Origin: Porphyra umbilicalis
Lineage: Eukaryota; Rhodophyta; Bangiophyceae; Bangiales; Bangiaceae
DNA: 64,000 bases
NCBI GenBank assembly: GCA_002049455.2
Contig: KV918839.1
Location: 1 to 64,000 of the forward strand
Direction: 5' to 3'
Shown here piece by piece: positions 1-64,000 of the stretch; positions within the stretch are counted from its first letter, which is position 1; each line of letters begins with the position of its first letter. A program made the position numbers and the translations under genes. Under the pieces are notes generated by a model. It worked only from the letters and a program-made list of their open reading frames with translations, was not told where the DNA came from and did no database searches.

Positions 1-779
1 GGGTGGGGGTGTGAGGGGGGGAAAGGGGGAAAGAGCGAGACTGACAAAAAAAAAAAAAGGGCAGGTCAGAGGAGCAGGAGCGGCAAAGCGGTTCCGTCCC
101 CGGCGGCGGCGGCGGTCGGCGCGCGGCTGCTAGCGTGGTGCTGGCGGGCCGGGGGGGCGGTGGATTCGCGGCCGCCACGGCGCCTATATAGTCCCCCCCC
201 CCCGCCGCCACCCGTGGCCACCCGTGGGGGGAGACGCGCGGCGCGCACGCCGCCCGGCGGCGGCACCGCGCGGCGGCGCGCCGCCGACCGCGGCGGACGG
301 TGCGCCGCGGCGCGCGACGCGCCGTTGCGGCGACGCGGCGACCGCCGCGCGTGCGCGCCGCGCCTCGGCCGACGGGCGGCGCGGCGGCTCCCCCCCCCCC
401 CCCCCCACCACGCCGACCGCCACCCGCTGGGGCATTGACCTACACACCCGCGGCAGGGGGGCTCCAAAGGGGACCGACGGCGGGGGCGGGGGGGGGGGGG
501 GGGGGGAGAGGGAAGAGACCGCACCGACCCACCCCACGAGGCCCCCGACGGCGGCACGCGGCCCCGCGCCGGCCAGCCGCGCCTCCCCCGCCGCCGTCGC
601 CCGTCGCGCCGGGGCGGGCGCCGTGCACCGGCCGCCGGCGCGCGCCGGCAGTCCCGCGGGGCGGTCTGCCGCGGTCCCCCCCCCCCCCCTCTGGCGCGCG
701 CCCCCATCTCTCGCGCCCGGCCACGTCAGGGGCGGGGGGGCGGCGCCGTGCAGACGCCCCGCCCGATCTGCCAGAGACA

Positions 780-812
<33 letters not shown>

Positions 813-2186
813 TGCCGTCGCGCCGCCGCCGCACCCGCCGCACCCGCCGCACCCGCCGCCACCCCCACCCCAGCGTGCGCGCCGTGCGCAGCGGCGACGC
901 CGTGGCGGGTGGCGCGCGCATGCCAGAGGGGGGGGTGGTGGCCGCTCGCAAGGGGGGCCCCCACCCCCCCGCCGGCGGTGGTCGTGGCAGTGGGGGAAAA
1001 ACGGCGGGCGTGCCGCCCGCCCCCACGCCGCCCATTGGCGTGAATGGTGGCGTGCGGGCGCCGTCGGCGACCGCGCCGCGCGCGGCCGCCGCCGCCGCCA
1101 CGGGCGCGCCGCGCGGCGGCCGTGCGGCGGCCGGCAGCGTCAGGGAGGGCGTACGTGGTCACCGGCCGCCGCGGCGGCCGCCCAGCGGCCCCGCCGCGGG
1201 CGGCGCCCCCACGACGCGCCGCGGGGGCTCGCCGCTCGCCCGCGGCGGCGCCCACGGGATACGGGCGCGCGCCCCCCCCCCCCCCCCCCCCCCCGCACGC
1301 TGCCGCCGCCACCCCCCCCGCCGACCGCCGACCGCGCGGGCGGCGGGCGGGCGCCGACCCCCCGGGGCGCCCATCGGGCGCCGCCGCCGCCGCCGCCGCC
1401 TCCCCCCCCCGGCCGCCCGTGCGGCGCGCGGCCGCGGCCGCCCCAGCGGGGCGGCGTGGCGACACGTTTTCCCCAGCGACCCGCCCGCCCGGGCGCGCCG
1501 CGTCGGCGGCCGCCCCGCGACCGCGGACGGGGCGATGCGCTCCGCACTCGTCGCGGCGGCGCCACCCCCCCTCCCCCCCCCCCCCCGCCGACGTGCGGCG
1601 CGCGGCAGACGGGCAAACGTGGGCGTCCCCTCCCCCCCCCCCCCACCCCCCCCCTCGCGTGCGCGCACGACGAGGCCGGAAACAAGAAAGAAACGCACGG
1701 CCGTCGACGCAGCGGTGGCGGTGGCCGCCAAAAACACAAACGGGGGCCGCACCGGCGCGGCACCGCGCGGCACCGCGGCGCGAGCGGCGCGACCGCTCGC
1801 GCGACTGGGGCGGGCGCGACCGCCCGGCGGTGGCGGTGGCGGTGGCCAGAGGCGGGGCGGACCCACCTGGCACCCGCGCCTCGTGGCGCTCGCCGAGCGT
1901 GGCGCCGCCGGCCGCGGCGGCGCGCGAGGCGGCCGTCGGGCAGTGGGGTTGCGTCCGCCCGCGCCGGGCGCGCTGCCAGCGACGTTGGCGGCGGCGGCCA
2001 GCGGCGGCGGGACGCGCAGATCGGAAGCGGTGGTGGTCGAGGCGGTCACGAGCTGCCACGCGGGGTCGCAGACAGCAGGAGGATGCCATTGAACAATTCA
2101 TGCAAGGGCCTGCGCGGGGCGGCCACGACGCGCTCTCTCGTCGGTCGGCACTGAAGCGTGGAGCGGAGGTCCCCGCGCATCCGTGA
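1..2186. other. GC-rich low-complexity region, no supportable gene
   Basis: The stretch is dominated by runs of C and G and by CCG/CGG arrays, for example at 780-870 and 1260-1400. Open frames of 200-600 codons occur in all frames on both strands, as expected from the lack of AT-rich stop codons. All encode Arg/Pro/Ala/Gly-rich strings without a recognisable domain. A real gene could hide here, but nothing in the sequence supports one. Confidence 0.6.
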
Positions 2187-2254
2187 GGCTACTGTATTGT
2201 ACTGCTGCAGGAACGGTCTTTGAGATACTGGAAGAGCAAAAGGAAGTCAGCACA

Positions 2255-2345
2255 TGTCTTCAGCCAGGATCGAACTGGCGACCTCACGATCTTCAGTCGT
2301 GCGCTCTCTGTTGCGTTCGGACGGACCCAACTGAGCTATAAAGGC
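2255..2345 (-). tRNA. tRNA-Phe (GAA) with an 18-nt D-loop insert
   Basis: On the minus strand a full cloverleaf can be drawn. The acceptor arms GCCTTTA/TGAAGAC pair with one C-A mismatch and one G-U. The D stem is GCTC/GAGC, the anticodon stem CACGA/TCGTG encloses the loop CTGAAGA (anticodon GAA), the variable loop has 5 nt, and the T arm is GCCAG-TTCGATC-CTGGC. The discriminator base is A. Between the GGG of the D loop and AGAGC lie 18 extra nt (minus-strand TCCGTCCGAACGCAACAG). Removing them leaves a normal 73-nt tRNA. The A box (TAGCTCAGTTGG) and the B box (AGTTCGATCC) are intact, and a T4 run about 13 nt downstream (2241-2238) can end Pol III transcription. Ectopic tRNA introns of this kind are known in red algae; calling this insert an intron is inference from the cloverleaf. 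Confidence 0.85.
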
Positions 2346-2445
2346 GTACTCTTTCTTGAATAACTCGGCATGACGGTCTTTTTATTCTAGCGGTCACCGC
2401 ATGGTCTCTACGTCAAAGCGTACAACAAGGTGGGAGATAATCCAG

Positions 2446-3299
2446 TCAAGCAGATGGCTTGTAGCCAACGGTCACACGCGCCACGCAGGGGATGCGCACA
2501 ATGCCATCGGGCTCGTCCGCGTAGCACGCCAGTGCCGCCTGCAGGGGCCCGCCCAGAGTCGCCCGATCCGCATCGTCGAGCGAGTCGTAAAATGGAAAGC
2601 GGCGGAGCATCGGGTCGAGCTCCGCCACCACCGAGTCCACATGCGGCCCCGTCCACAAGGCCTTCTCATCCTCCACGGTCACGCGCTCAAGGCCAGCGGC
2701 GGTGCAGGCGTCGACGAGCGCCGCGGCGGTCGCCAGCGCGGAGACGCCCGGCCCCAAGACGGGCGGCTTCTTGCCTGGGAAGGTCGCCACGTACGCGTCC
2801 ATAAAGACGGCAGCAAACGCCGCCCCGTGGCCGCTCGTCCACGTGGTCAGCACGACACGGCCGCCCGGCGCGGCGGCGCGCACCGCCTCGGCCAGGCCCG
2901 CCTGCCAGTCGGGGAAGGTGACCACCCCAAACACCGACAGCACCACGTCGTACGCGCCCGTCGGCACGTCAAGGGCGGTGCCGTCCATGACCACTGCCTT
3001 GGCCGCCGGGTAGGGCGCGAGGGCGGTCGCCGCGGCGGCGACCATCCCCGGCGAAAAGTCAACGGCGAGCACCTCGGCGGCGCCTGCGGCGGCGGCGGCA
3101 ACCGCAGCCACCCCCGTGCCGGTGGCCACGTCCAAGACGCGCGTTGTCGGCCCGATGGGGCCCGCCGCCGCGAGCGCGGCGGGCACAAATTGGGACGTGA
3201 CGGGCTCGCCCCAGCGGCGGTAGACGGCGGCGGCGGCGGCAGAGGCGGCGGGGTTGTTGCCGTTGGCGGGGGGCACAGAAGCGGGGGGGGGGAGGCCAT
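2446..3299 (-). CDS. class I SAM-dependent methyltransferase
   Basis: The product is a Rossmann-fold methyltransferase of the Methyltransf_11/UbiE-like type; its substrate cannot be told. Counting from the GTG at 3276, motif I VLDVATGTG is at residues 47-55, the acidic post-I loop AVDFS at 71-75, DGTALDV at 98-104, motif II YDVVLSVFGVV at 109-119, and motif III PGGRVVLTTW at 137-146. The length of about 276 residues is normal for a single-domain enzyme. No signal peptide is seen, so it is probably cytosolic or organellar. The long frame has no ATG near its N terminus. The nearest good ATG (3299) is separated by a C10 run and lies in another frame; one more C would give MASPPPASVPP leading into the enzyme. 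I take 3299 as the start and suspect a homopolymer miscall. No intron is seen. The + strand frame 2401-3834 is its antisense shadow. Confidence 0.8.
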
Positions 3300-4819
3300 C
3301 GTTGCCGGCCCAATGGGGAAGTCACGCCGGGTGGGAGGGGGAGAAAGGGGCGGACGAAGAGGGGGAAGAGGAGGGCGCCGGGGGGCGAGTGGAGTGACCA
3401 GTCGGGCGTGGAGGGGAGGCAAAGGAGTGTGCACGGCCACGAAAGCGTGGGAGCGGGGCTGCCCTGTGGCGACGGTGCTGGCTGTTATGTGCTTCCGCAG
3501 CGGCGCGGAGCCACTGCACAAAAAAGCGAGGCGGGCGCGCATTGTGCCAACGGTGCGCCTGCGGCGAGTGGGAAAGCAACAGCACGCCAGTCGAGCGACC
3601 ACGGTGACAAGAGCCTCGCTAAATCATGTCCGACGAGCATGGCTACACGCCCCGTACGATGCCCCGATGGGAACCCCGGTTGAACTGCTGGGCGTTGCGG
3701 GACGGACGCTTGCGGATGTGACTCGTCGGGATGTCCCCCCTTCACACGCGGATGTCCTTTCCCACAAACGAGGGCGAAGGGAGCTCATCAGCCAGTGGAA
3801 GGCCAATGAACCCAGAATGATGATTCATATGTGAGTGCATTGCTGGCACTCCCACATGGAAGTACACTGAGAAGCCAATTGGGGCACACATTCCCTGAAT
3901 GCGCAGTGCCATGGCAACGCCTCCCAAGGTTGTGTCCACGTCATGCCGGATCTCGATGGGCATGCCGCCACCGCGTGGCCACGCGCATCACGGCATCCAC
4001 GCGGCGCGCGCGCTCGCCGGGGACACGGCGACGCGCACGGCGCGCCGTGGGCCCCGCGCGGCCCCCTAATGATGCAGATGAACCGCCTTGGCGCGCCCCC
4101 GCGGGTGCGTAGCGCGAGGGATTGACCGCGTCTTGGAACGACCGATATCCCTCGCAGCGCCTGCCGCCGCCTCGCGTCAGCCGTAGGAAGAGAGTATGTA
4201 CTGTACCCCTCCCTGATCCGCTCCTCCGCGGGGTACAGCCGTGCGTTTCTTCCCAAAGCGTCTGGTCCGGGGCCAGCGCCCCCACCCCCCGGGCCGGCGC
4301 GAAGCGCGGTCCCCGTCCCCCGATGGACGTTGCGGTGCGGGGCGGTTGCCACGCACGCGACGGCCTGTTGGACGTGTCAGCCCCCGCGGCCCTCGCCGGT
4401 ACGTCAGCGGCGCCGCAGGGCAGACAGCGCTCATGGCGTTGGTAGCCGGCCCTCGAGGCGGCCGCCCTGAAATAGACCGCTCGCAGGGGCTCGCCGCGCG
4501 GCGGCCTCCCCCCGCGTGGCGCGTCGCGTAGGGGTGTCGTGCGACGCCATCCCCGCGGCGACTGAGAGCCTCGCCCCCACCGCAGCGTCTGGCAGCGTAG
4601 GTCGCGCGATTGACAGCTCTACGCGGCGTTGCTCGGGCGCGGCGGACCGCCGCGGATGTGGCTGCAGCTGGCGCGAACGCCACGAGGGAAAAAACGCAGT
4701 CGCACCCGCACGCGGCGGGCAGACGCAGCCCCGGGCACCCGCGCGCAGCGAGCATACGCAGCCCCTGCATCACGTTGCGGTAAAGGCCCCGGCGCTGCGC
4801 CGAGACCCCTGGTGGCGCG
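3300..4819. other. intergenic, no gene recognised
   Basis: Short open frames exist, for example 3742-3963 on the minus strand (73 codons, starting MPIEIRHDVDTT), but none shows a known domain or a supporting promoter. GC falls in 3600-3960 compared with its surroundings and rises again after 3960. Nothing else is seen. Confidence 0.4.
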
Positions 4820-4827
4820 CATAAAAG
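4820..4827 (+). promoter_or_regulatory. TATA-like box upstream of the secreted-protein gene
   Basis: The sequence CATAAAAG sits in otherwise GC-rich DNA about 165 bp upstream of the ATG at 4985. It would place transcription start near 4850 and give a 5' leader of roughly 130 nt. Confidence 0.5.
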
Positions 4828-4984
4828 CGGGGAACCCAGGCCGACCGGCCGAGTTGCATCGACCTCCCCATTCCTTGGCAGCCCAAGCCCGAGCAGTCGA
4901 CCAGATCGCCTTCCGTCACCCTCCCTCCTTGCCACCGCCCCGCCCGCTACAACCTTTGTTCTTTCTTCCCCCCCCATCGCCACC

Positions 4985-5748
4985 ATGGCCTTTACCAAGA
5001 CCTTTTCCAAGACGCTCGTCGCTTCCTTGGCCGCCCTCGCGGCCGTCTCCCTCGGCACCTCCCTGCCCGCAGCCACCGACGCGCAGGTGGTGCCGCCTGT
5101 GGGCACAGCCCCCCCACGCCGCCGCCGGTGATGACGCGCCCCCCCTCGCCGCCGCCGGCGGCCACGGCCGCCCCAGTGCCGGCCCCGACGGTGGCCCCCA
5201 GGCCGGAAACCCTCTCCGCCTCCGCCTTTATGGCCAAGTACTGCGACGACACGCCGATCCGCGCCAACGTGACGGTCACGGCGGGCGTTGCGAACATGAC
5301 ACTGCCGTGCGACATCAACATTGCGGCGATGGGCGTGACGCTGAAGCTTGGCAGGAACGCCAGACTCACCACCGCCGCCGCGTTTAGCCTGTCGGCCGCC
5401 GACAACCGGGCGACGGACGCGGCGCTGATCATGGCCGCCGGCTCGAGCATCCAGGCATCCAAGCTCATCCTCCACTCGCGCGTCTTCTCGGTGGCCATCC
5501 GCGGCGCAACGCTGACGGCCACGACCGACTCGCTGTTTGTCGGCAGCCGCGGGCCGCTGGTGATTGGCTCGGGCTCCACGCTGACCGCCACCGACTACAG
5601 CGTCCGCATCGATGGGGGGAACGTGGTCGTCAAGGCCGGCGTGACGATCTCCGCCCGCCGCCGCGTCAAGATCACGGGCGACCGGACGTGCTCCGTGGCG
5701 CCGACGGCAATGGTGACGGGCTCCCCGCTGCTCCTGTGTTCGTTCTGA
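4985..5748 (+). CDS. small secreted protein, Pro-rich linker plus beta-solenoid-like domain
   Basis: The ATG lies in an ideal context (CGCCACCATGG). The first 34 codons read as a classical signal peptide: two Lys, then LVASLAALAAVSLGTS, with a likely cut near AATDAQ. A Pro/Ala/Thr-rich linker follows (5100-5210). The mature part (about 5210-5748) has repeated Val/Ile/Thr/Gly strands such as NVTVTAGVANMTL and GGNVVVKAGVTI, suggesting a parallel beta-helix or beta-solenoid. Four Cys are visible in this part (KYC, LPC, RTC, LLC), enough for two disulfides. The signal-peptide frame meets a stop after the C7 run at about 5107-5113; one more C there would join it to the downstream frame (5128-5748). 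I treat this as one gene with a probable homopolymer miscall. No GT-AG intron placement I tried restores the frame. No catalytic motif is visible, and a wall or extracellular-matrix role is only a guess. Confidence 0.65.
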
Positions 5749-6682
5749 GCGGGTGGCTCGCGGGGGGGGGGCGAGCGGGCATTTGCGTTTAGGGTGAAGG
5801 GCACCGGCCCGCACAAAACATCGAGCTTGTGACAAAAAGAAAACCACAGGCTCACAAAACACGACCATGCCGCCACGAACAATGCCCCCAATGGCACCCC
5901 CCCAACACGCCCACCGCCCGTTGACGCGTCACCACCCGTAGGGCACGGCGCAGTCCGCAACACCAGCAGCTGGTGGGGTGCCCGCCCCCCCCCCGCCCTC
6001 CCCCGCCGCCGCTGACCGGCGTGGGGCGCGCGCGGTGACGACAGCGAAGCCCCCCAAACGGTGCAATGGGGTAGGCGGCACCCAGTGCGGGGCGCGGGGG
6101 GGGGGACGCACCCCACCCAAACCGTCGCCCCTGCCCACCGGCGGCGGACGCGCGTGCGGCTGCGACGGCCGCGCGGCGGCGGCACGGTGGCCGGGTGGCA
6201 CCGCCGCGCGACCGGCGACACGGGGACGGCGCGGGGGGCACAGCGTCGGCGGCACACGACTGGCGGCTACGCGACGCGCGCGCGCGCGACGAGGCGCACG
6301 CGCACGCGCCGTTACGCCGTGCGCGGGTGGGGGGCGGGACGCCGACCGCGGCGGCCGCCGCGACGCCGATGACGCCCGCCGGGGCGGCGGCGGGGCAAGG
6401 ACCGCAACCGCCACCGCTGCACTTTCTGATCTCGTCGACAGGGTACACGGGCGTACCGACGGGGTGCCCTGCTGTTTTTTTCATTGGATTTTTTCTTTTT
6501 TTTGTTTTCCTGCCTGCCCGCCAGCACTGCTCGACAGAGCCGCGTCGGGTACCATCCAAATTCGTGCGGCGCCGCACGCCCCCCGTAGCGGCGGGCGAGC
6601 GCGCCCTCCGCGTGCTCTGCCAGCCTACACGCCGGCGCCGCGTGAAAGAAAGTCGTTCTCTTGATGTCACAATTCTCACAAT
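5749..6682. other. intergenic, GC-rich with one T-rich patch
   Basis: Low-complexity GC-rich DNA holds a T-rich stretch at 6473-6510. No domain-bearing frame is seen. The minus-strand frames that run through it continue past the C terminus of the GMC-like gene and are not supported. Confidence 0.5.
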
Positions 6683-8173
6683 TCACACCGCGGGCTCGCT
6701 GAGCGGGACAAGGGCGGAAGCGCCGACGCGACGATAACGTCCACGGTGTCCGAGCCCGTGACGCGCAATGCAAGCGCGCGTCGAGCACCCGCCCGACCGT
6801 CAAGCCGCCGAAAAAGTGAAAGCAGGCTCCCGCCATTGCCCGCACGAGCGATGCATCGACGGCCGCGCCCGCCGTCGGCGGAGCCTCGGCCGTGTAGTCG
6901 GGGTCCCCCGGCGGCCCCATCAGTGTGTCAAAGAAGTCGATCAAGTAGGCGCCGCGGCCGGCCGTGACGCGGCCAACGGCGGAGACGATGGCCGCGCCGA
7001 GGACACCGCCCCGCCTGGACGTCCGCGCGTCGAGCGCGGCCGACAACGACAGCAGCGACGCGTTGTTGACGGGGGCCAAACGCACGCCGCTGCAGGTGCC
7101 GGTGAGCGTCAGCTGCAGGTGCAGCACCGCGCCCTCCCCGACGGGTAGGTGGAGGGCGCGCGTCACCCCGACGGCGCGCAGGGCGACAGGGCGGTCGACG
7201 CCAGACAGCAACAGCAGGTGGCAGGTGCCGAACGGGCCTGGCGCGCAAATGAAGACGCGGCAGGCGCGCAGCGTGCGGGGGCGGGCGGCCGGACCGGCGA
7301 CCTCGGCGACAAGGTCGACGCCGACGGCGCGCAGGCAGCGGCCGTGGCGGCCACCCCGCCCGCCCCGTCTGACACGCCATTGCCTCCCCAGTCCGCGTCG
7401 TCGGCGCTGCCTCGGCACCGCGCGCCGCCGCCAGCCGCATTGCCGTCACCGTCACGCCCGACCGCACGGTCGGCCGCCCCCCGTACGCCCCCCGCAGCGC
7501 CAGCGCCACGACCGCGGTGCACGCGTCGATGGGGCGGCCCGAGCGGCTGACGGCTAAGCGGTGGCGCCACGCGCCCGCCGCCACGTGCCTGCCCGTCGTG
7601 TTAATGGCCTTCGGCAGGCCCGCCTGCTGCGACAACGCCAGCCAGGCGCCGAGGTCCTTGTGCCGCAGCCCCGCGGGCGTCGGCGCGACGCCCAGCGCCC
7701 GCACGGCGGCGGCAGTCGCCCGCCGCGCGGCGGGCGCGTCGGGGCTCACCGCCCCCCACCCCGCCGTATTGGCGACAAGCGGCTCAGTCCACTGCCGTCC
7801 ATGGATCGCAGACGAGCCGCCCAGCGTCGTGCCCGTCCGCAGCTGGAAGGAGCGGCTGCCGAGGTACGTACCGCGCGCCGACGCCCAGGCGGTGGTGAGG
7901 GACGGCGTGGCCCACGCGACGGTGTGGCTCCGTGGGGGACCGCACGAGCCACTCGTCGGTGGCGTTGCGGGCGCGTCCGCGCTCGAGGGCGACGAGCTGC
8001 GCAGCGGCGAGCGCCGTGCAGAGGCGGGCGGCGAGGGTGCACCCGGCCGTGCCGCCGCCGACAAGGATAAAGCCGAGGGCGGCGGCCGCTGTGGGGAAGG
8101 CGAGTAGCAGGATGGCGGAGAGGAGGCGGAGGGCAAGTGCCGCTGCCGCGGCAGCGGCCTGGCCGACCGCCAC
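6683..8173 (-). pseudogene. GMC-type FAD oxidoreductase, frame broken at least three times
   Basis: The GMC (glucose-methanol-choline) oxidoreductase parts lie in order on the minus strand. A hydrophobic N-terminal stretch (LLSAILLLAFPTAAAAL) leads into the FAD-binding motif ILVGGGTAGCTLAARL and an acidic ERG (frame 7784-8173). Next comes the GMC signature TTLGGSSAIHGRQW (frame 6928-8337). A segment CRVFICAPGPFGTCHLLLLSGV fits the conserved AG-x-SGIG region, and a C-terminal ACFHFFGGLTVGRVLD follows (frame 6312-7418). The end ALRVTGSDTVDVIVASALPP fits the family's final strand and stops at 6683. The parts sit in different frames, with changes near 7930 (C5 run), between about 7330 and 7420, and near 6755. 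The total of about 500 residues is a little short for the family. The start is not resolved: the FAD frame opens with GTG at 8173 and stays open upstream. It is either a decayed gene or an active gene with assembly errors; the intact motifs favour recent damage or error. Confidence 0.65.
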
Positions 8174-8302
8174 GGTCGCTTCCGGCGTGGCCGCGACGCA
8201 CGCCCGATCGCTTCCGTAAACGGGGGAGGCATCAGTGCCGTCGGTTCCGGCGACTGTGGGAGTGCGGATCTCTGCAGACGGCCGGGAAGACGTGGCTCAC
8301 GG

Positions 8303-8425
8303 CTGTGGGTACCCCTAGCTAGAGGTACCCACAGCATGGTGGACGGAGCTCCGTCGACGGCAGACCGCCGTCGACAGTGGACGTAGGGCCCTCGAGAGCC
8401 CTACGTCCACTGTCGACGGCGGTCT
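8303..8425. repeat. cluster of three palindromes
   Basis: Three inverted repeats follow one another: 8303-8334 (11-bp arms CTGTGGGTACC, 10-nt spacer), 8342-8355 (GACGGAGCTCCGTC, no spacer), and 8362-8425 (28-bp perfect arms, 8-nt spacer). Any of them could form a hairpin or cruciform. No flanking duplication that would mark a transposon was found. Confidence 0.85.
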
Positions 8426-9585
8426 TGGGCTGGCCCCGTACAATGCATCTCCATTCAGCCGCAGGGAGTGGCCACCCCGTGGGGTGGGCGTGCCGTGGGG
8501 CCACCGCACCCACTTTGAGGGCCCTCCGCGCTGGGACCCTCGCATTTGTGCGCTGTGTGCTGGGCCAGCCTGTCGCGTAGCGACGAGCAACCGGTTTTCA
8601 AGCAACCGGCTCAATCGGTTTTGATCGGCTAATTAATGAAAAACCGTGTCCACCCGAATTTTTGCAAACTACAATCAGTCAGATCTATTTCTTCAAAGAC
8701 CCCAAAATTACGGGTCTGCGCCACACGACCGCAGACTCTGTGGTCGTGGTTTCTGAGGATGAACTGTCACACGCAGTTGACAATCGATGGACTTTTGGGG
8801 GCAGCACACTCCAGCCACTAAAATTGCCAAGCGGGTGGGGGGTACATAGCCCAGGTGGACCCCAGAGGACCGCCATCAGAGTCCATGGTTCTTGTAGTGA
8901 GTTGACAGAGGAGTACGGGTGTGTGCATTGTCCGTATCAACATGCCCAGCTTGCCAACGTCTTCAGTTTAAAAGGTAATTCACTCACCGGTGCAACTGTA
9001 TGCACAGAGCGAGTATCCACACACCGTTCAGGCATGCTACATTTGGCAATGGCACACTGTCGCATATACCTGCTCTGCACTGTGATATATGGTCTGTATC
9101 CACCTCTAGCTGGAGCGCTGGCGGGGCTGGCAGTCGCTCGCATCGTCCACTCTAGTAAGAAAGAGTCCTTGACCTTTACCGCGGGCAAGCGCGTCCGTAC
9201 ACGGCCCGAGCCGGTGGGGAGCTCCCTGATGCGGCCAACAGCGCGATGACAGTTTCTTACTACTCTGACCGGTTACCGAAACTACTTTTCTATCAAAGTT
9301 ACAAGTGGTCAAACGTATGTGGCCCACGAAGTTATATGACAGGCGGTTTGAATAGTTTGATCGGTTTTCTTAAAAATCTGTTCAGGAAATTTCTGAACAA
9401 GAGCCGGTTGCACAGTCATGGAATCTCGTCGATTGGGTATTCCGTGGCACGCGGCATGTCTGAACTTGATCCGTGGAAGTGCCGTGCTGCCCGCAAGGAT
9501 GTGGACAAAGTACAACCGGATGGAGCTGGCAACGTGCCCGGCACCCGACGGCCCGCGCCACGCAAGCCCCCGAGAGTAGTGTTGC
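8426..9585. other. lower-GC intergenic region, possible TIR pair
   Basis: GC is clearly lower here than on either side. An exact 11-bp inverted pair, GCAACCGGCTC near 8603 and GAGCCGGTTGC near 9401, brackets about 0.8 kb and might mark an old nonautonomous DNA transposon. The 195-codon + frame at 8662-9249 has no recognisable domain and I do not accept it as a gene. Confidence 0.3.
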
Positions 9586-11943
9586 ATGGCCGCCGCGCGT
9601 ACTGAGCCCACCTCCCCCGCGCCCGTTGACCTCCCGGTCGCGGCCGCCCTCCCCCCCCCCCCACCCGTCGCGTCCGCCTTCCCGCCGCGCCCCTCCCGCC
9701 GCCTCTTTGACGGCTTGCGACCTGCGGCGTGGGGTGCTTTGCCTCTCTGGTTCCTCGAGCGCGGGGCGGCGAGCATGGCGAGCGCCCCTGCTGCTGCCGT
9801 TGCCGCCGCCACTGCCCCCACCGCGCCCGCTGTTGTGGCGCGCCCCCCCCCCCTCCCCTCCCCCCTCCCCCCCCCCTCCCCCCCCCAAAGCACCATTGGC
9901 CTCTTGAACCTGCCCGACGACCTGCTGCGGATGATTGCCACGCGCCTGCGCGACGTGGAAGGGGGCGGCGACACCCTCCTGCCGCTCGCCTCCACGTGCG
10001 GCCACTTGCGGGCGCTCGTCACCCCAAAGGTGCGGCTGGCCCACTGGGTCCTCTCCGCCCCCGCGTCGGTGCCCTATGGCCCGCAGGGGGATGCGGGTCG
10101 CCACACGGGCAAGAGCCGGAGGGGTGGCGCGGCGGTGAGCGCGCCCGCCGCCGCCCCTGGGCCTGGGGTGCTGGCGGCCGACGGTGTCGCGTCGACGGCC
10201 GTCGTCAATTGGCAAGACGACCCGGTGGCGGCGGCGCACCAGGCGTATGCGGTACTAGCCGCGCTCTCCCCAGTGCCGCTGGCGTCTGTGGAGGACGGCC
10301 ACGACAGTGGCGGGGATAATGGCGTCGGCGGCGGGGACGGCGGCGGCGGGGACGGCGGCGCGGTTGGTGGCGGCGGGGGTGCAGGCAGTGGGGGTGAGGA
10401 CGCTGACGGCGACCGGATTCCATTCGTGGACACAGACACCATGGTCCTCGACATGTGCGCAGGCGACGCGCAAGCCGCCGCCGCGCTCGCCGCCCAGGTG
10501 CCAGCCGTGCGGCGCCTGCAGACGGCGTCGCACCCCCGGCTGGCGGCGGCCAAGACCTCGCTGGCGCGCATAACGCCGGCGGGGGTGGCGGCGGCTCGCA
10601 TCACCCTCGGCGGCGACGAGTCGACGGTGGAGGACCTCCTCGTCTATGCCGCCGCGCTCCCCGCGCTGACACGGGCGGCGGCCACGCACGTGGCGGTGGC
10701 CGGGCCGGCCGTCGCCCTCCTCCTCGGCGTGCGCCTGTCGAGTGTGCCGCTGGCGCACCTCGAGTTGGCCTTCCCCGTCGCCGACCCGTCGGCGGTCATG
10801 CTCGAGGCGGTGCGGCAGGTGCTCCGCACGCACGCGGGCAGCCTGTGGTCGCTGTCGATCCACACGGGGTCGGCGTCGTGGGGAGAGGGCGGGGGCGCCC
10901 CCGAGGTGCTGTCCGCCGCCCTCGCCGCGTGCCCGGTGCCGTGCGCGGCCTTGACGTCCTTTTCCTTTTCCGGCCTGTTTGATCGGGCGGCGGCGGGCCC
11001 CCTGGCGGCGGCCTTCCCAGCGCTCCAACGCCTCACCGTCGGGGGGGGCGTGCGGCCCGGCTGCTTTGACGGCCTCGACTGGCCCCGCCTGCCGGCGCTG
11101 CGGCAGCTGGGCGTGCGGGGCACGTTCCCGACGGGGGTCCTCCCCTCCCTGCGGCAGCTGCTGTTTGGGCGGGCGCTGCAAGAGCTCCTCTTGCCAGACT
11201 TGACCGGGGTGTACGGCCGGCGGCAGCTGCTCCTCCTGGCCACCACCGTCGTTGCCTGCGTCGCGCTGCCGACGCACCTCGCCCTCACCACCTGCCCGCC
11301 GTCGCTCGCGCGCCTGTGCACCCCGCCGACCGGGGCGGACGTGGACACGCTCCGCGTCTTGACCCTTCACTGTGCGTCCGTGCCGCTGGAGGATGGGGAC
11401 GAGTTTGTCGGCGCCCCGAGCGCCTCTGACAGCGACAGCGATGGGGGGGAGGGCGGGTCGGCCGCCGGCCGCGCCGGCGACGGCGCGCCGGTGGGGTGCC
11501 TCGCCCGCCTCACCGGCGTGTGCTACTTGCGCGTCTTTCACTTTACGCTCGCGGGCGCGTTCCTCACCCGCACCGGCGCCTTTGCCGCCGGCCCCGCCCT
11601 GCGCTCCCTGCTCGTCGCCTTTACCACGCGCGGCAATGGGGCGGCGGTGCTCGCCGCGCTGGCGGCCATGCCCCCCGCCTCCCGCGGTCGGCTGACCGAG
11701 GTGTCCATCCTCCGCACGGGGCCCATTGCGCCAACGTCGGGGGCGGCGCTGCGCCTCTTGACGGGCGTCGAGGTGTTGACCATTGGGGTGCCGCGCCTGC
11801 CGACGGCGGGGGGGGGGCGCTCCGAGGCGGAAGCGCGCGCCGCCGCCGCCGTGGCGGAAATGCGGGCGTGGATGTACGAGGTGGTGGCGCCGCCGGCGCG
11901 GGTGGTCGTCGACACGTTTTTCAAGAGCGACGCCGGGGTGTGA
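9586..11943 (+). CDS. F-box protein with leucine-rich C-terminal region
   Basis: This is a 785-residue intact frame. Residues 1-100 are Pro/Ala-rich and probably disordered. An F-box-like motif spans about 108-149 (LPDDLLRMIATRL, then LLPLASTCGHLRALVTPKV). An acidic/Gly-rich insert lies near 230-275. From about 350 to the end, Leu-rich segments recur at irregular 25-40 residue spacing (for example LSSVPLAHLELAF and LQRLTVGGGV), consistent with degenerate leucine-rich repeats. Such proteins bind Skp1 through the F-box and present substrates to SCF ubiquitin ligases; the substrate is unknown. The ATG at 9586 is the first in the frame, while Met64 (9775) in GAGCATGG is an alternative that keeps the F-box. 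No intron is seen. A hydrophilic Ser/Asp/Gly patch (SASDSDSDGGEGG) lies near residue 610. Confidence 0.8.
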   Translation: MAAARTEPTSPAPVDLPVAAALPPPPPVASAFPPRPSRRLFDGLRPAAWGALPLWFLERGAASMASAPAAAVAAATAPTAPAVVARPPPLPSPLPPPSPPQSTIGLLNLPDDLLRMIATRLRDVEGGGDTLLPLASTCGHLRALVTPKVRLAHWVLSAPASVPYGPQGDAGRHTGKSRRGGAAVSAPAAAPGPGVLAADGVASTAVVNWQDDPVAAAHQAYAVLAALSPVPLASVEDGHDSGGDNGVGGGDGGGGDGGAVGGGGGAGSGGEDADGDRIPFVDTDTMVLDMCAGDAQAAAALAAQVPAVRRLQTASHPRLAAAKTSLARITPAGVAAARITLGGDESTVEDLLVYAAALPALTRAAATHVAVAGPAVALLLGVRLSSVPLAHLELAFPVADPSAVMLEAVRQVLRTHAGSLWSLSIHTGSASWGEGGGAPEVLSAALAACPVPCAALTSFSFSGLFDRAAAGPLAAAFPALQRLTVGGGVRPGCFDGLDWPRLPALRQLGVRGTFPTGVLPSLRQLLFGRALQELLLPDLTGVYGRRQLLLLATTVVACVALPTHLALTTCPPSLARLCTPPTGADVDTLRVLTLHCASVPLEDGDEFVGAPSASDSDSDGGEGGSAAGRAGDGAPVGCLARLTGVCYLRVFHFTLAGAFLTRTGAFAAGPALRSLLVAFTTRGNGAAVLAALAAMPPASRGRLTEVSILRTGPIAPTSGAALRLLTGVEVLTIGVPRLPTAGGGRSEAEARAAAAVAEMRAWMYEVVAPPARVVVDTFFKSDAGV

Positions 11944-13850
11944 GGCGCCGTGGCGGGGGGACGGGGGGATGGGGGGCGCCCCAGCGCCGCCGTCGGCATC
12001 ACCAGCGGCCCAAACCGGTGGGGGTGTCGGCGCCGGCCGCCCCGCCGCGGACGCGTGGCAGCAGCGCACGTTCCGCTCGCCGCTCGCCGCCGCGGCGTCG
12101 GCCGCGCGCCGTCCCTCCCCTCCCCCTCCCCCTCCCCCTCCCTCTCCCCCTCCCATGCCCTCCCCGTAGCGGGGCGGCGACGGACCCCCCCTCCCTTCCC
12201 CCCCTCCACCCTCTCTTCCGTCTTTGGCGGTCCCGCCCCGTCCGTCTTGGCGCCCCCCGCTCGGCACCCTCCCCCGTCGCGGCGGCGCGTGCCGCCCGCG
12301 TCGGCCGCCGCCGCCGACGCGTCGGCGCTGCCGGCGGGCGGCTCGCGCGACCGACCGCACCGCCGTGCGGACGCAGCGCCGACGCGTCGGCGGCGGCGGC
12401 GGCGGCTCGCGCCCGCGCACGACCGCACCGTCGTAGTGTCGTTGCGCCAAAAAGGGGAGAGACCAGGCCCAGGAGCAAAGAGCGGCGCTTTACCGCGTGT
12501 GCTTGTCCCAGACAGCGGTCGGCGTGACTCGCGTCGCTCCCGCTGTTGCCGGCACGCGACCCGTCGGCGGCACCGCCGACGCGTCGGCGGCGGCGGCCTC
12601 CTCCGTCGCGGGCGGCACGTGCGGTCCGAGGCGGCAGTGGCGGCACGCTCGGCGGCGACCGACGGCGGGCGGGTGTCGCCGCTGCGGCAGGGCCGCGGGT
12701 GTCGGCCGCCGAGCGGCCGCCGTCACGGGCGGAACGACGCGACGGGCGCTCGTTGAGTTTTTATTGTTTTTTGTTTTTCGCGTCTTGCGCCCCGTCGGGC
12801 GGTCGCGGCGGTGCGGGCGTTGCGTCGGCACAATCGGTCCTCTGTTTTGCGGCGGGCAGCCGCGCGCGCGTCGCCCTGGCGGCGGCGAGCGCGGCGCGCA
12901 GCCGACCCCGCCGCGCCCGTGTCAACCAGACGCTCCCCCCGCGGGCGTCCCCCCCTGGTCCACTGCCCCCATGGCGTCTCGCGCAAGGTCCACAGACGTT
13001 GTCCAGAGGCAGACGCGCGGGCCCCCACCGCCGCCCACCGCGCGCCCGTGCCGCGCCGCCGGCAGGCGGGCGGCGGCCCCGTTGACCGACCGGCGGCGGC
13101 GGGCCCGCTGCGCAGCGGATCACCGCGGCGCGCGGATGACCCTGCCGACGTGGGCGGGGGCGCGTGCGCGCGCGTGGGGCGGCCCCGACGCGGCGGCGGC
13201 GCGACGGCGGTGGCGGTCAGTCAGAGGGCACAGAGGGGGCGCGTCGGTGGCGCACGCGCCGGGCGGGGCTGGGAAACGCGGGGGCGGTGGCCGGGGGGCG
13301 CCCACGGTGGCCGCCGCGTGGCGTGGGGGCCACGACGGGGGGTACCGTGGCGACGGCGATGAGTGTGGGGTGGTGCGACGACCGCGTCGGTGGGGGTCGG
13401 CTTTTGGTCGGGGCTGTCTGACCGGCTCCGCACCGCACGCGCGCCGAGGCTGGGCGTTGCGCCCTGTGCTCCCTTTCATGCATGGGCAGCGCACGCGCTG
13501 GAAACGGCATTTCAGGCTGATTCTGATGGCGTACTGTATCTGTCGTGTGGCCTGCGGGTGGGACAGCCTTTTCGCCGGGGGGCTCGGCCCCCTGACGGCC
13601 GCCCACCGTGTTATCCGTTGCTTTCTGAGCAAACTGCCCTCGTGTGTGGCCTCTGTGGTGCCCGGGTGATGGTGAGGGGTTTGGAGGCGCTGCCTGGGAG
13701 GGAGTACGGGCGGTGCGGAGACCCCATGTGCCGAACCTCGTGGTACTGGCGTCAACGTCAACCATGCAGGCACACAGGCACGTGTCGTAAAGTTATTCTT
13801 TACACACTATCACGCACACCCCCACGCACGAATGGCAAGAAGAAGGAGAA
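11944..13850. other. GC-rich low-complexity region, no gene seen
   Basis: Apart from a short T-rich patch at 12755-12782 the sequence is a mix of CGG/GCG motifs open in most frames. The region 13440-13850 is lower in GC but holds no domain-bearing frame. Confidence 0.5.
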
Positions 13851-14159
13851 GAGGTGGCTGTGGCCAGAAGCAATGAGAAGAGGTTGTGGCAACGTATCGC
13901 TATCCCGGGTCTGCTACGTGGACGGTTCAATCTTTCTCTCAACTGCGCAACGCCGTCGTCTCGTCAGTGTCAATGTAGATGCTCCCCCGGACGGCGCGCG
14001 CCTCTTGGTTGCGGGAACAGCACGATTCTGTCACGGGAGCAACGCCGGTCCACTCGCCCCAACCCGCAGCGGCCGCCCGTGATGCACGTGAACAGTGCAG
14101 TGCAAGCCGCCCGGGTCGGCTCCGAGACCGCAGCAACAGCGTCAGGTGGCTATCATGTT

Positions 14160-14850
14160 GCCGCTTCTGCCGCCGCCGTGGCCGCATATGCCGCCGCGCG
14201 TGCCGCTTATCCCGTTGCCGTCGCCGTTGCCGCATATGCCGCTGCCATTACCGCTTGTGACGTTGCCGCGGCCGTTGCCGCATATGCCGCTGCCATTGCC
14301 GCTTATCCCTTCGCCGTGGCCGTCGCGGCTTATGCCGTGGCCCTTGCCGCTCATGACGTTTCCGTGGCCGTTGATGCTTGTGCCATGGCCGTCGTCACAT
14401 ACGCCGATGCCATTGCTGCTTATCCCGCTGCCGTGTCCGCTGCTGACTATGCCGTGGCCGCTGCCGCTTATGACGTTGCCGTGGCCGTCGCCACATATGC
14501 CGCTGCCATGGCCGCTTATCCCTTCGCCGTGGCCGTCGCGGCTTATGCCGTGGCCCTTGCCGCTTATGACGTTGCCGTGGCCGTCGCCACATATGCCGCT
14601 GCCATTGCCGCTTATCCCTTCGCCGTGGCCGTCGCGGCTTATGCCGTGGCCCTTGCCGCTTATGACGTTGCCGTGGCCGTCGCCACATATGCTGCTGCCA
14701 TTGCCGCTTATGCCGCTGCCGTCGCCGTCGCGGTTTATTCCGTGTCCGTTGCTGCTTATCCCGTTGCCGTGGCCGTTGCGGCTTTTGCCGTGGCCGATGC
14801 CGCTGATCCCGTTGCCGTTGCCGCTGCCGCTGATGCCACTGACGTAGCTG
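14160..14850. repeat. minisatellite with 96-bp higher-order unit
   Basis: A short degenerate motif of the type GCCGTTGCCGCTTAT is repeated throughout. At 14497 and 14593 two nearly identical 96-bp units begin, and a third copy is recognisable from about 14283 with more changes. All frames are open: + gives Ala/Tyr-rich strings, - gives GNGISG-like Gly-rich strings. I regard these as consequences of the repeat, although the minus frame 14142-15125 runs on into non-repetitive DNA. Confidence 0.75.
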
Positions 14851-15317
14851 CACTTGTTGGCCGCGTTGTGGTTTGAGGTCGGGCGACTGGGGTCCTTGCG
14901 GTCTTTCACAACCTCGAACGAGAGGGCGCCATGCGTCGGCGCCATGTTGGCCTGGAAGCACGTTGCGGGAGCACCGTTTGATACGGACAACGAAGTGGCG
15001 GGCGACGCCGAGTGCGGAGAGTAGTCCAACAAGTTGAAGCCGCGCGTGCAACTTGGCGTGCGGCCGCTGGAAGAGGATGGGGCCCGGGACGATAGGAATT
15101 TGGTGCCCACAGCAGAGGGGCACAAGGAGCCGGGAGACGCGAGCCCTACCAGAGCCGGCGGCCAGTGCTCCAGATATAGGGGTCACTGGTGAACCAAACA
15201 CCTGGGCGCCGAGCCCTCGACAAGAAGCGGGGGCTACTCGTGAGCGACGCCAGCCGCAACACCTGCGCTGTGCACCATTCCTGCCTTCAGGCACCGCTCC
15301 ATGCACAGCCAGAGGAA

Positions 15318-15500
15318 TGTCAGCGGCGCCCACAGTCACCTCTCATTCTCGCTCCCGCAGCAGCGCCTCGTTGTCTTCACAGCAACACCACGCTCTCATG
15401 GCCGCCCGCAGCACCGCGTGCGCCCGCGGCAACACCGCGTGTGCATGTCCGCCGCAACGTATTGCAGCCGGGCCATGCGATCTCCATACGAGCCATGCAA
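15318..15500 (+). repeat. dispersed repeat, copy 1 (pair with 17366-17540)
   Basis: The stretch around CTCATTCTCGCTCCCGCAGC, followed by repeated 'GCAACACC' words and ending in GCCGGGCCA, recurs with moderate divergence at 17366-17540 in the same orientation. Internally it is a degenerate CAGCAACACCRCG repeat. Its nature is unknown. Confidence 0.6.
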
Positions 15501-15852
15501 GTTTCCTTCCACAGTGTGATGCGCGGAGCGAGTAACGGCCTGGGACGCGCCCACGAGCACCTGCCCTGTCACCCTGCCCCAATGACCAGGAGCGGCGCGC
15601 GCGGCGGCGCTCCCCCGTCTGTGCGCGCGGGCGGCGCTGACCGCAAAGGGGGGCGAAGGCTCATTGGCCAGCCGCTGCCACCCATCTTTTTTCTAGGCCT
15701 TTTCCTGCGGGGAGGCAGCCAAGCCAACCGGTCATTGGGAGGCGCGGCGAGCCCCGTCAGGGGAGTGCGTGCATACACCAGGTGCTGGGGGCGCTCGGGC
15801 GGGCGGCCGGGCCGATCGTGCGTTCCGCACGGGATCCCGTGCCGTCCCGGCC

Positions 15853-15922
15853 GCACGGCGGTGGTGCTGCGCGGCGTGCCGTCCCGGCCGGGACGGCACG
15901 CCGCGCAGCACCACCGCCGTGC
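15853..15922. repeat. 70-bp perfect palindrome
   Basis: Two 35-bp arms with no spacer meet at 15887/15888 in CCCGGCCGGG. The right arm ends at the border of the dispersed repeat that begins CTTAACTCGACGTCG. A second repeat copy at 51295 also has a perfect palindrome close upstream. Confidence 0.9.
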
Positions 15923-16141
15923 TTAACTCGACGTCGTCTGCGGATTTCGGCTGGGCTCGGCCCACGGGCGAAAACTGGACAGTGTGGCACACCCATGCAT
16001 TATTTGGCTCCTTTGGCGTTGATTTTCATCCATTTGGATTCTCTGCCAATCCGGCGGGTCGGCCAACCCGACTCGGTTTCGATGCGCTCTGGGCGGCACG
16101 CGGGTGTGCGCCGCTCGGTGGGAGCCGCCTCGTCCGCCGCG
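15921..16141 (+). repeat. dispersed repeat R1, copy 1
   Basis: About 220 bp beginning TTAACTCGACGTCGTCTG and ending near CCGCCTCGTCCGCCGCG match 51295-51519 at high identity with small indels. No coding potential is recognised. It lies in low-complexity GC-rich DNA that continues to about 17090. Confidence 0.8.
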
Positions 16142-17365
16142 CGCTCGCCCGCGTCTGCCGCGCGGCAGACGCGGGCGCGCGCGCGGCGGACGGCGGCCGC
16201 CCAGCCGCCGCCCCCGCACCGCCCGCGGGGCCGTGTGCGCCCCCCCGGCGTGCCCCCCCCCCCTCGGCTGCGCAAATGGCCTAGCATTGGCGCCCACGGC
16301 GGTCGCGTCAGCGCCCGCTCGGGCTGCTGCCGCACTCCCCCGCCGGCCGCGCCAGTCGCGCGCGTCGGCGCGGCGCGCGCGCCCGCCGCGGCGGCTCGGG
16401 GGTGGCTGCCGCGGCGGCGGCAGCGACGGCAGCGTGCCCCCCCCCCCCCTCCCCCCCCCCCCCCCGCGGCCCCCTCCCCGCGGCCATTGACCGGCCGGCG
16501 GGCGCCGGTCAGACGCACCCGCCGGGCGCGCCCACCCCACCGGCGGCGGGCGGGCGGGCGGGCGGGCGGCGGCGCCGACGCGCGCCGCGGCGGCCGACGC
16601 GGGCGGGTGCTGGCGCCTGGCGGCGGTGCCGCTGGGTGCACACGCGCGGCCCCGCGGCGCAGCGGCCGCGGCGGCGGGGCGCGGCGTGGCGACGCGCCCG
16701 CCCGCCCCGCCCGCGCCGCCGGCGAGTGGCGGCCGCGGCGGGCGCCGCGGCCGTCGGCGGCGGCGGGCGGCGCCCGACCCCCCGCGCCCGTGGCGGGCGG
16801 GCGGCAGACGCGGGGGGGCGGCGGCGGCGGCGGCGGCGGGCAGCGGCGCCGTGACCGCCGCGGCCGCCGGTGCGTCGGCCGCGTCGCCGCCGCCGCCGCC
16901 GGCAGCGCGTGGCGGCGGGGGGCGGCGGCGACGGGACGGACGGGGGCGGCGGCGGTGGCGGTCACCGTCCGTACGCGCGGCGGCGCGGCGCGGCGGCGGC
17001 AGCGTCTGGTGCCGTCGCGGCACCGCCACGGGCGCTGCCGCCGCCGCCGCCGCCGCACGGGCGCCGACGGTCGCTTCCAGCTGTCGTGAACGAGCCGCCC
17101 CGAGGCTGTTTGCTGCGCTCTGTGCCCTTCTTAAAGCTTGCGACGCACAAGAAGAAAGGATGCGCTCCAGGAAACAAGTATGGCTCACTCTCAAGGCTTT
17201 TTTGTCGTGGCCATCTGATGCGGCCGTCTCGGGAAGCTCAGCCCCCTGACGACCGCCCACCGTGCTCTCTCCTGTCTCTTAGACTGCTGCTAACGCAGCA
17301 AAGAGTGCTGTGTGGTCAGAATTGCAGTACATGGCGGGCATCATGCCATGATGGCCCAGGGAATC
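16142..17365. other. GC-rich low-complexity DNA, no gene seen
   Basis: CGG/GGC arrays and C runs dominate up to about 17090, and all frames are open. From 17090 to 17365 GC drops, but no domain-bearing frame appears. Confidence 0.5.
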
Positions 17366-17540
17366 TCGGCGGCGCTCACAGCAACGTCTCGTTCTCGCTC
17401 CCGCAGCAGCACCTCGTTGTGCTCGCAGCAACACCATGTTCTCATGCACACAGCAACACCACGTTCTCATACCGGCAGCAACACCGCGTTCTCCTGCCCG
17501 CCGCATCGCGGCCGGGCCACACAATCTCGTTGCCTTCCAG
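17366..17540 (+). repeat. dispersed repeat, copy 2 (pair with 15318-15500)
   Basis: This matches the 15.3-kb copy in the same orientation, with the same run of CAGCAACACCR-type words. It ends in GCGGCCGGGCCACACAATCTC where the other copy has GCAGCCGGGCCATGCGATCTC. Confidence 0.6.
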
Positions 17541-17902
17541 TCGTTCTCTGAATCATCTCGAACCGCGACTCTCGAACCGCGACCTTGCACAGCTGTTGCA
17601 AATCGGCCTCCCCAAGGGCGTCGAGACGGATTTGGAACAGTGGTGGGACAGTTGAAGTGCAGGATCGATCGTGCAGCGAGAGTTCACTGTACTTTGAACG
17701 AAGCGATCTCAAAGCGGGAACTCACTGTGCTTTGAACGATTTCTCTCCAATTTTGCATCTGGGAACCGAACCCCACCTTCGCACCCTGACCTGAACCTCA
17801 CACCCTCCAGGGTGTCCAGCTGGTCCCGGGCCCGGCCGCGGCGTATTGCACGGTTTGCCCTTTTGGCTGTCACTCATTTGTTTTTGACGACGTCTTCCAC
17901 TA

Positions 17903-18034
17903 CAGCCGTTCTCCCAAAAATCCCACACTCCAACTGTCCCAAAAGAGTTCCAAATCGGCCTCCACGACCCCGCAGAGGCCGATTTGGAACACTTTTGGAA
18001 CTGTTGCAGTGCGGGATTTTTGGGAGAACGGCTG
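17903..18034. mobile_element. foldback MITE family A, copy 1 (TA target)
   Basis: This is a 132-bp nearly complete foldback. The ends CAGCCGTTCTCCCAAAAATC and the reverse complement are flanked by TA on both sides. The centre holds the inverted words CAAATCGGCCTC and GAGGCCGATTTGG. There is no coding capacity. TA duplication and the CAG...CTG termini fit a Tc1/mariner-type nonautonomous element. Copies at 22885-23016 and 44247-44379 share size, ends and centre. Confidence 0.9.
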
Positions 18035-18531
18035 TAGTCCCCACAACGCCATCACCACACCGCCTCGTCGCTTTCCTCGCGGCGCCGCGAGGTGGTAGCC
18101 GCGGCTACCACCCCGCCCCGGTCACCACCCTAGCTCCGTCACCATCGCCCCCCGCTGCCTCCACGCGCTGTCTCCCCGCCGCTGCCTGCCCCTAGCTGTT
18201 TCCCCGCTGCTGCCTCTCAGCCGCTGCCTCTCTCCATTGCCTGCCCCCCTGCCACTGCGCCCCGAGCGTCAACACGCCCTGCTCTCCCCCCCTTCTTTCC
18301 CCCACCTCTCTTGCCACGCCTCGCCCCTGCCCCTCCCCTGTTACCTCTTGGGCCTGGCTTTACCCGCTTGCGCGGCGGTGCAGGCAAGCAGCAAATCACA
18401 GCGGATGAATCGTACGCTCCGCGCCTATCTTTGACAATCAAGTTGTCGACAACGCCGGCGCAAGTAAAAAACATGGTGTACAACACCTACACTGAACACA
18501 TCCGCTCACATGGACTAATCTCATCGTCTTG

Positions 18532-21213
18532 CTACGCAAGCGCGCGCTCTGCGTCCGCAATTGCGCGCACCACAGCCGTCTGCTGTGCAGGCCACGCGGT
18601 CCACCGCGACCCAAACCGCTCCAGCGCTCGACCGCACTCGACAGCTGCCGACCAGCGCTCCCCATCGATGAGCGCTTGCAACAGGGATAAGCTCGTCAGA
18701 GCCCACTCCTGTGGCGCTGCCTCGGGCGTACGCACCTCTAGAGCCCGGCGGAAACACGCGATCGCCGCGTCAATGTCCGCTGGCCCTGTGGCGCCGCCTC
18801 CATGGCGGCCGTGATGCGTGACGCCAATGTTGTACTGCGTCGCGGCCCAGTTGAGCGGCACTGCCGCTCGCGTGCGAACGGTGAGAGCGCGGTCAAAGCA
18901 GGCGCCCGCCGCCGCTACGTTAGCAGCAGGATCCCCAAATAGTCGGTCGCGGAGCGCCTTGCCAAGGTGGTTCTGGGTGGCACCCCACCTGAGCGGTGCC
19001 GCTTCCCGCGTACGCACGGTCAGTGCATCCTCGTAGCAGGCGACGGCCGCCTCGACTGCCGCCGCCTTGTCGCCAACGAGCCGCTCATAGTAGGCGATCC
19101 CGACGTTGTAGCGCGTCCGGGCCCATCGCAGCGGCGTAGCCGACCGCGTGTACTCCTCCAGCGCGCGTGAGTAGCAGGCAATGGCCGCCTCCACATTCTC
19201 AGCCTTGTCCCCAACGATGCGGTAGAAGTAGGCCACGCCGAGATCGTTCTGCACCTCTGCCCACTGAAGCGGCTCCGCCGCTTGCGTCCACACATCCAGT
19301 ACCCGGCCGTAGCAGGCAATCGCCTCCTCTACATTGGCCGCCTTGTCCCCAATCACCCGGTCGACGTACGCCATGCCGAGAATCCGCTGCGTCTCCGCCC
19401 ACTCAAGCGGAGACGCCTCCAGGGTACGCACCTCCAGCGCCTTCTGGTAGTAGGAAATCGCCGCCTCCATGTTGGCTGCCCGCGCGCCATCAATGCGGTC
19501 ACGGTGCGCGCGGCCAAGGCCCGCCTGCCACTCGGCCCAGAGCACCGGCTCACCGGCTCGCGTCACAAGGGAGAGGGCCCGCTCCCAGTACTTGATGGCC
19601 GCCTCCATGTTGTCCCGTCGGCACCCTGCAATACGCGCCTCATAGGCCAACGCCAACGCCGCGCGTACCCGGCCAAGCAGAACCGGCGAAAGAGTAACCT
19701 TGTCCGTGCCGTCATTCACTACGGCCGTCAGTGCGGCGAGAACCACCTCCACATCGGCCTGGAAGGCCAGTGGCGAACTTACCCGCTCGCGTGCGGCTTG
19801 CCAGGCGGGGTCCATGGCCGACACCAGCCCGCACACATCTTCCGCCGCGGCAACATGGCGCACCACATGGTCGTACCAGTAACCATCGTCCTGCACCTCC
19901 CAAAATGGGAGCCGTCGCCACGCGTGCGCATCCAAGCCGCCGGCAACCACCCCGCCCATGTAGTCCTCCAACAACCGCTGGTGCGTGGCTTGGGCGGCGT
20001 CACCGAGCAGGCTCAACGCATACTGGCCTATGACCGGATGTACAATGACGCCGACAAGATCCCCGCTGGTCTTGTCGACGTCACGGCGCAGAAGCCCCGC
20101 TCGTACGAGTGCAGCGATCAGCTCCTCCACGCCAGTGCTGCGCATGACCCCGCTCGATCGCCCAGCGGACAGCTCGCCAGCCGCGGTCGCCCCACCTAGC
20201 GGGGTCCGCCACAGCCGCCGTAGCACAGGAAGACCCACGCGGACCGGAAGAACGCCAATCTCTGCAAAAGCTGAGCGGTACACCTCATCCGGGAGAAGCT
20301 CGAGGCTCACGTCTAACGCCGCGCGCACCGACGGCCGCGGAGAATCGCTGTCTGAGCATCCAAAGTGAGGGTGCATCCACCACCGCTCCAGGCCCTCCAC
20401 CACCGCCCGCCATGCGCCACCGCGGTCAGCAATCATCGAGCCGACAATGGCCAGCGATAGCGCGTGGCACTCCGTCTTTTCCAGGACGCGGCGCACCCAG
20501 CTCGCCTCTTCAGCGTCCGAAAACGGGGATACCCCCGGCGCCATCGCCTTGCCGGCCGCCGCTGCCAACACAAGCCGCGCATCTCCGGCTGGCAAGGCGT
20601 CAATGGTTACTAGAGTAGCGCCTGGCAGGGACGCGACAACCGCCTCGGAACGCGTGGAAAAGAGCACAGGGGTTGCCCGAGGGATCAGTGCGAGGAGCTG
20701 CCGCAGTAACTCGCGCTTCTTGTACAGCACGTCATCGATGACAACCAAGCACTCGGCCGCGACCGCCTCGGGCACGGACCACATGTAGCTGGCCGCCACC
20801 TTCACAAAGTCTTTGTCCTCGGTCAGGGCTGCCAGCTGCTCAGAAGCGGTGTCCCCACAAAAGAGGTTTACGAGCGCCACAACCGCTCCCGCGACTGTTT
20901 GCAGCGTGGAGGACGTGTCCAACTGCACCCATGTCGTGCCTTTTGAGAAGTGCGCGCGCGCCCAGGCACAGGCCGCCACGCCTAAACACGCGGTCGTCTT
21001 GCCGCTTCCACCTACCGCGCAGACGCCGATCCGTCGTGCCTCGCCGGACCCCGCCGGAAGCGAACGCAAAGCGGCGACGATCGCGTGCTCCGCGCGAGAC
21101 GGGCTGTCCACCCCAGGCACATAGCCCACGTCAAGCGGTGGGGGGCGCCACCGCAGCGCCAACGCAGAGGTCGTGGGCCCGCTATCACCGGGCGCCGGGC
21201 TGGAAACACCCAT
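18532..21213 (-). CDS. NB-ARC/TPR STAND protein, NLR-like (gene 1)
   Basis: This is an intact frame of 893 residues from the ATG at 21213. I chose that start because its context (CCCACCATGG) is ideal and the preceding 97 codons look like leader sequence. Visible parts: P-loop GVCAVGGSGKTT at 63-74, Walker B CLVVIDDV at 154-161, a sensor-like PVLFSTRSE at 181-189, a GLPL-like CHALSLAIVG at 248-257, and a winged-helix end with VHPVIGQYAL near 390. From about residue 560, TPR-like units of roughly 45-50 residues recur (AAIxCYxRALEVRTxEAxPLxWAxTQ). NB-ARC proteins of this layout act as switch-like ATPases that oligomerise on sensing a ligand, and in plants and fungi many serve immunity or cell death. 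The ligand here is unknown. There is almost no N-terminal effector domain, unlike the paralogue at 46.7-50.1 kb, which is nearly identical from residue 160 to near the end. Confidence 0.85.
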   Translation of the reverse strand: MGVSSPAPGDSGPTTSALALRWRPPPLDVGYVPGVDSPSRAEHAIVAALRSLPAGSGEARRIGVCAVGGSGKTTACLGVAACAWARAHFSKGTTWVQLDTSSTLQTVAGAVVALVNLFCGDTASEQLAALTEDKDFVKVAASYMWSVPEAVAAECLVVIDDVLYKKRELLRQLLALIPRATPVLFSTRSEAVVASLPGATLVTIDALPAGDARLVLAAAAGKAMAPGVSPFSDAEEASWVRRVLEKTECHALSLAIVGSMIADRGGAWRAVVEGLERWWMHPHFGCSDSDSPRPSVRAALDVSLELLPDEVYRSAFAEIGVLPVRVGLPVLRRLWRTPLGGATAAGELSAGRSSGVMRSTGVEELIAALVRAGLLRRDVDKTSGDLVGVIVHPVIGQYALSLLGDAAQATHQRLLEDYMGGVVAGGLDAHAWRRLPFWEVQDDGYWYDHVVRHVAAAEDVCGLVSAMDPAWQAARERVSSPLAFQADVEVVLAALTAVVNDGTDKVTLSPVLLGRVRAALALAYEARIAGCRRDNMEAAIKYWERALSLVTRAGEPVLWAEWQAGLGRAHRDRIDGARAANMEAAISYYQKALEVRTLEASPLEWAETQRILGMAYVDRVIGDKAANVEEAIACYGRVLDVWTQAAEPLQWAEVQNDLGVAYFYRIVGDKAENVEAAIACYSRALEEYTRSATPLRWARTRYNVGIAYYERLVGDKAAAVEAAVACYEDALTVRTREAAPLRWGATQNHLGKALRDRLFGDPAANVAAAGACFDRALTVRTRAAVPLNWAATQYNIGVTHHGRHGGGATGPADIDAAIACFRRALEVRTPEAAPQEWALTSLSLLQALIDGERWSAAVECGRALERFGSRWTAWPAQQTAVVRAIADAERALA

Positions 21214-21555
21214 GGTGGGCCCTACGTGTCCGCCAAATCGTCGTCCGTCTTGTTCGCTCCGGCTTCCCCACCAACGCGTGCACGACCGGGTCTGCACCTG
21301 GACTTGGGAGAGGTGAGGCCCCGGATTCGTTGATGACGAAGGCACCACCGCGACAGGGCCACAAACGCACCTCGACTCGCCGTGGCAGCGGCGGCACAGA
21401 GCGGCCTCGCGGGGCTGGGTCAGGTGATTCCATGTCCAATTGGGCTTAGAAGCCAATGAGTCAGACCGCCCCTTCGCCTCCAGAACCACACGACCAGCAC
21501 ACACACACGCGCACCGATACTCTGGGAGGCGTTGCGACCCGCTGCAGGAGGGATA

Positions 21556-21782
21556 CAGTCAATACCCGGTTACCCTTGCGCACTTGGTCAACTGTCCATG
21601 TTGCTGGATTGTTGCTCACTGCGCTGCCACATCTGCAGGATCTGACCAATGAGATGCCCTCTGGCGACTTGGTCGTCTGCAAACAGTCGAATGCTGCGTT
21701 CTCGTGCGCCCTCGGGCAAGGAAAATCCCCCAGTTATATGACATGTCATATAACTGGAGCGCATATAACCGGATATTGACTG
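21556..21782. mobile_element. MITE family B, copy 1 (TA target)
   Basis: The element is 227 bp with ends CAGTCAATACCCGGTTA and, inverted, TAACCGGATATTGACTG, and has TA on both sides. One end carries an extra palindrome, CAGTTATATGACATGTCATATAACTG (21731-21756, written here as one motif of two halves around ACATGT). No coding capacity. A second copy in inverse orientation lies at 44199-44567 and contains a family A element. Confidence 0.9.
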
Positions 21783-22374
21783 TATTGGCCGAACGCCAGT
21801 TTGGCCCGGTCGGCGGTGCCCTCTGGTCCACCGGGCCCGCGGAGGAGGTGGGGTCAAGATGAGGAGTGATGGAACATGTTTGGTGGAAACGACCGCGTGT
21901 CTGGAGGCGAGATAAAGCCAGCCTTGGCTCAGCGGCGATTTGCCGCCAAGGAGGGTTGGCGTTTGGGGGGGTGGAATGGGGGATGCGAATCAAACCTTAA
22001 TCCTGTACTGTATTTCCTGGAGACTTACTATCACCTAAGATTTCGCTACTTTGAAACGGGGCCAATATCATTTTACTCGATACGCAGCCGTTGATTCCGT
22101 TGGGCTGGGCATTTGACAGGAATGGGCCATTGACGCTGCCGCGCCATGCATGACGGCCATGCACGACCGCCGCCGCTCGCCGCCCCGCACATGCGCGAGC
22201 CACCACCACCGCCGCCGGGCGTTGCTGTCGTTGCTCGTCGTCCCTTCCAGGGGTGGGCGACCACCGCCGCTGATGGGGGCTGCCGCCTCCCTCCCGTTCG
22301 TGACCTAGGTGTCCTTGCCACATCATTCCGTGACTACGGTCGCCGCTGTGGCTGCGCCGACCGGTGGGGGTGAG

Positions 22375-23665
22375 CAGTACCAGTGGGGGGGGGGCAGCTC
22401 GGGTGGGAGGGGGGCAGCACCGGTCGGGGTGGGCAGTACCAGTGGGGAGGGGAGGGCAGCTCGGGTAGGGGGGGGGAAAGCACGGGTGGGGGGGGGGCAG
22501 CACCAGTGAAGGGGAGGGCAGCACTGGTGGGAGAAATGGGCAGCAGTTGCTGTGGGCGGAGCCCTGGTAGGGAGGGCCAGAATCTGTGACGAAAGGCAGC
22601 AGCGAAGAGGGGACGCAGTAGGAAAGGGGGCAGGCAGCAGGAATCGGGGGACGCAGTGGGGATGGGGGGGCGCAGCAGCGATGTGGAGAGGCAGCGGCGG
22701 TGGGGGAAGGCAGCGGCGATGGAGGGAGGCTGATGCAGTGGGAGAAAGCAGCAGCAGTGGGGGCAGGCAGCAGCAGTGGGTGAAAACAGCAGTCGAGGGT
22801 GGAGATGTATTCATACCACCTCGCAGTGTGAATGGACACCCTCTGACAGTGCTTCAGATACCGTCGAGTCGGCAGATCGGCATACAGCCGTTCTCCCGAA
22901 AATCCCGCACTCCAACTATTACGAAAGAGTTCCAAATCGGCCTCTGCGGGGTCGTAGAGGCCGATTTGGAACTCTTTTGCGACAGTTGGAGTGCGGGATT
23001 TTTGGGAGAACGGCTGTAGACACTGCTCAGTCCGGTGGATTACGTGTTTTCTCTGACACTGTTTAATCCAGTGGGATGCGCTCTGCGCTTCTCTTGCTGC
23101 CTACAGCAGTTCTGCATGTTTTCTTGCGAAAAAAACAGCACAGCACATCTCCTACAGTACCCTGTTCCTATTTTGTGCAGCTTTGGTCGGGGTCCGTATA
23201 ATCCGGTCATCGCCATGTTACATGCTTCCATCCGGTGCAACAGGGAGGAGCGAACGACATGTCCAGGCGGAACTTGACCAAAACACCAAATTTCCAAAGA
23301 GACTTGTACGTGGTGCTTTGAAGGGTCCTGGGAACGAAAAAGCGAGTCGCTAAGCGTACAGAGGCTTCCTTCCTATGATTTTCGCCCCTTCAACTTCACA
23401 GGGACCCGATATGCCGCTACCTCCCCACGGTGCCCTGCCTATCTGCTGGCCAACTTTCTGTGTGCGTTGGCTTTGCTACATCATGTACACCTGACGGACC
23501 CTAAAAAACCACACCAGCACGGTCGTAGAATGCCCACTGAGCGTAGTGTGCCTCCATACAAGTCAGAACCCCAGTTTTGTGCCTACGAGTCGCCCATAGA
23601 GGTAGCACGCAGCCAGACAACTCTGTGTTATCCCTGGAAGTCGCTATGTGTCCCCCAAACACGCA
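22375..23665 (+). repeat. dispersed repeat D, copy 1
   Basis: A G-rich minisatellite-like part (22380-22760, GGGGGCAGCAC-type words) is followed by unique sequence. The unique part matches 54590-55285 in the same order, for example TTTTCTCTGACACTGTT, CTCCTACAGTACC, TGAAGGGTCCTGGGAA, and GCTGGCCAACTTTCTGTGTG. Borders fade on both sides. This copy contains MITE A (22885-23016), absent from the other. No protein domain is recognised in any frame, and the class is unknown. Confidence 0.7.
22885..23016. mobile_element. foldback MITE family A, copy 2 (TA target)
   Basis: This 132-bp foldback has TA on both sides and the same ends and centre as copy 1. It sits inside dispersed repeat D. The homologous place in the 54.6-kb copy (near CGGCAGATCG) lacks it, so this is an insertion relative to that copy. 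Confidence 0.9.
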
Positions 23666-23930
23666 TCCAATCGACCCCACCGCCGACGACCCCCGCCACC
23701 GGCCACCTCCGCCGCCGGCCACCCCCTCCACTGACCATCCCCACTGCCGGCCACCAGCCGCCTCCCTCACCGACCGCCCGCCCACCCCAGCAATGGCCGG
23801 CCCCAGGTACCGAGGCCGTTCAGCCCCCTGGACGACGGCCCATCCTGAGAGCAAACCCTGCAACGTCGGCCCCAAGTCATATTTGCGAAACGTGGCGCAA
23901 CGTGGCGCAAACGTGTCTCATTATTAAGGA

Positions 23931-24100
23931 AATGGGGCCGGAACGCTCCCGCATCAACGTCTCCGACCCCATTTAGGCATCATTTCGCCCAACGCAAATG
24001 ACGTAAGTACAACGCATATGTTGCTTTCAGAAATGGGGCCCGTGCCGGACCGACCCCATTCCCGACCGGAAATGGGGTCGGACCGAAGCCGACCCCATTC
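23931..24100. repeat. cluster of alternating AATGGGG / CCCCATT motifs
   Basis: Six copies alternate in orientation: 23931, 23967, 24031, 24053, 24070 and 24092. Several are extended to AAATGGGGTCGG or CCGACCCCATT. A related pair lies at 36032 and 36063. The cluster is about 1 kb upstream of the Harbinger transposase and could be a terminal or subterminal part of that element; this is inference. Between 24110 and 25079 no gene is seen. Confidence 0.5.
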
Positions 24101-25079
24101 TTCTATGCTCTCTCATTGGTGGAACGATTCGAAATAGTATAGAAGATAGCACGCTTAAGCGAGCAACGTGTGGGTCCACGATCAGCCCCGGTTTTTCACA
24201 GTCATTCAGAAACTAGAAATTGTCGATCTGGACCACTCCTCTCGAAAGCGGGTTCACGGCTCTCGCCAGATATTTTTGTCACGGCATGCACAGAGGGAAG
24301 CGCGTTGGATCTTTTTGCGCCTGCGTGGCTCCCACGCATCGCTCACAGAGCAATCTGAGAGGGGAGGGGCTGTCAACCCAGGTGAGCTGCGCCCGCGGAG
24401 GGCCTCTCTGGGAGCCCTCGTGGAGGGTGGTCGTTTCACGAGGGCGGCGCGGGCCGTCGACAGCGCCGCGTGGAGGGGCGAGATTGGGCCGGTCGCTGTG
24501 CTACAGCTATTGGGGCGCCCTGACAGGAGCCTGAGGGGGTCCTGCAGCCTGAACGGTCGCGCCTGGATGGCGGGGGCCGCGATCGGCACCGTTTGAAGGG
24601 GGGTGGCCGCCCAGCCACCGTGCATCAGTGGCCGGGGGCGCCCGCACGAGCGCTGCCTGGGGGGGTGGTGGCGGGGCATCTCGGCGTGCATCTGCAGTGG
24701 GGGGGTGGGCTGGGGTGGCTGTCCGCAGTGGTCGGCCGGGCGCGCCATTCAGAGGACGGCACGGGCCGCCCGCTGCTTGCCACCGCCGTCGTCACCCCCA
24801 TCCCGCCGCCGCCGATTTTCGTCCACCCACCACACCCGTGAGCACGGCCGACGCGGCCCCTCCCCCATCGCGCCGGCCACGCGCTCTGCTCTCACGGCTG
24901 GGCTCCATCCCACTCCCCCCCCCTCCTCGATCTCGCTGGGCACGCGCGCTGCTCGCACCGCTCGTCCCCCCTCCTCCCCCCCTCCTCCATTTCCACGTCG
25001 CACCAGGCGCCCCTGCTGTTCTTCCCCATTCCCACCCCGCCCCCCACGGGGTCCGGTGGTGTGCGTCCCTGATTTCCGT

Positions 25080-26657
25080 ATGGACGTCCAGGAGGAGGAG
25101 GTCTCGGCCACCGCTGCCCTGCTGGCCGAGGACGACGGCGCGGACGTTGCTGCTGTGGTGCAGGCGCACGTCAATGTGTTCATGGCGGTGCGCCGACGCG
25201 CGCGCGCCAAGCGCATCGCGCGACGGTGGCTTTATCGTGGCTCCACCGCGGGGCGCCGTGGCAACAAGCGCCGCGACTTTGCGGCCGGTGTGCACGCCAT
25301 TTTGCGAGACTACTTCGGTGTTGGCGGTGTGCTCCCTATCTACGATGACCGGGACTTTGAGACGCGGTTCCGTGTCCCCCGCGCCGTCTTTCGGCGTATC
25401 TATTTGGCTGTTAAGGACGAGCCTTTCTTCCAACAACGCATTAATGCGACGGGACAGCTGCAAGCGCATCCTCTGCAGAAGGTAGTGGCTGCCTTTCGCG
25501 TGATCGCCTACGGCGAGGCGGCCGACCGAGCGGACGAGTACGTGCGCCTGTCCCGGACGGTGATCGCCGAGTCGACCAAGTTGCTGATGGAGTTTATTGT
25601 CAAGCGATGAAGACCTACCTACCTGCGACGACCGAACCAAGACGAGCTCAACATCATTATGGAGCGCAACAAGGAACGCGGGATGCTGGGGTGCATGGGC
25701 TCCCTCGACTGTTGCCACTGGGAGTGGCACCAGTGCCCGACGGGGATGGCGGGGGCGTACCAGAGTCGCAAGGGCAAGCGGGGCATCTTCGTAGAAGCTG
25801 TGTGTGACGAGGACCTGTGGGTGTGGCACCTGTTTGTTGGGGCCCCCGGCAGTCTGAACGACATCAACGTCATGCAGCAGTCGCCGCTGTACCTGGACGT
25901 CACTGGCGGCAGGTGGCCGCCTCGCGGCACGCCCTTTACTATCAATGGCCGCACCCGCACGCTACCCTACTACCTTGTCGACGGGATTTACCCGCGCTAC
26001 GCTTTTCTGATGTCGCCACACCCCAAGCCGTCCACCGAGGAGCAGACGACGTTCAACCGCCTCCAAGAGGCCATCCGAAAGGACGTGGAGCGGCTGTTTG
26101 GCGTATTGATGAAGCGCTTTCACGTTACGCTCCACCCTGGGCGCTACCGCTCTGTGTCGCAGCTAGTGACGACCTACAAGGCCATTTGCATTCTGCATAA
26201 CATGTGTGTGGAGAGTCGACGTAGCAACTTTTTGAGTCGCCGTCGACGTGCGGTGGGGGGTGATGGTGGGACTAACTATGGCGTAGGTGGCGATGCTGGC
26301 GGCGGGTCAGATGGTGGGGAAGGACAGAGCGGTGGGACACCAGCTGGCGGCATTGCTGCCGCCGGGGCAGTTGCACCTGGCGACGGCAGTCCCGGTGGCG
26401 TCGGCGGTGTTATTGCTGCCGCCGGGGCTCCAGCACCTGGCGGTGGCGTCAGCGGCGTCGCTGCGGCAATGGATAACATTGACGCCGTCGGCAACGCGCC
26501 CCCTGCTCTTAATCCCGTCGCCCACCCGCCTGCCGCTGGCATGGCTGCCATTTTTGATGCTTGGGCTGAGACGCAGAATGTGCAGGAGAACGAGCGCCTG
26601 CGAGCTGACCTGACCGCGGACATTTATCGCGACCGAGGCGAACTGCTTGCCCCGTAA
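25080..26657 (+). pseudogene. PIF/Harbinger-type DDE transposase with one in-frame TGA
   Basis: From the ATG at 25080 the frame runs to 26657 and is interrupted once by TGA at 25608-25610; both halves are in the same frame. The first half ends in MEFIVKR. The second resumes with YLRRPNQDEL and carries the catalytic core of the Plant_tran/DDE_Tnp_4 family: GSLDCCHWEW (first Asp), WVWHLFVGAPGSLNDINVM, YYLVDGIYPRYAF (second Asp), and RKDVERLFGVL (Glu). A TYKAICILHNMCVE helix follows, then a Gly/Ala-rich tail (about 26240-26540). Total length is about 525 codons, somewhat longer than relatives because of the tail. Harbinger transposases act in the nucleus with a Myb-like partner, and such a protein lies at 32.1-33.8 kb on the opposite strand. 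The single stop suggests recent inactivation; readthrough cannot be excluded. Confidence 0.85.
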
Positions 26658-26959
26658 ATTGGGTGACGCGATGTAGGGCGTAGTAGAGTAGACACAAAGG
26701 TTTTTTTTTCCCGCTGGGCAGGGTTTTTTTTCCTACACACCTTTGCTACGATCGTTTGAATGGCGGGAGGCCCCCAGCGCCGCTAACCCGGAGTGACTAG
26801 CCGACGGGTCCGGCGGGGGATCCCCCGGGCTACCTCGGCCGCGGTCGTCGCCGTCGTGAGGGCCGCCCGCGCCGGCCCGCCGCGGCCTCCACACGGTGGC
26901 AACCCGTGGTCATGCTGGCGCTCGCGGCTCCCGCGCCGGTGGCCGCGCAGCGCCCGACG

Positions 26960-27464
26960 GCGGGTCGCCGACTCCGCCGCCGCCGCCGCCGCCACCGCCG
27001 CCACCGCCGCCGCCGCCACCGCCAACGCCGCCACCGCCGCCACCGCCGCCGCCGCCACCGCCAACGCCGCCGCCGCCGCCGCCCCCGCCGCCGCCCCCGC
27101 CGCCGCCCCCGTCCCCGCCGCCGCCCCCGCCGCCGCCCCCACCCCCGCCGCCGCCCCCATCGCCGCCGCCCCCGCCGCCGCCCGCACCGCCACCGCCGCC
27201 CCCGCCGCCGTCGCCGCTGCCGCCTTCGCAGCCGCCGGTGCAGCCGCCACCTCAGCTGCTTCCTCCGCCGCCGTTGACCGCCACCGACGCCGCCCACTGC
27301 GCTTGGGCGGCGTCGAGGCTGTCGGCGAGTGCAGGTGCGGCGGCGGGAGGCTAGGCGACGGCTGCACCGCGGCAGCCACCGAGGGGGTCGGCACGGTGGT
27401 GGCAGGCAGCGGCAGCGGGCCGCCGCTGTCGTCGCCGCCGCCGCCGTCGCCGCCGCTGCCCCCG

Positions 27465-27495
<31 letters not shown>

Positions 27496-27585
27496 TGCCC
27501 CCGCCGCCACCGCCGCCACCACTGCCATGGCCGCCGCCGCCGCCGCCCCCGCCACCGCCGACGCCGCCGCCGCCGCCCCCGCCAC

Positions 27586-27634
<49 letters not shown>

Positions 27635-27800
27635 CCCGCCGCCGCCGCCGCCGCCGCCGCCGCCTTTGCCGCCGTCGCTGCTGCCGCCGTCGCAGCCGCC
27701 GCCGCAGCTGCTGCCGTCGCCTTCGCCGCACATGGCGCACTTGGCCGCCAGCGACGCCGCCCACTGCGCTTGCGGAGTCCAGCTGGCGGCGAGCGCACGT
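26960..27800. repeat. CCG trinucleotide arrays, duplicated unit
   Basis: Two long CCG/GCC arrays (about 26972-27225 and 27430-27720) are each followed by a related flank containing GACGCCGCCCACTGCGCTTG (near 27283 and 27752). A unit of roughly 460 bp therefore appears duplicated in tandem. The frames give poly-Pro, poly-Ala or poly-Gly and are not accepted as genes. Confidence 0.8.
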
Positions 27801-28126
27801 GCGGCGGCGCGAGGGTACGCAGCGCCCGCGCCGCGGCGGCGGAGCGGCTCCAGGCGACCAGGCTTCAGAGATTGCTGGCGGTGGCGGCTCGGGAGCGCGG
27901 GCGGGGCAGGATTGCGCGTAGCAGCAGCGTGGGCAGGGCGGCCCGCGGTGGGGAGGCTTTCGTGCGAAGAACCGCAAGATGATTGTGCGTGCGAGCTTCG
28001 CAAGATCTTGTGGCTCGACACGCTGCCCATGGACCGCATTAATAAACTTGCTTCTGCCGTTATCGCTCGCCACAAAAATCCCGCACAAACAATTCATTGC
28101 CACATAAGGTGCTGACGATGACACAG

Positions 28127-28618
28127 TCCAATGACATGGCGTCACTCAAAGAAGATACGCCAGTCACGAACGTGTGGATGGTCATGCGATCCCTCACATG
28201 ACGACAACGACCAATCAAAACACCTGTATCTATTATCGATGCAAGGCTTTCAACCACATGTTTGATGAATAACAACTGTCAGTAACCCCATTGGTTATCG
28301 TGGCTCTCGAAAGTTCTTGTCCGACAGTTGACGGACGCCAGCAGCTCACGTGACTACTTACACAACTTCAAGAACCAACCACACCACTAGTATGTACCAT
28401 ACATAGCAAGACTTGGCCCCCCGTCAATTTCAATGAACATGTCTAAGCCGTTCCATTGGTTGTCGCGGCGCTGTTTCAATGCCCACAGAGGGCGAACGAC
28501 AGAAAATCACGCGGTCCCCGACGTACACTTATGAAGAACCAACAAGAACACGTGCATACATCTGACACTGCACAGCTCTGAACCGTGTCGGTGTTTAACA
28601 GCATTTCTGCACACCCCA
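28127..28618. repeat. diverged tandem repeat of about 164 bp, three units
   Basis: The anchor CCATTGGTT followed by TCGYGG-like sequence occurs at about 28289, 28454 and 28617, a spacing of 163-165. Between anchors, words such as AAGAACCAAC, ACTTAYRMA and CACCCCA keep their order. GC is low for this window. No gene is seen from 27800 to 29097. Confidence 0.45.
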
Positions 28619-29097
28619 TTGGTTGCTGTCGCGCAGTTTGTATGACGTCGTCGAGTGGATGGCTGCGAATGAGATCTACGGCGGCGACAGCGGGACCCTC
28701 ACAGAGCTGGGGGGAGGCGGTTTGTCATCCGAAGATCGCTCCCTGGGGGGGCGATCAGATGGGGCGATCTGTGGTGAACGATCCCGCATTGAGTAGGGCG
28801 TCAGCGTACGGGTGGCGCGGTTCTTCGGACAAGCATTCCTTTCTCTTGCAATACATTCCGCACTTTATTGAACACGAACTCACGAAGATGAAAAGAAGTG
28901 TACATGTCCACGCTTGAACCCAGTCATAGAGACGGCGGATTCGGGTGACTCTGCGAGCCCAATACAAAGGCGATGGAATGTCCCCACTGATGCATCCAAC
29001 CTGAGTCGCGGAGGGCTTTCTGGTGCTGCCCAGGTGGTCTCTGCCGGGCAGTGGCCGTGACCGTCACCCACGGCACCCCAGGCAGACCCACTCCAGG

Positions 29098-29104
29098 TAT
29101 ATAG
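29098..29104 (+). promoter_or_regulatory. TATA box upstream of histone H3-like gene
   Basis: TATATAG lies in GC-rich surroundings about 345 bp upstream of the ATG at 29444. The leader would be about 315 nt unless a 5' intron is present. Confidence 0.5.
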
Positions 29105-29443
29105 AGGAGCCCATCCCAGCCATCTCCTCTCGGCGTCATCCGGCAGCATCGTCCCTTCTGCCCGTCCCGTTCCCCATCCCCGCCCCGCCAACCTCCACTG
29201 GCGGTGCGGCCTGTCCCCGCCTCGCCGGCTGTGTTCTGGGGTTGACCTGTCCCCCCTGGCACCCTGCCCCCCTTCCCCCCCCCCGCGCCCCCAGCCTCTA
29301 CCGTTGGTGGGACCTGGCCCGGCCGCGCTGACTGTTGTCTGGCGTGGACCTGCCCCCCCCCTCACCCCGCCTCAACTCTCCTCCTCCTGCCCCCCCGCTC
29401 CTCCCCCACCCGTGGCGGCTACCACACCTGCGCCCCGCCAGCC

Positions 29444-29857
29444 ATGGCGCGGACGAAGCAGACGGCGCGGCGGTCCACTGGCGGCAAGGCCCCGGCTTCT
29501 CTGGCCAGGGCCGCCGCCAGGCGGGCGACCAAGTCCAAGGCCGGTGGCAAGGCCGCAGTCAAGCGCCGTTACCGGCCTGGGACGGTCGCCCTGCGGGACA
29601 TCCGCAAATTTCAGCGGTCGCGGGAGCTGCTTATCAGCAAGCTCCCCTTCCAGCGGCTGGTGCGCGAGATTGCGCAGGAGTACACCAACTCTCCTCGCTT
29701 TTCGGCGTCAGCTGTACTGGCGCTTCAGGAGGCGTCCGAGGCCTACCTGGTGGGCCTCTTCCAGGACGCTCAACTGTGCGCCATCCACGGAAAGCGTGTG
29801 ACTGTCATGACCAAGGACACTCAGCTTGCCCGCCGCATCCGTGGCGAGCGGGCGTAG
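29444..29857 (+). CDS. divergent histone H3 variant lacking K9 and K27
   Basis: This intronless frame of 137 residues (canonical H3 has 136) opens MARTKQTAR and closes with the canonical [11 protein letters not shown]. The fold is conserved: [47 protein letters not shown], and [12 protein letters not shown]. The tail differs sharply. K9 is Arg (TARRSTGG), the K27-S28 site reads RRAT, and K18 and K23 are replaced, while K4 and K14 remain. One net residue is added between the tail and YRPG. Loop 1 keeps its length and the tail start is canonical, so it is not a centromeric CenH3. It should assemble into nucleosomes but cannot carry H3K9 or H3K27 methylation or acetylation. It lies between a Harbinger transposase and a Harbinger-type Myb-like protein. 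It may be a stress- or stage-specific host variant or a captured gene. Confidence 0.9.
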
Positions 29858-31400
29858 CTTTTGCGTTGTGGGAACATGTTTGCATTGAGTTTACTACATT
29901 CATTTACTTCTTTGAGAGACGTGGTGCTCGAGTGGGATGGAGTCCAAGTAAGACGTGGGACGTAGGTGCAAAAAAAAAAGAAACATCCGGAGAAGCCGCG
30001 GCCCTCGCACCCGCGTCGCCACCCACGGGAGGCAAAGGGAGAACCACCGCCGGCGCGTCGTGCCGTCGGCGCCGTCGGCGGCAGCCACCAGCGCGTGCAG
30101 CCCCGCGGCGGCGGCGGTGGCGGCGGCGGCCGACGGGCGGCGGCCGTGTGGGGTGCGGGGACTGCGGCACGAGACGCCGTGGAGTGGCCACGGGCACGCC
30201 ACCGCCACTTGCGCCGCCGCCGCCGCCGCCCACGCCACCGCCGCCGCCACCGCGCGCCGTCGACGTTGCCGGCACGGACGGTGACATCCATGGCAAAGGC
30301 AACGGCGGCGGCGGTTGGGACCGTCGCGTCCACAGCGGTTGACGCGACGGTGGCCGCTGCAGGGGCGGCGAGTGCGTCGCCGACGTGGTCGCCAACGGCA
30401 GTCTGGCCGCCGGGACCCGCCGCTCTTGCGGCCGCCGCGCCCCCCCGCCAAAAGCGTTGGCGACGCGCCGCCCGTGCCGCCGCAGCCGCCATTGCCGACG
30501 CGCAGGGGCGGGCGCCGCGCCACGATGCGGCAGCGGCGGTGGCAAAGACCCCCCCCCACCCCCCCCCGCCAACCCCCCCGCCGTGCCGCCGCGGCCGCCA
30601 TTGCCGACGCGCAGGGGCGCGCGCTGCGCCACGGTGCGGCAGCGGCGGTGGCAGAGACCCCCCCCCCCCATTCCCCGCCACCCCCCCCCCCCAATCAGCC
30701 CGCGGCTCTTCCCGTCGCCGTCGGCCGCTGCACACGGCACCGACCGCCCGCCGCCGTCGTCCCCGCCGCGCTTCGCCGCCAACAGCGTCGGCGGCGCGCT
30801 GCCCGTGTCGCCGCCGCCAGCGTTGCCGTTGCGTCACCGGGCGCGATAACGCCGCGCCGCGGCCGCAGCAGCGGCGGCGAGGGTAGAAAGCTCTGCTGCG
30901 CCGCGCTCGCGCCGCACTGGCCGCCCGGCAGCGGTCGGCGCAGCGGGCGCGCCGCGCCGCCAGTGCCGGCCCACGACCCCCGCCGCTGGCGGTGCGGCAG
31001 ATCGTTGTGGGAGGGGCGGCCTTCGCGCGGGGCTGATCCCCATGCGGGAAAGCGAACATCCCCCGCGCCCTCTCGTTCCATTTGAGCGGTGGCGTTGAGA
31101 TACGAAGCACGGACAGCAAGACATGTGCATGTATTTGCGCCACAAAAGTTGAGAACGCGAGACGGGGTCTTACGGGGGCTGTACAGTCAGTCACGCGACC
31201 TATAATTTGAACATGCCCACATACTCCAAAAACCACACCGATTTCGGCAGAACTGTTTTTATTTTATTGTCGCACTGTCATGCTGGCCGAGAACATTCGA
31301 TGAAATGTACTCGGCGCTCACCGCTCGCCCGCGTTCGCTTGCGGCTCCGAACTCGGGCCTGCGGCGACGTGCGAACGGGCGGCCCACACCGGGCAGCAAC
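29858..31400. other. GC-rich low-complexity DNA, no gene seen
   Basis: After the H3-like gene the sequence becomes CGG/GCC-rich with C runs (30545-30690) and all frames open. A direct repeat of GCCGCCATTGCCGACGCGCA occurs near 30485 and 30594. From 31085 to 31400 GC falls, but no supported frame appears. Confidence 0.5.
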
Positions 31401-31439
31401 GCTCGCCCGCGTCTACCGCTGCCCGCCTGTTGCCCCCCG

Positions 31440-31990
31440 CCGTCGCCCGCGGGCTAGCGCCGCGGTCCCCTCGCCCGCGGCTTTTCGTGCCCGCGGTTGC
31501 CCCCGCGCTTGCGCTGGCGTTTGCTCGCTCGCGGCTGTCGCCGTGTGCCGTCGCCCCGGCGCTGGCGCCGCGGTCCCCTCGCCCGCGGCTGTTGGTGCCC
31601 GCGGTTGCCCCCGCGCTTGCGCCGCCGTCTGCGCGCTCGCGGCTGTCGCCGCGTGCCGTCGCCCCGGCGCTGGCGCCGCGGTCCCCTCGCCCGCGGCTGT
31701 TGCGGCCCGCGGTTGCCTCCGCGCTGGCGCCGCGGTCCCCTCGCCAGCGGCTTTTCGTGCCCGCGGTTGCCCCGGCGCTGGCGCCGCGGTCCCCTCGCCC
31801 GAGGCTGTTGCTGCCCGCGGTTGCCTCTGCGCTGGCGCCGCGGTCCCCTCGCCCGCGACTTTTCGTGCCCGCGGGTGCCCCCGCGCTTGCGCTGGCGTTT
31901 GCTCGCTCACGGCTGTCGCCGCGTGCCGTCGCCCCGGCGCTGGCCTCGCGGTCCCCTCGCCCGCGGGTGTTGCTGCCCGCGGTTGGGCCG
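31440..31990. repeat. 54-bp minisatellite
   Basis: About ten imperfect units of 54 bp are built around GGCGCCGCGGTCCCCTCGCC and GCCCGCGGTTGCC. On the minus strand they read as 18-residue units (GEGTAAPAxGQPRARKAA-like), on + as PRSPRPRLFVPAVAPALA-like strings. Neither resembles a known family. I treat the array as noncoding. Confidence 0.75.
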
Positions 31991-32128
31991 CAAGGTCGTC
32001 TATGTGCACCGAGAAGGACATAAGTGTAGGAAAAACAAAAACCCGAAGAGGGATAAAAAAAAAACCTTTTGTTGTCACCGAGCTGCTGCTACATGTCACC
32101 AAGCACAAAGCAATACACAGTCGCTACG

Positions 32129-33775
32129 CTACGCAGTGTCCGTGGTGGTGGTGGTCGTCGTGTCAGACTCGCTACTTTGGTCAAGGCCGCGGGTTGTATC
32201 CAGCTGCTTGCTGAGAGCCGCAGAAGCGGCGCGCTGCTTCGCGGCTTGCGACTTGCGGCCACGCTGGTTGTCGCCCCCCCTGCTGCCGCGCGCCGGCGGC
32301 GCCGCCGGCGACTTCGCCCCCGCCGCCAGAGCCGTTGCAGCAGCAGTATCTGCTGCCACACGCGCCGCCGGTGGGTCCTCCCCCGGCGGCGCGTTAGCTC
32401 CGGCGGCAGAGCCGGCCGCCGGCGGCGCCGACGACGACGCATCAGCCGCGAGAGTGGTGACTTCCATGGCGGCCACGCCGTCGCCAACTTCCACAACATG
32501 GATCTTCTTGGCAGCACTGCGCGCCGGCGGCGCAGGCGTGGGAGCCGGTGCAGGGGGCGCCGCCAGGCCAGCAGCTTGCATCATCTTGAGCATAACAGCT
32601 TGCCGGTACTGTGCCGCCTAGGGCGTGTGACGCATCGAGGGAGAGTCAAAAAAGCAAAGCGCAGTGCGCTCTTGCTGCGCAACGGTCAACTTGTCCACCG
32701 CCGCCGTGTTCGCCTTGACCTGCTTCTCCATTCCAGCGTCCTCCGACCGCATCAGCTTGGCGGCCTTGATGCCGCCCGGGCGGCTCTGATACCCCTTGTT
32801 GCGCGAGTTCGGGCTGCTCGTGCTCTCGCTCTCGCCGTCCTCGTCTGAAGAGTCGCCCACGTCCACACTCGCGTCGTCCGCCGTGTTGGCCGCGCCGCTG
32901 AACTTGTCAGATGTGCGCAAAACGCGCCAGCACCCCACCCACTTGCAATGCGCCAGTTTGGCTTTGCGTTTGGCCGTCTTGCCCTTGCGCTTATCCTTCT
33001 CCCGGTCGCGGCGGATGGACTCGTAGATGTCCAGCGAGCAGTACCGCGCGACCGCACCGCTGATAATGTCCTCCTCCGTCAGGTTCCCGGTAGTTTCCAT
33101 ATTTGTTACGGCCAGATAGTGAGAAGTAAACGAGCTCACCCCCTTCCGGATCTTCTTGAAATGCTTCTCCAACGCACTGACGTTGCGCTTGACGCGCAGG
33201 GGCCCCTTCTTGGTCATCAGGTCCGTCCACTTCTCGTGCACAGCCGCCCACAGCTGGTGCTTGGAGCCACCAGTGGCGCTCACAGGGTCCTCGCTCACCT
33301 CCAAGTAGGCCCTACACAGCGGCACGCGGTCCTGGTCCGTCCATCCCAGGCTGGAGCCCATGGACTTGGGGAGGTTGTAGTTCACTGCTGGAACGGCGAC
33401 GTCAGGTAGAGAGGGGCCTGCTGGGGAGGCTGGGGGGGAGCAGGCACCAGCACAAACGTCGAGGGGGGCGGGGCTTGGTGGCCGCCTACCACGTACAGAG
33501 GGTGGCGAGCTGCCTCCTGCGGCGTCGGCTGCGGCGTCGGCTGCGGGGCTGGGTGGCACCCGACCACGTACAGAGGTTGGCGCGCTGGCTCCTGCGGCGT
33601 CGGCTGCAGCGAGGGCTGCGGCGGCGCGGGCAACAACATCAACGGCAAAGGCGTGCTCTGCGGCTGCCCCGTCGTCAACGCCCACTGGTACGCGAGCCCG
33701 CCGTGTGGCTTGGCGGGTGACTCGCCGCTCCAGAGCGCCGGACGGTGGCACACCGGGTACGGCGGTGGCCGCCAC
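32129..33775 (-). pseudogene. Harbinger-associated Myb/NAM-like DNA-binding protein with one in-frame TAG
   Basis: The core (residues about 140-255) reads LGWTDQDRVPLCRAYLEVS, LWAAVHEKWTDLMTKKG, ALEKHFKKIRKGVSSFTSHY, and NLTEEDIISGAVARY. This is the trihelix/Myb-like plus NAM-associated layout of the second protein of plant-type PIF/Harbinger elements, which helps the transposase bind DNA. A charged linker and acidic Ser-rich stretch follow. The frame meets TAG at 32618-32620 after SPSMRHTP, yet continues in the same frame with AAQYRQAVMLKMMQ to 32129, which fits the C-terminal helix of the family. The N-terminal part before the core is uncertain, because the overlapping Pro/Tyr/Trp-rich frame 33382-34560 looks more protein-like there. 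It is convergent with the transposase at 25.1-26.7 kb. Confidence 0.75.
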
Positions 33776-34560
33776 GCGGAAGACCAGCTACCGGTGGGGT
33801 CGTACCCACCGGTTGGCCACGGCTCGCCCACGCTCGCGTACCCGTGGGTGGACGAGGACGGGGGTGGCGGCGGCCAAACGCCGTACGAACGCCGGTGATC
33901 GTCGACCGGTGGCTCCGGCGGCCAGCACCTTGGGTCTTCAAACGGGCCCGCCGGTCGTCGCGGGGGGCTCCAGCGAGGGGATCCGTGTCCGGGACCCGCC
34001 AGTCGTCGCGGAGGGCTGCACCGTCGAGGGCCCCGTGGGGCGCCCGTTGGTCCTCGCTGCGGGCTCCACCACGGGGGGGGGGGGGGCCCTGTGGGGGCCC
34101 GCCGGGCGTCGAGGGGGGCTGCGCCAAGGGGGCCCGCGAGGCGGGCCCGCTGGTCGACGAGGCGGGCTCCACCGACGGGGATAGTCGCCGCCGGCTTGAG
34201 GGTGATAGCGCCCGTCGTCTTCGACGCGTCGACGAACACGTCGGTCGTCAGGATCGGCGCGGTCAGCGTCAGGTCCGAGGCGGCGGGGATGAGGAGGGCA
34301 GGGCAGCCGGTGTGGTGCCGGAGGCCGGCCGCCTTGATTAAGCGGCCGGCCAACACCCCAGCCCGCAGGCAGGGGGCGGGAGTGATTGCGGGGAGGGGAG
34401 GGCCCGAAAGCGCGGGGCGGTGGGGGGGAGGCGCGTACATGGAGCCGTCCTCCCTGGGACCAGCGAAGCTCGTTGACCCGAGGCGGGAAGGGCGGCAGGG
34501 TGCAGCGCACCGTTCAGCAGGTGGGGGGGGGGGGGGGGGCGTCCGTGGTGCCGTGGTCAC
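33382..34560 (-). CDS. Pro-rich frame, possible true N-terminal part of the Myb-like protein
   Basis: This 392-residue open frame is rich in Pro, Tyr, Trp and Gln (for example YGVWPPPPP, GYDPTGSWSSAWRPPPYP, LYVVGGHQAPPP). It ends exactly where the Myb-like core begins in the neighbouring frame (NYNLPKSMG). Plant relatives of the Myb/NAM-like proteins commonly start with such Pro/Gln-rich stretches, so a one-base frame change near 33385 may have split one gene. The far upstream half (34000-34560) is low-complexity and doubtful. Confidence 0.35.
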   Translation of the reverse strand: MTTAPRTPPPPPPPAERCAAPCRPSRLGSTSFAGPREDGSMYAPPPHRPALSGPPLPAITPAPCLRAGVLAGRLIKAAGLRHHTGCPALLIPAASDLTLTAPILTTDVFVDASKTTGAITLKPAATIPVGGARLVDQRARLAGPLGAAPLDARRAPTGPPPPPWWSPQRGPTGAPRGPRRCSPPRRLAGPGHGSPRWSPPRRPAGPFEDPRCWPPEPPVDDHRRSYGVWPPPPPSSSTHGYASVGEPWPTGGYDPTGSWSSAWRPPPYPVCHRPALWSGESPAKPHGGLAYQWALTTGQPQSTPLPLMLLPAPPQPSLQPTPQEPARQPLYVVGCHPAPQPTPQPTPQEAARHPLYVVGGHQAPPPSTFVLVPAPPQPPQQAPLYLTSPFQQ

Positions 34561-36365
34561 ACGGCCCCGCGCAGGTGCAAGGCGGAGAGGGCGGGGTGGC
34601 AGCGCGACCGTTGCGCTGCCGCTGCGCTCGGCGTCGTCGCGTGTCGTTGGCGCCCTTCACACGCGTCATGAGCGCGGTTACAGAGGGGGGAGGGGTGGGC
34701 GCGGTGGGTGGAGGGGAGGGGTGGGCGGGATGGCAGACGGAGCGCGCGCGCTGCACAGACGTCCCACCACACCGGCGCGATTGCGCACACAGAGGAGACG
34801 CGTCCCCGCCGCCCGCCCAATCCCACCTGCCGTCCGACGGCGGGTGAGAGAGTGTGGGGGGACTGCGTCAGCCTGGCCCGCCCCGCAGGAGACCTGGCTC
34901 CCAGAAACTGGTCACGGTTGAGAACCGACCAGCGCGCATGCGTCTCGTCGTCCCACGTGCAGCCCGTCCACAGAGGCGCCGTGCCCGCCCGATAAAATAT
35001 GAACGAGCGGGTGGGACGAGCCGGAGAGACCCGCCACGGCAGCCTGACAACGCAGACCCGTTTACAGGCGGGAATCATACGCCCCTACGCCACACACGTT
35101 GGACGGCTGGGGGGTCGAGCGGCACGCGTCAGACTGACACGCCGGACACGGCACACGTCGGACGGCTGAGGGGCCGCGAGGCGGCCCCTGACGAGTCGCG
35201 GCGCTGAATGCCGTCACGCCTCCAGAGCCAGCGAGGGCGTTAGCGCGGCGGCCGTTCCAACGTCAAAAGGATGACCAGTTGGTCACGTGACCGGCTGGCC
35301 ATCCGTTCTGAGGCGTCGCCGTGTCCACCCAATGCGCAGAGCGCTTCGCACCCCTCCAGTGGCCCACTCACGCACGATCTCATCCGATGACGCGAACCAG
35401 CTTCAACCGAGCATTGTGCAAGTGGCACCGAAACCGACAGGTTGTGGCGTCGACTAGTCACCGAAAGTGCAGCTTTTGAGAAAAGTGATGCCATCCAGGA
35501 CGACAGATTGGTTCGATTCACTGGATCAGCCAATGACTGCACTTCCCTCCAAACTGGGCGGTTTCAAAACAGCTCCCGAGAGTGTCAACGGCAACGACAT
35601 CTGACCTGTTGATATCTCGCGACGAGCCTTCCGCACAATGCGGATCGTGCCAGTGGCGACGCCCGCTCTCCAGTTTCCCCGCCCAGCCGCTTACCGCTTC
35701 TTCTGTGGCCCGATCCAATCCGTTTACAATCGACAGGACTGAGCACGAGGAGATCGGATTCTTCCCAGGGGCGTAGTTTCGATGAGGTGCCCGATTTATG
35801 TCGTGGCCGTGCCAGGTGTCGGCCCGTTCGTCCCTTTGAATGCCTCTTTCTTCGACGTTGTCATCGGTTTCGACGATTATTAGCGGCATATCTGGCGCTT
35901 GACGAGGACGTGGCAATCTCACCGCGACTGTTGGGCACACTTTCCGGACAACTTTTCGGTGGTTTCGTTTCATTAAGCGCTGATCGAGATCCCTTAGCGC
36001 TCCTTTGCTTTCATTCGGATTTGGACTACCAGAATGGGGCTACACATAACCCAGCAATGACGACCCCATTCAGACCGTCTCGTGGCTCGTTTCAGACAGC
36101 TCGATGCCCAACTACATCGCGTCTGGCCCCAAACAGGGCCCCCAGAATGGGCTCTCCATTCAGCATGCCACACGTTGCGCCTCTAGATTCCCCAATTGGA
36201 AGATGGGATCGACGTTGCAGGGTTTGCTCTGACGCCAACCGCTGTGCCCGATCTCCCTCCTCTCCGGCCGCTCCTCCCGCCAGCAGCGGCCGCCGGTCGC
36301 TACCGTCGCCGACCACCCCCCAAAAGAGGTGCCGCCTCCGGCCGCCCCCGGCCGCCCGCGAGGGC
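34561..36365. other. no gene seen
   Basis: A C-run at 34522-34540 and mixed GC-rich sequence give way after 35200 to DNA of more even composition. No domain-bearing frame is present. AATGGGG/CCCCATT motifs at 36032 and 36063 resemble those near 24 kb. Confidence 0.4.
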
Positions 36366-36996
36366 AGCAAGGGGGCAGGGAGCGGTGGGAAGGCGGGGAG
36401 CGGCGGGGCGGCGGGCAGCGGCAGGTGGGCGGGGATCGGCGGAGCGGCGGGCAGCCGCGGAGCGGCGGGCAGCGGCGGGGCAGCGGGCAGCGGCGGTGGG
36501 GAGGGGAGCGGCAGCGCGGCCGGCGGCGGGCAGCGGCGGGGAGGCGGGCAGCGGCGGGGAGGCGGGCAGCGGCGGGGAGGCGGGCAGCGGCGGGGAGGCG
36601 GGCAGCGGCGGGGAGGCGGGCAGCGGCGGGGAGGCGGGCAGCGGCGGGGAGGCGGGCAGCGGCGGGGAGGCGGGCAGCCGTGGGGCGGCGGGAAGCCGTG
36701 GGGAGGCGGGCAGCGGCGGGGCGGCGGGCAGCCGTGGGGCGGCGGGAAGCCGTGGGGCGGCGGGCAGCGGCGGGGCGGCGGGCAGCCGTGGGGCGGCGGG
36801 CAGCCGTGGGGCGGCGGGCAGCCGTGGGGCGGCGGGCAGCCGTGGGGCGGCGGGCAGCCGTGGGGCGGCGGGCAGCCGTGGGGCGGCGGGCAGCCGTGGG
36901 GCGGCGGGCAGCCGTGGGGCGGCGGGCAGCCGTGGGGCGGCGGGCAGCCGTGGGGCGGCGGGCAGCCGTGGGGCGGCGGGCAGCCGTGGGGCAACG
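36366..36996. repeat. 18-bp minisatellite, about 34 units
   Basis: Units of 18 bp come in two main types: GGGCAGCGGCGGGGAGGC (mostly 36530-36670) and GGGCAGCCGTGGGGCGGC (mostly 36780-36990), with mixed types between. The + frame reads GGGQRR then GGGQPW hexapeptides. The G runs could form quadruplexes. The block structure shows that local unit spreading homogenised the two halves separately. Flanks carry no supported gene. Confidence 0.9.
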
Positions 36997-37394
36997 GGGC
37001 CAGAAGTGCGAAATCTTCTCGCCCACGAACACGCACATGAACGGAGATGCCGCTATGAGAACGTCGAAAGGAAAACAGCAAAGCGTCTAGATGGGCGCAC
37101 ATCTCACCGGCAGTGCAGGGAGTTGAAGTCCTCATGATGAACGGACAGCAGTCCATCACGCTGCGCCGCTTCTGTCAGCACTCTGTCCGCAAGGGCTGCG
37201 GAACGCGCACCTGCACGCATGCACGCATGCACGGGGGGGAGGGTTGGCTTTTGAGCCTTGGCTTTTGAATCTCAGCAGCCAAGCACAGCAACGCGGCTCA
37301 ATCCTGTATCGACATCCCCAGAGAACTCCAAATCACCTGCCCCGAGAGAGACTTCCAAATACCGCCTAAGCCTGTAACATTAAAACGGTATATT

Positions 37395-37760
37395 TGTGAA
37401 TGAGCAAGATGCTCACGCGCAGCGGTGGCGCCGCGGACACGTTGCCACGTGGACGCGACCGTTCCCGTACCGGTGCCACGTCGTATCGGACGTGGCGGAC
37501 GCTGGTGCTGCAGCGGCCGCCAAGGCGCCCGCGACCGTGTCCGCGGGCGCTTCCGCGGAGGTCACCGGTCGCAACGGGCGGGTACCGCGGGGCGGTGCGC
37601 CGCCGTGACGCCGTGCCGCAGACGGGCGGTTCTGGGGAACGATTGCACGCCGGACGAGCGGCGGGTTAGACGACCGACCGACGTGGCCTAAGAGTGAGGA
37701 GAGGGAAGAGACTGGGGGAGCGAGGATAGAGCAACAAGACAACGAGTCTCTTTTCTATCA
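37395..37760 (+). repeat. 5' LTR of copia element
   Basis: The LTR is 366 bp, begins TGTGAATG and ends TCA. It is about 98% identical to the 3' LTR, and a primer-binding-site-like TGGTAGCTC follows directly. The five bases before it (ATATT) recur after the 3' LTR as target duplication. Confidence 0.95.
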
Positions 37761-40700
37761 TGGTAGCTCTAATCGCTGCTCTTGTTCAGACGACTAGCAC
37801 CACCACGGCTGTGCTCGTTGCTCCCGTCCACGCGCGCGGGAAGGTATCTTTGGGGCGGCACCACGGCTACCCCGGGCAGCGAGGTCATCCGCGAGGGGGT
37901 CCTCGCCGGCAGCGTACGGGCGTCGAACCGGTCCCGCGACCCGGTCACCCCGCCACCGCCGCCACCGCCACCGGGCTTTCCCCCGCTGTCGGCTGCCGCG
38001 CTCAACACGCCGCTCGCCATCATGCCTTCGTCGGGCACCGCGCCGGACGGGGGCGTCACGGAGGTGAAGACGGTGCACGCCAAGGCCTTGGCGTGGGAGG
38101 GGCCCGCGGGGTTTCCTCAGTACGAGGAGGATGTGCAAGTGTGGCTGCACATGACGACGCTGCCTGACGACAAGAAGGGCGGCGCGATGCGGATGGCGCT
38201 GGGGGGCGTTGCCAAGGAGGCGGCACGCATCGTCCCGGTCGCCACCCTGATGACGGCGTCGGGCCACGACACCCTCCTGCAGACGCTGCGCTCCGCCTTC
38301 GGCGGCAGCGAGTTCAAGCGGGGGCAGGACGCGTACCGCCATTTGAAGACGCTCTACCGCGGGACGCGCACGATGGAGGCGTACTTGGCCGCCAACCGGC
38401 CAGGCGCTCGCGCAGTGCAACCTCAACGGCTACTCAATGTCGTCAAAGACGGCCGGCGCCATCGTACTCGACCAGGCGGGGCTGGACGCCAGCCAGCAGG
38501 CGTCGACGGTGGCCACGGCCGCGGTGCACGCCATGCGCGGTAGCAACGGGATCACCTCCATCACGACCGCCCTGCGTGATTTGTGGGGGGGCGACTCGCT
38601 GCTCAAGCCGTCGCCGCAGGCCGCAATGATGGTCGTCACGTACGCAGAGCACGAGGCGTACATGGCCCGCCAGACGACGCCTACCGTCCACCGTCCCCCG
38701 GGGGCGGCGGTAGCTCCTCCCGCGGGCCGCCGCGGAAGGATGCGGTCAGTTGCTGGCACTGTGGCAAGAGCGGTTATGTGCGCCAGGAGTGCCGCAAGTT
38801 GGCCCGGGAGATGGCCGCCCGCGGGGATGCCGTCGCGCCTCCTGCGCCGGGTGGCGACGCCGACGCGGCCGAGATGGGGTACGTGGCGCACGAGTCCGCT
38901 CACATCGTGCTCTCCGCGGTCAAAGGGGAGGAGGCGGAGACGCTCGACACGCGCGTTGGCGACGTCATCTTGGACATCGGCGCGACCGCCTCCATTGCCG
39001 GAGCCGCGTGGGTGGCGGCATACGTCGCTCGTCTGACGACGGTGGAACGGTCGGCCATCCGCTCCATTGAGGCCAATGCCATCTTCAACTTTGGCGGCGG
39101 GGCCAAGCAGCGTTCCCGGGAGCGCGTCACGTTGCCGCTGCTGGTCGGGGGCCGCCGCTGTCTCGTCAAGACGTGGGTGGTGGCGGGCGACTTGCCGCTG
39201 CTGCTCAGCCGGAAGACGATGGCGTCCCTTGGGGTGGTGCTTGACGTCGACCGCGGCGTCATGACCGTCGGCGCGCTGGATGTCGTCGTCCGCCTGACCG
39301 TGTCGTCGGCGGGCCACCTCACCTTCAATGCGTTGGCGCCGGGCATGGGGGCTCCGGCGGTGGTGGACATCTCCGACACGGCGCCGCTCGAGTGCCTGGC
39401 CGTGCTCACCAAGCACACGCCGGGACTCGACCGCGCGGCCGCCAAGTTGCACACCCAGTACGGGCACAGCAGCGCGCCGCGGCTTCACGCCTTGCTGCGG
39501 CAGGCCAAGGTGACGGATGGGGAGGTGTTCGCCGCGGTGACGGCTGCGGTGAACGGTTGCGACGCCTGCGCGCGGACGGGCCCGCGCCCGTCGCGCCCGC
39601 TCGTGTCGATCCCGCGTGCGCTCAAATTAAATGACGCCGTGGCCGTGGACTTGGCGGAAGTGGCTCCCCTAGGCCGCTTTCTCCACATTGTGGACTTGGG
39701 TACTCGGTTTGCCAAGGCTGTGGCTATTCCGAACAAGGAGACGGTGACTGTGTCATGCGCTCTTCTGTCGGGGTGGCCGGTGCATCACGGTCCGCCGCGG
39801 GCCCTGCTTTCGGACCCTGGCGGGGAATTCGACAGCGCCCTGTGGCGCACGGTGGCCGAACGGCACAACATCACGGTCTACTCGACGGCGGCGCAGGCGC
39901 ACTTTTCCAACGGCATGGTGGAGCGTCACAACCAAACGCTTAAGACGATGGTGGCTCGGCTGCGCGTCGACCACCCTGGTGCCGAGCTCCAAGAGCTTCT
40001 TGATTTGGCCTGCCTTGCCAAGAACAGTCTTGGGCAGCACAACGGCGCGACGCCGTATCAACTGATGTGCGGGTCGACCCCCCGCCTGCCGACCGCGATG
40101 ACGGACGAACTGCCGGCGCTCGGCGACGCCCGCGTCGCGGGCGACGAGGCCCTCCACCGGCACCTGGACCTGCTCCACTCGGCGCGGGAGGTTCATAATC
40201 GCGCGGAGGCGGACGTGTCTCTGCGCCGGGCGTTGGCGCGGAACGCGACCAATGCCGCGCCCTGTGCGCTTGCGGTTGGGGACGCAGTGTACTACTGGTC
40301 GGACGGTATCACGCCCGGCCAAGGGCGCTGGCAGGGTCCCGCGCACGTGACGGACGTGGCGGTGGCCAAGGACGCCGTGCGCCTGCAGCACGCCAACCAG
40401 TGAGTCAACCGGCACACAAGCCAGGTGCGGCTTGTCCTCCCTCGTCCACCCTCCTCGGCGGCCCCTCTTCCTTCGGCGGCCACCGCTGGCGCGTCATCCC
40501 CCGCTGCGGGCCCTTCCGCGCCAACGCCGGTGTCGCTGCCGACGTCCAGCTCGCACGAGGCGGCGTCCTCGGACGATCAGACGGACGACGAGGCTGTGGC
40601 CTCCATGCTGGCTGGTGCGGCTGCGGCACTTAACCGCATTGCCGCCGAGGACGCGGCGCCGCCGCCTACCCCGCAGCCGACGCCAGCTCCCCGTTGGGCG

Positions 40701-42559
40701 GCAGGACGCGGGCCACGTCCCACCGGGCCTTTGTCGTCGCGCGTGCGGCGCGGCGTGCGGAGCAACACGGTCGGTCTCGCGACGCCCTGCGGGCGGCTCT
40801 TTCCAAGCCGGACGACCTCGGCGGGGCTTTGCACCGTGATAGTGCCGTCGTGCATCAAGCACTGGTGACTCGTCGGGAGCTTCGTCGGCGGGCCGAGGTC
40901 CCGGTTGGCCTGGCGGGAGCGGCGTTTGACGACGCCATGACGGCGGAGTTGGACGCCTGGTCCGACCTGGCCGTGTACACCGAGGTGCCCTATGCGGGAC
41001 AGGTGGTGTTGTCAACCCGGTGGGTGCTCACCATCATGGAAGCAGACTCCCCTGGTGGCGCTCCCCGCCGCAAGGCCCGCCTCGTCGTGCGTGGCTTTGA
41101 AGACCCCAACCGCGACTCGGTCGACAGCACCTCGCCCACGGCGTCGCGGGCGGGCATTCGGGTGGCCCTGGCGGCCATGGCGACGCACTCTTTCATTCCG
41201 CGCACGGTGGACGTCCGGACTGCCTTCCTGCAGGGGCTGCCGCTCGACCGCCCCGTCGCGGTGTATATCCAGCTGCCGCCTCGGGCTCGCGTGCCCACTG
41301 GCTCAGTCTGGCAGCTGCGAAAGTGCGCCTACGGCCTGACCGACGCGCCGCGCCGCTGGTATGACAGCGTGCTCCGCCTGATGACTGCCCTGCAGCTGAA
41401 GCGCGCTCCCCTGGACCACGGTGTGTTCACGCAGCACAGCCGGGGCACGCTCATTTTCGTCGTGGCCGTGCATGTCGACGACTTCCTCTTTGGTGGTACC
41501 ACGGAGGCGGTGCAGCGCTTTGAGTCGGCGCTGCGCGGCGCCATTGCCGCGGGGCCCACCAAGTCGGGCGCCCTCACCTTCACGGGGGTGCGCGTGAATA
41601 CGGTGGCGGACGATGTGACCGGCGGCATCTCCATCGCGGCCGACCAGGAGCCGTATGTCGACTCTATCGAGTCGATTAACATTACCCCTGAGCGGGCGGC
41701 GACGCCGGATGCCCGCCTCACCGCGGCCGAGCTCACGCTCTACCGTCGCGCCACCGGGGCGCTTCTGTGGGCTACGGGTCAGACCATGCCGTACCTGGCG
41801 TGCGCGGCCTCCACGCTGGGGCGCCGGTTCACGCGGGCGGCCGTGCACGACCTCACGGCGGCCAACGGCGTCATCAAGGCCGCCAAGGCAGCGCGCCCGC
41901 TTCCCCTCGTCTTCCGCGCCCTCCGTGGGGACCTGCGCTTGCGCCTCTTCGTCGACGCGTCCAGCGTGAAGCTCGGCGTGCCCACGGCGCACACAGGCGT
42001 CGCTGTGTTTGCCTCGCCGGCGACCGGCGCCCCTGGCCTCCTCCGCCCGGACACGCAGCTGACGCTGTTGGCCTATGCCTCGCACCGCCAGCGGCGGGTC
42101 ACTCACTCCTCCTTCGCCGCGGAGGTGTACGCCATGCTCGAGGGCGTGCGGATGGCGCTCGAGCTGGCCTCGACGCAGGCACATGTCTTTGCTGGGGACG
42201 CACACGCTCTGGCTTCCATCGACGTCTACACCGACAACCTGTCGCTGTACAACACGCTCGATGCTGACGGCGTCGTCCAGCCCAAGGAGGTGGGGGCGGC
42301 GGTGCAGGAGCTGCGCGACTTCTACCACGGCGGCAAACTAGCGACGGTGACGTGGCTGCGCGCACGTGGTCAACTGGAGGACGCGCTGACCAAGGCCGGC
42401 CGCAACACGCCTTCGCAGCAGACGATTCAGACGGGGCGTTTCAACGTCCGGCTCCAAGACGGTGACTACCTGTCGAAGTCTTCCATGGCGGCCGATCAAG
42501 GTGGTGTTTATGCTTCGTCCTCCTCCCCGGACGATGGGGCTTATGGGAATAAGGAGGAG

Positions 42560-42924
42560 TGTGAATGAGCAAGATGCTCACGCGCAGCGGTGGCGCCGCG
42601 GACACGTTGCCACGTGGACGCGACCGTTCCCGTACCGGTGCCACGTCGCATCGGACGTGGCGGACGCTGGTGATGCAGCGGCCGCCAAGGCGCCCGCGAC
42701 CGTTCCCGCGGGCGCTTCCGCGGCGGTCACCGGTCGCAACGGGCGGGTACCGCGGGGCGGTGCGCCGCCGTGACGCCGTGCCGCAGACGGGCGGTTCTGG
42801 GGAACGATTGCACGCCGGACGAGCGGCGGGTTAGACGACCGACCGACGTGGCCTAATAGTGAGGAGAGGGAAGAGACTGGGGAGCGAGGATAGAGCAACA
42901 AGACAACGAGTCTCTTTTCTTTCA
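42560..42924 (+). repeat. 3' LTR of copia element
   Basis: The LTR is 365 bp, begins TGTGAATG and ends TTTCA. A polypurine tract ends at 42559, and the target duplication ATATT follows at 42925-42929. Confidence 0.95.
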
Positions 42925-43264
42925 ATATTAACATATGTTTGAGCATCTCAGGAAGGAATGGCTCTTCGAATGTCCGTATGTACCAGTGCTTCGTGGACAA
43001 GGGAACATTTGAGGAAAAGCGGACACAGTGGTTGTTGCCTACACTCCCTCCACCGTGTGGGTACCGTCACCTCGTGCACCACGCACTACCGCACAAAGTC
43101 CATCTCACCTGCCTCCCTCTACTCCAAGACAACCCCACATGCACCGCCCTCACCCCCCATTGACACAGTCCCACCGCCTCGACATACACCATCCACCCGC
43201 CCCACAGGCCCAACCCTCCCATCTCCGCAGGAGCCGCCCTTCCATACACACAGACACCACACTA

Positions 43265-43725
43265 CTTCCCAACAAGCACATACGCCGGGCACTCTGCGTG
43301 AAGCAGACACCGAGGCCAACAGTTCCACGTACAAGACGTACAAAGGAAAGCCGACAGCGACGGGCCCAAGGAAGAGCGTCAGGCGTCAGAAACAGTACTG
43401 TCACTCTCACATCCCCTGACCCCTCTCCCCCCCACCGCGCCGTCCTCTTCCACACCATCCTCATACCGATGCCGACAGCGCAACACCCCACACCATACCC
43501 CCATGGACCACGCTTCTCCCCAACAATCACATACGCCAGGCGCTCTGCGTAAGAAGGACACCAATACCAACCAACAGTTCTACGTACAAGGTGCACAAAG
43601 GAAAACAGACAGCGACGGTCCCAAGGAAAAGCGCCATGCGTCAGAAACAGCATCACTGCCACACATCCCGTCACCCCCCCCCCTCCCCACCCCGTTCACT
43701 TCCAGACCACGTTGATACTGAGGCC
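43265..43725. repeat. tandem duplication with about 254-bp period
   Basis: Words such as CACATACGCC, CAACAGTTCYACGTACAAG, AGACAGCGACGG and GCGTCAGAAACAG recur 251-255 bp apart in the same order. The minus-strand frame 43150-43674 (174 codons) consequently holds two related halves, but neither resembles a known protein. Confidence 0.7.
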
Positions 43726-44198
43726 AACAGCGCAATACCCTACACACCACCCACACAGGACTGCAGTGCTGGCGGCGCCGGCAACGGCGAGGAAGCGGGC
43801 ACCGCAGCTACGTCGAAGGCGAGCCGACAGGCGAAAGAGCACACCAAGAAGGTGGGTCATGGGCGCCACCTGCCGCGCTGGCGATGCCCAACCAGCATCC
43901 GCTGCTGCAAACGTTCTGCGCCGGGCGTGAGCACCCAAGCTGCAGCGTGGGTCCCAGCTGGGCACACCTTGCTGCGGTCGCAGCGCGCTTGCATTCCGAG
44001 GTCGGAAAGGGGCGCGACGAGATTGGAGAACCGGCCCAGCCCCGATGACCAAGATGTTCGATTAAAAGTATGAGAAGCTGCTGAATATGTTTTGTCTTGT
44101 ACCAGCACTCGCGCCGTACTTGAAAGAAAGTGACAGAAAAGCAGATGTCTGTAAAAGAGCAATGATCGTTCACACGCGACATTTGTCTCCTCCAAGTA

Positions 44199-44567
44199 CA
44201 GTCAATATCCGGTTATATGCGCTCCAGTTATGTGACATGTCATATACAGCCGCTCTCCCAAAAATCCCGCACTCCAACAGTTGCAAAAGAGTTCCAAATC
44301 GGCCTCTACGACCCCGCAGAGGCCGATTTGGAACTCTTTTTGCAACAGTTGGAGTGCGGGATTTTTAGGAGAACGGCTGTAACTGGGGGATTTTCCTTGC
44401 CCGATGGCGCACGAGAACGCAGTATTCAACTGTTTGCAGACGACCGAGTCGCCCGAGGGCATCTCATTGGTCAGATCCTGCAGATGTGGCGACGCAGTCA
44501 GCAACAATCCAGCAACCTGGACAGTTGACCAAGTGCGCAAGGGTGTCATATAAGCGGATACTGACTG
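44199..44567. mobile_element. MITE family B, copy 2, carrying a nested family A MITE
   Basis: Its ends CAGTCAATATCCGGTTA and GGATACTGACTG are flanked by TA. It is inverted relative to the 21.6-kb copy. The body matches that copy except for a 133-bp family A element plus a duplicated TA at 44247-44379, placed in the palindrome GTCATA|TAACTG. The 21.7-kb copy is the empty site. Confidence 0.93.
44247..44379. mobile_element. foldback MITE family A, copy 3, nested (TA target)
   Basis: This 133-bp foldback has the ends CAGCCGCTCTCCCAAAAATC and GAGAACGGCTG with TA on both sides. It has the same centre as the other copies. It is inserted into MITE B, so family A was active after family B. Confidence 0.95.
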
Positions 44568-44999
44568 TACCTGTCACGGTCGTGAGGACAATCGATTGCG
44601 TTGCTGTGAGGCTGGTATTACCCCACTTGGAGGCACGCTGCGAGTCTGTTCGTCGCACTTCGCACCTTCTTCTATGCTTTCGCATAGAAAATGGTCCAGG
44701 TTTTCTTCGTTTCGTCCCCTTCCCTCCCGACCTCCACTCGTAGCGGCGCCCGCGACGCGCGTCTCCGCTGTGCCGCGCGACGTCGCAGCCCCCCTCTCGC
44801 CGCCCGTACTCCTGTCGCCCGTACTCCTGTCTTGTCGTTGTGCTCCCTGGGTGCCCCCCCTCCCCCCCCCCCTCCGCTCACCACGGCTTTTCGGCCACTG
44901 GCCACCCTCATCGCGATGACAGTTGCCAAGTGCGGCGTTTGAGCGCCGCTGGACGACGCGGCGGCCGCGTGGGGGCCACGCCCGCCTTGAGGCGGCCGA

Positions 45000-45425
45000 T
45001 TGGCAGCAGGTTCTCGCGTGGCGGCGGCCGTCGACAGGATCGGCGGCATCGCCCGTGCGCGGCGCAATTGTCGTGTTGCGCCGCCGGTGCCGCCCATCCC
45101 CGCACCGCCGGTGGTGGTGGTGCCGTCGCCGCCGGTCGGCGCCGCTCCCGGTGCGCCGCCGGCCGCCGCGACCGCGGCAACCGTGGACGCGACCGCCGCG
45201 ACGGCGGCGTCTGCAGCGCCGCCGAGCGAGGAGGAGCCGGAGGGCCACTTGACCGCCGAGGCGTGCAAGGCCGAGGGGAACAAGCACTTCAAGGCGGGGC
45301 GGTATGAGCAGGCGGTGTCGTTGTACACAGAGGCGATTGGGCATGACCCGACCAACGCGGCGCTGTTTAGCAACTGGTGCGTTTTGATTGTCGTCGCCAT
45401 TTGTTTTGTGTTTTTTGGTAGATGA
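45000..45425 (+). CDS. partial TPR protein (STI1/HOP-like first repeat), truncated or first exon
   Basis: After an Ala/Pro-rich stretch, an acidic EEEPEGHLTAEACK leads into a clear TPR repeat: AEGNKHFKAGRYEQAVSLYTEAIGHDPTNAALFSNW. This is the first TPR of co-chaperone-type proteins (STI1/HOP, PP5 and kin), where SNRAAAY would be expected next. At that point the DNA reads AACTG|GTGCGT, a good splice donor, and the frame then codes a hydrophobic tail and stops. I could not find a second exon with TPR sequence before 46650. It is either exon 1 with a distant exon 2 or a truncated copy. The upstream start is uncertain because the N-terminal part is low-complexity. Confidence 0.5.
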   Translation: MAAGSRVAAAVDRIGGIARARRNCRVAPPVPPIPAPPVVVVPSPPVGAAPGAPPAAATAATVDATAATAASAAPPSEEEPEGHLTAEACKAEGNKHFKAGRYEQAVSLYTEAIGHDPTNAALFSNWCVLIVVAICFVFFGR

Positions 45426-46655
45426 GGGTGGTGTCGAGGGGCGAAAGAAGCAACCTGTGGAGGGCACGTGGCTGTGCTTGCGGTGTGGGGGTGGAGCAAT
45501 GGCGCTGGGGAGTGCGCATGCGCGATTGAACGAGGATGGCTGTTGGCGGGAAGTGCGGCTTGGCGGGAGGGTGCCTGGGGCTATGGCCTCGACGAGTCGC
45601 ACCGTCGAGCGTGAGACCGCGCCGTACGTCCTCAGCACGGACCTACGATGAAGACCGGGGACATGTGTGAACTGTGGGTGTGTGCTGTGCCCGCTGCCGG
45701 TTTGAGGTGCTTCCGTGCGTCTGCCAGCGGGGTCGTGGTATGCATCACGTTCTGTATTTGTTGCGGCCTCTGCCGCTTGTGTACATCCCATGTACATGGC
45801 ATAGTATGTTCGGGCGCTGACGTGCTTGTGTGTTCTTGGTACTGTGCTTGTGTATGGTATTTGGTTTTTGCATGTACTTGCCGAACCTGTAGTGCTGCCG
45901 TACTCACGAAGCTCGAGTTGTTTGACGGGACAACGGCGCTGCCGACGCCACAGCATCCGGCGCCGCCAGCGCCGCCCCCCTGTTGACAACGTTGTCCCAG
46001 CAGCCGCAGTCGCCGCCGCCGCCGCTGCCTTCTCGGCGGCTGCCGTAGCCAGCGCCACGGGCGGCGGCGACACCAACGACCAGATTGGGAGCTCACCGAC
46101 GGTCATACCATCAGCTGGGGGCGCCCACATGTGGCTTGTGCGGGCCTCGGTGGCAGCAGCGCCACGGGCGGCGGCGACACCAGCGACCACGAAGGGAGCG
46201 GGCCGACAGGGAGGGGGTCTCGCTTTGGGGGCGGCACGATGGCCAATCATTCGGCCCTGAGCCATGGGTCACCACAAAACCGTGCTGATGTGTGTGGTTT
46301 TTGACTCACCACACGACTTTCCACATGAAGACTCGCTGTCCACATGACCAGAATGGCACTTGTGTCCAGGCTGCTTGTGTCCCACCCCCAGGAGCGCCAC
46401 ATCCCTGCTCATGGGCGGTGGGATGGGCTGTCCAAGGCAGTGCGGACAGTACAGTACGTGGGTGGTAGTATCTGCTGCCGCTTCACCCTCAGGCCCTGGT
46501 GAACGTTCCAGAGTGGAGGCACAGCCTGAGCCAACGGCTTGGATGAAACACTGTCATTGGCAACCTGCGGGTAGCATAGCGGCAAAGACCTGCGGAGGAC
46601 AGCATGGGTGCGAACACTCTAGATGGCGTGAAGCGCGCCATACTCTCTCTTCCCC
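45426..46655. other. no gene recognised
   Basis: Composition is mixed. No TPR continuation or other domain is seen on either strand. The long minus frame 44574-46265 is a shadow that also runs through the TPR exon. Confidence 0.4.
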
Positions 46656-49600
46656 TTACCATCCACTACGCTCACCACGCAGCTGCGCAAGCGCTCGCTC
46701 CGCCTCAGCTGCGACACGCACTACGGTCGCTTGATGCGCGGGCCACGCGGTCCACCGCGACCCAAACCGCTCCAGCGCTCGACCGCACTCGACAGCTGCC
46801 GACCAGCGCTCCCCATCGATGAGCGCCTGCAACAGGGAGAAGCTCGTCAGAGCCCACTCCTGTGGCGTTGCCTCGGGCGTACGCACCTCTAGAGCCCGGC
46901 GGAAACACGCGATCGCCGTTTCAATGTCCGCTGGCCCTGTGGCGCCGCCTCCATGGCGGCCGTGATGCGTGACGCCAATGTTATACTGCGTCGCGGCCCA
47001 GTTGAGCGGCACTGCCGCTCGCGTGCGAACGGTGAGAGCGCGGTCAAAGCAGGCGACCGCCGCCGCTACGTTAGCAGCAGGGTCCCCACATAGTCGGTCG
47101 CGGAGCGCCTTTCCAAGGTGGTTCTGGGTGGCACCCCACCTGAGCGGTGCCGCTTCCCGCGTACGCACGGTCAGTGCATTCTCGTAGCAGGCGACGGCCG
47201 CCTCGACTGCCGCCGCCTTGTCGCCAACGAGCCGCTCATAGTAGGCGATCCCGACGTTGTAGCGCGTCCGGGCCCATCGCAGCGGCGTAGCCGACCGCGT
47301 GTACTCCTCCAGCGTGCGTGAGTAGCAGGCAATGGCCGCCTCCACATTCTCAGCCTTGTCCCCAACGATGCGGTAGAAGTAGGCCACGCCGAGATCGTTC
47401 TGCACCTCTGCCCACTGAAGCGGCTCCGCCGCTTGCGTCCACACATCCAGTACCCGGCCGTAGCAGGCAATCGCCTCCTCTACATTGGCCGCCTTGTCCC
47501 CAATCACCCGGTCGTTGTACGCCATGCCGAGAATCCGCTGCGTCTCCGCCCACTCAAGCGGAGACGCCTCCAGGGTACGCACCTCCAGCGCCTTCCGGTA
47601 GTAGGAAATCGCCGCCTCCATGTTGGCTGCCCGCGCGCCATCAATGCGGTCACGGTGCGCGCGGCCAAGGCCCGCCTGCCACTCGGCCCAGAGCACCGGC
47701 TCACCGGCTCGCGTCACAAGGGAGAGGGCCCGCTCCCAGTACTTGATGGCCGCCTCCATGTTGTCCCGTCGGCACCCTGCAATACGCGCCTCATAGGCCA
47801 ACGCCAACGCCGCGCGTACCCGGCCAAGCAGAACCGGCGAAAGAGTAACCTTGTCCGTGCCGTCATTCACTACGGCCGTCAGTTCGGCGAGAACCACCTC
47901 CACATCGGCCTGGAAGGCCAGTGGCGAACTTACCCGCTCGCGTGCGGCTTGCCAGGCGGGGTCCATGGCCGACACCAGCCCGCACACATCTTCCGCCGCG
48001 GCAACATGGCGCACCACATGGTCGTACCAGTAACCATCGTCCTGCACCTCCCAAAATGGGAGCCGTCGCCACGCGTGCGCATCCAAGCCGCCGGCAACCA
48101 CCCCGCCCATGTAGTCCTCCAGCAACCGCTGGTGCGTGGCTTGGGCGGCGTCACCGAGCAGGCTCAACGCATATTGGCCTATGACCGGATGTACAATGAC
48201 GCCGACAAGATCCCCGCTGGTCTTGTCGACATCACGGCGCAGAAGCCCCGCTCGTACGAGTGCAGCGATCAGCTCCTCCACGCCAGTGCTGCGCATGACC
48301 CCGCTAGATCGCCCAGCGGACAGCTCGCCAGCCGCGGTCGCCCCACCTAGCGGGGTCCGCCACAGCCGCCGTAGCACAGGAAGACCCACGCGGACCGGAA
48401 GAACGCCAATCTCTGCAAAAGCTGAGCGGTACACCGCATCCGGGAGAAGCTCGAGGCTCACGTCTAACGCCGCGCGCACCGACGGCCGCGGAGAATCGCT
48501 GTCTGAGCATCCAAAGTGAGGGTGCATCCACCACCGTTCCAGGCCCTCCACCACCGCCCGCCATGCGCCACCGCGGTCAGCAATCATCGAGCCGACAATG
48601 GCCAGCGATAGCGCGTGGCACTCCGTCTTTTCCAGGACGCGGCGCACCCAGCTCGCCTCTTCAGCGTCCGAAAACGGGGATACCCCCGGCGCCATCGCCT
48701 TGCCGGCCGCCGCTGCCAACACAAGCCGCGCGTCTCCGGCTGGCAAGGCGTCAATGGTCACTAGAGTAGCGCCTGGCAGGGACGCGACAACCGCCTCGGA
48801 ACGCGTGGAAAAGAGCACAGGGGTTGCCCGAGGGATCAGTGCGAGGAGCTGCCGCAGTAACTCGCGCTTCTTGTACAGTACGTCGTCGATGATGACAAGC
48901 CACTCGGCTGCGTGCGCCAAAGGCACGGAGCGCACATACCCTGCCGCCACCGCGACGAAGTCCTTGTCAGCGGTCAAAGCTGCCAACTGTTTGGCAGCTC
49001 CGGAACCACAAAAACGATGCACAAGCGCCACGACCGCTTCTGCGACGGACTGCAGCGTGGAGGAAGCGTCGAGCTGCACCCATGCCGCGCCCTTTCTGAA
49101 GCGAGCGCGCACCCACTCAGAATCAGCAACTCCCGCGCACGCGGTCGTCTTGCCGCTCCCGCCGACCGCGCATACGCCAATCCGCGGTGCGGTGTCAGCG
49201 CTGCCCGACGAAGGCGTCAGCAGCGCGACAATGATGGCGTGCTCCGCGCGCTCTGGGTTGTCGACCCCGCGCACATAGCCCGCGTCCAGCGCAGGAGGGC
49301 GCCATCGCAGCTCACAGATGTACGGCTCGTCGTCCTCAGACGTTGGACTCGACCGCTCCGATGCTGAAATCCGCGAGGCCATCCAGTCGAACCCATATCC
49401 CACAGCGCCGAATGCGCACATGTCGACGAGCTCCTTGTGGAGCAGCTCCAACTTCTCCATCCACCCACGAACGATGCGGTCTTCGAGCATCCTCCAAGAG
49501 CAGTGGGCAAAGAACGTTGCCTCGACGGCGTCCAACATCACCTCCACCCGGCCCAGCACCCCACACAGTTGCGCCGCGTGCGCCGTTGCGAACGCCGTCG

Positions 49601-50120
49601 GGTCACGTGCCAGCGCCTCGTCGACGAGGCTCACCAGTCTGCCGGCCAATTCCGCTGAACGATCCATCACGGCCACGCGCATTTCGCGGTGGGCGTCAGC
49701 CAACACCGACAGCGCGGTCGATTGAACGACCAGCAACGCCACGCGGAGAACGGGAACCGCTACCGGTACACCGGTGATCTGGTCGACTGAGTCGAACGCA
49801 GCGGCGAGTCCACCGCCGCCGCCACCGCCGCCGCCACCGCCCGCCCCGCCGTCCATCAGGGGCTGCAGCCAGTGTGCCGCATGGAGAATAGCGCGCCGCC
49901 CTCGGACTCCGAGAACGGCGGACACCGCCCCGCGCTTGACGGTGCTCATGTCCAGGAGGTCCGCCGACCCGACTAGCGACCGTACCGCGGCCACGGGGCT
50001 GTACCCATCTGCACGGCCCAACGAGAGGAGCACGGGCCACGGGAGGACGAGAGAACCCCCTGCCGTCGCCCACGCCCGACAAACCTCCGCCGAGGGCGCC
50101 ACCAACACGAGCTCAATCAT
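46656..50120 (-). CDS. NB-ARC/TPR STAND protein with helical N-terminal domain (gene 2)
   Basis: This is an intact frame of 1154 residues. Residues 1-90 are hydrophobic-rich, followed by a Gly run (91-104) and a helical region of about 125 residues (115-240). That region contains VLRVALLVVQSTALSVLADA, LAGRLVSLVDEAL, VEVMLDAVEATFF and MEKLELLHKELVDM. The P-loop GVCAVGGSGKTT is at 315-326, then Walker B WLVIIDDV, LSLAIVGSM, VIVHPVIGQYAL and seven or so TPR-like units. From DDVLYKKREL to near the C terminus it is almost identical to gene 1 (18.5-21.2 kb), while the region before it is only moderately similar. The C terminus ends QLRGERSGW, unlike gene 1. The helical region resembles in outline the four-helix executor domains of MLKL/HeLo type, which is inference. 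The frame 50117-50668 just upstream probably belongs to the same gene. Confidence 0.85.
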   Translation of the reverse strand: MIELVLVAPSAEVCRAWATAGGSLVLPWPVLLSLGRADGYSPVAAVRSLVGSADLLDMSTVKRGAVSAVLGVRGRRAILHAAHWLQPLMDGGAGGGGGGGGGGGLAAAFDSVDQITGVPVAVPVLRVALLVVQSTALSVLADAHREMRVAVMDRSAELAGRLVSLVDEALARDPTAFATAHAAQLCGVLGRVEVMLDAVEATFFAHCSWRMLEDRIVRGWMEKLELLHKELVDMCAFGAVGYGFDWMASRISASERSSPTSEDDEPYICELRWRPPALDAGYVRGVDNPERAEHAIIVALLTPSSGSADTAPRIGVCAVGGSGKTTACAGVADSEWVRARFRKGAAWVQLDASSTLQSVAEAVVALVHRFCGSGAAKQLAALTADKDFVAVAAGYVRSVPLAHAAEWLVIIDDVLYKKRELLRQLLALIPRATPVLFSTRSEAVVASLPGATLVTIDALPAGDARLVLAAAAGKAMAPGVSPFSDAEEASWVRRVLEKTECHALSLAIVGSMIADRGGAWRAVVEGLERWWMHPHFGCSDSDSPRPSVRAALDVSLELLPDAVYRSAFAEIGVLPVRVGLPVLRRLWRTPLGGATAAGELSAGRSSGVMRSTGVEELIAALVRAGLLRRDVDKTSGDLVGVIVHPVIGQYALSLLGDAAQATHQRLLEDYMGGVVAGGLDAHAWRRLPFWEVQDDGYWYDHVVRHVAAAEDVCGLVSAMDPAWQAARERVSSPLAFQADVEVVLAELTAVVNDGTDKVTLSPVLLGRVRAALALAYEARIAGCRRDNMEAAIKYWERALSLVTRAGEPVLWAEWQAGLGRAHRDRIDGARAANMEAAISYYRKALEVRTLEASPLEWAETQRILGMAYNDRVIGDKAANVEEAIACYGRVLDVWTQAAEPLQWAEVQNDLGVAYFYRIVGDKAENVEAAIACYSRTLEEYTRSATPLRWARTRYNVGIAYYERLVGDKAAAVEAAVACYENALTVRTREAAPLRWGATQNHLGKALRDRLCGDPAANVAAAVACFDRALTVRTRAAVPLNWAATQYNIGVTHHGRHGGGATGPADIETAIACFRRALEVRTPEATPQEWALTSFSLLQALIDGERWSAAVECGRALERFGSRWTAWPAHQATVVRVAAEAERALAQLRGERSGW

Positions 50121-50668
50121 GGATAGACTGCCCCCCCAAGAGCAGTGTTCTGCTCCTCCCCGCGGACAAAGAGTAGGCGGTCACACAGGCGGTGGTAGTC
50201 GACGGCAACCGCGTCCCCGACGTCCGACAGCGCCGCGACCCGCAGCGCACCGCTTTCCCTCCCCAACCGTATGCACGAGGGGCCCTTGTCCCGGAAGTCG
50301 GTGAGCGATAGTGGCACGTCCTCCTGTGAGGAGGCCTGTACCAGGTACACGTTGCGACCAAGGCAGAGATGGACAAACGGGCGTCGGCCAAATGCGCGTG
50401 TCGAAGACGAACACGTCAACACGCGGAAAGTGACAATGGAATAGCCCAGCGTACCTACCAGTCCATGTGCAGCGGCAACAGGGACATCCGCCTCCAACCG
50501 CGACCCCGGCCGCGCATCACTGGCAGGTGAATTGCGGGCGCTTGGCATCCTAGCCGTACGGATATCCTCCCTCAAGTCGTCGGTAGTGGCCGCTCCCGCT
50601 ACCTCTCCACCACGCCCCCTGCGTTGACGGCGACGCCGACAGAGGCAAAATGACAACGGCGGTTCCAT
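50117..50668 (-). CDS. probable N-terminal extension of NB-ARC/TPR gene 2
   Basis: This 183-codon frame from the ATG at 50668 (context GCCGATGG) overlaps the start of gene 2 by ATGA. It reads as a folded protein, for example LVGTLGYSIVTFRVLTCSSS and VPLSLTDFRDKGPSCIRLG. The junction lies just after a G7 run (minus strand); one more G would fuse it in frame to gene 2 as ALGGGSLSMIELVLV. That is the same pattern as the C-run frame changes near 3.29 and 5.11 kb, so I suspect a miscall and a single protein of about 1340 residues. The domain is not recognised. Confidence 0.5.
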   Translation of the reverse strand: MEPPLSFCLCRRRRQRRGRGGEVAGAATTDDLREDIRTARMPSARNSPASDARPGSRLEADVPVAAAHGLVGTLGYSIVTFRVLTCSSSTRAFGRRPFVHLCLGRNVYLVQASSQEDVPLSLTDFRDKGPSCIRLGRESGALRVAALSDVGDAVAVDYHRLCDRLLFVRGEEQNTALGGAVYP

Positions 50669-51078
50669 CGGCCCTTCGTCCCCGAGCAGAGGCAACTAGG
50701 CTGACGAGTGTTCGGCAGCCACCCTCGGGGCGACTCCTCTTCAGGCCGAGGAACGCTTTAAGCGCGTCCCCAGAGCTACGGCCGGCGACTAGAGAAGCAC
50801 GGAGTGCACAGCCGAAAACCCCAACACCCGGCAGGTGGGCACGCGCTACGGATGCCAGTCCAACCGCCTCATTGCTCCCGCAGAGACTACACCGTGAGAA
50901 GCAAGACAAAGCACGCTGGCGAGAACGCATCGATGCCAATCGGGAACAACGCGAGGCGGGTGGTGCACGGCCGCGGCGTGGGGGGCCCCCCACGCGTCCC
51001 TACACATCGCTACACAGCCTTGGCAGGGTACCAAAAAAGCAGATCGCCTGGCAACACAGCTGGCAGCGCCAGTGGCCT
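50669..51078. other. no gene seen
   Basis: The likely 5' flank of NB-ARC/TPR gene 2. No TATA box is evident. Open frames on both strands lack recognisable domains. Confidence 0.4.
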
Positions 51079-51122
51079 GCAACAGTCCGCCCGACAGCCC
51101 GGGCTGTCGGGCGGACTGTTGC
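51079..51122. repeat. 44-bp perfect palindrome
   Basis: Arms of 22 bp meet without spacer in AGCCCGGGCT. It lies about 170 bp upstream of the second copy of dispersed repeat R1. Confidence 0.9.
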
Positions 51123-51294
51123 GGGCACCCGAAGAGTGGCTGGGGTACTCTCGGCCAATCGATCGCCACGGACCGGTATCGAGGGGAGGTCGCCAGCCGG
51201 CTTGTTGAGCTCGGAGAGCATCCCGACATTGTCCGACCGGCCATTCCGCAGACAAAGCTGACAGACAAAGGAACAGCACCCCCGCCCGTTTTCG

Positions 51295-51521
51295 CTTAAC
51301 TCGACGTCGTCTGTAGATTTCGGCTGGACTGGGCTCACGGGCGAAAACTGGACAGTGTGGCACACCCATGCATAAATAAATCGGCTCCTCGGGCGTTGAC
51401 TTTCACCCATTTGGGCGCTCTGCCAATCCGGCGGGTCGGCCAACCCGACTCGGTTTTGATGCGCTCTGCGTGGCACGCGGGTGTGCGTTGCTCGGTGGGA
51501 GCCGCCTCGTCCGCCGCGAGG
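51295..51521 (+). repeat. dispersed repeat R1, copy 2
   Basis: This begins CTTAACTCGACGTCGTCTG and matches 15921-16141 up to CGTCCGCCGCG, where a MITE abuts. Shared words include GCGAAAACTGGACAGTGTGG and CCAATCCGGCGGGTCGGCC. Confidence 0.8.
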
Positions 51522-51697
51522 TATTGCTGTCTTCCCAATTTTGGCCGATGTGGTCGAAGTCAAGACAGGCTCTCGGTCAACTGCCCATTGGTCGAACAAC
51601 TTTCTCCGGCTGAATGGATGGCTGAGAAACTGTTTCGCACAGTTGATCACCCCTCTTGACATCGACGGCATCGGCCAAAATTGGGAAGAGAGCAATA
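51522..51697. mobile_element. MITE family C with about 43-bp TIRs
   Basis: The ends TATTGCTGTCTTCCCAATTT... (51522-51564) and the inverted partner (51655-51697, ending GGGAAGAGAGCAATA) pair over about 43 bp with few mismatches. TA flanks the inner TTGCT...AGCAA on both sides. The 90-bp core has no coding capacity. It adjoins the end of repeat R1, where the 16-kb copy continues differently. Confidence 0.8.
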
Positions 51698-51719
51698 GTA
51701 TTTGAGAACGCCGATCACA

Positions 51720-51860
51720 ATGCAAAAAATCCGCATGGGGTGGTGGGGGGGGGGGGAACGCCTGTCGTGCCGCCACGTGGGGGGGTGGGGGAGGGGATTT
51801 CGGGGCTTCTGGGGGGGGGGGGTTCGAGCGAGGATGATGCCACGTGAGAGGAATGGTACT
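51720..51860. repeat. G-run-rich stretch
   Basis: Several runs of 8-11 G (51744-51752, 51810-51820) separate short unique words. No gene is seen. Confidence 0.6.
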
Positions 51861-51884
51861 TCAGTACACTCCTTGTCAGAGGTG

Positions 51885-53377
51885 TGATTTAAATCATTTG
51901 TGGCGCCGGGTAAAGGTGATTTAAATCAACCATTGATTTTCATTCGTATGACGTGATTTTTATTGATTTAAATCATCGGGCATGATTTAAATAATTTAGG
52001 CTCGTTATGCATAAATATAAGTACATATGCCACGTGATAAGGCCTGATAAGGACCACTAACGCTGGTGTTTTCCTTCGTGTCGTGTGCGGTGGGCGTCAC
52101 CGACTGGGCGGCCGTCGACAAGTCGGGGGGGGAGCGAGCGGCAGGGGATGAAGACGGCGACGAGGTGCGGGGGGGGGGTCCGCCGCTGCCCTACCCGGCG
52201 GTCACCGCCGTGGCGGAGGTGATCGCCGCCACCGCCGCCGGCGCCGCCACCGCGGCGAACCTGTCGTTGCCGCCCGTGATGGCGGTGTGGGTCGCCCTCG
52301 GCACCACGATGACGAGGGAGCGCGCGGGAGCTTCCGAGGCTGCCGCCGTCGACGGCGGCACCATGGCCGTGTTGCTCTCCGCTCTCGCGGCCGCCGTGGC
52401 GGGCGGCGCGTCGACGGCGGTGCTCGACGCCGGCGACCGCCTCGCTACCCTCACTGCTGTCGCATCTGCCATGGCGCGCATGCCGCCGCCAACCCGTGGG
52501 TGCCGGTCGAAATGGTCGCCCGGGGGGGGTGCTGGCACTCACCGCCGTGCTCGTCGTCCTGCCCCTGCCGCCGACCGCCGACGGCGCGACGTCGCGCCCG
52601 CCGCCGCAGCCGCCGCCGTCGCCGCCGGTGCTCGCTGCGCCGGCAGCGGTGGCGGCAGCCCTCCGCGTCGCCACCCTTGGCAGTGAAGCCGCCAAAGCCG
52701 CCGTCGACGCGCCACTCCCCGCCGACGGCGGAGGGCGGTCCGGGTTGGACGTGGTCCGGGGTACGCCGGCGGCGGCCGCCGTGGCCGCGGCGGCGGCGGG
52801 CGGCGCTTCGGCAGGCACCCGCCCCGCCGCGCTCGCCACCACCGCGATGGTGTGGTCCCTCCTCACCCCCGACGACGCGTCGACGGCCGTGGCGGGCGTG
52901 TTTTCCCGCGCCCGCTGCTTGGCGTGCGTCGCCTCCGCGGGCCCTCCGCCCATCGCCGTCGGTGGCGGGGGTGAGGGTGGGAACCCTCCCCTCCCCCCCC
53001 CTCCCCCCCTCCTTCCCCTCCCCGCCCCGCTCGTCGCTCTCCTGCCGCCCGCGGGGACCCCCGCCGCGGATCCGCACCTGGTCACGGCGGCGCTCACTAC
53101 GCTCCGCTCGGTCGCCGTCGTTGACGCGGCGTGCGCGGCGCTCATGACTCCCATCCCCGCCGTCGCGGCGTTGCGCGCCCCACCCCGCTCTGTCACCGTC
53201 ACGCTGGCGGTCGGTAAGAGTTCAACGATGACCATGCTCGCTCGTCGGTGCACACCCGCAGTGTCAGGTCGCATCAGTGTAAGCAGCAAAATGCCCATGT
53301 GATTTAAATCATGAGACCCTCCGAGTAAATGATTTAAATCATTAAAATCAGCATGATTTAAATCAAATAAAAATCAC
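51885..53377. mobile_element. GC-rich block flanked by TGATTTAAATCA-motif arrays, putative element
   Basis: Four copies of the palindromic word TGATTTAAATCA, or near matches, lie at 51885-51996 and three at 53300-53377. Between them is a 1.3-kb GC-rich block. This symmetry, with AT-rich ends around GC-rich DNA, suggests one mobile unit, but no TIR with target duplication was proved. Inside, a TATA-like ATAAATATAAG (52011-52021) precedes an Ala/Val/Leu-rich + frame (52066-52686, continuing in another frame to 53302) with helix-like strings such as LSALAAAVAGGASTAVL. A minus frame (52057-53298) is also open. I cannot decide which, if any, is coding. Confidence 0.4.
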
Positions 53378-54119
53378 CTCCCATCTCTGCTCCTTGTACC
53401 CCTTGTACTCGTGTCTGTGTATGACCGTCTGCCTCGGTTTGCTCCCGCGCGTCCAACGCTGTTGCTGTATCCCCCTCCTCAGCTGCTGGCAACGGCCATC
53501 GCTGCTGGTCGCAGCCCCCTCCCTGCCGACTGTCTCCCCCCCCTTCCTGGCTGTCTCCCCCCCCCCCCCTTGGTAGCCGCAGGTTTTGCGCGCTCGCTTC
53601 TGTCGCTGACCACCCCCCCCGAGCTTTTGGCCACGCCACTGGCTGTCGCACCCACTGCTGGCGCCGCCCCCGCCGCTAGCCACCGCCCCACAGCCGGGCG
53701 GCACCCTTGCTGCCGGCAGCCGACCGCGCGGCCAGCCACCAATCCCGCCTATGGACGATCCTCCCGCCCTTGGCGGCCGCCCGCGCTGCCGGCCACCGCC
53801 CCAGCCTCTCGTCGCCGCCCCCGCACTTGGCGGCCGCCCGCGCTGCCAGCCACCTCCCCCGCCGCTTGCCGCCGCCCCCGCCCTTGGCCACTGCCCGCGC
53901 TGTTGACCGCCGCTGCTGCCCCTGGCCGCCGCCCCCGCCGCTGGCGACCGCCCCCGCTGGCGGTCGGCGGCGGTGACCCTGACGTGTGGGCGGTCGGCAT
54001 GAGAGCCGCGGCGAAGAGGGGAAGCAGTGGCGATCGGGGGGATCAGCGGCGGTAGGGGACTCATCGGCGGTGAGGCGGGACAGCGGCGGTGAGAGGGACC
54101 AGCCACGGTCGGGGGAAAG
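53378..54119. other. C-rich region, no gene seen
   Basis: Repeated CCGCCCCCGC and CTTGGCGGCCGCCCGCGCTG words (53770-53860) form a weak tandem repeat. No recognisable domain in any frame. Confidence 0.4.
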
Positions 54120-55285
54120 TAATAAAGATGGGGGGGGCAGCAGAGGGGGAGGGTGCAGCAGCGGGGGAGATGCAGCAGCGGGGGGGGAGACAGCAGCGGC
54201 GGGGGAGGCAGCAGAGGACGGGGGAGGCAGCAGCGGATGGGGGAGGCAGCAGCGGGCGGAGGAGGTAGCAGCGGGCGGAGGAGGTAGCAGCGGGCGGGGG
54301 AGGTAGCAGCGGGCGGGGGAGGCAGCAGCGGGCGAGGGAGGCAGCAGCGGGCGGGGGAGGCAGCTGCGGGCGGGGGGAACAGCGACTGCAGGGGGAAGTG
54401 AGCGAAGAAGCATCACTGCTGTGGAGAAGAGATGGGAGACGGGAGCAGGAGGGAGGTGGAACCTTCTATCAGCACGTCAGAACCAACGCAACGGAAAGAA
54501 AGGCACTGACGACGGCAGTCGTGACCGTCGTGGCAACCAACTGAGGGGGGCCTGGCGGCAGATCAGGCTGGAGATGACTCCACCAAGCAGTGTGAATGGA
54601 CCCCCGCTGACAGCATCTCAGATCCAGTGTATTCGGCAGATCGACACTGACACTGCCCAATCCAGTGGATCACTTGTTTTCTCTGACACTGTTCCATCCA
54701 GTGGGTTGTGACCCTGCGCTTCTCTTGCGGCCTACAACAGTTCTGCATCTTTTTTTGCAAAGAAAACAATGTTTCATGTCTCCTACAGTACCATGTCCCC
54801 TTTTTTTTCAACTTCGGTGGGGATCGATACGGTCTTGTCACCGCCGCGTTCCCCGCTGCCATATGGTCCAAGAAGGGGGAGCATACGGCACGTCCGGGCC
54901 GAACTCGACCAAAACATCACTTTTTCAGAGAGACTCGTTTCTGATGCTCTGAAGGGTCCTGGGAAGGACTTAGTGAGTCGCTAAGCGCGCAAACGATTTC
55001 TTCCTTCTTTTTTCGCCCGTCCAAGTTCACAGCGGCGAGATACACCGCTACCCCCCCACGACGCCCGGCCCATCTGCTGGCCAACTTTCTGTGTGCATTA
55101 GCTGTGCTACATGGTGTACTCCTGATAGAGCCTGAAAAGCCACACCAGTACTGTCATAGGATGCCCACTGCGCGTAACGTGCTTTCGGCCTTCCCAGCCA
55201 CCCCAATAGCGAGCGTACGAGCCCCCTGCGGAGGTGGTATGCCGCCAAAGCACTCTGGGCCCTCCCTAACAGTCCCATGAGAGCC
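54120..55285 (+). repeat. dispersed repeat D, copy 2, with 18-bp minisatellite
   Basis: The first part (54125-54385) is a tandem array of about 18-bp units (GGAGGTAGCAGCGGGCGG and variants). The rest matches 22800-23665 without the MITE A insertion. Divergence is moderate, so the duplication is not recent. No protein domain is recognised. From 55286 to 55560 no gene is seen. Confidence 0.7.
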
Positions 55286-55959
55286 TCACGCACACTTATC
55301 CGTGGCCCATCACTCGTTATGGGCGGTTGTATCACCAATGTACTCTGGCACCCACTGGTAACAGGAGGCCACTAACGGCCCACTTTGTTGTGTACAGTGG
55401 TCTGTGGGGACACAGCGGACACACACTGCTATGTGCATGGCTTCGCAAGCACCGTAGCAGCCAGCAACAGCCAAAAACAGATGACGCATACCCCCCCCCT
55501 TGCGTGACCCCCTCTCACCCCTACCTACTCTCCACACCAGCTACCCCTGCCCGCCTATGCTTTGCAGAACAGGTACCAGGAGCAGAGTTGTGCCAATAAC
55601 GTAGCGTTTACCTTTAGCATGAGCAATTGGGTCCATAAGCGGACCCCGGGTCGGCAACGCGCCGACCGAAGCGAGGGTAAAGATGCAAAGCAGATATACA
55701 AGCGGTTGGGACCAAGCTCAAGCCGGTGAACCTCCGTCCTTGCCGCCATCGTACTTGCCCGTGTACGCGACGCCGCGGTGGGTGCCCCCCCCCGTATCGT
55801 GTCGAGGAGTACCCTTGCGGTGGGTACGGGCAGGTGAGAGCGGGCAGGCGTCTTGGTACGCCAGCGCCCGCCGGCAAGCAGAGAAGTAGAGGCACGCGCC
55901 GATGGTACTGGTCCATAAGGAAGCGAGGGAGAAAAAACACCGAGGGGAGGAGAGGGGCA

Positions 55960-56517
55960 GCGAGAAGCAAGGACGTTGGGGGACAGGGGGAGAGCAAGAA
56001 AGGAAAGAGAGAGCGCGCCCTTCTAGTACTCAACCCTCCACCCGCCGTCGCCCGCCGTCCGCGCCGCCACGCCCGGCCACCCGCCGTCCATTCCCGCGCC
56101 GTCGGCGCGGTGCGCCGTGCGCGCGCTTGGCCGCGTGCGTGCGCGTGCCCCGCCGCTACCGCCGTGCTTGCGTGGCGGGGCCTGGGCGGGGGGAGTCCCC
56201 CCCCCCCGTTGCGGTGCCGCCGCGTTGGCGGCAACGTCGCGGGGGGGGGGGGGGGGGGCCCGGGGCGGCTGCTCGAGGTTGAGAAGTGCTTACTGTCTTG
56301 GGGGCGTCGCGGCGGCCGTGGCGCGTCGGCGGTCGCGTCCGTCACGGGCGGGCGTTTGCCCGTCCCCGGCGGGTGCTGCCACGTCGGCGGCCGCTGCGGT
56401 GCGTTGCCCGTCCCGTTGCGGGCGCCGCCACGCCGGCGGCCGCTGCGGTACGGCGCCAACTGCGCGCCACGCCGCCGCACCGCCCCCCGGAAATAAATTC
56501 CAGTTGCGGTTCCAAAG
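55960..56517 (-). repeat. long direct repeat A2 of the DIRS/PAT-like element
   Basis: About 555 bp are nearly identical to 63446-64000 in the same orientation. The few differences are mostly G- or C-run lengths. A short word (GCAGAACAGGTACCAGGAGC) recurs just outside at 55563 and 56536. Confidence 0.9.
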
Positions 56518-56567
56518 CAAATCGTTGACAGCCATGCAGAACAGGTACCAGGAGCAGAGTTGTGCCA

Positions 56568-57563
56568 CTAGAGGTGGAGATCGGTCGGCCGATAACGGCC
56601 GAGCAGCTCCTGGGCCTCGGCCGTAGCGCGGAAGCGCACGGCAATGTAGTGGCGGAGCGTCGTCGCCACCGACCGGTGGGTACATAGGTCCGCCACGACC
56701 TCCACGGGAAAGCCAAGGGAGTAGGCCGCCGATGCGGCGCCACTCCGCAGGGAGTGCCCAGAGTAGGTGCCGCCCAAGGGCGGCCGGAGGTTGAGCCGCG
56801 CGGCGAGCTCGGCCAACCACACGTTGGTCGCGCCGGCACCCAGGTCTGCCGCCCGGCGGGAGGACGGCCAGTAGCCGGGGGCAAAGAGCCGCTCGTCCGG
56901 GTGACGGCGGTTGCGTACGTGGTCCCCCAGAAGACGACGGAGCAGGCAGATGGCCTTGTCGTCGCCGGGGTGGCCAGCGGCATCGGGCACCGTCGTGGCG
57001 ATACGCTCCGCGCCGCGGCGCACACCACCCTTGAAGAAGGGCACCTGGCACTGGACGCCGGCCGCCGTAACGCGAAAGTCCCGGTACCGCATGTCGGCGG
57101 CGGCGCCGGGCCGGTTGAACAAGAGGTAGGCCCAAACCAGGTCACCACAGCGGCGGGAGAGCTCGATGTCCGGCGTGCCAACGCCGAGGCAGAGAACCTG
57201 CATGATGAACTCGGCCGGGATGGGCAGCCGCTTCGGCGACTGCGAGCCAGCGAGCGCCGCGTGGACCGCCTCATAGCCGGCCACGGCGAGCGTGACGACG
57301 TGCGCCGTGGTCTGGTCGGGGCAGCCGGCCAAGGCGTGGATGCTGCGGATGGTCGACAAGTACTTTCTGAGCGAGTTGGGAGCCAGCGCCTTGCGCTCGT
57401 TCTCGTAGGCGATGTAGCCGACGATAGTGGCCGCGTCGGCCGGCAGCGGGACGAGCAGCCGGTCGGTGCAAAAGGCCACAAACGCCCGCCAGCGCGACAT
57501 GTAGGAGCTGCGCGTCGACGGGCGGTAGGCCTGCCGCAGGAGCGAGCGCGAGGGTGCGCCCAT
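56568..57563 (-). CDS. tyrosine recombinase of the DIRS/PAT-like element
   Basis: The frame from the ATG at 57563 gives 331 residues, the last third of a longer open frame. An N-terminal core-binding part (YRPSTRSSYMSRWRAFVAFC) precedes the catalytic part with ELSRRCGDLVWAYL, GHSLRSGAASAAY and HRSVATTLRHYIA, the usual R...HxxR...Y set of phage-integrase-type recombinases. In DIRS elements this enzyme replaces the DDE integrase and inserts a circular DNA copy without target duplication. It begins just after the RT frame ends. Confidence 0.85.
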   Translation of the reverse strand: MGAPSRSLLRQAYRPSTRSSYMSRWRAFVAFCTDRLLVPLPADAATIVGYIAYENERKALAPNSLRKYLSTIRSIHALAGCPDQTTAHVVTLAVAGYEAVHAALAGSQSPKRLPIPAEFIMQVLCLGVGTPDIELSRRCGDLVWAYLLFNRPGAAADMRYRDFRVTAAGVQCQVPFFKGGVRRGAERIATTVPDAAGHPGDDKAICLLRRLLGDHVRNRRHPDERLFAPGYWPSSRRAADLGAGATNVWLAELAARLNLRPPLGGTYSGHSLRSGAASAAYSLGFPVEVVADLCTHRSVATTLRHYIAVRFRATAEAQELLGRYRPTDLHL

Positions 57564-57589
57564 CGCACCTGGCAACAGCTGCGGCGCGG

Positions 57590-59737
57590 TCAACGTCGTT
57601 TCGAGTTCGGCAAAGCGGGTGGCGTCGTTGACGCCGCGTTGCCGTCGAAGCGGAACGCGACCGTCCGCCACCAGGGGCGGGGAGAAGGGCAGTCCGCCGC
57701 GCCGTGCGTATACACGCCCTCCTCCAGCGGAAGAAAGGAGAACTCGGCGCACGCCTCCAACGCCGGGGCCCACCAGGGCTGGGCCTCCCAGTGGGGGGCG
57801 ACAAGCGTGACCCGGGCGGCCGTCTGGATGATGCGGTGGACGACGGGCCCGACGAGATTGAAGGGCGGGTTGGCCCAACAGTTGTCCGCCGTCCAGTCGT
57901 GGGCCATTGCGTTGACGCCCGACGAGTTGGGGGTCGCGACGCGCGAGAAGAAGCGCCCACAGCGCGTCGTCAAATCGGTCGCGAACAAGTCGAGGGTGTG
58001 CGGCCCGTACTTGGCCTCGAGCCGCATGAACCCGGCGCACCTGAGCGTCCAGTCGGTACTGTCCCGCTCGCGGGAGAGGCGATCCGCCCAGAGGTTCAGC
58101 GCCGACGGGAGGTGCTCGAGCCGGAGCACGACGCCCATCGCCTCTGTAAGAGCGTGCAGGCGGCGCAGCTCGGCCATCATCGTCGGCGACGAGGACGTGC
58201 CGTTGTTGATGACACCAATCGCGACCGTCGTGTCCATCTTGAGTCGGATGATGGTCTCGCGGTCGGCCATGAGGGCGCGGAACGACTGGAGCCCCAGCCG
58301 CACGGCGCCGAGCTCGAGCGGGTTGATGTGCAGCGTCCGCCGGTGGGGGCCATGGAAGCCCCGCGCCGGAACGACACCGTTGAAGACCGCCCCCCAGCCG
58401 ACCGTGCTCGCGTCCGTCTCCATAGTGATGGTCGGCGGGGCCGGCCAGATGGCCCGGCCCGTCGACGCGTGCTGCCGCAGCTCCGACCACCAAGACAGGT
58501 CCCGCAGGCACTGGTGCGTGAGGATCACGTCGCCCGTCACGCGCGCGTTGAGCGCCGCGTAGAGGGCGGCGAGGTGGAAGCGGGCGGTCGGCACGCTCAA
58601 ATGCGTGCTGACCGCCTTGCCCAAAAACGAACGCAATGGGGAGAACTTGACGTGCCGGCGGTGGGAGGTTGCCCAGCGAAGGATGACGGACGCCGTCTGC
58701 TCGACGGCGATGGCGCGGTCCGGGGGCAGGAGGAACAGGCGGCGCTTCGAGTCGACGGTATGGCCGAGAAGACGGATGGCCGTCGGTCCGGTCCGCACGC
58801 CCTTGTTGGGGTGGACCCGCAGCCCGAGGCGTCGGAAGAGGCGCTCGACCGTGCGGAACGCGTCGATCGCCTCGGCTTGCGACGCCGGTTGGCCGCGTTT
58901 CGCCGGCGGGGCGCCGCCAAAATCGTCCACGTATGCGATCATACGAAAGCCTTTTCCACGGAGGCACTGGACGACCGGTCGGCAGACTTTGGTCCACGTG
59001 TATGGGGCGACCCGCAGCCCAAAAGGCATCGTCAGTGGGATGAAGATGCGGCCGCCCAGCTCGAAGGCCAGGTAGAGGGAGTCCTCCGGCCGGAGAAGGA
59101 GGTGGTGGTAGGCGTCGGCGACGTCCCAAACCAGCATCGCGTCCGCCGGCCGGAGCACTTGGGCGAGGTCGGCCAGCGTCTCGTAGCGACAGGTCCGCTG
59201 CGCCATGAAGCTGTTCGGGTAGCGATAGTCGATGACCGTCCGCTCCGCACCGCTGCTCGACCGCACGACAAAGGCGGGCGAAAGGACCTTGATGCGCCGC
59301 TGCTCCACCGGGTCCGTCACCTCCTGCACGTACCCGAGGTCCAGCTGCCGTTGGATCTCGCCCGCCATGAAGGCCGAGTCGGCTGTCGAGGCGGGGTACG
59401 GGCGGGCGCGCCGCGGCGGGGGTCGGCCCGTCCACGGGATCTTCACCCCGTGGGCGATCGTGTCCAGCACCCAGGCGCTCGCGCCCAGCGCGCGCCACTC
59501 TGGGAGCGAGCGGCGCACGCGATGGGCCGGGCGGTGCCCAACGGGCATTTTTGCCTCCAGGGGGGCCAAACAGGGAGTGGCACTCGGCGACGGCGGTCGC
59601 GACCGCGGAGGCGGCGCGACCGGGGGGCCCGCGGGCACGTCCGTCGGGGGCGGTGGCGCCCGCGATGACGACCCGCGGTCGGGGATGGTGGCGGCGGGCG
59701 GGCGCTTCGGCCCCTTGCCCTTGCCGCGCACCATCAC
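57590..59737 (-). CDS. reverse transcriptase / RNase H of the DIRS/PAT-like element
   Basis: A 715-residue open frame. The RT motifs are in order: KVLSPAFVVRSSSG, VWDVADAYHHLLL, MPFGLRVAPYTW and the catalytic MIAYVDDFGG. RNase H follows (ITMETDASTVGWG, INPLELGAV, KMDTTVAIGVINNG). The C-terminal part (DLFATDLTTRCGRFFS, NPPFNLVGPVVHRII) is the methyltransferase-like tail typical of DIRS polyproteins. The N-terminal 90 residues are Pro-rich. Two long + frames opposite it are shadows. Confidence 0.9.
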   Translation of the reverse strand: MMVRGKGKGPKRPPAATIPDRGSSSRAPPPPTDVPAGPPVAPPPRSRPPSPSATPCLAPLEAKMPVGHRPAHRVRRSLPEWRALGASAWVLDTIAHGVKIPWTGRPPPRRARPYPASTADSAFMAGEIQRQLDLGYVQEVTDPVEQRRIKVLSPAFVVRSSSGAERTVIDYRYPNSFMAQRTCRYETLADLAQVLRPADAMLVWDVADAYHHLLLRPEDSLYLAFELGGRIFIPLTMPFGLRVAPYTWTKVCRPVVQCLRGKGFRMIAYVDDFGGAPPAKRGQPASQAEAIDAFRTVERLFRRLGLRVHPNKGVRTGPTAIRLLGHTVDSKRRLFLLPPDRAIAVEQTASVILRWATSHRRHVKFSPLRSFLGKAVSTHLSVPTARFHLAALYAALNARVTGDVILTHQCLRDLSWWSELRQHASTGRAIWPAPPTITMETDASTVGWGAVFNGVVPARGFHGPHRRTLHINPLELGAVRLGLQSFRALMADRETIIRLKMDTTVAIGVINNGTSSSPTMMAELRRLHALTEAMGVVLRLEHLPSALNLWADRLSRERDSTDWTLRCAGFMRLEAKYGPHTLDLFATDLTTRCGRFFSRVATPNSSGVNAMAHDWTADNCWANPPFNLVGPVVHRIIQTAARVTLVAPHWEAQPWWAPALEACAEFSFLPLEEGVYTHGAADCPSPRPWWRTVAFRFDGNAASTTPPALPNSKRR

Positions 59738-59749
59738 GGGGGGGGGCTA

Positions 59750-60599
59750 CTTCCGCGCCGCCGCGCGGACGGGGGCGTCGCCGCCCCCAGGTCCACGAGG
59801 CCCGCGACGGCCGGAGGCGGTGTTAGCGGCGGCGGTACCGCCACCGCGGCCACCAGCGCTGCCGCCGGCACCGCCGCGCCGCGCGCCCCCGCCGCTGCTG
59901 CCCGCGGCGTCGCGGGGGGGAGCGCGGAAGCCGCGCGCAGCCGCGCCGATCTTCGCAGAGGCATGAACCTCTGCGCGAGCGACCGTCGGCGGTCGTGCCC
60001 AAGGTGACTCATTGGTTCCTTATGGGTGACACATTGGCGACACAATACGACAAAGTGTCGCCAGAGAGTTGTGCAGGGAGGCTAAATGTGTCGCAGACGG
60101 TAGCACCACGGGAGCACCTCAGCGGCGGATAAGCATCCGGCCTTGCCGGTTTCTGGCATAATTTGCGCAAATTACATACCACTGATCTTGGTCATATGTT
60201 TCAGTACTATTCGGCGGATGCAGATTTGTTGACCCAATTTTGTGCCAATCAATGACTGGCACGCGACCAGTCATATCAGGGGGACATGTTGAGGCGGCGC
60301 TTCCCGCGGCCGCCCCACCGCCGGTGCAGCCCGCCACCTTGCGGCCGGCAACGCCGCCGTCGCCCCGCCGTCACCCGACGGCGGCCGGCCGCGCCCAGGC
60401 ACCATCGCAGAGTCCCCGCCGCGAAGTCGCTGCCCCCGTCGGCTGCCGCGGCGCTGCCCCCGCGCGGGATGCCTGTCGCCCGAGGGCGCGAAAACCGCGA
60501 CAGCCGCCGCGGCGCCGCCCCCTGCCGCAGCTGGCGCCCGCCATTCACCCGGGGGCGACGCAGCGCCGGCGACGCAGCCCCCCCCCTTCAGCCGCGCGC
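59750..60599. other. DIRS internal spacer, no gene seen
   Basis: Between the RT start and the tandem repeats lies GC-rich DNA with a lower-GC patch (60000-60290). No recognisable frame. Confidence 0.5.
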
Positions 60600-61320
60600 A
60601 CCACCTTGGCCGCCAAGACCACCGCCACCGCCGCGTCGCTGGCACCGCCCACCGCCGCGGCTTGCCGCCGCCGCGGACGACACCGCGCACCGCCACAGCA
60701 CGTCCGCCCCCCCCCCCGCGCCGACAACGCGGCAGCTGCGGCCGCCGACTGCCGCATCGCCGCCGCCGCTTGCCGCTGTCGCCGCCTTGTGCATTAGCAG
60801 CGGCGGCGGCGACGCGTGGCGGCGGCGGACAACGCCGCCGCAACGCCCGACACTGGCGCGGCTTGGCGCTGCCGCCGCCGACACCGCGCACCCCCCCAGC
60901 ACGTCCGCACTTCCTCCCGCAGCGACAACGCGGTAGCCGCGGCCGCCGACCGCCGCATCGCCGCCGCCGCTTGCCGCTGTCGCCGCCTTGTGCATTAGCA
61001 GCGGCGGCGGCGACGCGTGGCGGCGGCGGCCGACGCCGCCGCAACGCCCGACACCGCCGCGGCTTGCCGCCGCCGCCGTCGACTCCGCGCACCCCCGCCT
61101 CACGTCCGCCCCCCCCCCCGCGCTGACAATGCGGCAGCCGCGGCCGCCGACCGCCGCATCGCCGCCGCCCCTTGCCGCCGCCGCCGCCTTGGACATTGGC
61201 GGCGGCGGCGGCGACGCTTGGCGGCGGCGGCCGACGCCGCCGCAACGCAGGACTCCGCCGCGGCTTACCGCCGCCGCCGCCGACTTCGCGCACCCCCCCC
61301 GCACGTTTGCACCCCACGGC
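60600..61320. repeat. about 200-bp tandem repeat inside the DIRS/PAT-like element
   Basis: Four imperfect units recur about 201 bp apart, marked by GCATTAGCAGCGGCGGCGGC at 60791 and 60992 and a diverged form at 61193. Each unit ends in CACGTCCGC-like words. The frames are Pro/Arg/Ala-rich and not accepted as genes. It lies between the gag-like and RT frames. Confidence 0.7.
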
Positions 61321-61920
61321 CCCCCCGCGGCGGGAGGCCGCGGACGCGATCCCGCTCCTCGCCGCCGCCGCTGCCTGCCGCCGAAACGCAGCCGGCCGCG
61401 GACCGCGCCGGCACTCCGCTGCCACACGTCGCCGCCGAACCGCCGCCTCCCGCCGCCGCCCGCCGCCGCCGTCCCGCTGCTAGAGGCCGGCGCGACCGAC
61501 CGCCCCGGCGGGCCGGCCTAACCGCGGCCGCCACCGGTGCGCCCTGCCGCCGCCACCTTTGCCGCCCCGCCATCGCCGGTCCGGCGGAGCTACCGTCCCG
61601 GCGGCGGCCTCCGACACCGCCTCCACTCTTAGGCGGCGCCAGCGGACGCCGCCGTGTCCGCCGCCTTGGCGGCGACCCACAGCGGCCGCCCCCACCGCCG
61701 CCCCGCCTCCCCCCCCCCCCCCCTCCCTCAGCCGCCGCCGTCTCTTTCGAAGCCATGTCCACCGCCATCACCACCGCCACCGCACAGGCCGCGACCAGAG
61801 TCGGTGCCAACGCGCAGGCGGCGGGGGCGGGGGTTTGGCGCCGGCCGCGAGGGGTGCCCTTCGCGGCATCGGTAGTGGCGGTTGGGGTCTCTCCCGCCCC
61901 CCCACGTGCTCTGGGGGCAT

Positions 61921-63369
61921 TTATGGGAGAAGTGGCCACCGCCAACCAATCATATTGCTGGAAACACACGGGTACACGAGCAGAACAATGTGGACATGGC
62001 TCTGATCCAATGAAAATCGTCTCAAAACACCTCGCCGCAGGGCGGAAACACTCAACCTCGGACGTCGAGGCAGGTCGCTGCTGTCCTCACCATTCCGCGC
62101 TGACAGTGATCTCGCCTGAGTGCACCAGGGGCGAGGCCCCTCCTGAATTCGTGAAATTGCATCATTATAGTGATACACATGCCTGAAACTTGGCCGTGTG
62201 AGCTTGATTCTCGTTGTCTTAGCCGTCGGACATGCCATCCGAACCGAATAATTGTGTCTCCAGATCCCCGACCGGCCATTCCAAGTCGTAGGCTGCGGTT
62301 TCGATGGGGCACCACACTGTGTCGCCCTCAAATCGCTTAAAAGTAACCAAAGAAGCGCGATGGCAGAACCGCCGACGACGCGGGCGAGGAATTCTCGGGC
62401 GCTGGAGCCACGGAGGTTGTTGCGCGGGACGGCAGTCGCGTGGGCGAAAGCGTCGGCGAGCGCCGGCTCCGTCTGGCTGAGCGCGAGGAAGTCGTAGCGC
62501 GCCGCGCCGAGCGCGTAAATGCGGCGGGCAGAGAGGAGGAGGGCGACGAGCTCCGCTTCGTCGACCTCGTCGTCGCTGAAGAAGTAGGCCTGGAGGGAGT
62601 TGGCAAGGCGCTCCGTCCAGGCGAGCGACTGATACCAGGCGCGCGCCTCGTGCTCGTCCCGCGTGCCGGCCGCAAAGGTGGCGGCGTGGGGAATGTCCTC
62701 GGGGGAGAACGGGACGGGCAGCCCGTCGCGGCGCTCGACGCACGACGGGATCGAAAAGGCGCCAAGGGTGTCCTCGGCGCTGTCGGGGAGGGACACACGG
62801 TCAAACCCGTCGTCGAACCGGTCGCCGCCGTCGCGGTCGTACGCGTCGCTACGGCGGCCGACGAGTTCGGGTCCCTCAGCGGCGCCGCGGAAGACAGCCG
62901 GGCCAGACGCGCGGAACGCCGGGGGGGGCCGGGCCTGCGCGGCGGCATACCGGGGCGTGGCGTCGGCGGGCGCGTCGGTCGCGGCGGCGGCGCCAGGAGC
63001 GTACGCAGCAAGCCGCGCGTTAGCACCGGCGAGGTCACGCGCCAGCGTGTGGATGACCTCGGCGTCGTTGCGTCCGGCAGCCGTAGTGGCACCCGCCCCT
63101 TGGTTAGCCGTCGCCGCGGCTACGGCGGCGACGGCGGCGTCGGCGAGGCGGATGCGCTCGAGCTCGCACGGCGTCCCCTCCTCGTCGTCTATCTTCGACC
63201 CGCCACGTGACGGGGGGTCGGGGGCCGTCGTGGCCAGCGCCTCGTCGGTCGGCGCCGGCGCGCCCCCGCGTGCGGGGGGCCCGTCGGTGGCGGCGGCGGC
63301 GGCGGTGGCGGCGGCGGCGGTGGCGGCGTGGTCGACGGTGATGCCGTCGGCGTTGCTGCCGGTGCTCAT
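61921..63369 (-). CDS. gag-like protein of the DIRS/PAT-like element
   Basis: A 482-residue open frame. After an Ala/Thr-rich N terminus it has an acidic middle (SDAYDRDGGDRFDDGFDRVSLPDSAED) and a helical part ARAWYQSLAWTERLANSLQA, FFSDDEVDEAELVALLLSARRIYALGAARYDFLALSQ. This resembles the structural protein in first position of DIRS elements, which is poorly conserved, so the call rests mainly on its place. The last 130 residues look unlike the rest and may not be genuine. Confidence 0.6.
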   Translation of the reverse strand: MSTGSNADGITVDHAATAAAATAAAAATDGPPARGGAPAPTDEALATTAPDPPSRGGSKIDDEEGTPCELERIRLADAAVAAVAAATANQGAGATTAAGRNDAEVIHTLARDLAGANARLAAYAPGAAAATDAPADATPRYAAAQARPPPAFRASGPAVFRGAAEGPELVGRRSDAYDRDGGDRFDDGFDRVSLPDSAEDTLGAFSIPSCVERRDGLPVPFSPEDIPHAATFAAGTRDEHEARAWYQSLAWTERLANSLQAYFFSDDEVDEAELVALLLSARRIYALGAARYDFLALSQTEPALADAFAHATAVPRNNLRGSSAREFLARVVGGSAIALLWLLLSDLRATQCGAPSKPQPTTWNGRSGIWRHNYSVRMACPTAKTTRIKLTRPSFRHVYHYNDAISRIQEGPRPWCTQARSLSARNGEDSSDLPRRPRLSVSALRRGVLRRFSLDQSHVHIVLLVYPCVSSNMIGWRWPLLP

Positions 63370-63445
63370 ACTTGGGTATGCGCGACGTCAAACCGTGGGC
63401 AGAGGCCCAGGAGAGTTGCTTCGAGCTGTGTGATTTACAACCCAG

Positions 63446-64000
63446 CGAGAAGCAAGGACGTTGGGGGACAGGGGGAGAGCAAGAAAGGAAAGAGAGAGCG
63501 CGCCCTTCTAGTACTCAACCCTCCACCCGCCGTCGCCCGCCGTCCGCGCCGCCACGCCCGTCCACCCGCCGTCCATTCCCGCGCCGTCGGCGCGGTGCGC
63601 CGTGCGCGCGCTTGGCCGCGTGCGTGCGCGTGCCCCGCCGCTACCGCCGTGCTTGCGTGGCGGGGCCTGGGCGGGTGAGTCCCCCCCCCCCGTTGCGGTG
63701 CCGCCGCGTTGGCGGCAACGTCGCGGGGGGGGGGGGGGGGGGGCCCGGGGCGGCTGCTCGAGGTTGAGAAGTGCTTACTGTCTTGGGGGCGTCGCGGCGG
63801 CCGTGGCGCGTCGGCGGTCGCGTCCGTCACGGGCGGGCGTTTGCCCGTCCCCGGCGGGTGCTGCCACGTCGGCGGCCGCTGCGGTGCGTTGCCCGTCCCG
63901 TTGCGGGCGCCGCCACGCCGGCGGCCGCTGCGGTACGGCGCCAACTGCGCGCCACGCCGCCGCACCGCCCCCCGGAAATAAATTCCAGTTGCGGTTCCAA
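63446..64000 (-). repeat. long direct repeat A1 of the DIRS/PAT-like element, partial
   Basis: The matching copy is at 55960-56517. It starts near AGCGAGAAGCAAGGACG and runs to the window end. It holds C and G runs of 10-18 bp and no gene. Confidence 0.9.

Follow-up and report, generated by a model that had tools for sequence, protein, structure and literature searches.

Transposons are silenced largely via marks on histone H3, and DNA transposons that have captured H3 are already known in fungi, where hAT elements carry the H3L of Pyrenophora tritici-repentis (PMC3538342) and the H3 of Pseudocercospora fijiensis and its relatives (PMC6710886). In the portions of these reports available to us, the captured copies of P. 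fijiensis are described as inactivated by RIP (PMC6710886), and those of P. tritici-repentis as recent, near identical and represented by ESTs, with a selection test absent from the available text (PMC3538342). VANC, encoded by the VANDAL transposons of Arabidopsis, enables escape from silencing and is comparable in how it works only: it is sequence-specific, causes loss of DNA methylation, and is not described as a histone in the text available (PMC5735166). Also in Arabidopsis, ALP1 and ALP2 are a Harbinger transposase and a Myb-like protein that have become domesticated, the same two protein types as in the element described below. They associate with PRC2 and antagonise PRC2/H3K27me3 silencing, an antagonism that their authors suggest, in the sections available, might originally have helped elements to evade surveillance by the host (PMC4671723, PMC7282668).

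The element described here, from the red alga Porphyra umbilicalis, shares with the fungal hAT elements terminal inverted repeats (TIRs), an H3-like coding sequence beside the transposase, and the spread of that H3 to tens or hundreds of copies (for the fungi, as far as the accessible text goes, PMC3538342, PMC6710886). It differs in superfamily (PIF/Harbinger instead of hAT) and in target-site duplication (TSD; 3-bp TNA instead of 8 bp). In contrast to the fungal cases, its H3 protein is conserved across diverged subfamilies, and a second element type in the same genome carries an H3 as well; furthermore, K9 and K27 are replaced, a statement made for the algal tail alone. Its DDE transposase and the Myb/SANT-like protein encoded apart from it are those of PIF/Harbinger elements, as are the short TIRs and a TSD of 3 bp; a third gene, histone H3, within a 12–14 kb element is unlike the usual ones. 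ALP1 and ALP2, as described in the sections available, are host genes whose products bind PRC2 and include no histone; the algal element would instead remove the PRC2 substrate. Searches of an open-access library (subscription papers, some preprints and Repbase being outside its scope) turned up the fungal hAT cases and nothing on an H3 carried by Harbinger or Plavaka elements or by elements in algae, nor any captured H3 for which maintenance by selection had been tested; the word 'histone' is absent from a review, published in 2026, of how plant genes are captured (PMC13317346).

We analysed a window of 64,000 nucleotides (contig KV918839.1, positions 1 to 64,000), in which a histone H3 variant gene (29444–29857, + strand, 137 aa) lies between a DDE transposase gene and a Myb/SANT-like gene within a PIF/Harbinger element of 12,381 bp (23849–36229). 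The perfect 20-bp TIR on the left (GAGCAAACCCTGCAACGTCG, 23849–23868, + strand) recurs as its reverse complement on the right (36210–36229, − strand), and the two TGA duplications outside them (23846–23848 and 36230–36232) are identical. The transposase gene (Plant_tran, DDE_Tnp_4; 25080–26657, + strand) is split into ORFs 25080–25610 and 25659–26657, and the gene for the Myb/SANT-like (NAM-associated) second protein (32129–33361, − strand) into ORFs 32618–33361 and 32129–32593. Since both are broken, the window copy is probably not autonomous; its H3 frame is still open. Pfam searches revealed a PIF/Harbinger-type DDE domain in the window ORF and likewise in the 528-aa transposase frame of the C148 copy (Plant_tran E 2e-60, DDE_Tnp_4 E 7e-16). 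The 410-aa Myb/SANT-like protein matched NAM-associated at E 1.4e-6 (29.6 bits, cut-off 27.7), and Myb_DNA-bind_4 at E 0.0019, below that profile's cut-off. No hAT transposase domain was found by Pfam in the element ORFs, and the TSD measures 3 bp, not 8 bp. GC-rich tandem arrays lie between positions 30472 and 31985, comprising a 109-bp repeat (30472–30688) and a 54/108-bp array (31436–31985), both with unit numbers that vary among element copies. These might be likened, as a lead only, to the targets of VANC in Arabidopsis elements, which are frequently tandemly repeated as well (PMC5735166).

We then determined the borders of the element from the window and 10 other copies fetched over 16–20 kb. 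Alignment to the window began at 23844–23848 in 9 of the 10 (in C33, only from 25615) and stopped at 36230–36237 in 9 of the 10 (in C276b, only at 36216). Perfect 20-bp TIRs and identical 3-bp TSD pairs were present in all nine copies with both ends readable among the 11 examined, C276b being without a right end and C33 not fetched to its left end. PIF/Harbinger elements have short TIRs and a 3-bp TSD that is usually TWA; here the nine duplications were TCA (5), TGA (2), TAA (1) and TTA (1), that is, TNA and not strictly TWA. The DDE transposase, the Myb/SANT-like protein and these TNA duplications together identify the element as PIF/Harbinger. The exact TIR 20-mer occurred 81 times in the genome, against 0 for a control pattern read backwards. 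Element length was 11.8–14.1 kb in eight other copies; that in C245, where the TIR occurs twice at the left, measured 13,570 bp from the inner copy (14,488 bp from the outer), the outer copy (C245:42516–42535) having the same orientation, lying 918 bp outside the element's left end, and being perhaps a remnant or nested end. The 528-aa transposase frame was intact in 9 of the 10 other fetched copies, and the 410-aa Myb/SANT-like frame in 8.

A search of the genome to which the window belongs, 83.8 Mb in 665 contigs, returned 79 H3 matches, and the flanks of the best 30 were compared with the window over up to 1.5 kb on each side. Among the 29 other copies in this set, 19 shared 1.6–2.8 kb with the window at 93–99% identity, 6 shared about 2.2 kb at 88%, one shared 1.9 kb at 91%, and in the 3 copies of subfamily B the resemblance, at 80%, was confined to about 0.5 kb surrounding the gene. 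A lone host H3 variant was rejected as an interpretation, the flanks being repeated on many contigs and ending at TIRs. We defined the family as the 43 matches that start at query residue 1, reach residue 136 or 137 and have an identity of at least 71%. Three host-type copies, two on C17 and one at C540:17270 (96% to human H3), were set apart; C540:3790 is a fourth host-type H3, which matched in two pieces. Of these 43 full-length copies, at least 35 had the transposase in the same orientation no more than 9 kb upstream, where about 0.28 would be expected by chance, and at least 34 had the Myb-like gene in the opposite orientation no more than 11 kb downstream. Both companions were in place for at least 30 copies and one or the other for at least 39, these counts being lower bounds because the underlying searches score only the best candidates; four copies (C29:279495, C3, C204, C211) had neither companion among the matches listed. 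These results leave us nearly certain that the H3 gene is transposon cargo. At least 53 further transposase/Myb-like pairs, 1.0–3.7 kb apart, had no H3 match between them among the matches listed; a few may belong to degraded elements akin to the H3-bearing family, and related Harbinger families in this genome seem to do without H3.

The identity of the 29444–29857 product as H3 is not a chance resemblance, given the Pfam Histone match (E 3.5e-38) and the full-length alignment with solved H3 chains (best E 7e-54). It aligns with H3 end to end, has no insertion or deletion in its core relative to host H3, and terminates in RIRGERA. Residues were assigned by aligning the 43 full-length copies to the host's own H3, in which K9 and K27 are both present. 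The tail reported in the sequence-only reading proved to be that of the whole family: position 9 is R in 43 of 43 copies and position 27 is R in 42, K18 is deleted in all 43 and position 23 is A in 42, and K4 and K14 are each retained in 42. Beyond the losses named in that reading, 42 of the 43 copies carry A at the K36 site (a K stands two residues further, in uncertain register), R for K56 and T for K79. Since these three lysines, which have active roles, are lost as well, the tail is not tailored to silencing marks alone. The TATA box noted upstream is indeed present, as TATATA at 29098–29103 (+ strand), 346 bp before the ATG; TATATA or TATAAA stood at −346/−344 in all five A1 and A2 copies examined, and no TATA motif was found within 800 bp of H3 in the three copies of subfamily B. 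Relative to the common A1 sequence, the window H3 has two missense changes (G58R and I124T in H3 numbering, by eye). The earlier suggestion of a working gene fits the family and is doubtful for the window copy, with these changes and both companion genes split.

Centromeric H3 (CENH3) typically has a longer loop 1 and a divergent tail; the element H3 was rejected as a CENH3, its core being without a loop-1 insertion relative to host H3. The gene at C17:290760–291179, whose loop 1 (AVATSFRF) is longer and whose tail is divergent, is a candidate centromeric H3. A viral origin was likewise set aside, a search of viral_contigs that reaches close relatives only having found no relative. The genome_contigs search returned eight loci in bacterial MAG records, three of them full length at 68–69% identity, which we take for stray eukaryotic contigs.

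Selection was examined across the subfamilies of the H3-bearing family, A1, A2 and B, which are separated by dS of 0.13 (A1/A2) and 0.57–0.69 (A/B). Between A1 and A2 (C148 versus C28), H3 showed 13 synonymous changes and 1 nonsynonymous change (omega 0.027, bootstrap 0–0.09), with 0–2 nonsynonymous changes in the remaining A1/A2 pairs computed; between A1 and B (C148 versus C58), there were 50 synonymous and 14 nonsynonymous changes (omega 0.07), and C148 versus C413 gave an omega of 0.09. The H3 proteins of A1 and A2 are one residue apart, whereas their upstream noncoding DNA differs at 190 of 1397 sites. Against a neutral nonsynonymous share of 0.717, obtained from substitution rates in adjacent noncoding DNA under a single-hit model, the shares between subfamilies were far lower (1/14, P 8e-7; 14/64, P 2e-16). 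In contrast, distinct changes within single copies, scored in 40 of the 43 by comparison with whichever of three reference copies was nearest (C168b, C211 and C3 being unalignable without gaps or too far), were nonsynonymous or stop in 201 of 276 cases (198 nonsynonymous, 3 stops and 75 synonymous; 0.728, P 0.74 versus neutral). In a 17-copy subset the figure was 47 of 66, with changes shared by C42a and C42b counted once. Five A1 copies were identical in H3 coding sequence, and 39 of the 43 copies were free of internal stops.

The companion genes were constrained as well, with A1/A2 omega of 0.14 for the transposase and 0.21 for the Myb-like gene, 0.17 for the transposase core of C148 versus C413, and 0.09 for the Myb-like gene of C148 versus C58. 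The difference in constraint between H3 and the transposase (13:1 versus 30:13) was not significant (P 0.15), and H3 was weakly more constrained than the Myb-like gene (P 0.024). Strong purifying selection on H3 between subfamilies is thus strongly supported, and changes within single copies look neutral. Constraint along transposing lineages with free drift after insertion is the signature expected of a gene that the element needs, and a function of the H3 protein is very probably selected through the element. A pseudogene family was ruled out by this substitution test. The sequence-only reading had treated many decayed relatives as a sign of a pseudogene; many copies exist and some are decayed, yet what has multiplied is a transposon, and conservation holds along the lineages that separate the subfamilies, so that this sign did not prove decisive.

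The best explanation, which we rate barely better than an even chance, is that a functional H3 is cargo of this 12–14 kb PIF/Harbinger element and resists silencing through K9 and K27. The element would make its own H3, with a histone core, the activation-associated K4 and K14 kept and no lysine at 9 or 27; this H3 would enter the nucleosomes of the element itself, or also those elsewhere in the genome; such nucleosomes would block or dilute H3K9 and H3K27 methylation; and transposase expression would then persist, so that the element keeps moving. Expression of the element H3, its assembly into nucleosomes and escape from silencing are what we infer from the sequence. Conservation shows that the protein is used and not for which use, and anti-silencing as the selected function appears evenly balanced between true and false. 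An anti-silencing factor, if transposon-borne, was one branch of the earlier interpretation; it is now the favoured one and partly supported, the gene being transposon cargo conserved along transposing lineages. The other branch was permanently open chromatin; marks at K36 and K79 are usually tied to transcription, and the loss of both residues speaks against its simplest form. If the favoured explanation is true, an H3 that the element supplies itself, that cannot be marked and that is kept by selection would directly answer the question of how elements evade chromatin silencing. Whether removal of K9 and K27 from H3 suffices to free an element would then be testable in nature, with controls built into the genome (the related Harbinger families that have no H3, and the other element type that has one).

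The main rival to this anti-silencing explanation is that H3 serves transposition itself, a variant nucleosome or free H3–H4 pair recruiting the transposase and Myb-like protein or steering insertion, with the tail changes following from that role. The shared constraint on H3, transposase and Myb-like gene fits it, as does the disappearance of K36, K56 and K79 besides K9 and K27; however, it is weakened by the sister Harbinger families without H3 (the pairs counted above, a few of which may be degraded relatives), and we consider it unlikely. Purifying selection, seen on the protein when subfamilies are compared, and the many copies free of internal stops would also agree with an H3 variant that serves the host, the transposon having multiplied a useful gene under selection at the level of the alga. 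This is improbable when single-copy changes look neutral, nearly all copies stand beside transposon genes, and selection is visible on the transposing lineages.

Equally improbable, in our estimate, is a poison or decoy acting in trans, by which the element H3 would dilute K9/K27-methylatable H3 genome-wide, helping all elements and burdening the host. Many copies could supply the dosage and arginine at 9 and 27 is no substrate, but genome-wide harm would be selected against, and the residues are R, not the M carried by methyltransferase-inhibiting oncohistones. Least credible, and very improbable, is a reading that predicts an H3 omega near 1 on internal branches. It has fungal precedents, as far as their available text goes (PMC6710886, PMC3538342), and can point to the five identical A1 copies, but the protein has been preserved at the dS values separating A1 from A2 and A from B, and has changed by a single residue between A1 and A2 while their upstream DNA diverged.

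Nine further matches appear to form a second dispersed family of H3 genes, in which the tail is longer (C83, C121, C1, C150, C390, C61, C2:451453, C12:464336 and C39; the C83 copy spans 168697–169410). Five of the nine were read (C83, C121, C1, C150 and C39); the three with an N-terminus (C83, C121, C150) each have K4 and R9, no lysine stands at the K27 site, and the VK at the K36 site is kept (by eye). A common partner ORF lies 1.5–2.0 kb downstream on the same strand in seven of the nine (C83, C121, C1, C61, C2, C12, C150), and the Plavaka domain PF18759 lies 2.8–3.4 kb downstream on the same strand in five (C150, C61, C1, C12, C2). These Plavaka matches had E values from 4e-9 to 2.5e-4, that in C2 being below the cut-off, and the domain is interrupted by stops in C1, C12 and C2. 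Constraint on the H3 core is seen between lineages, where C83 versus C1 gave 28.5 synonymous and 4.5 nonsynonymous changes (omega 0.04), and not in the close pair C1/C39, which had an omega of 0.83. Judging by its sequence neighbourhood, a Plavaka-type transposon appears to carry this second H3 with K4 and R9.

In H3 trees the Harbinger and Plavaka families each formed their own clade (97 and 96); with a bootstrap of 34 on the joint branch of the two, the captures may have been independent, or R9 in both may reflect shared ancestry rather than convergence. That two unrelated DNA transposons are each armed with an H3 unmethylatable at K9 and K27, with K4 kept, in a genome with 71 dispersed CXC-SET (E(z)-like) pairs, is a tentative reading to which we give somewhat less than an even chance. 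If true, it would amount to a chromatin arms race by histone substitution, in which histones, and perhaps histone methyltransferases, are mobile cargo.

A third, small H3 family was observed at C137:51563, C268:14813, C240:95863, C281:48444 and C37:250401, the last three placed there by match only. The two copies read (C137, C268) begin MARVKQ..RH, with K4 and R9; further transposon cargo is not supported for this family, the homology of these two copies being limited to about the coding region.

On the host side, phycobilisome genes on contig C665 and an allophycocyanin whose nearest matches are red algal chains point to a red alga, and the high GC content suggests Bangiales, N. haitanensis having 70.06% GC (PMC8752119). 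Of the 76 preSET_CXC matches in the genome, 71 had a SET domain on their own strand no more than 1 kb downstream, one such pair being on the window's own contig outside the window (C79:185008–185691). The one CXC-SET gene read (C50:199061–199738) resembled EZH2 most closely (E 2.6e-35). Dispersed E(z)-like genes in such number are unusual, and these pairs, together with the gene closest to EZH2, make a K27 methyltransferase likely to be present in the host. A Pre-SET profile search of the genome gave no match, its controls likewise matching nowhere. In the red alga C. merolae, according to the accessible text, H3K27me3 covers 50% of repetitive elements (PMC5405695), and knockout of E(z) leads to expression of transposable elements (PMC13353863, citing Hisanaga 2023). 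A Copia reverse transcriptase was seen about 1.5–3 kb upstream, on the same strand, of the CXC-SET genes at C378, C174 and C69 (by eye, among the best 150 of 767 candidates); these three genes may be retrotransposon cargo.

Other features of the window were recorded. Two NB-ARC/TPR proteins, very similar by eye, are encoded about 25 kb apart at 18532–21213 and 46656–50120, both on the − strand, the first being shorter at its N-terminus. A Copia-type retrotransposon occupies 38811–42568 (+ strand; RVT_2 E 5e-23, integrase core E 7.5e-5, below cut-off). At 56568–59734 (− strand), a reverse transcriptase ORF with a Dam-like domain is followed by a tyrosine recombinase ORF, an arrangement that we take to be that of DIRS/Ngaro-type retrotransposons.
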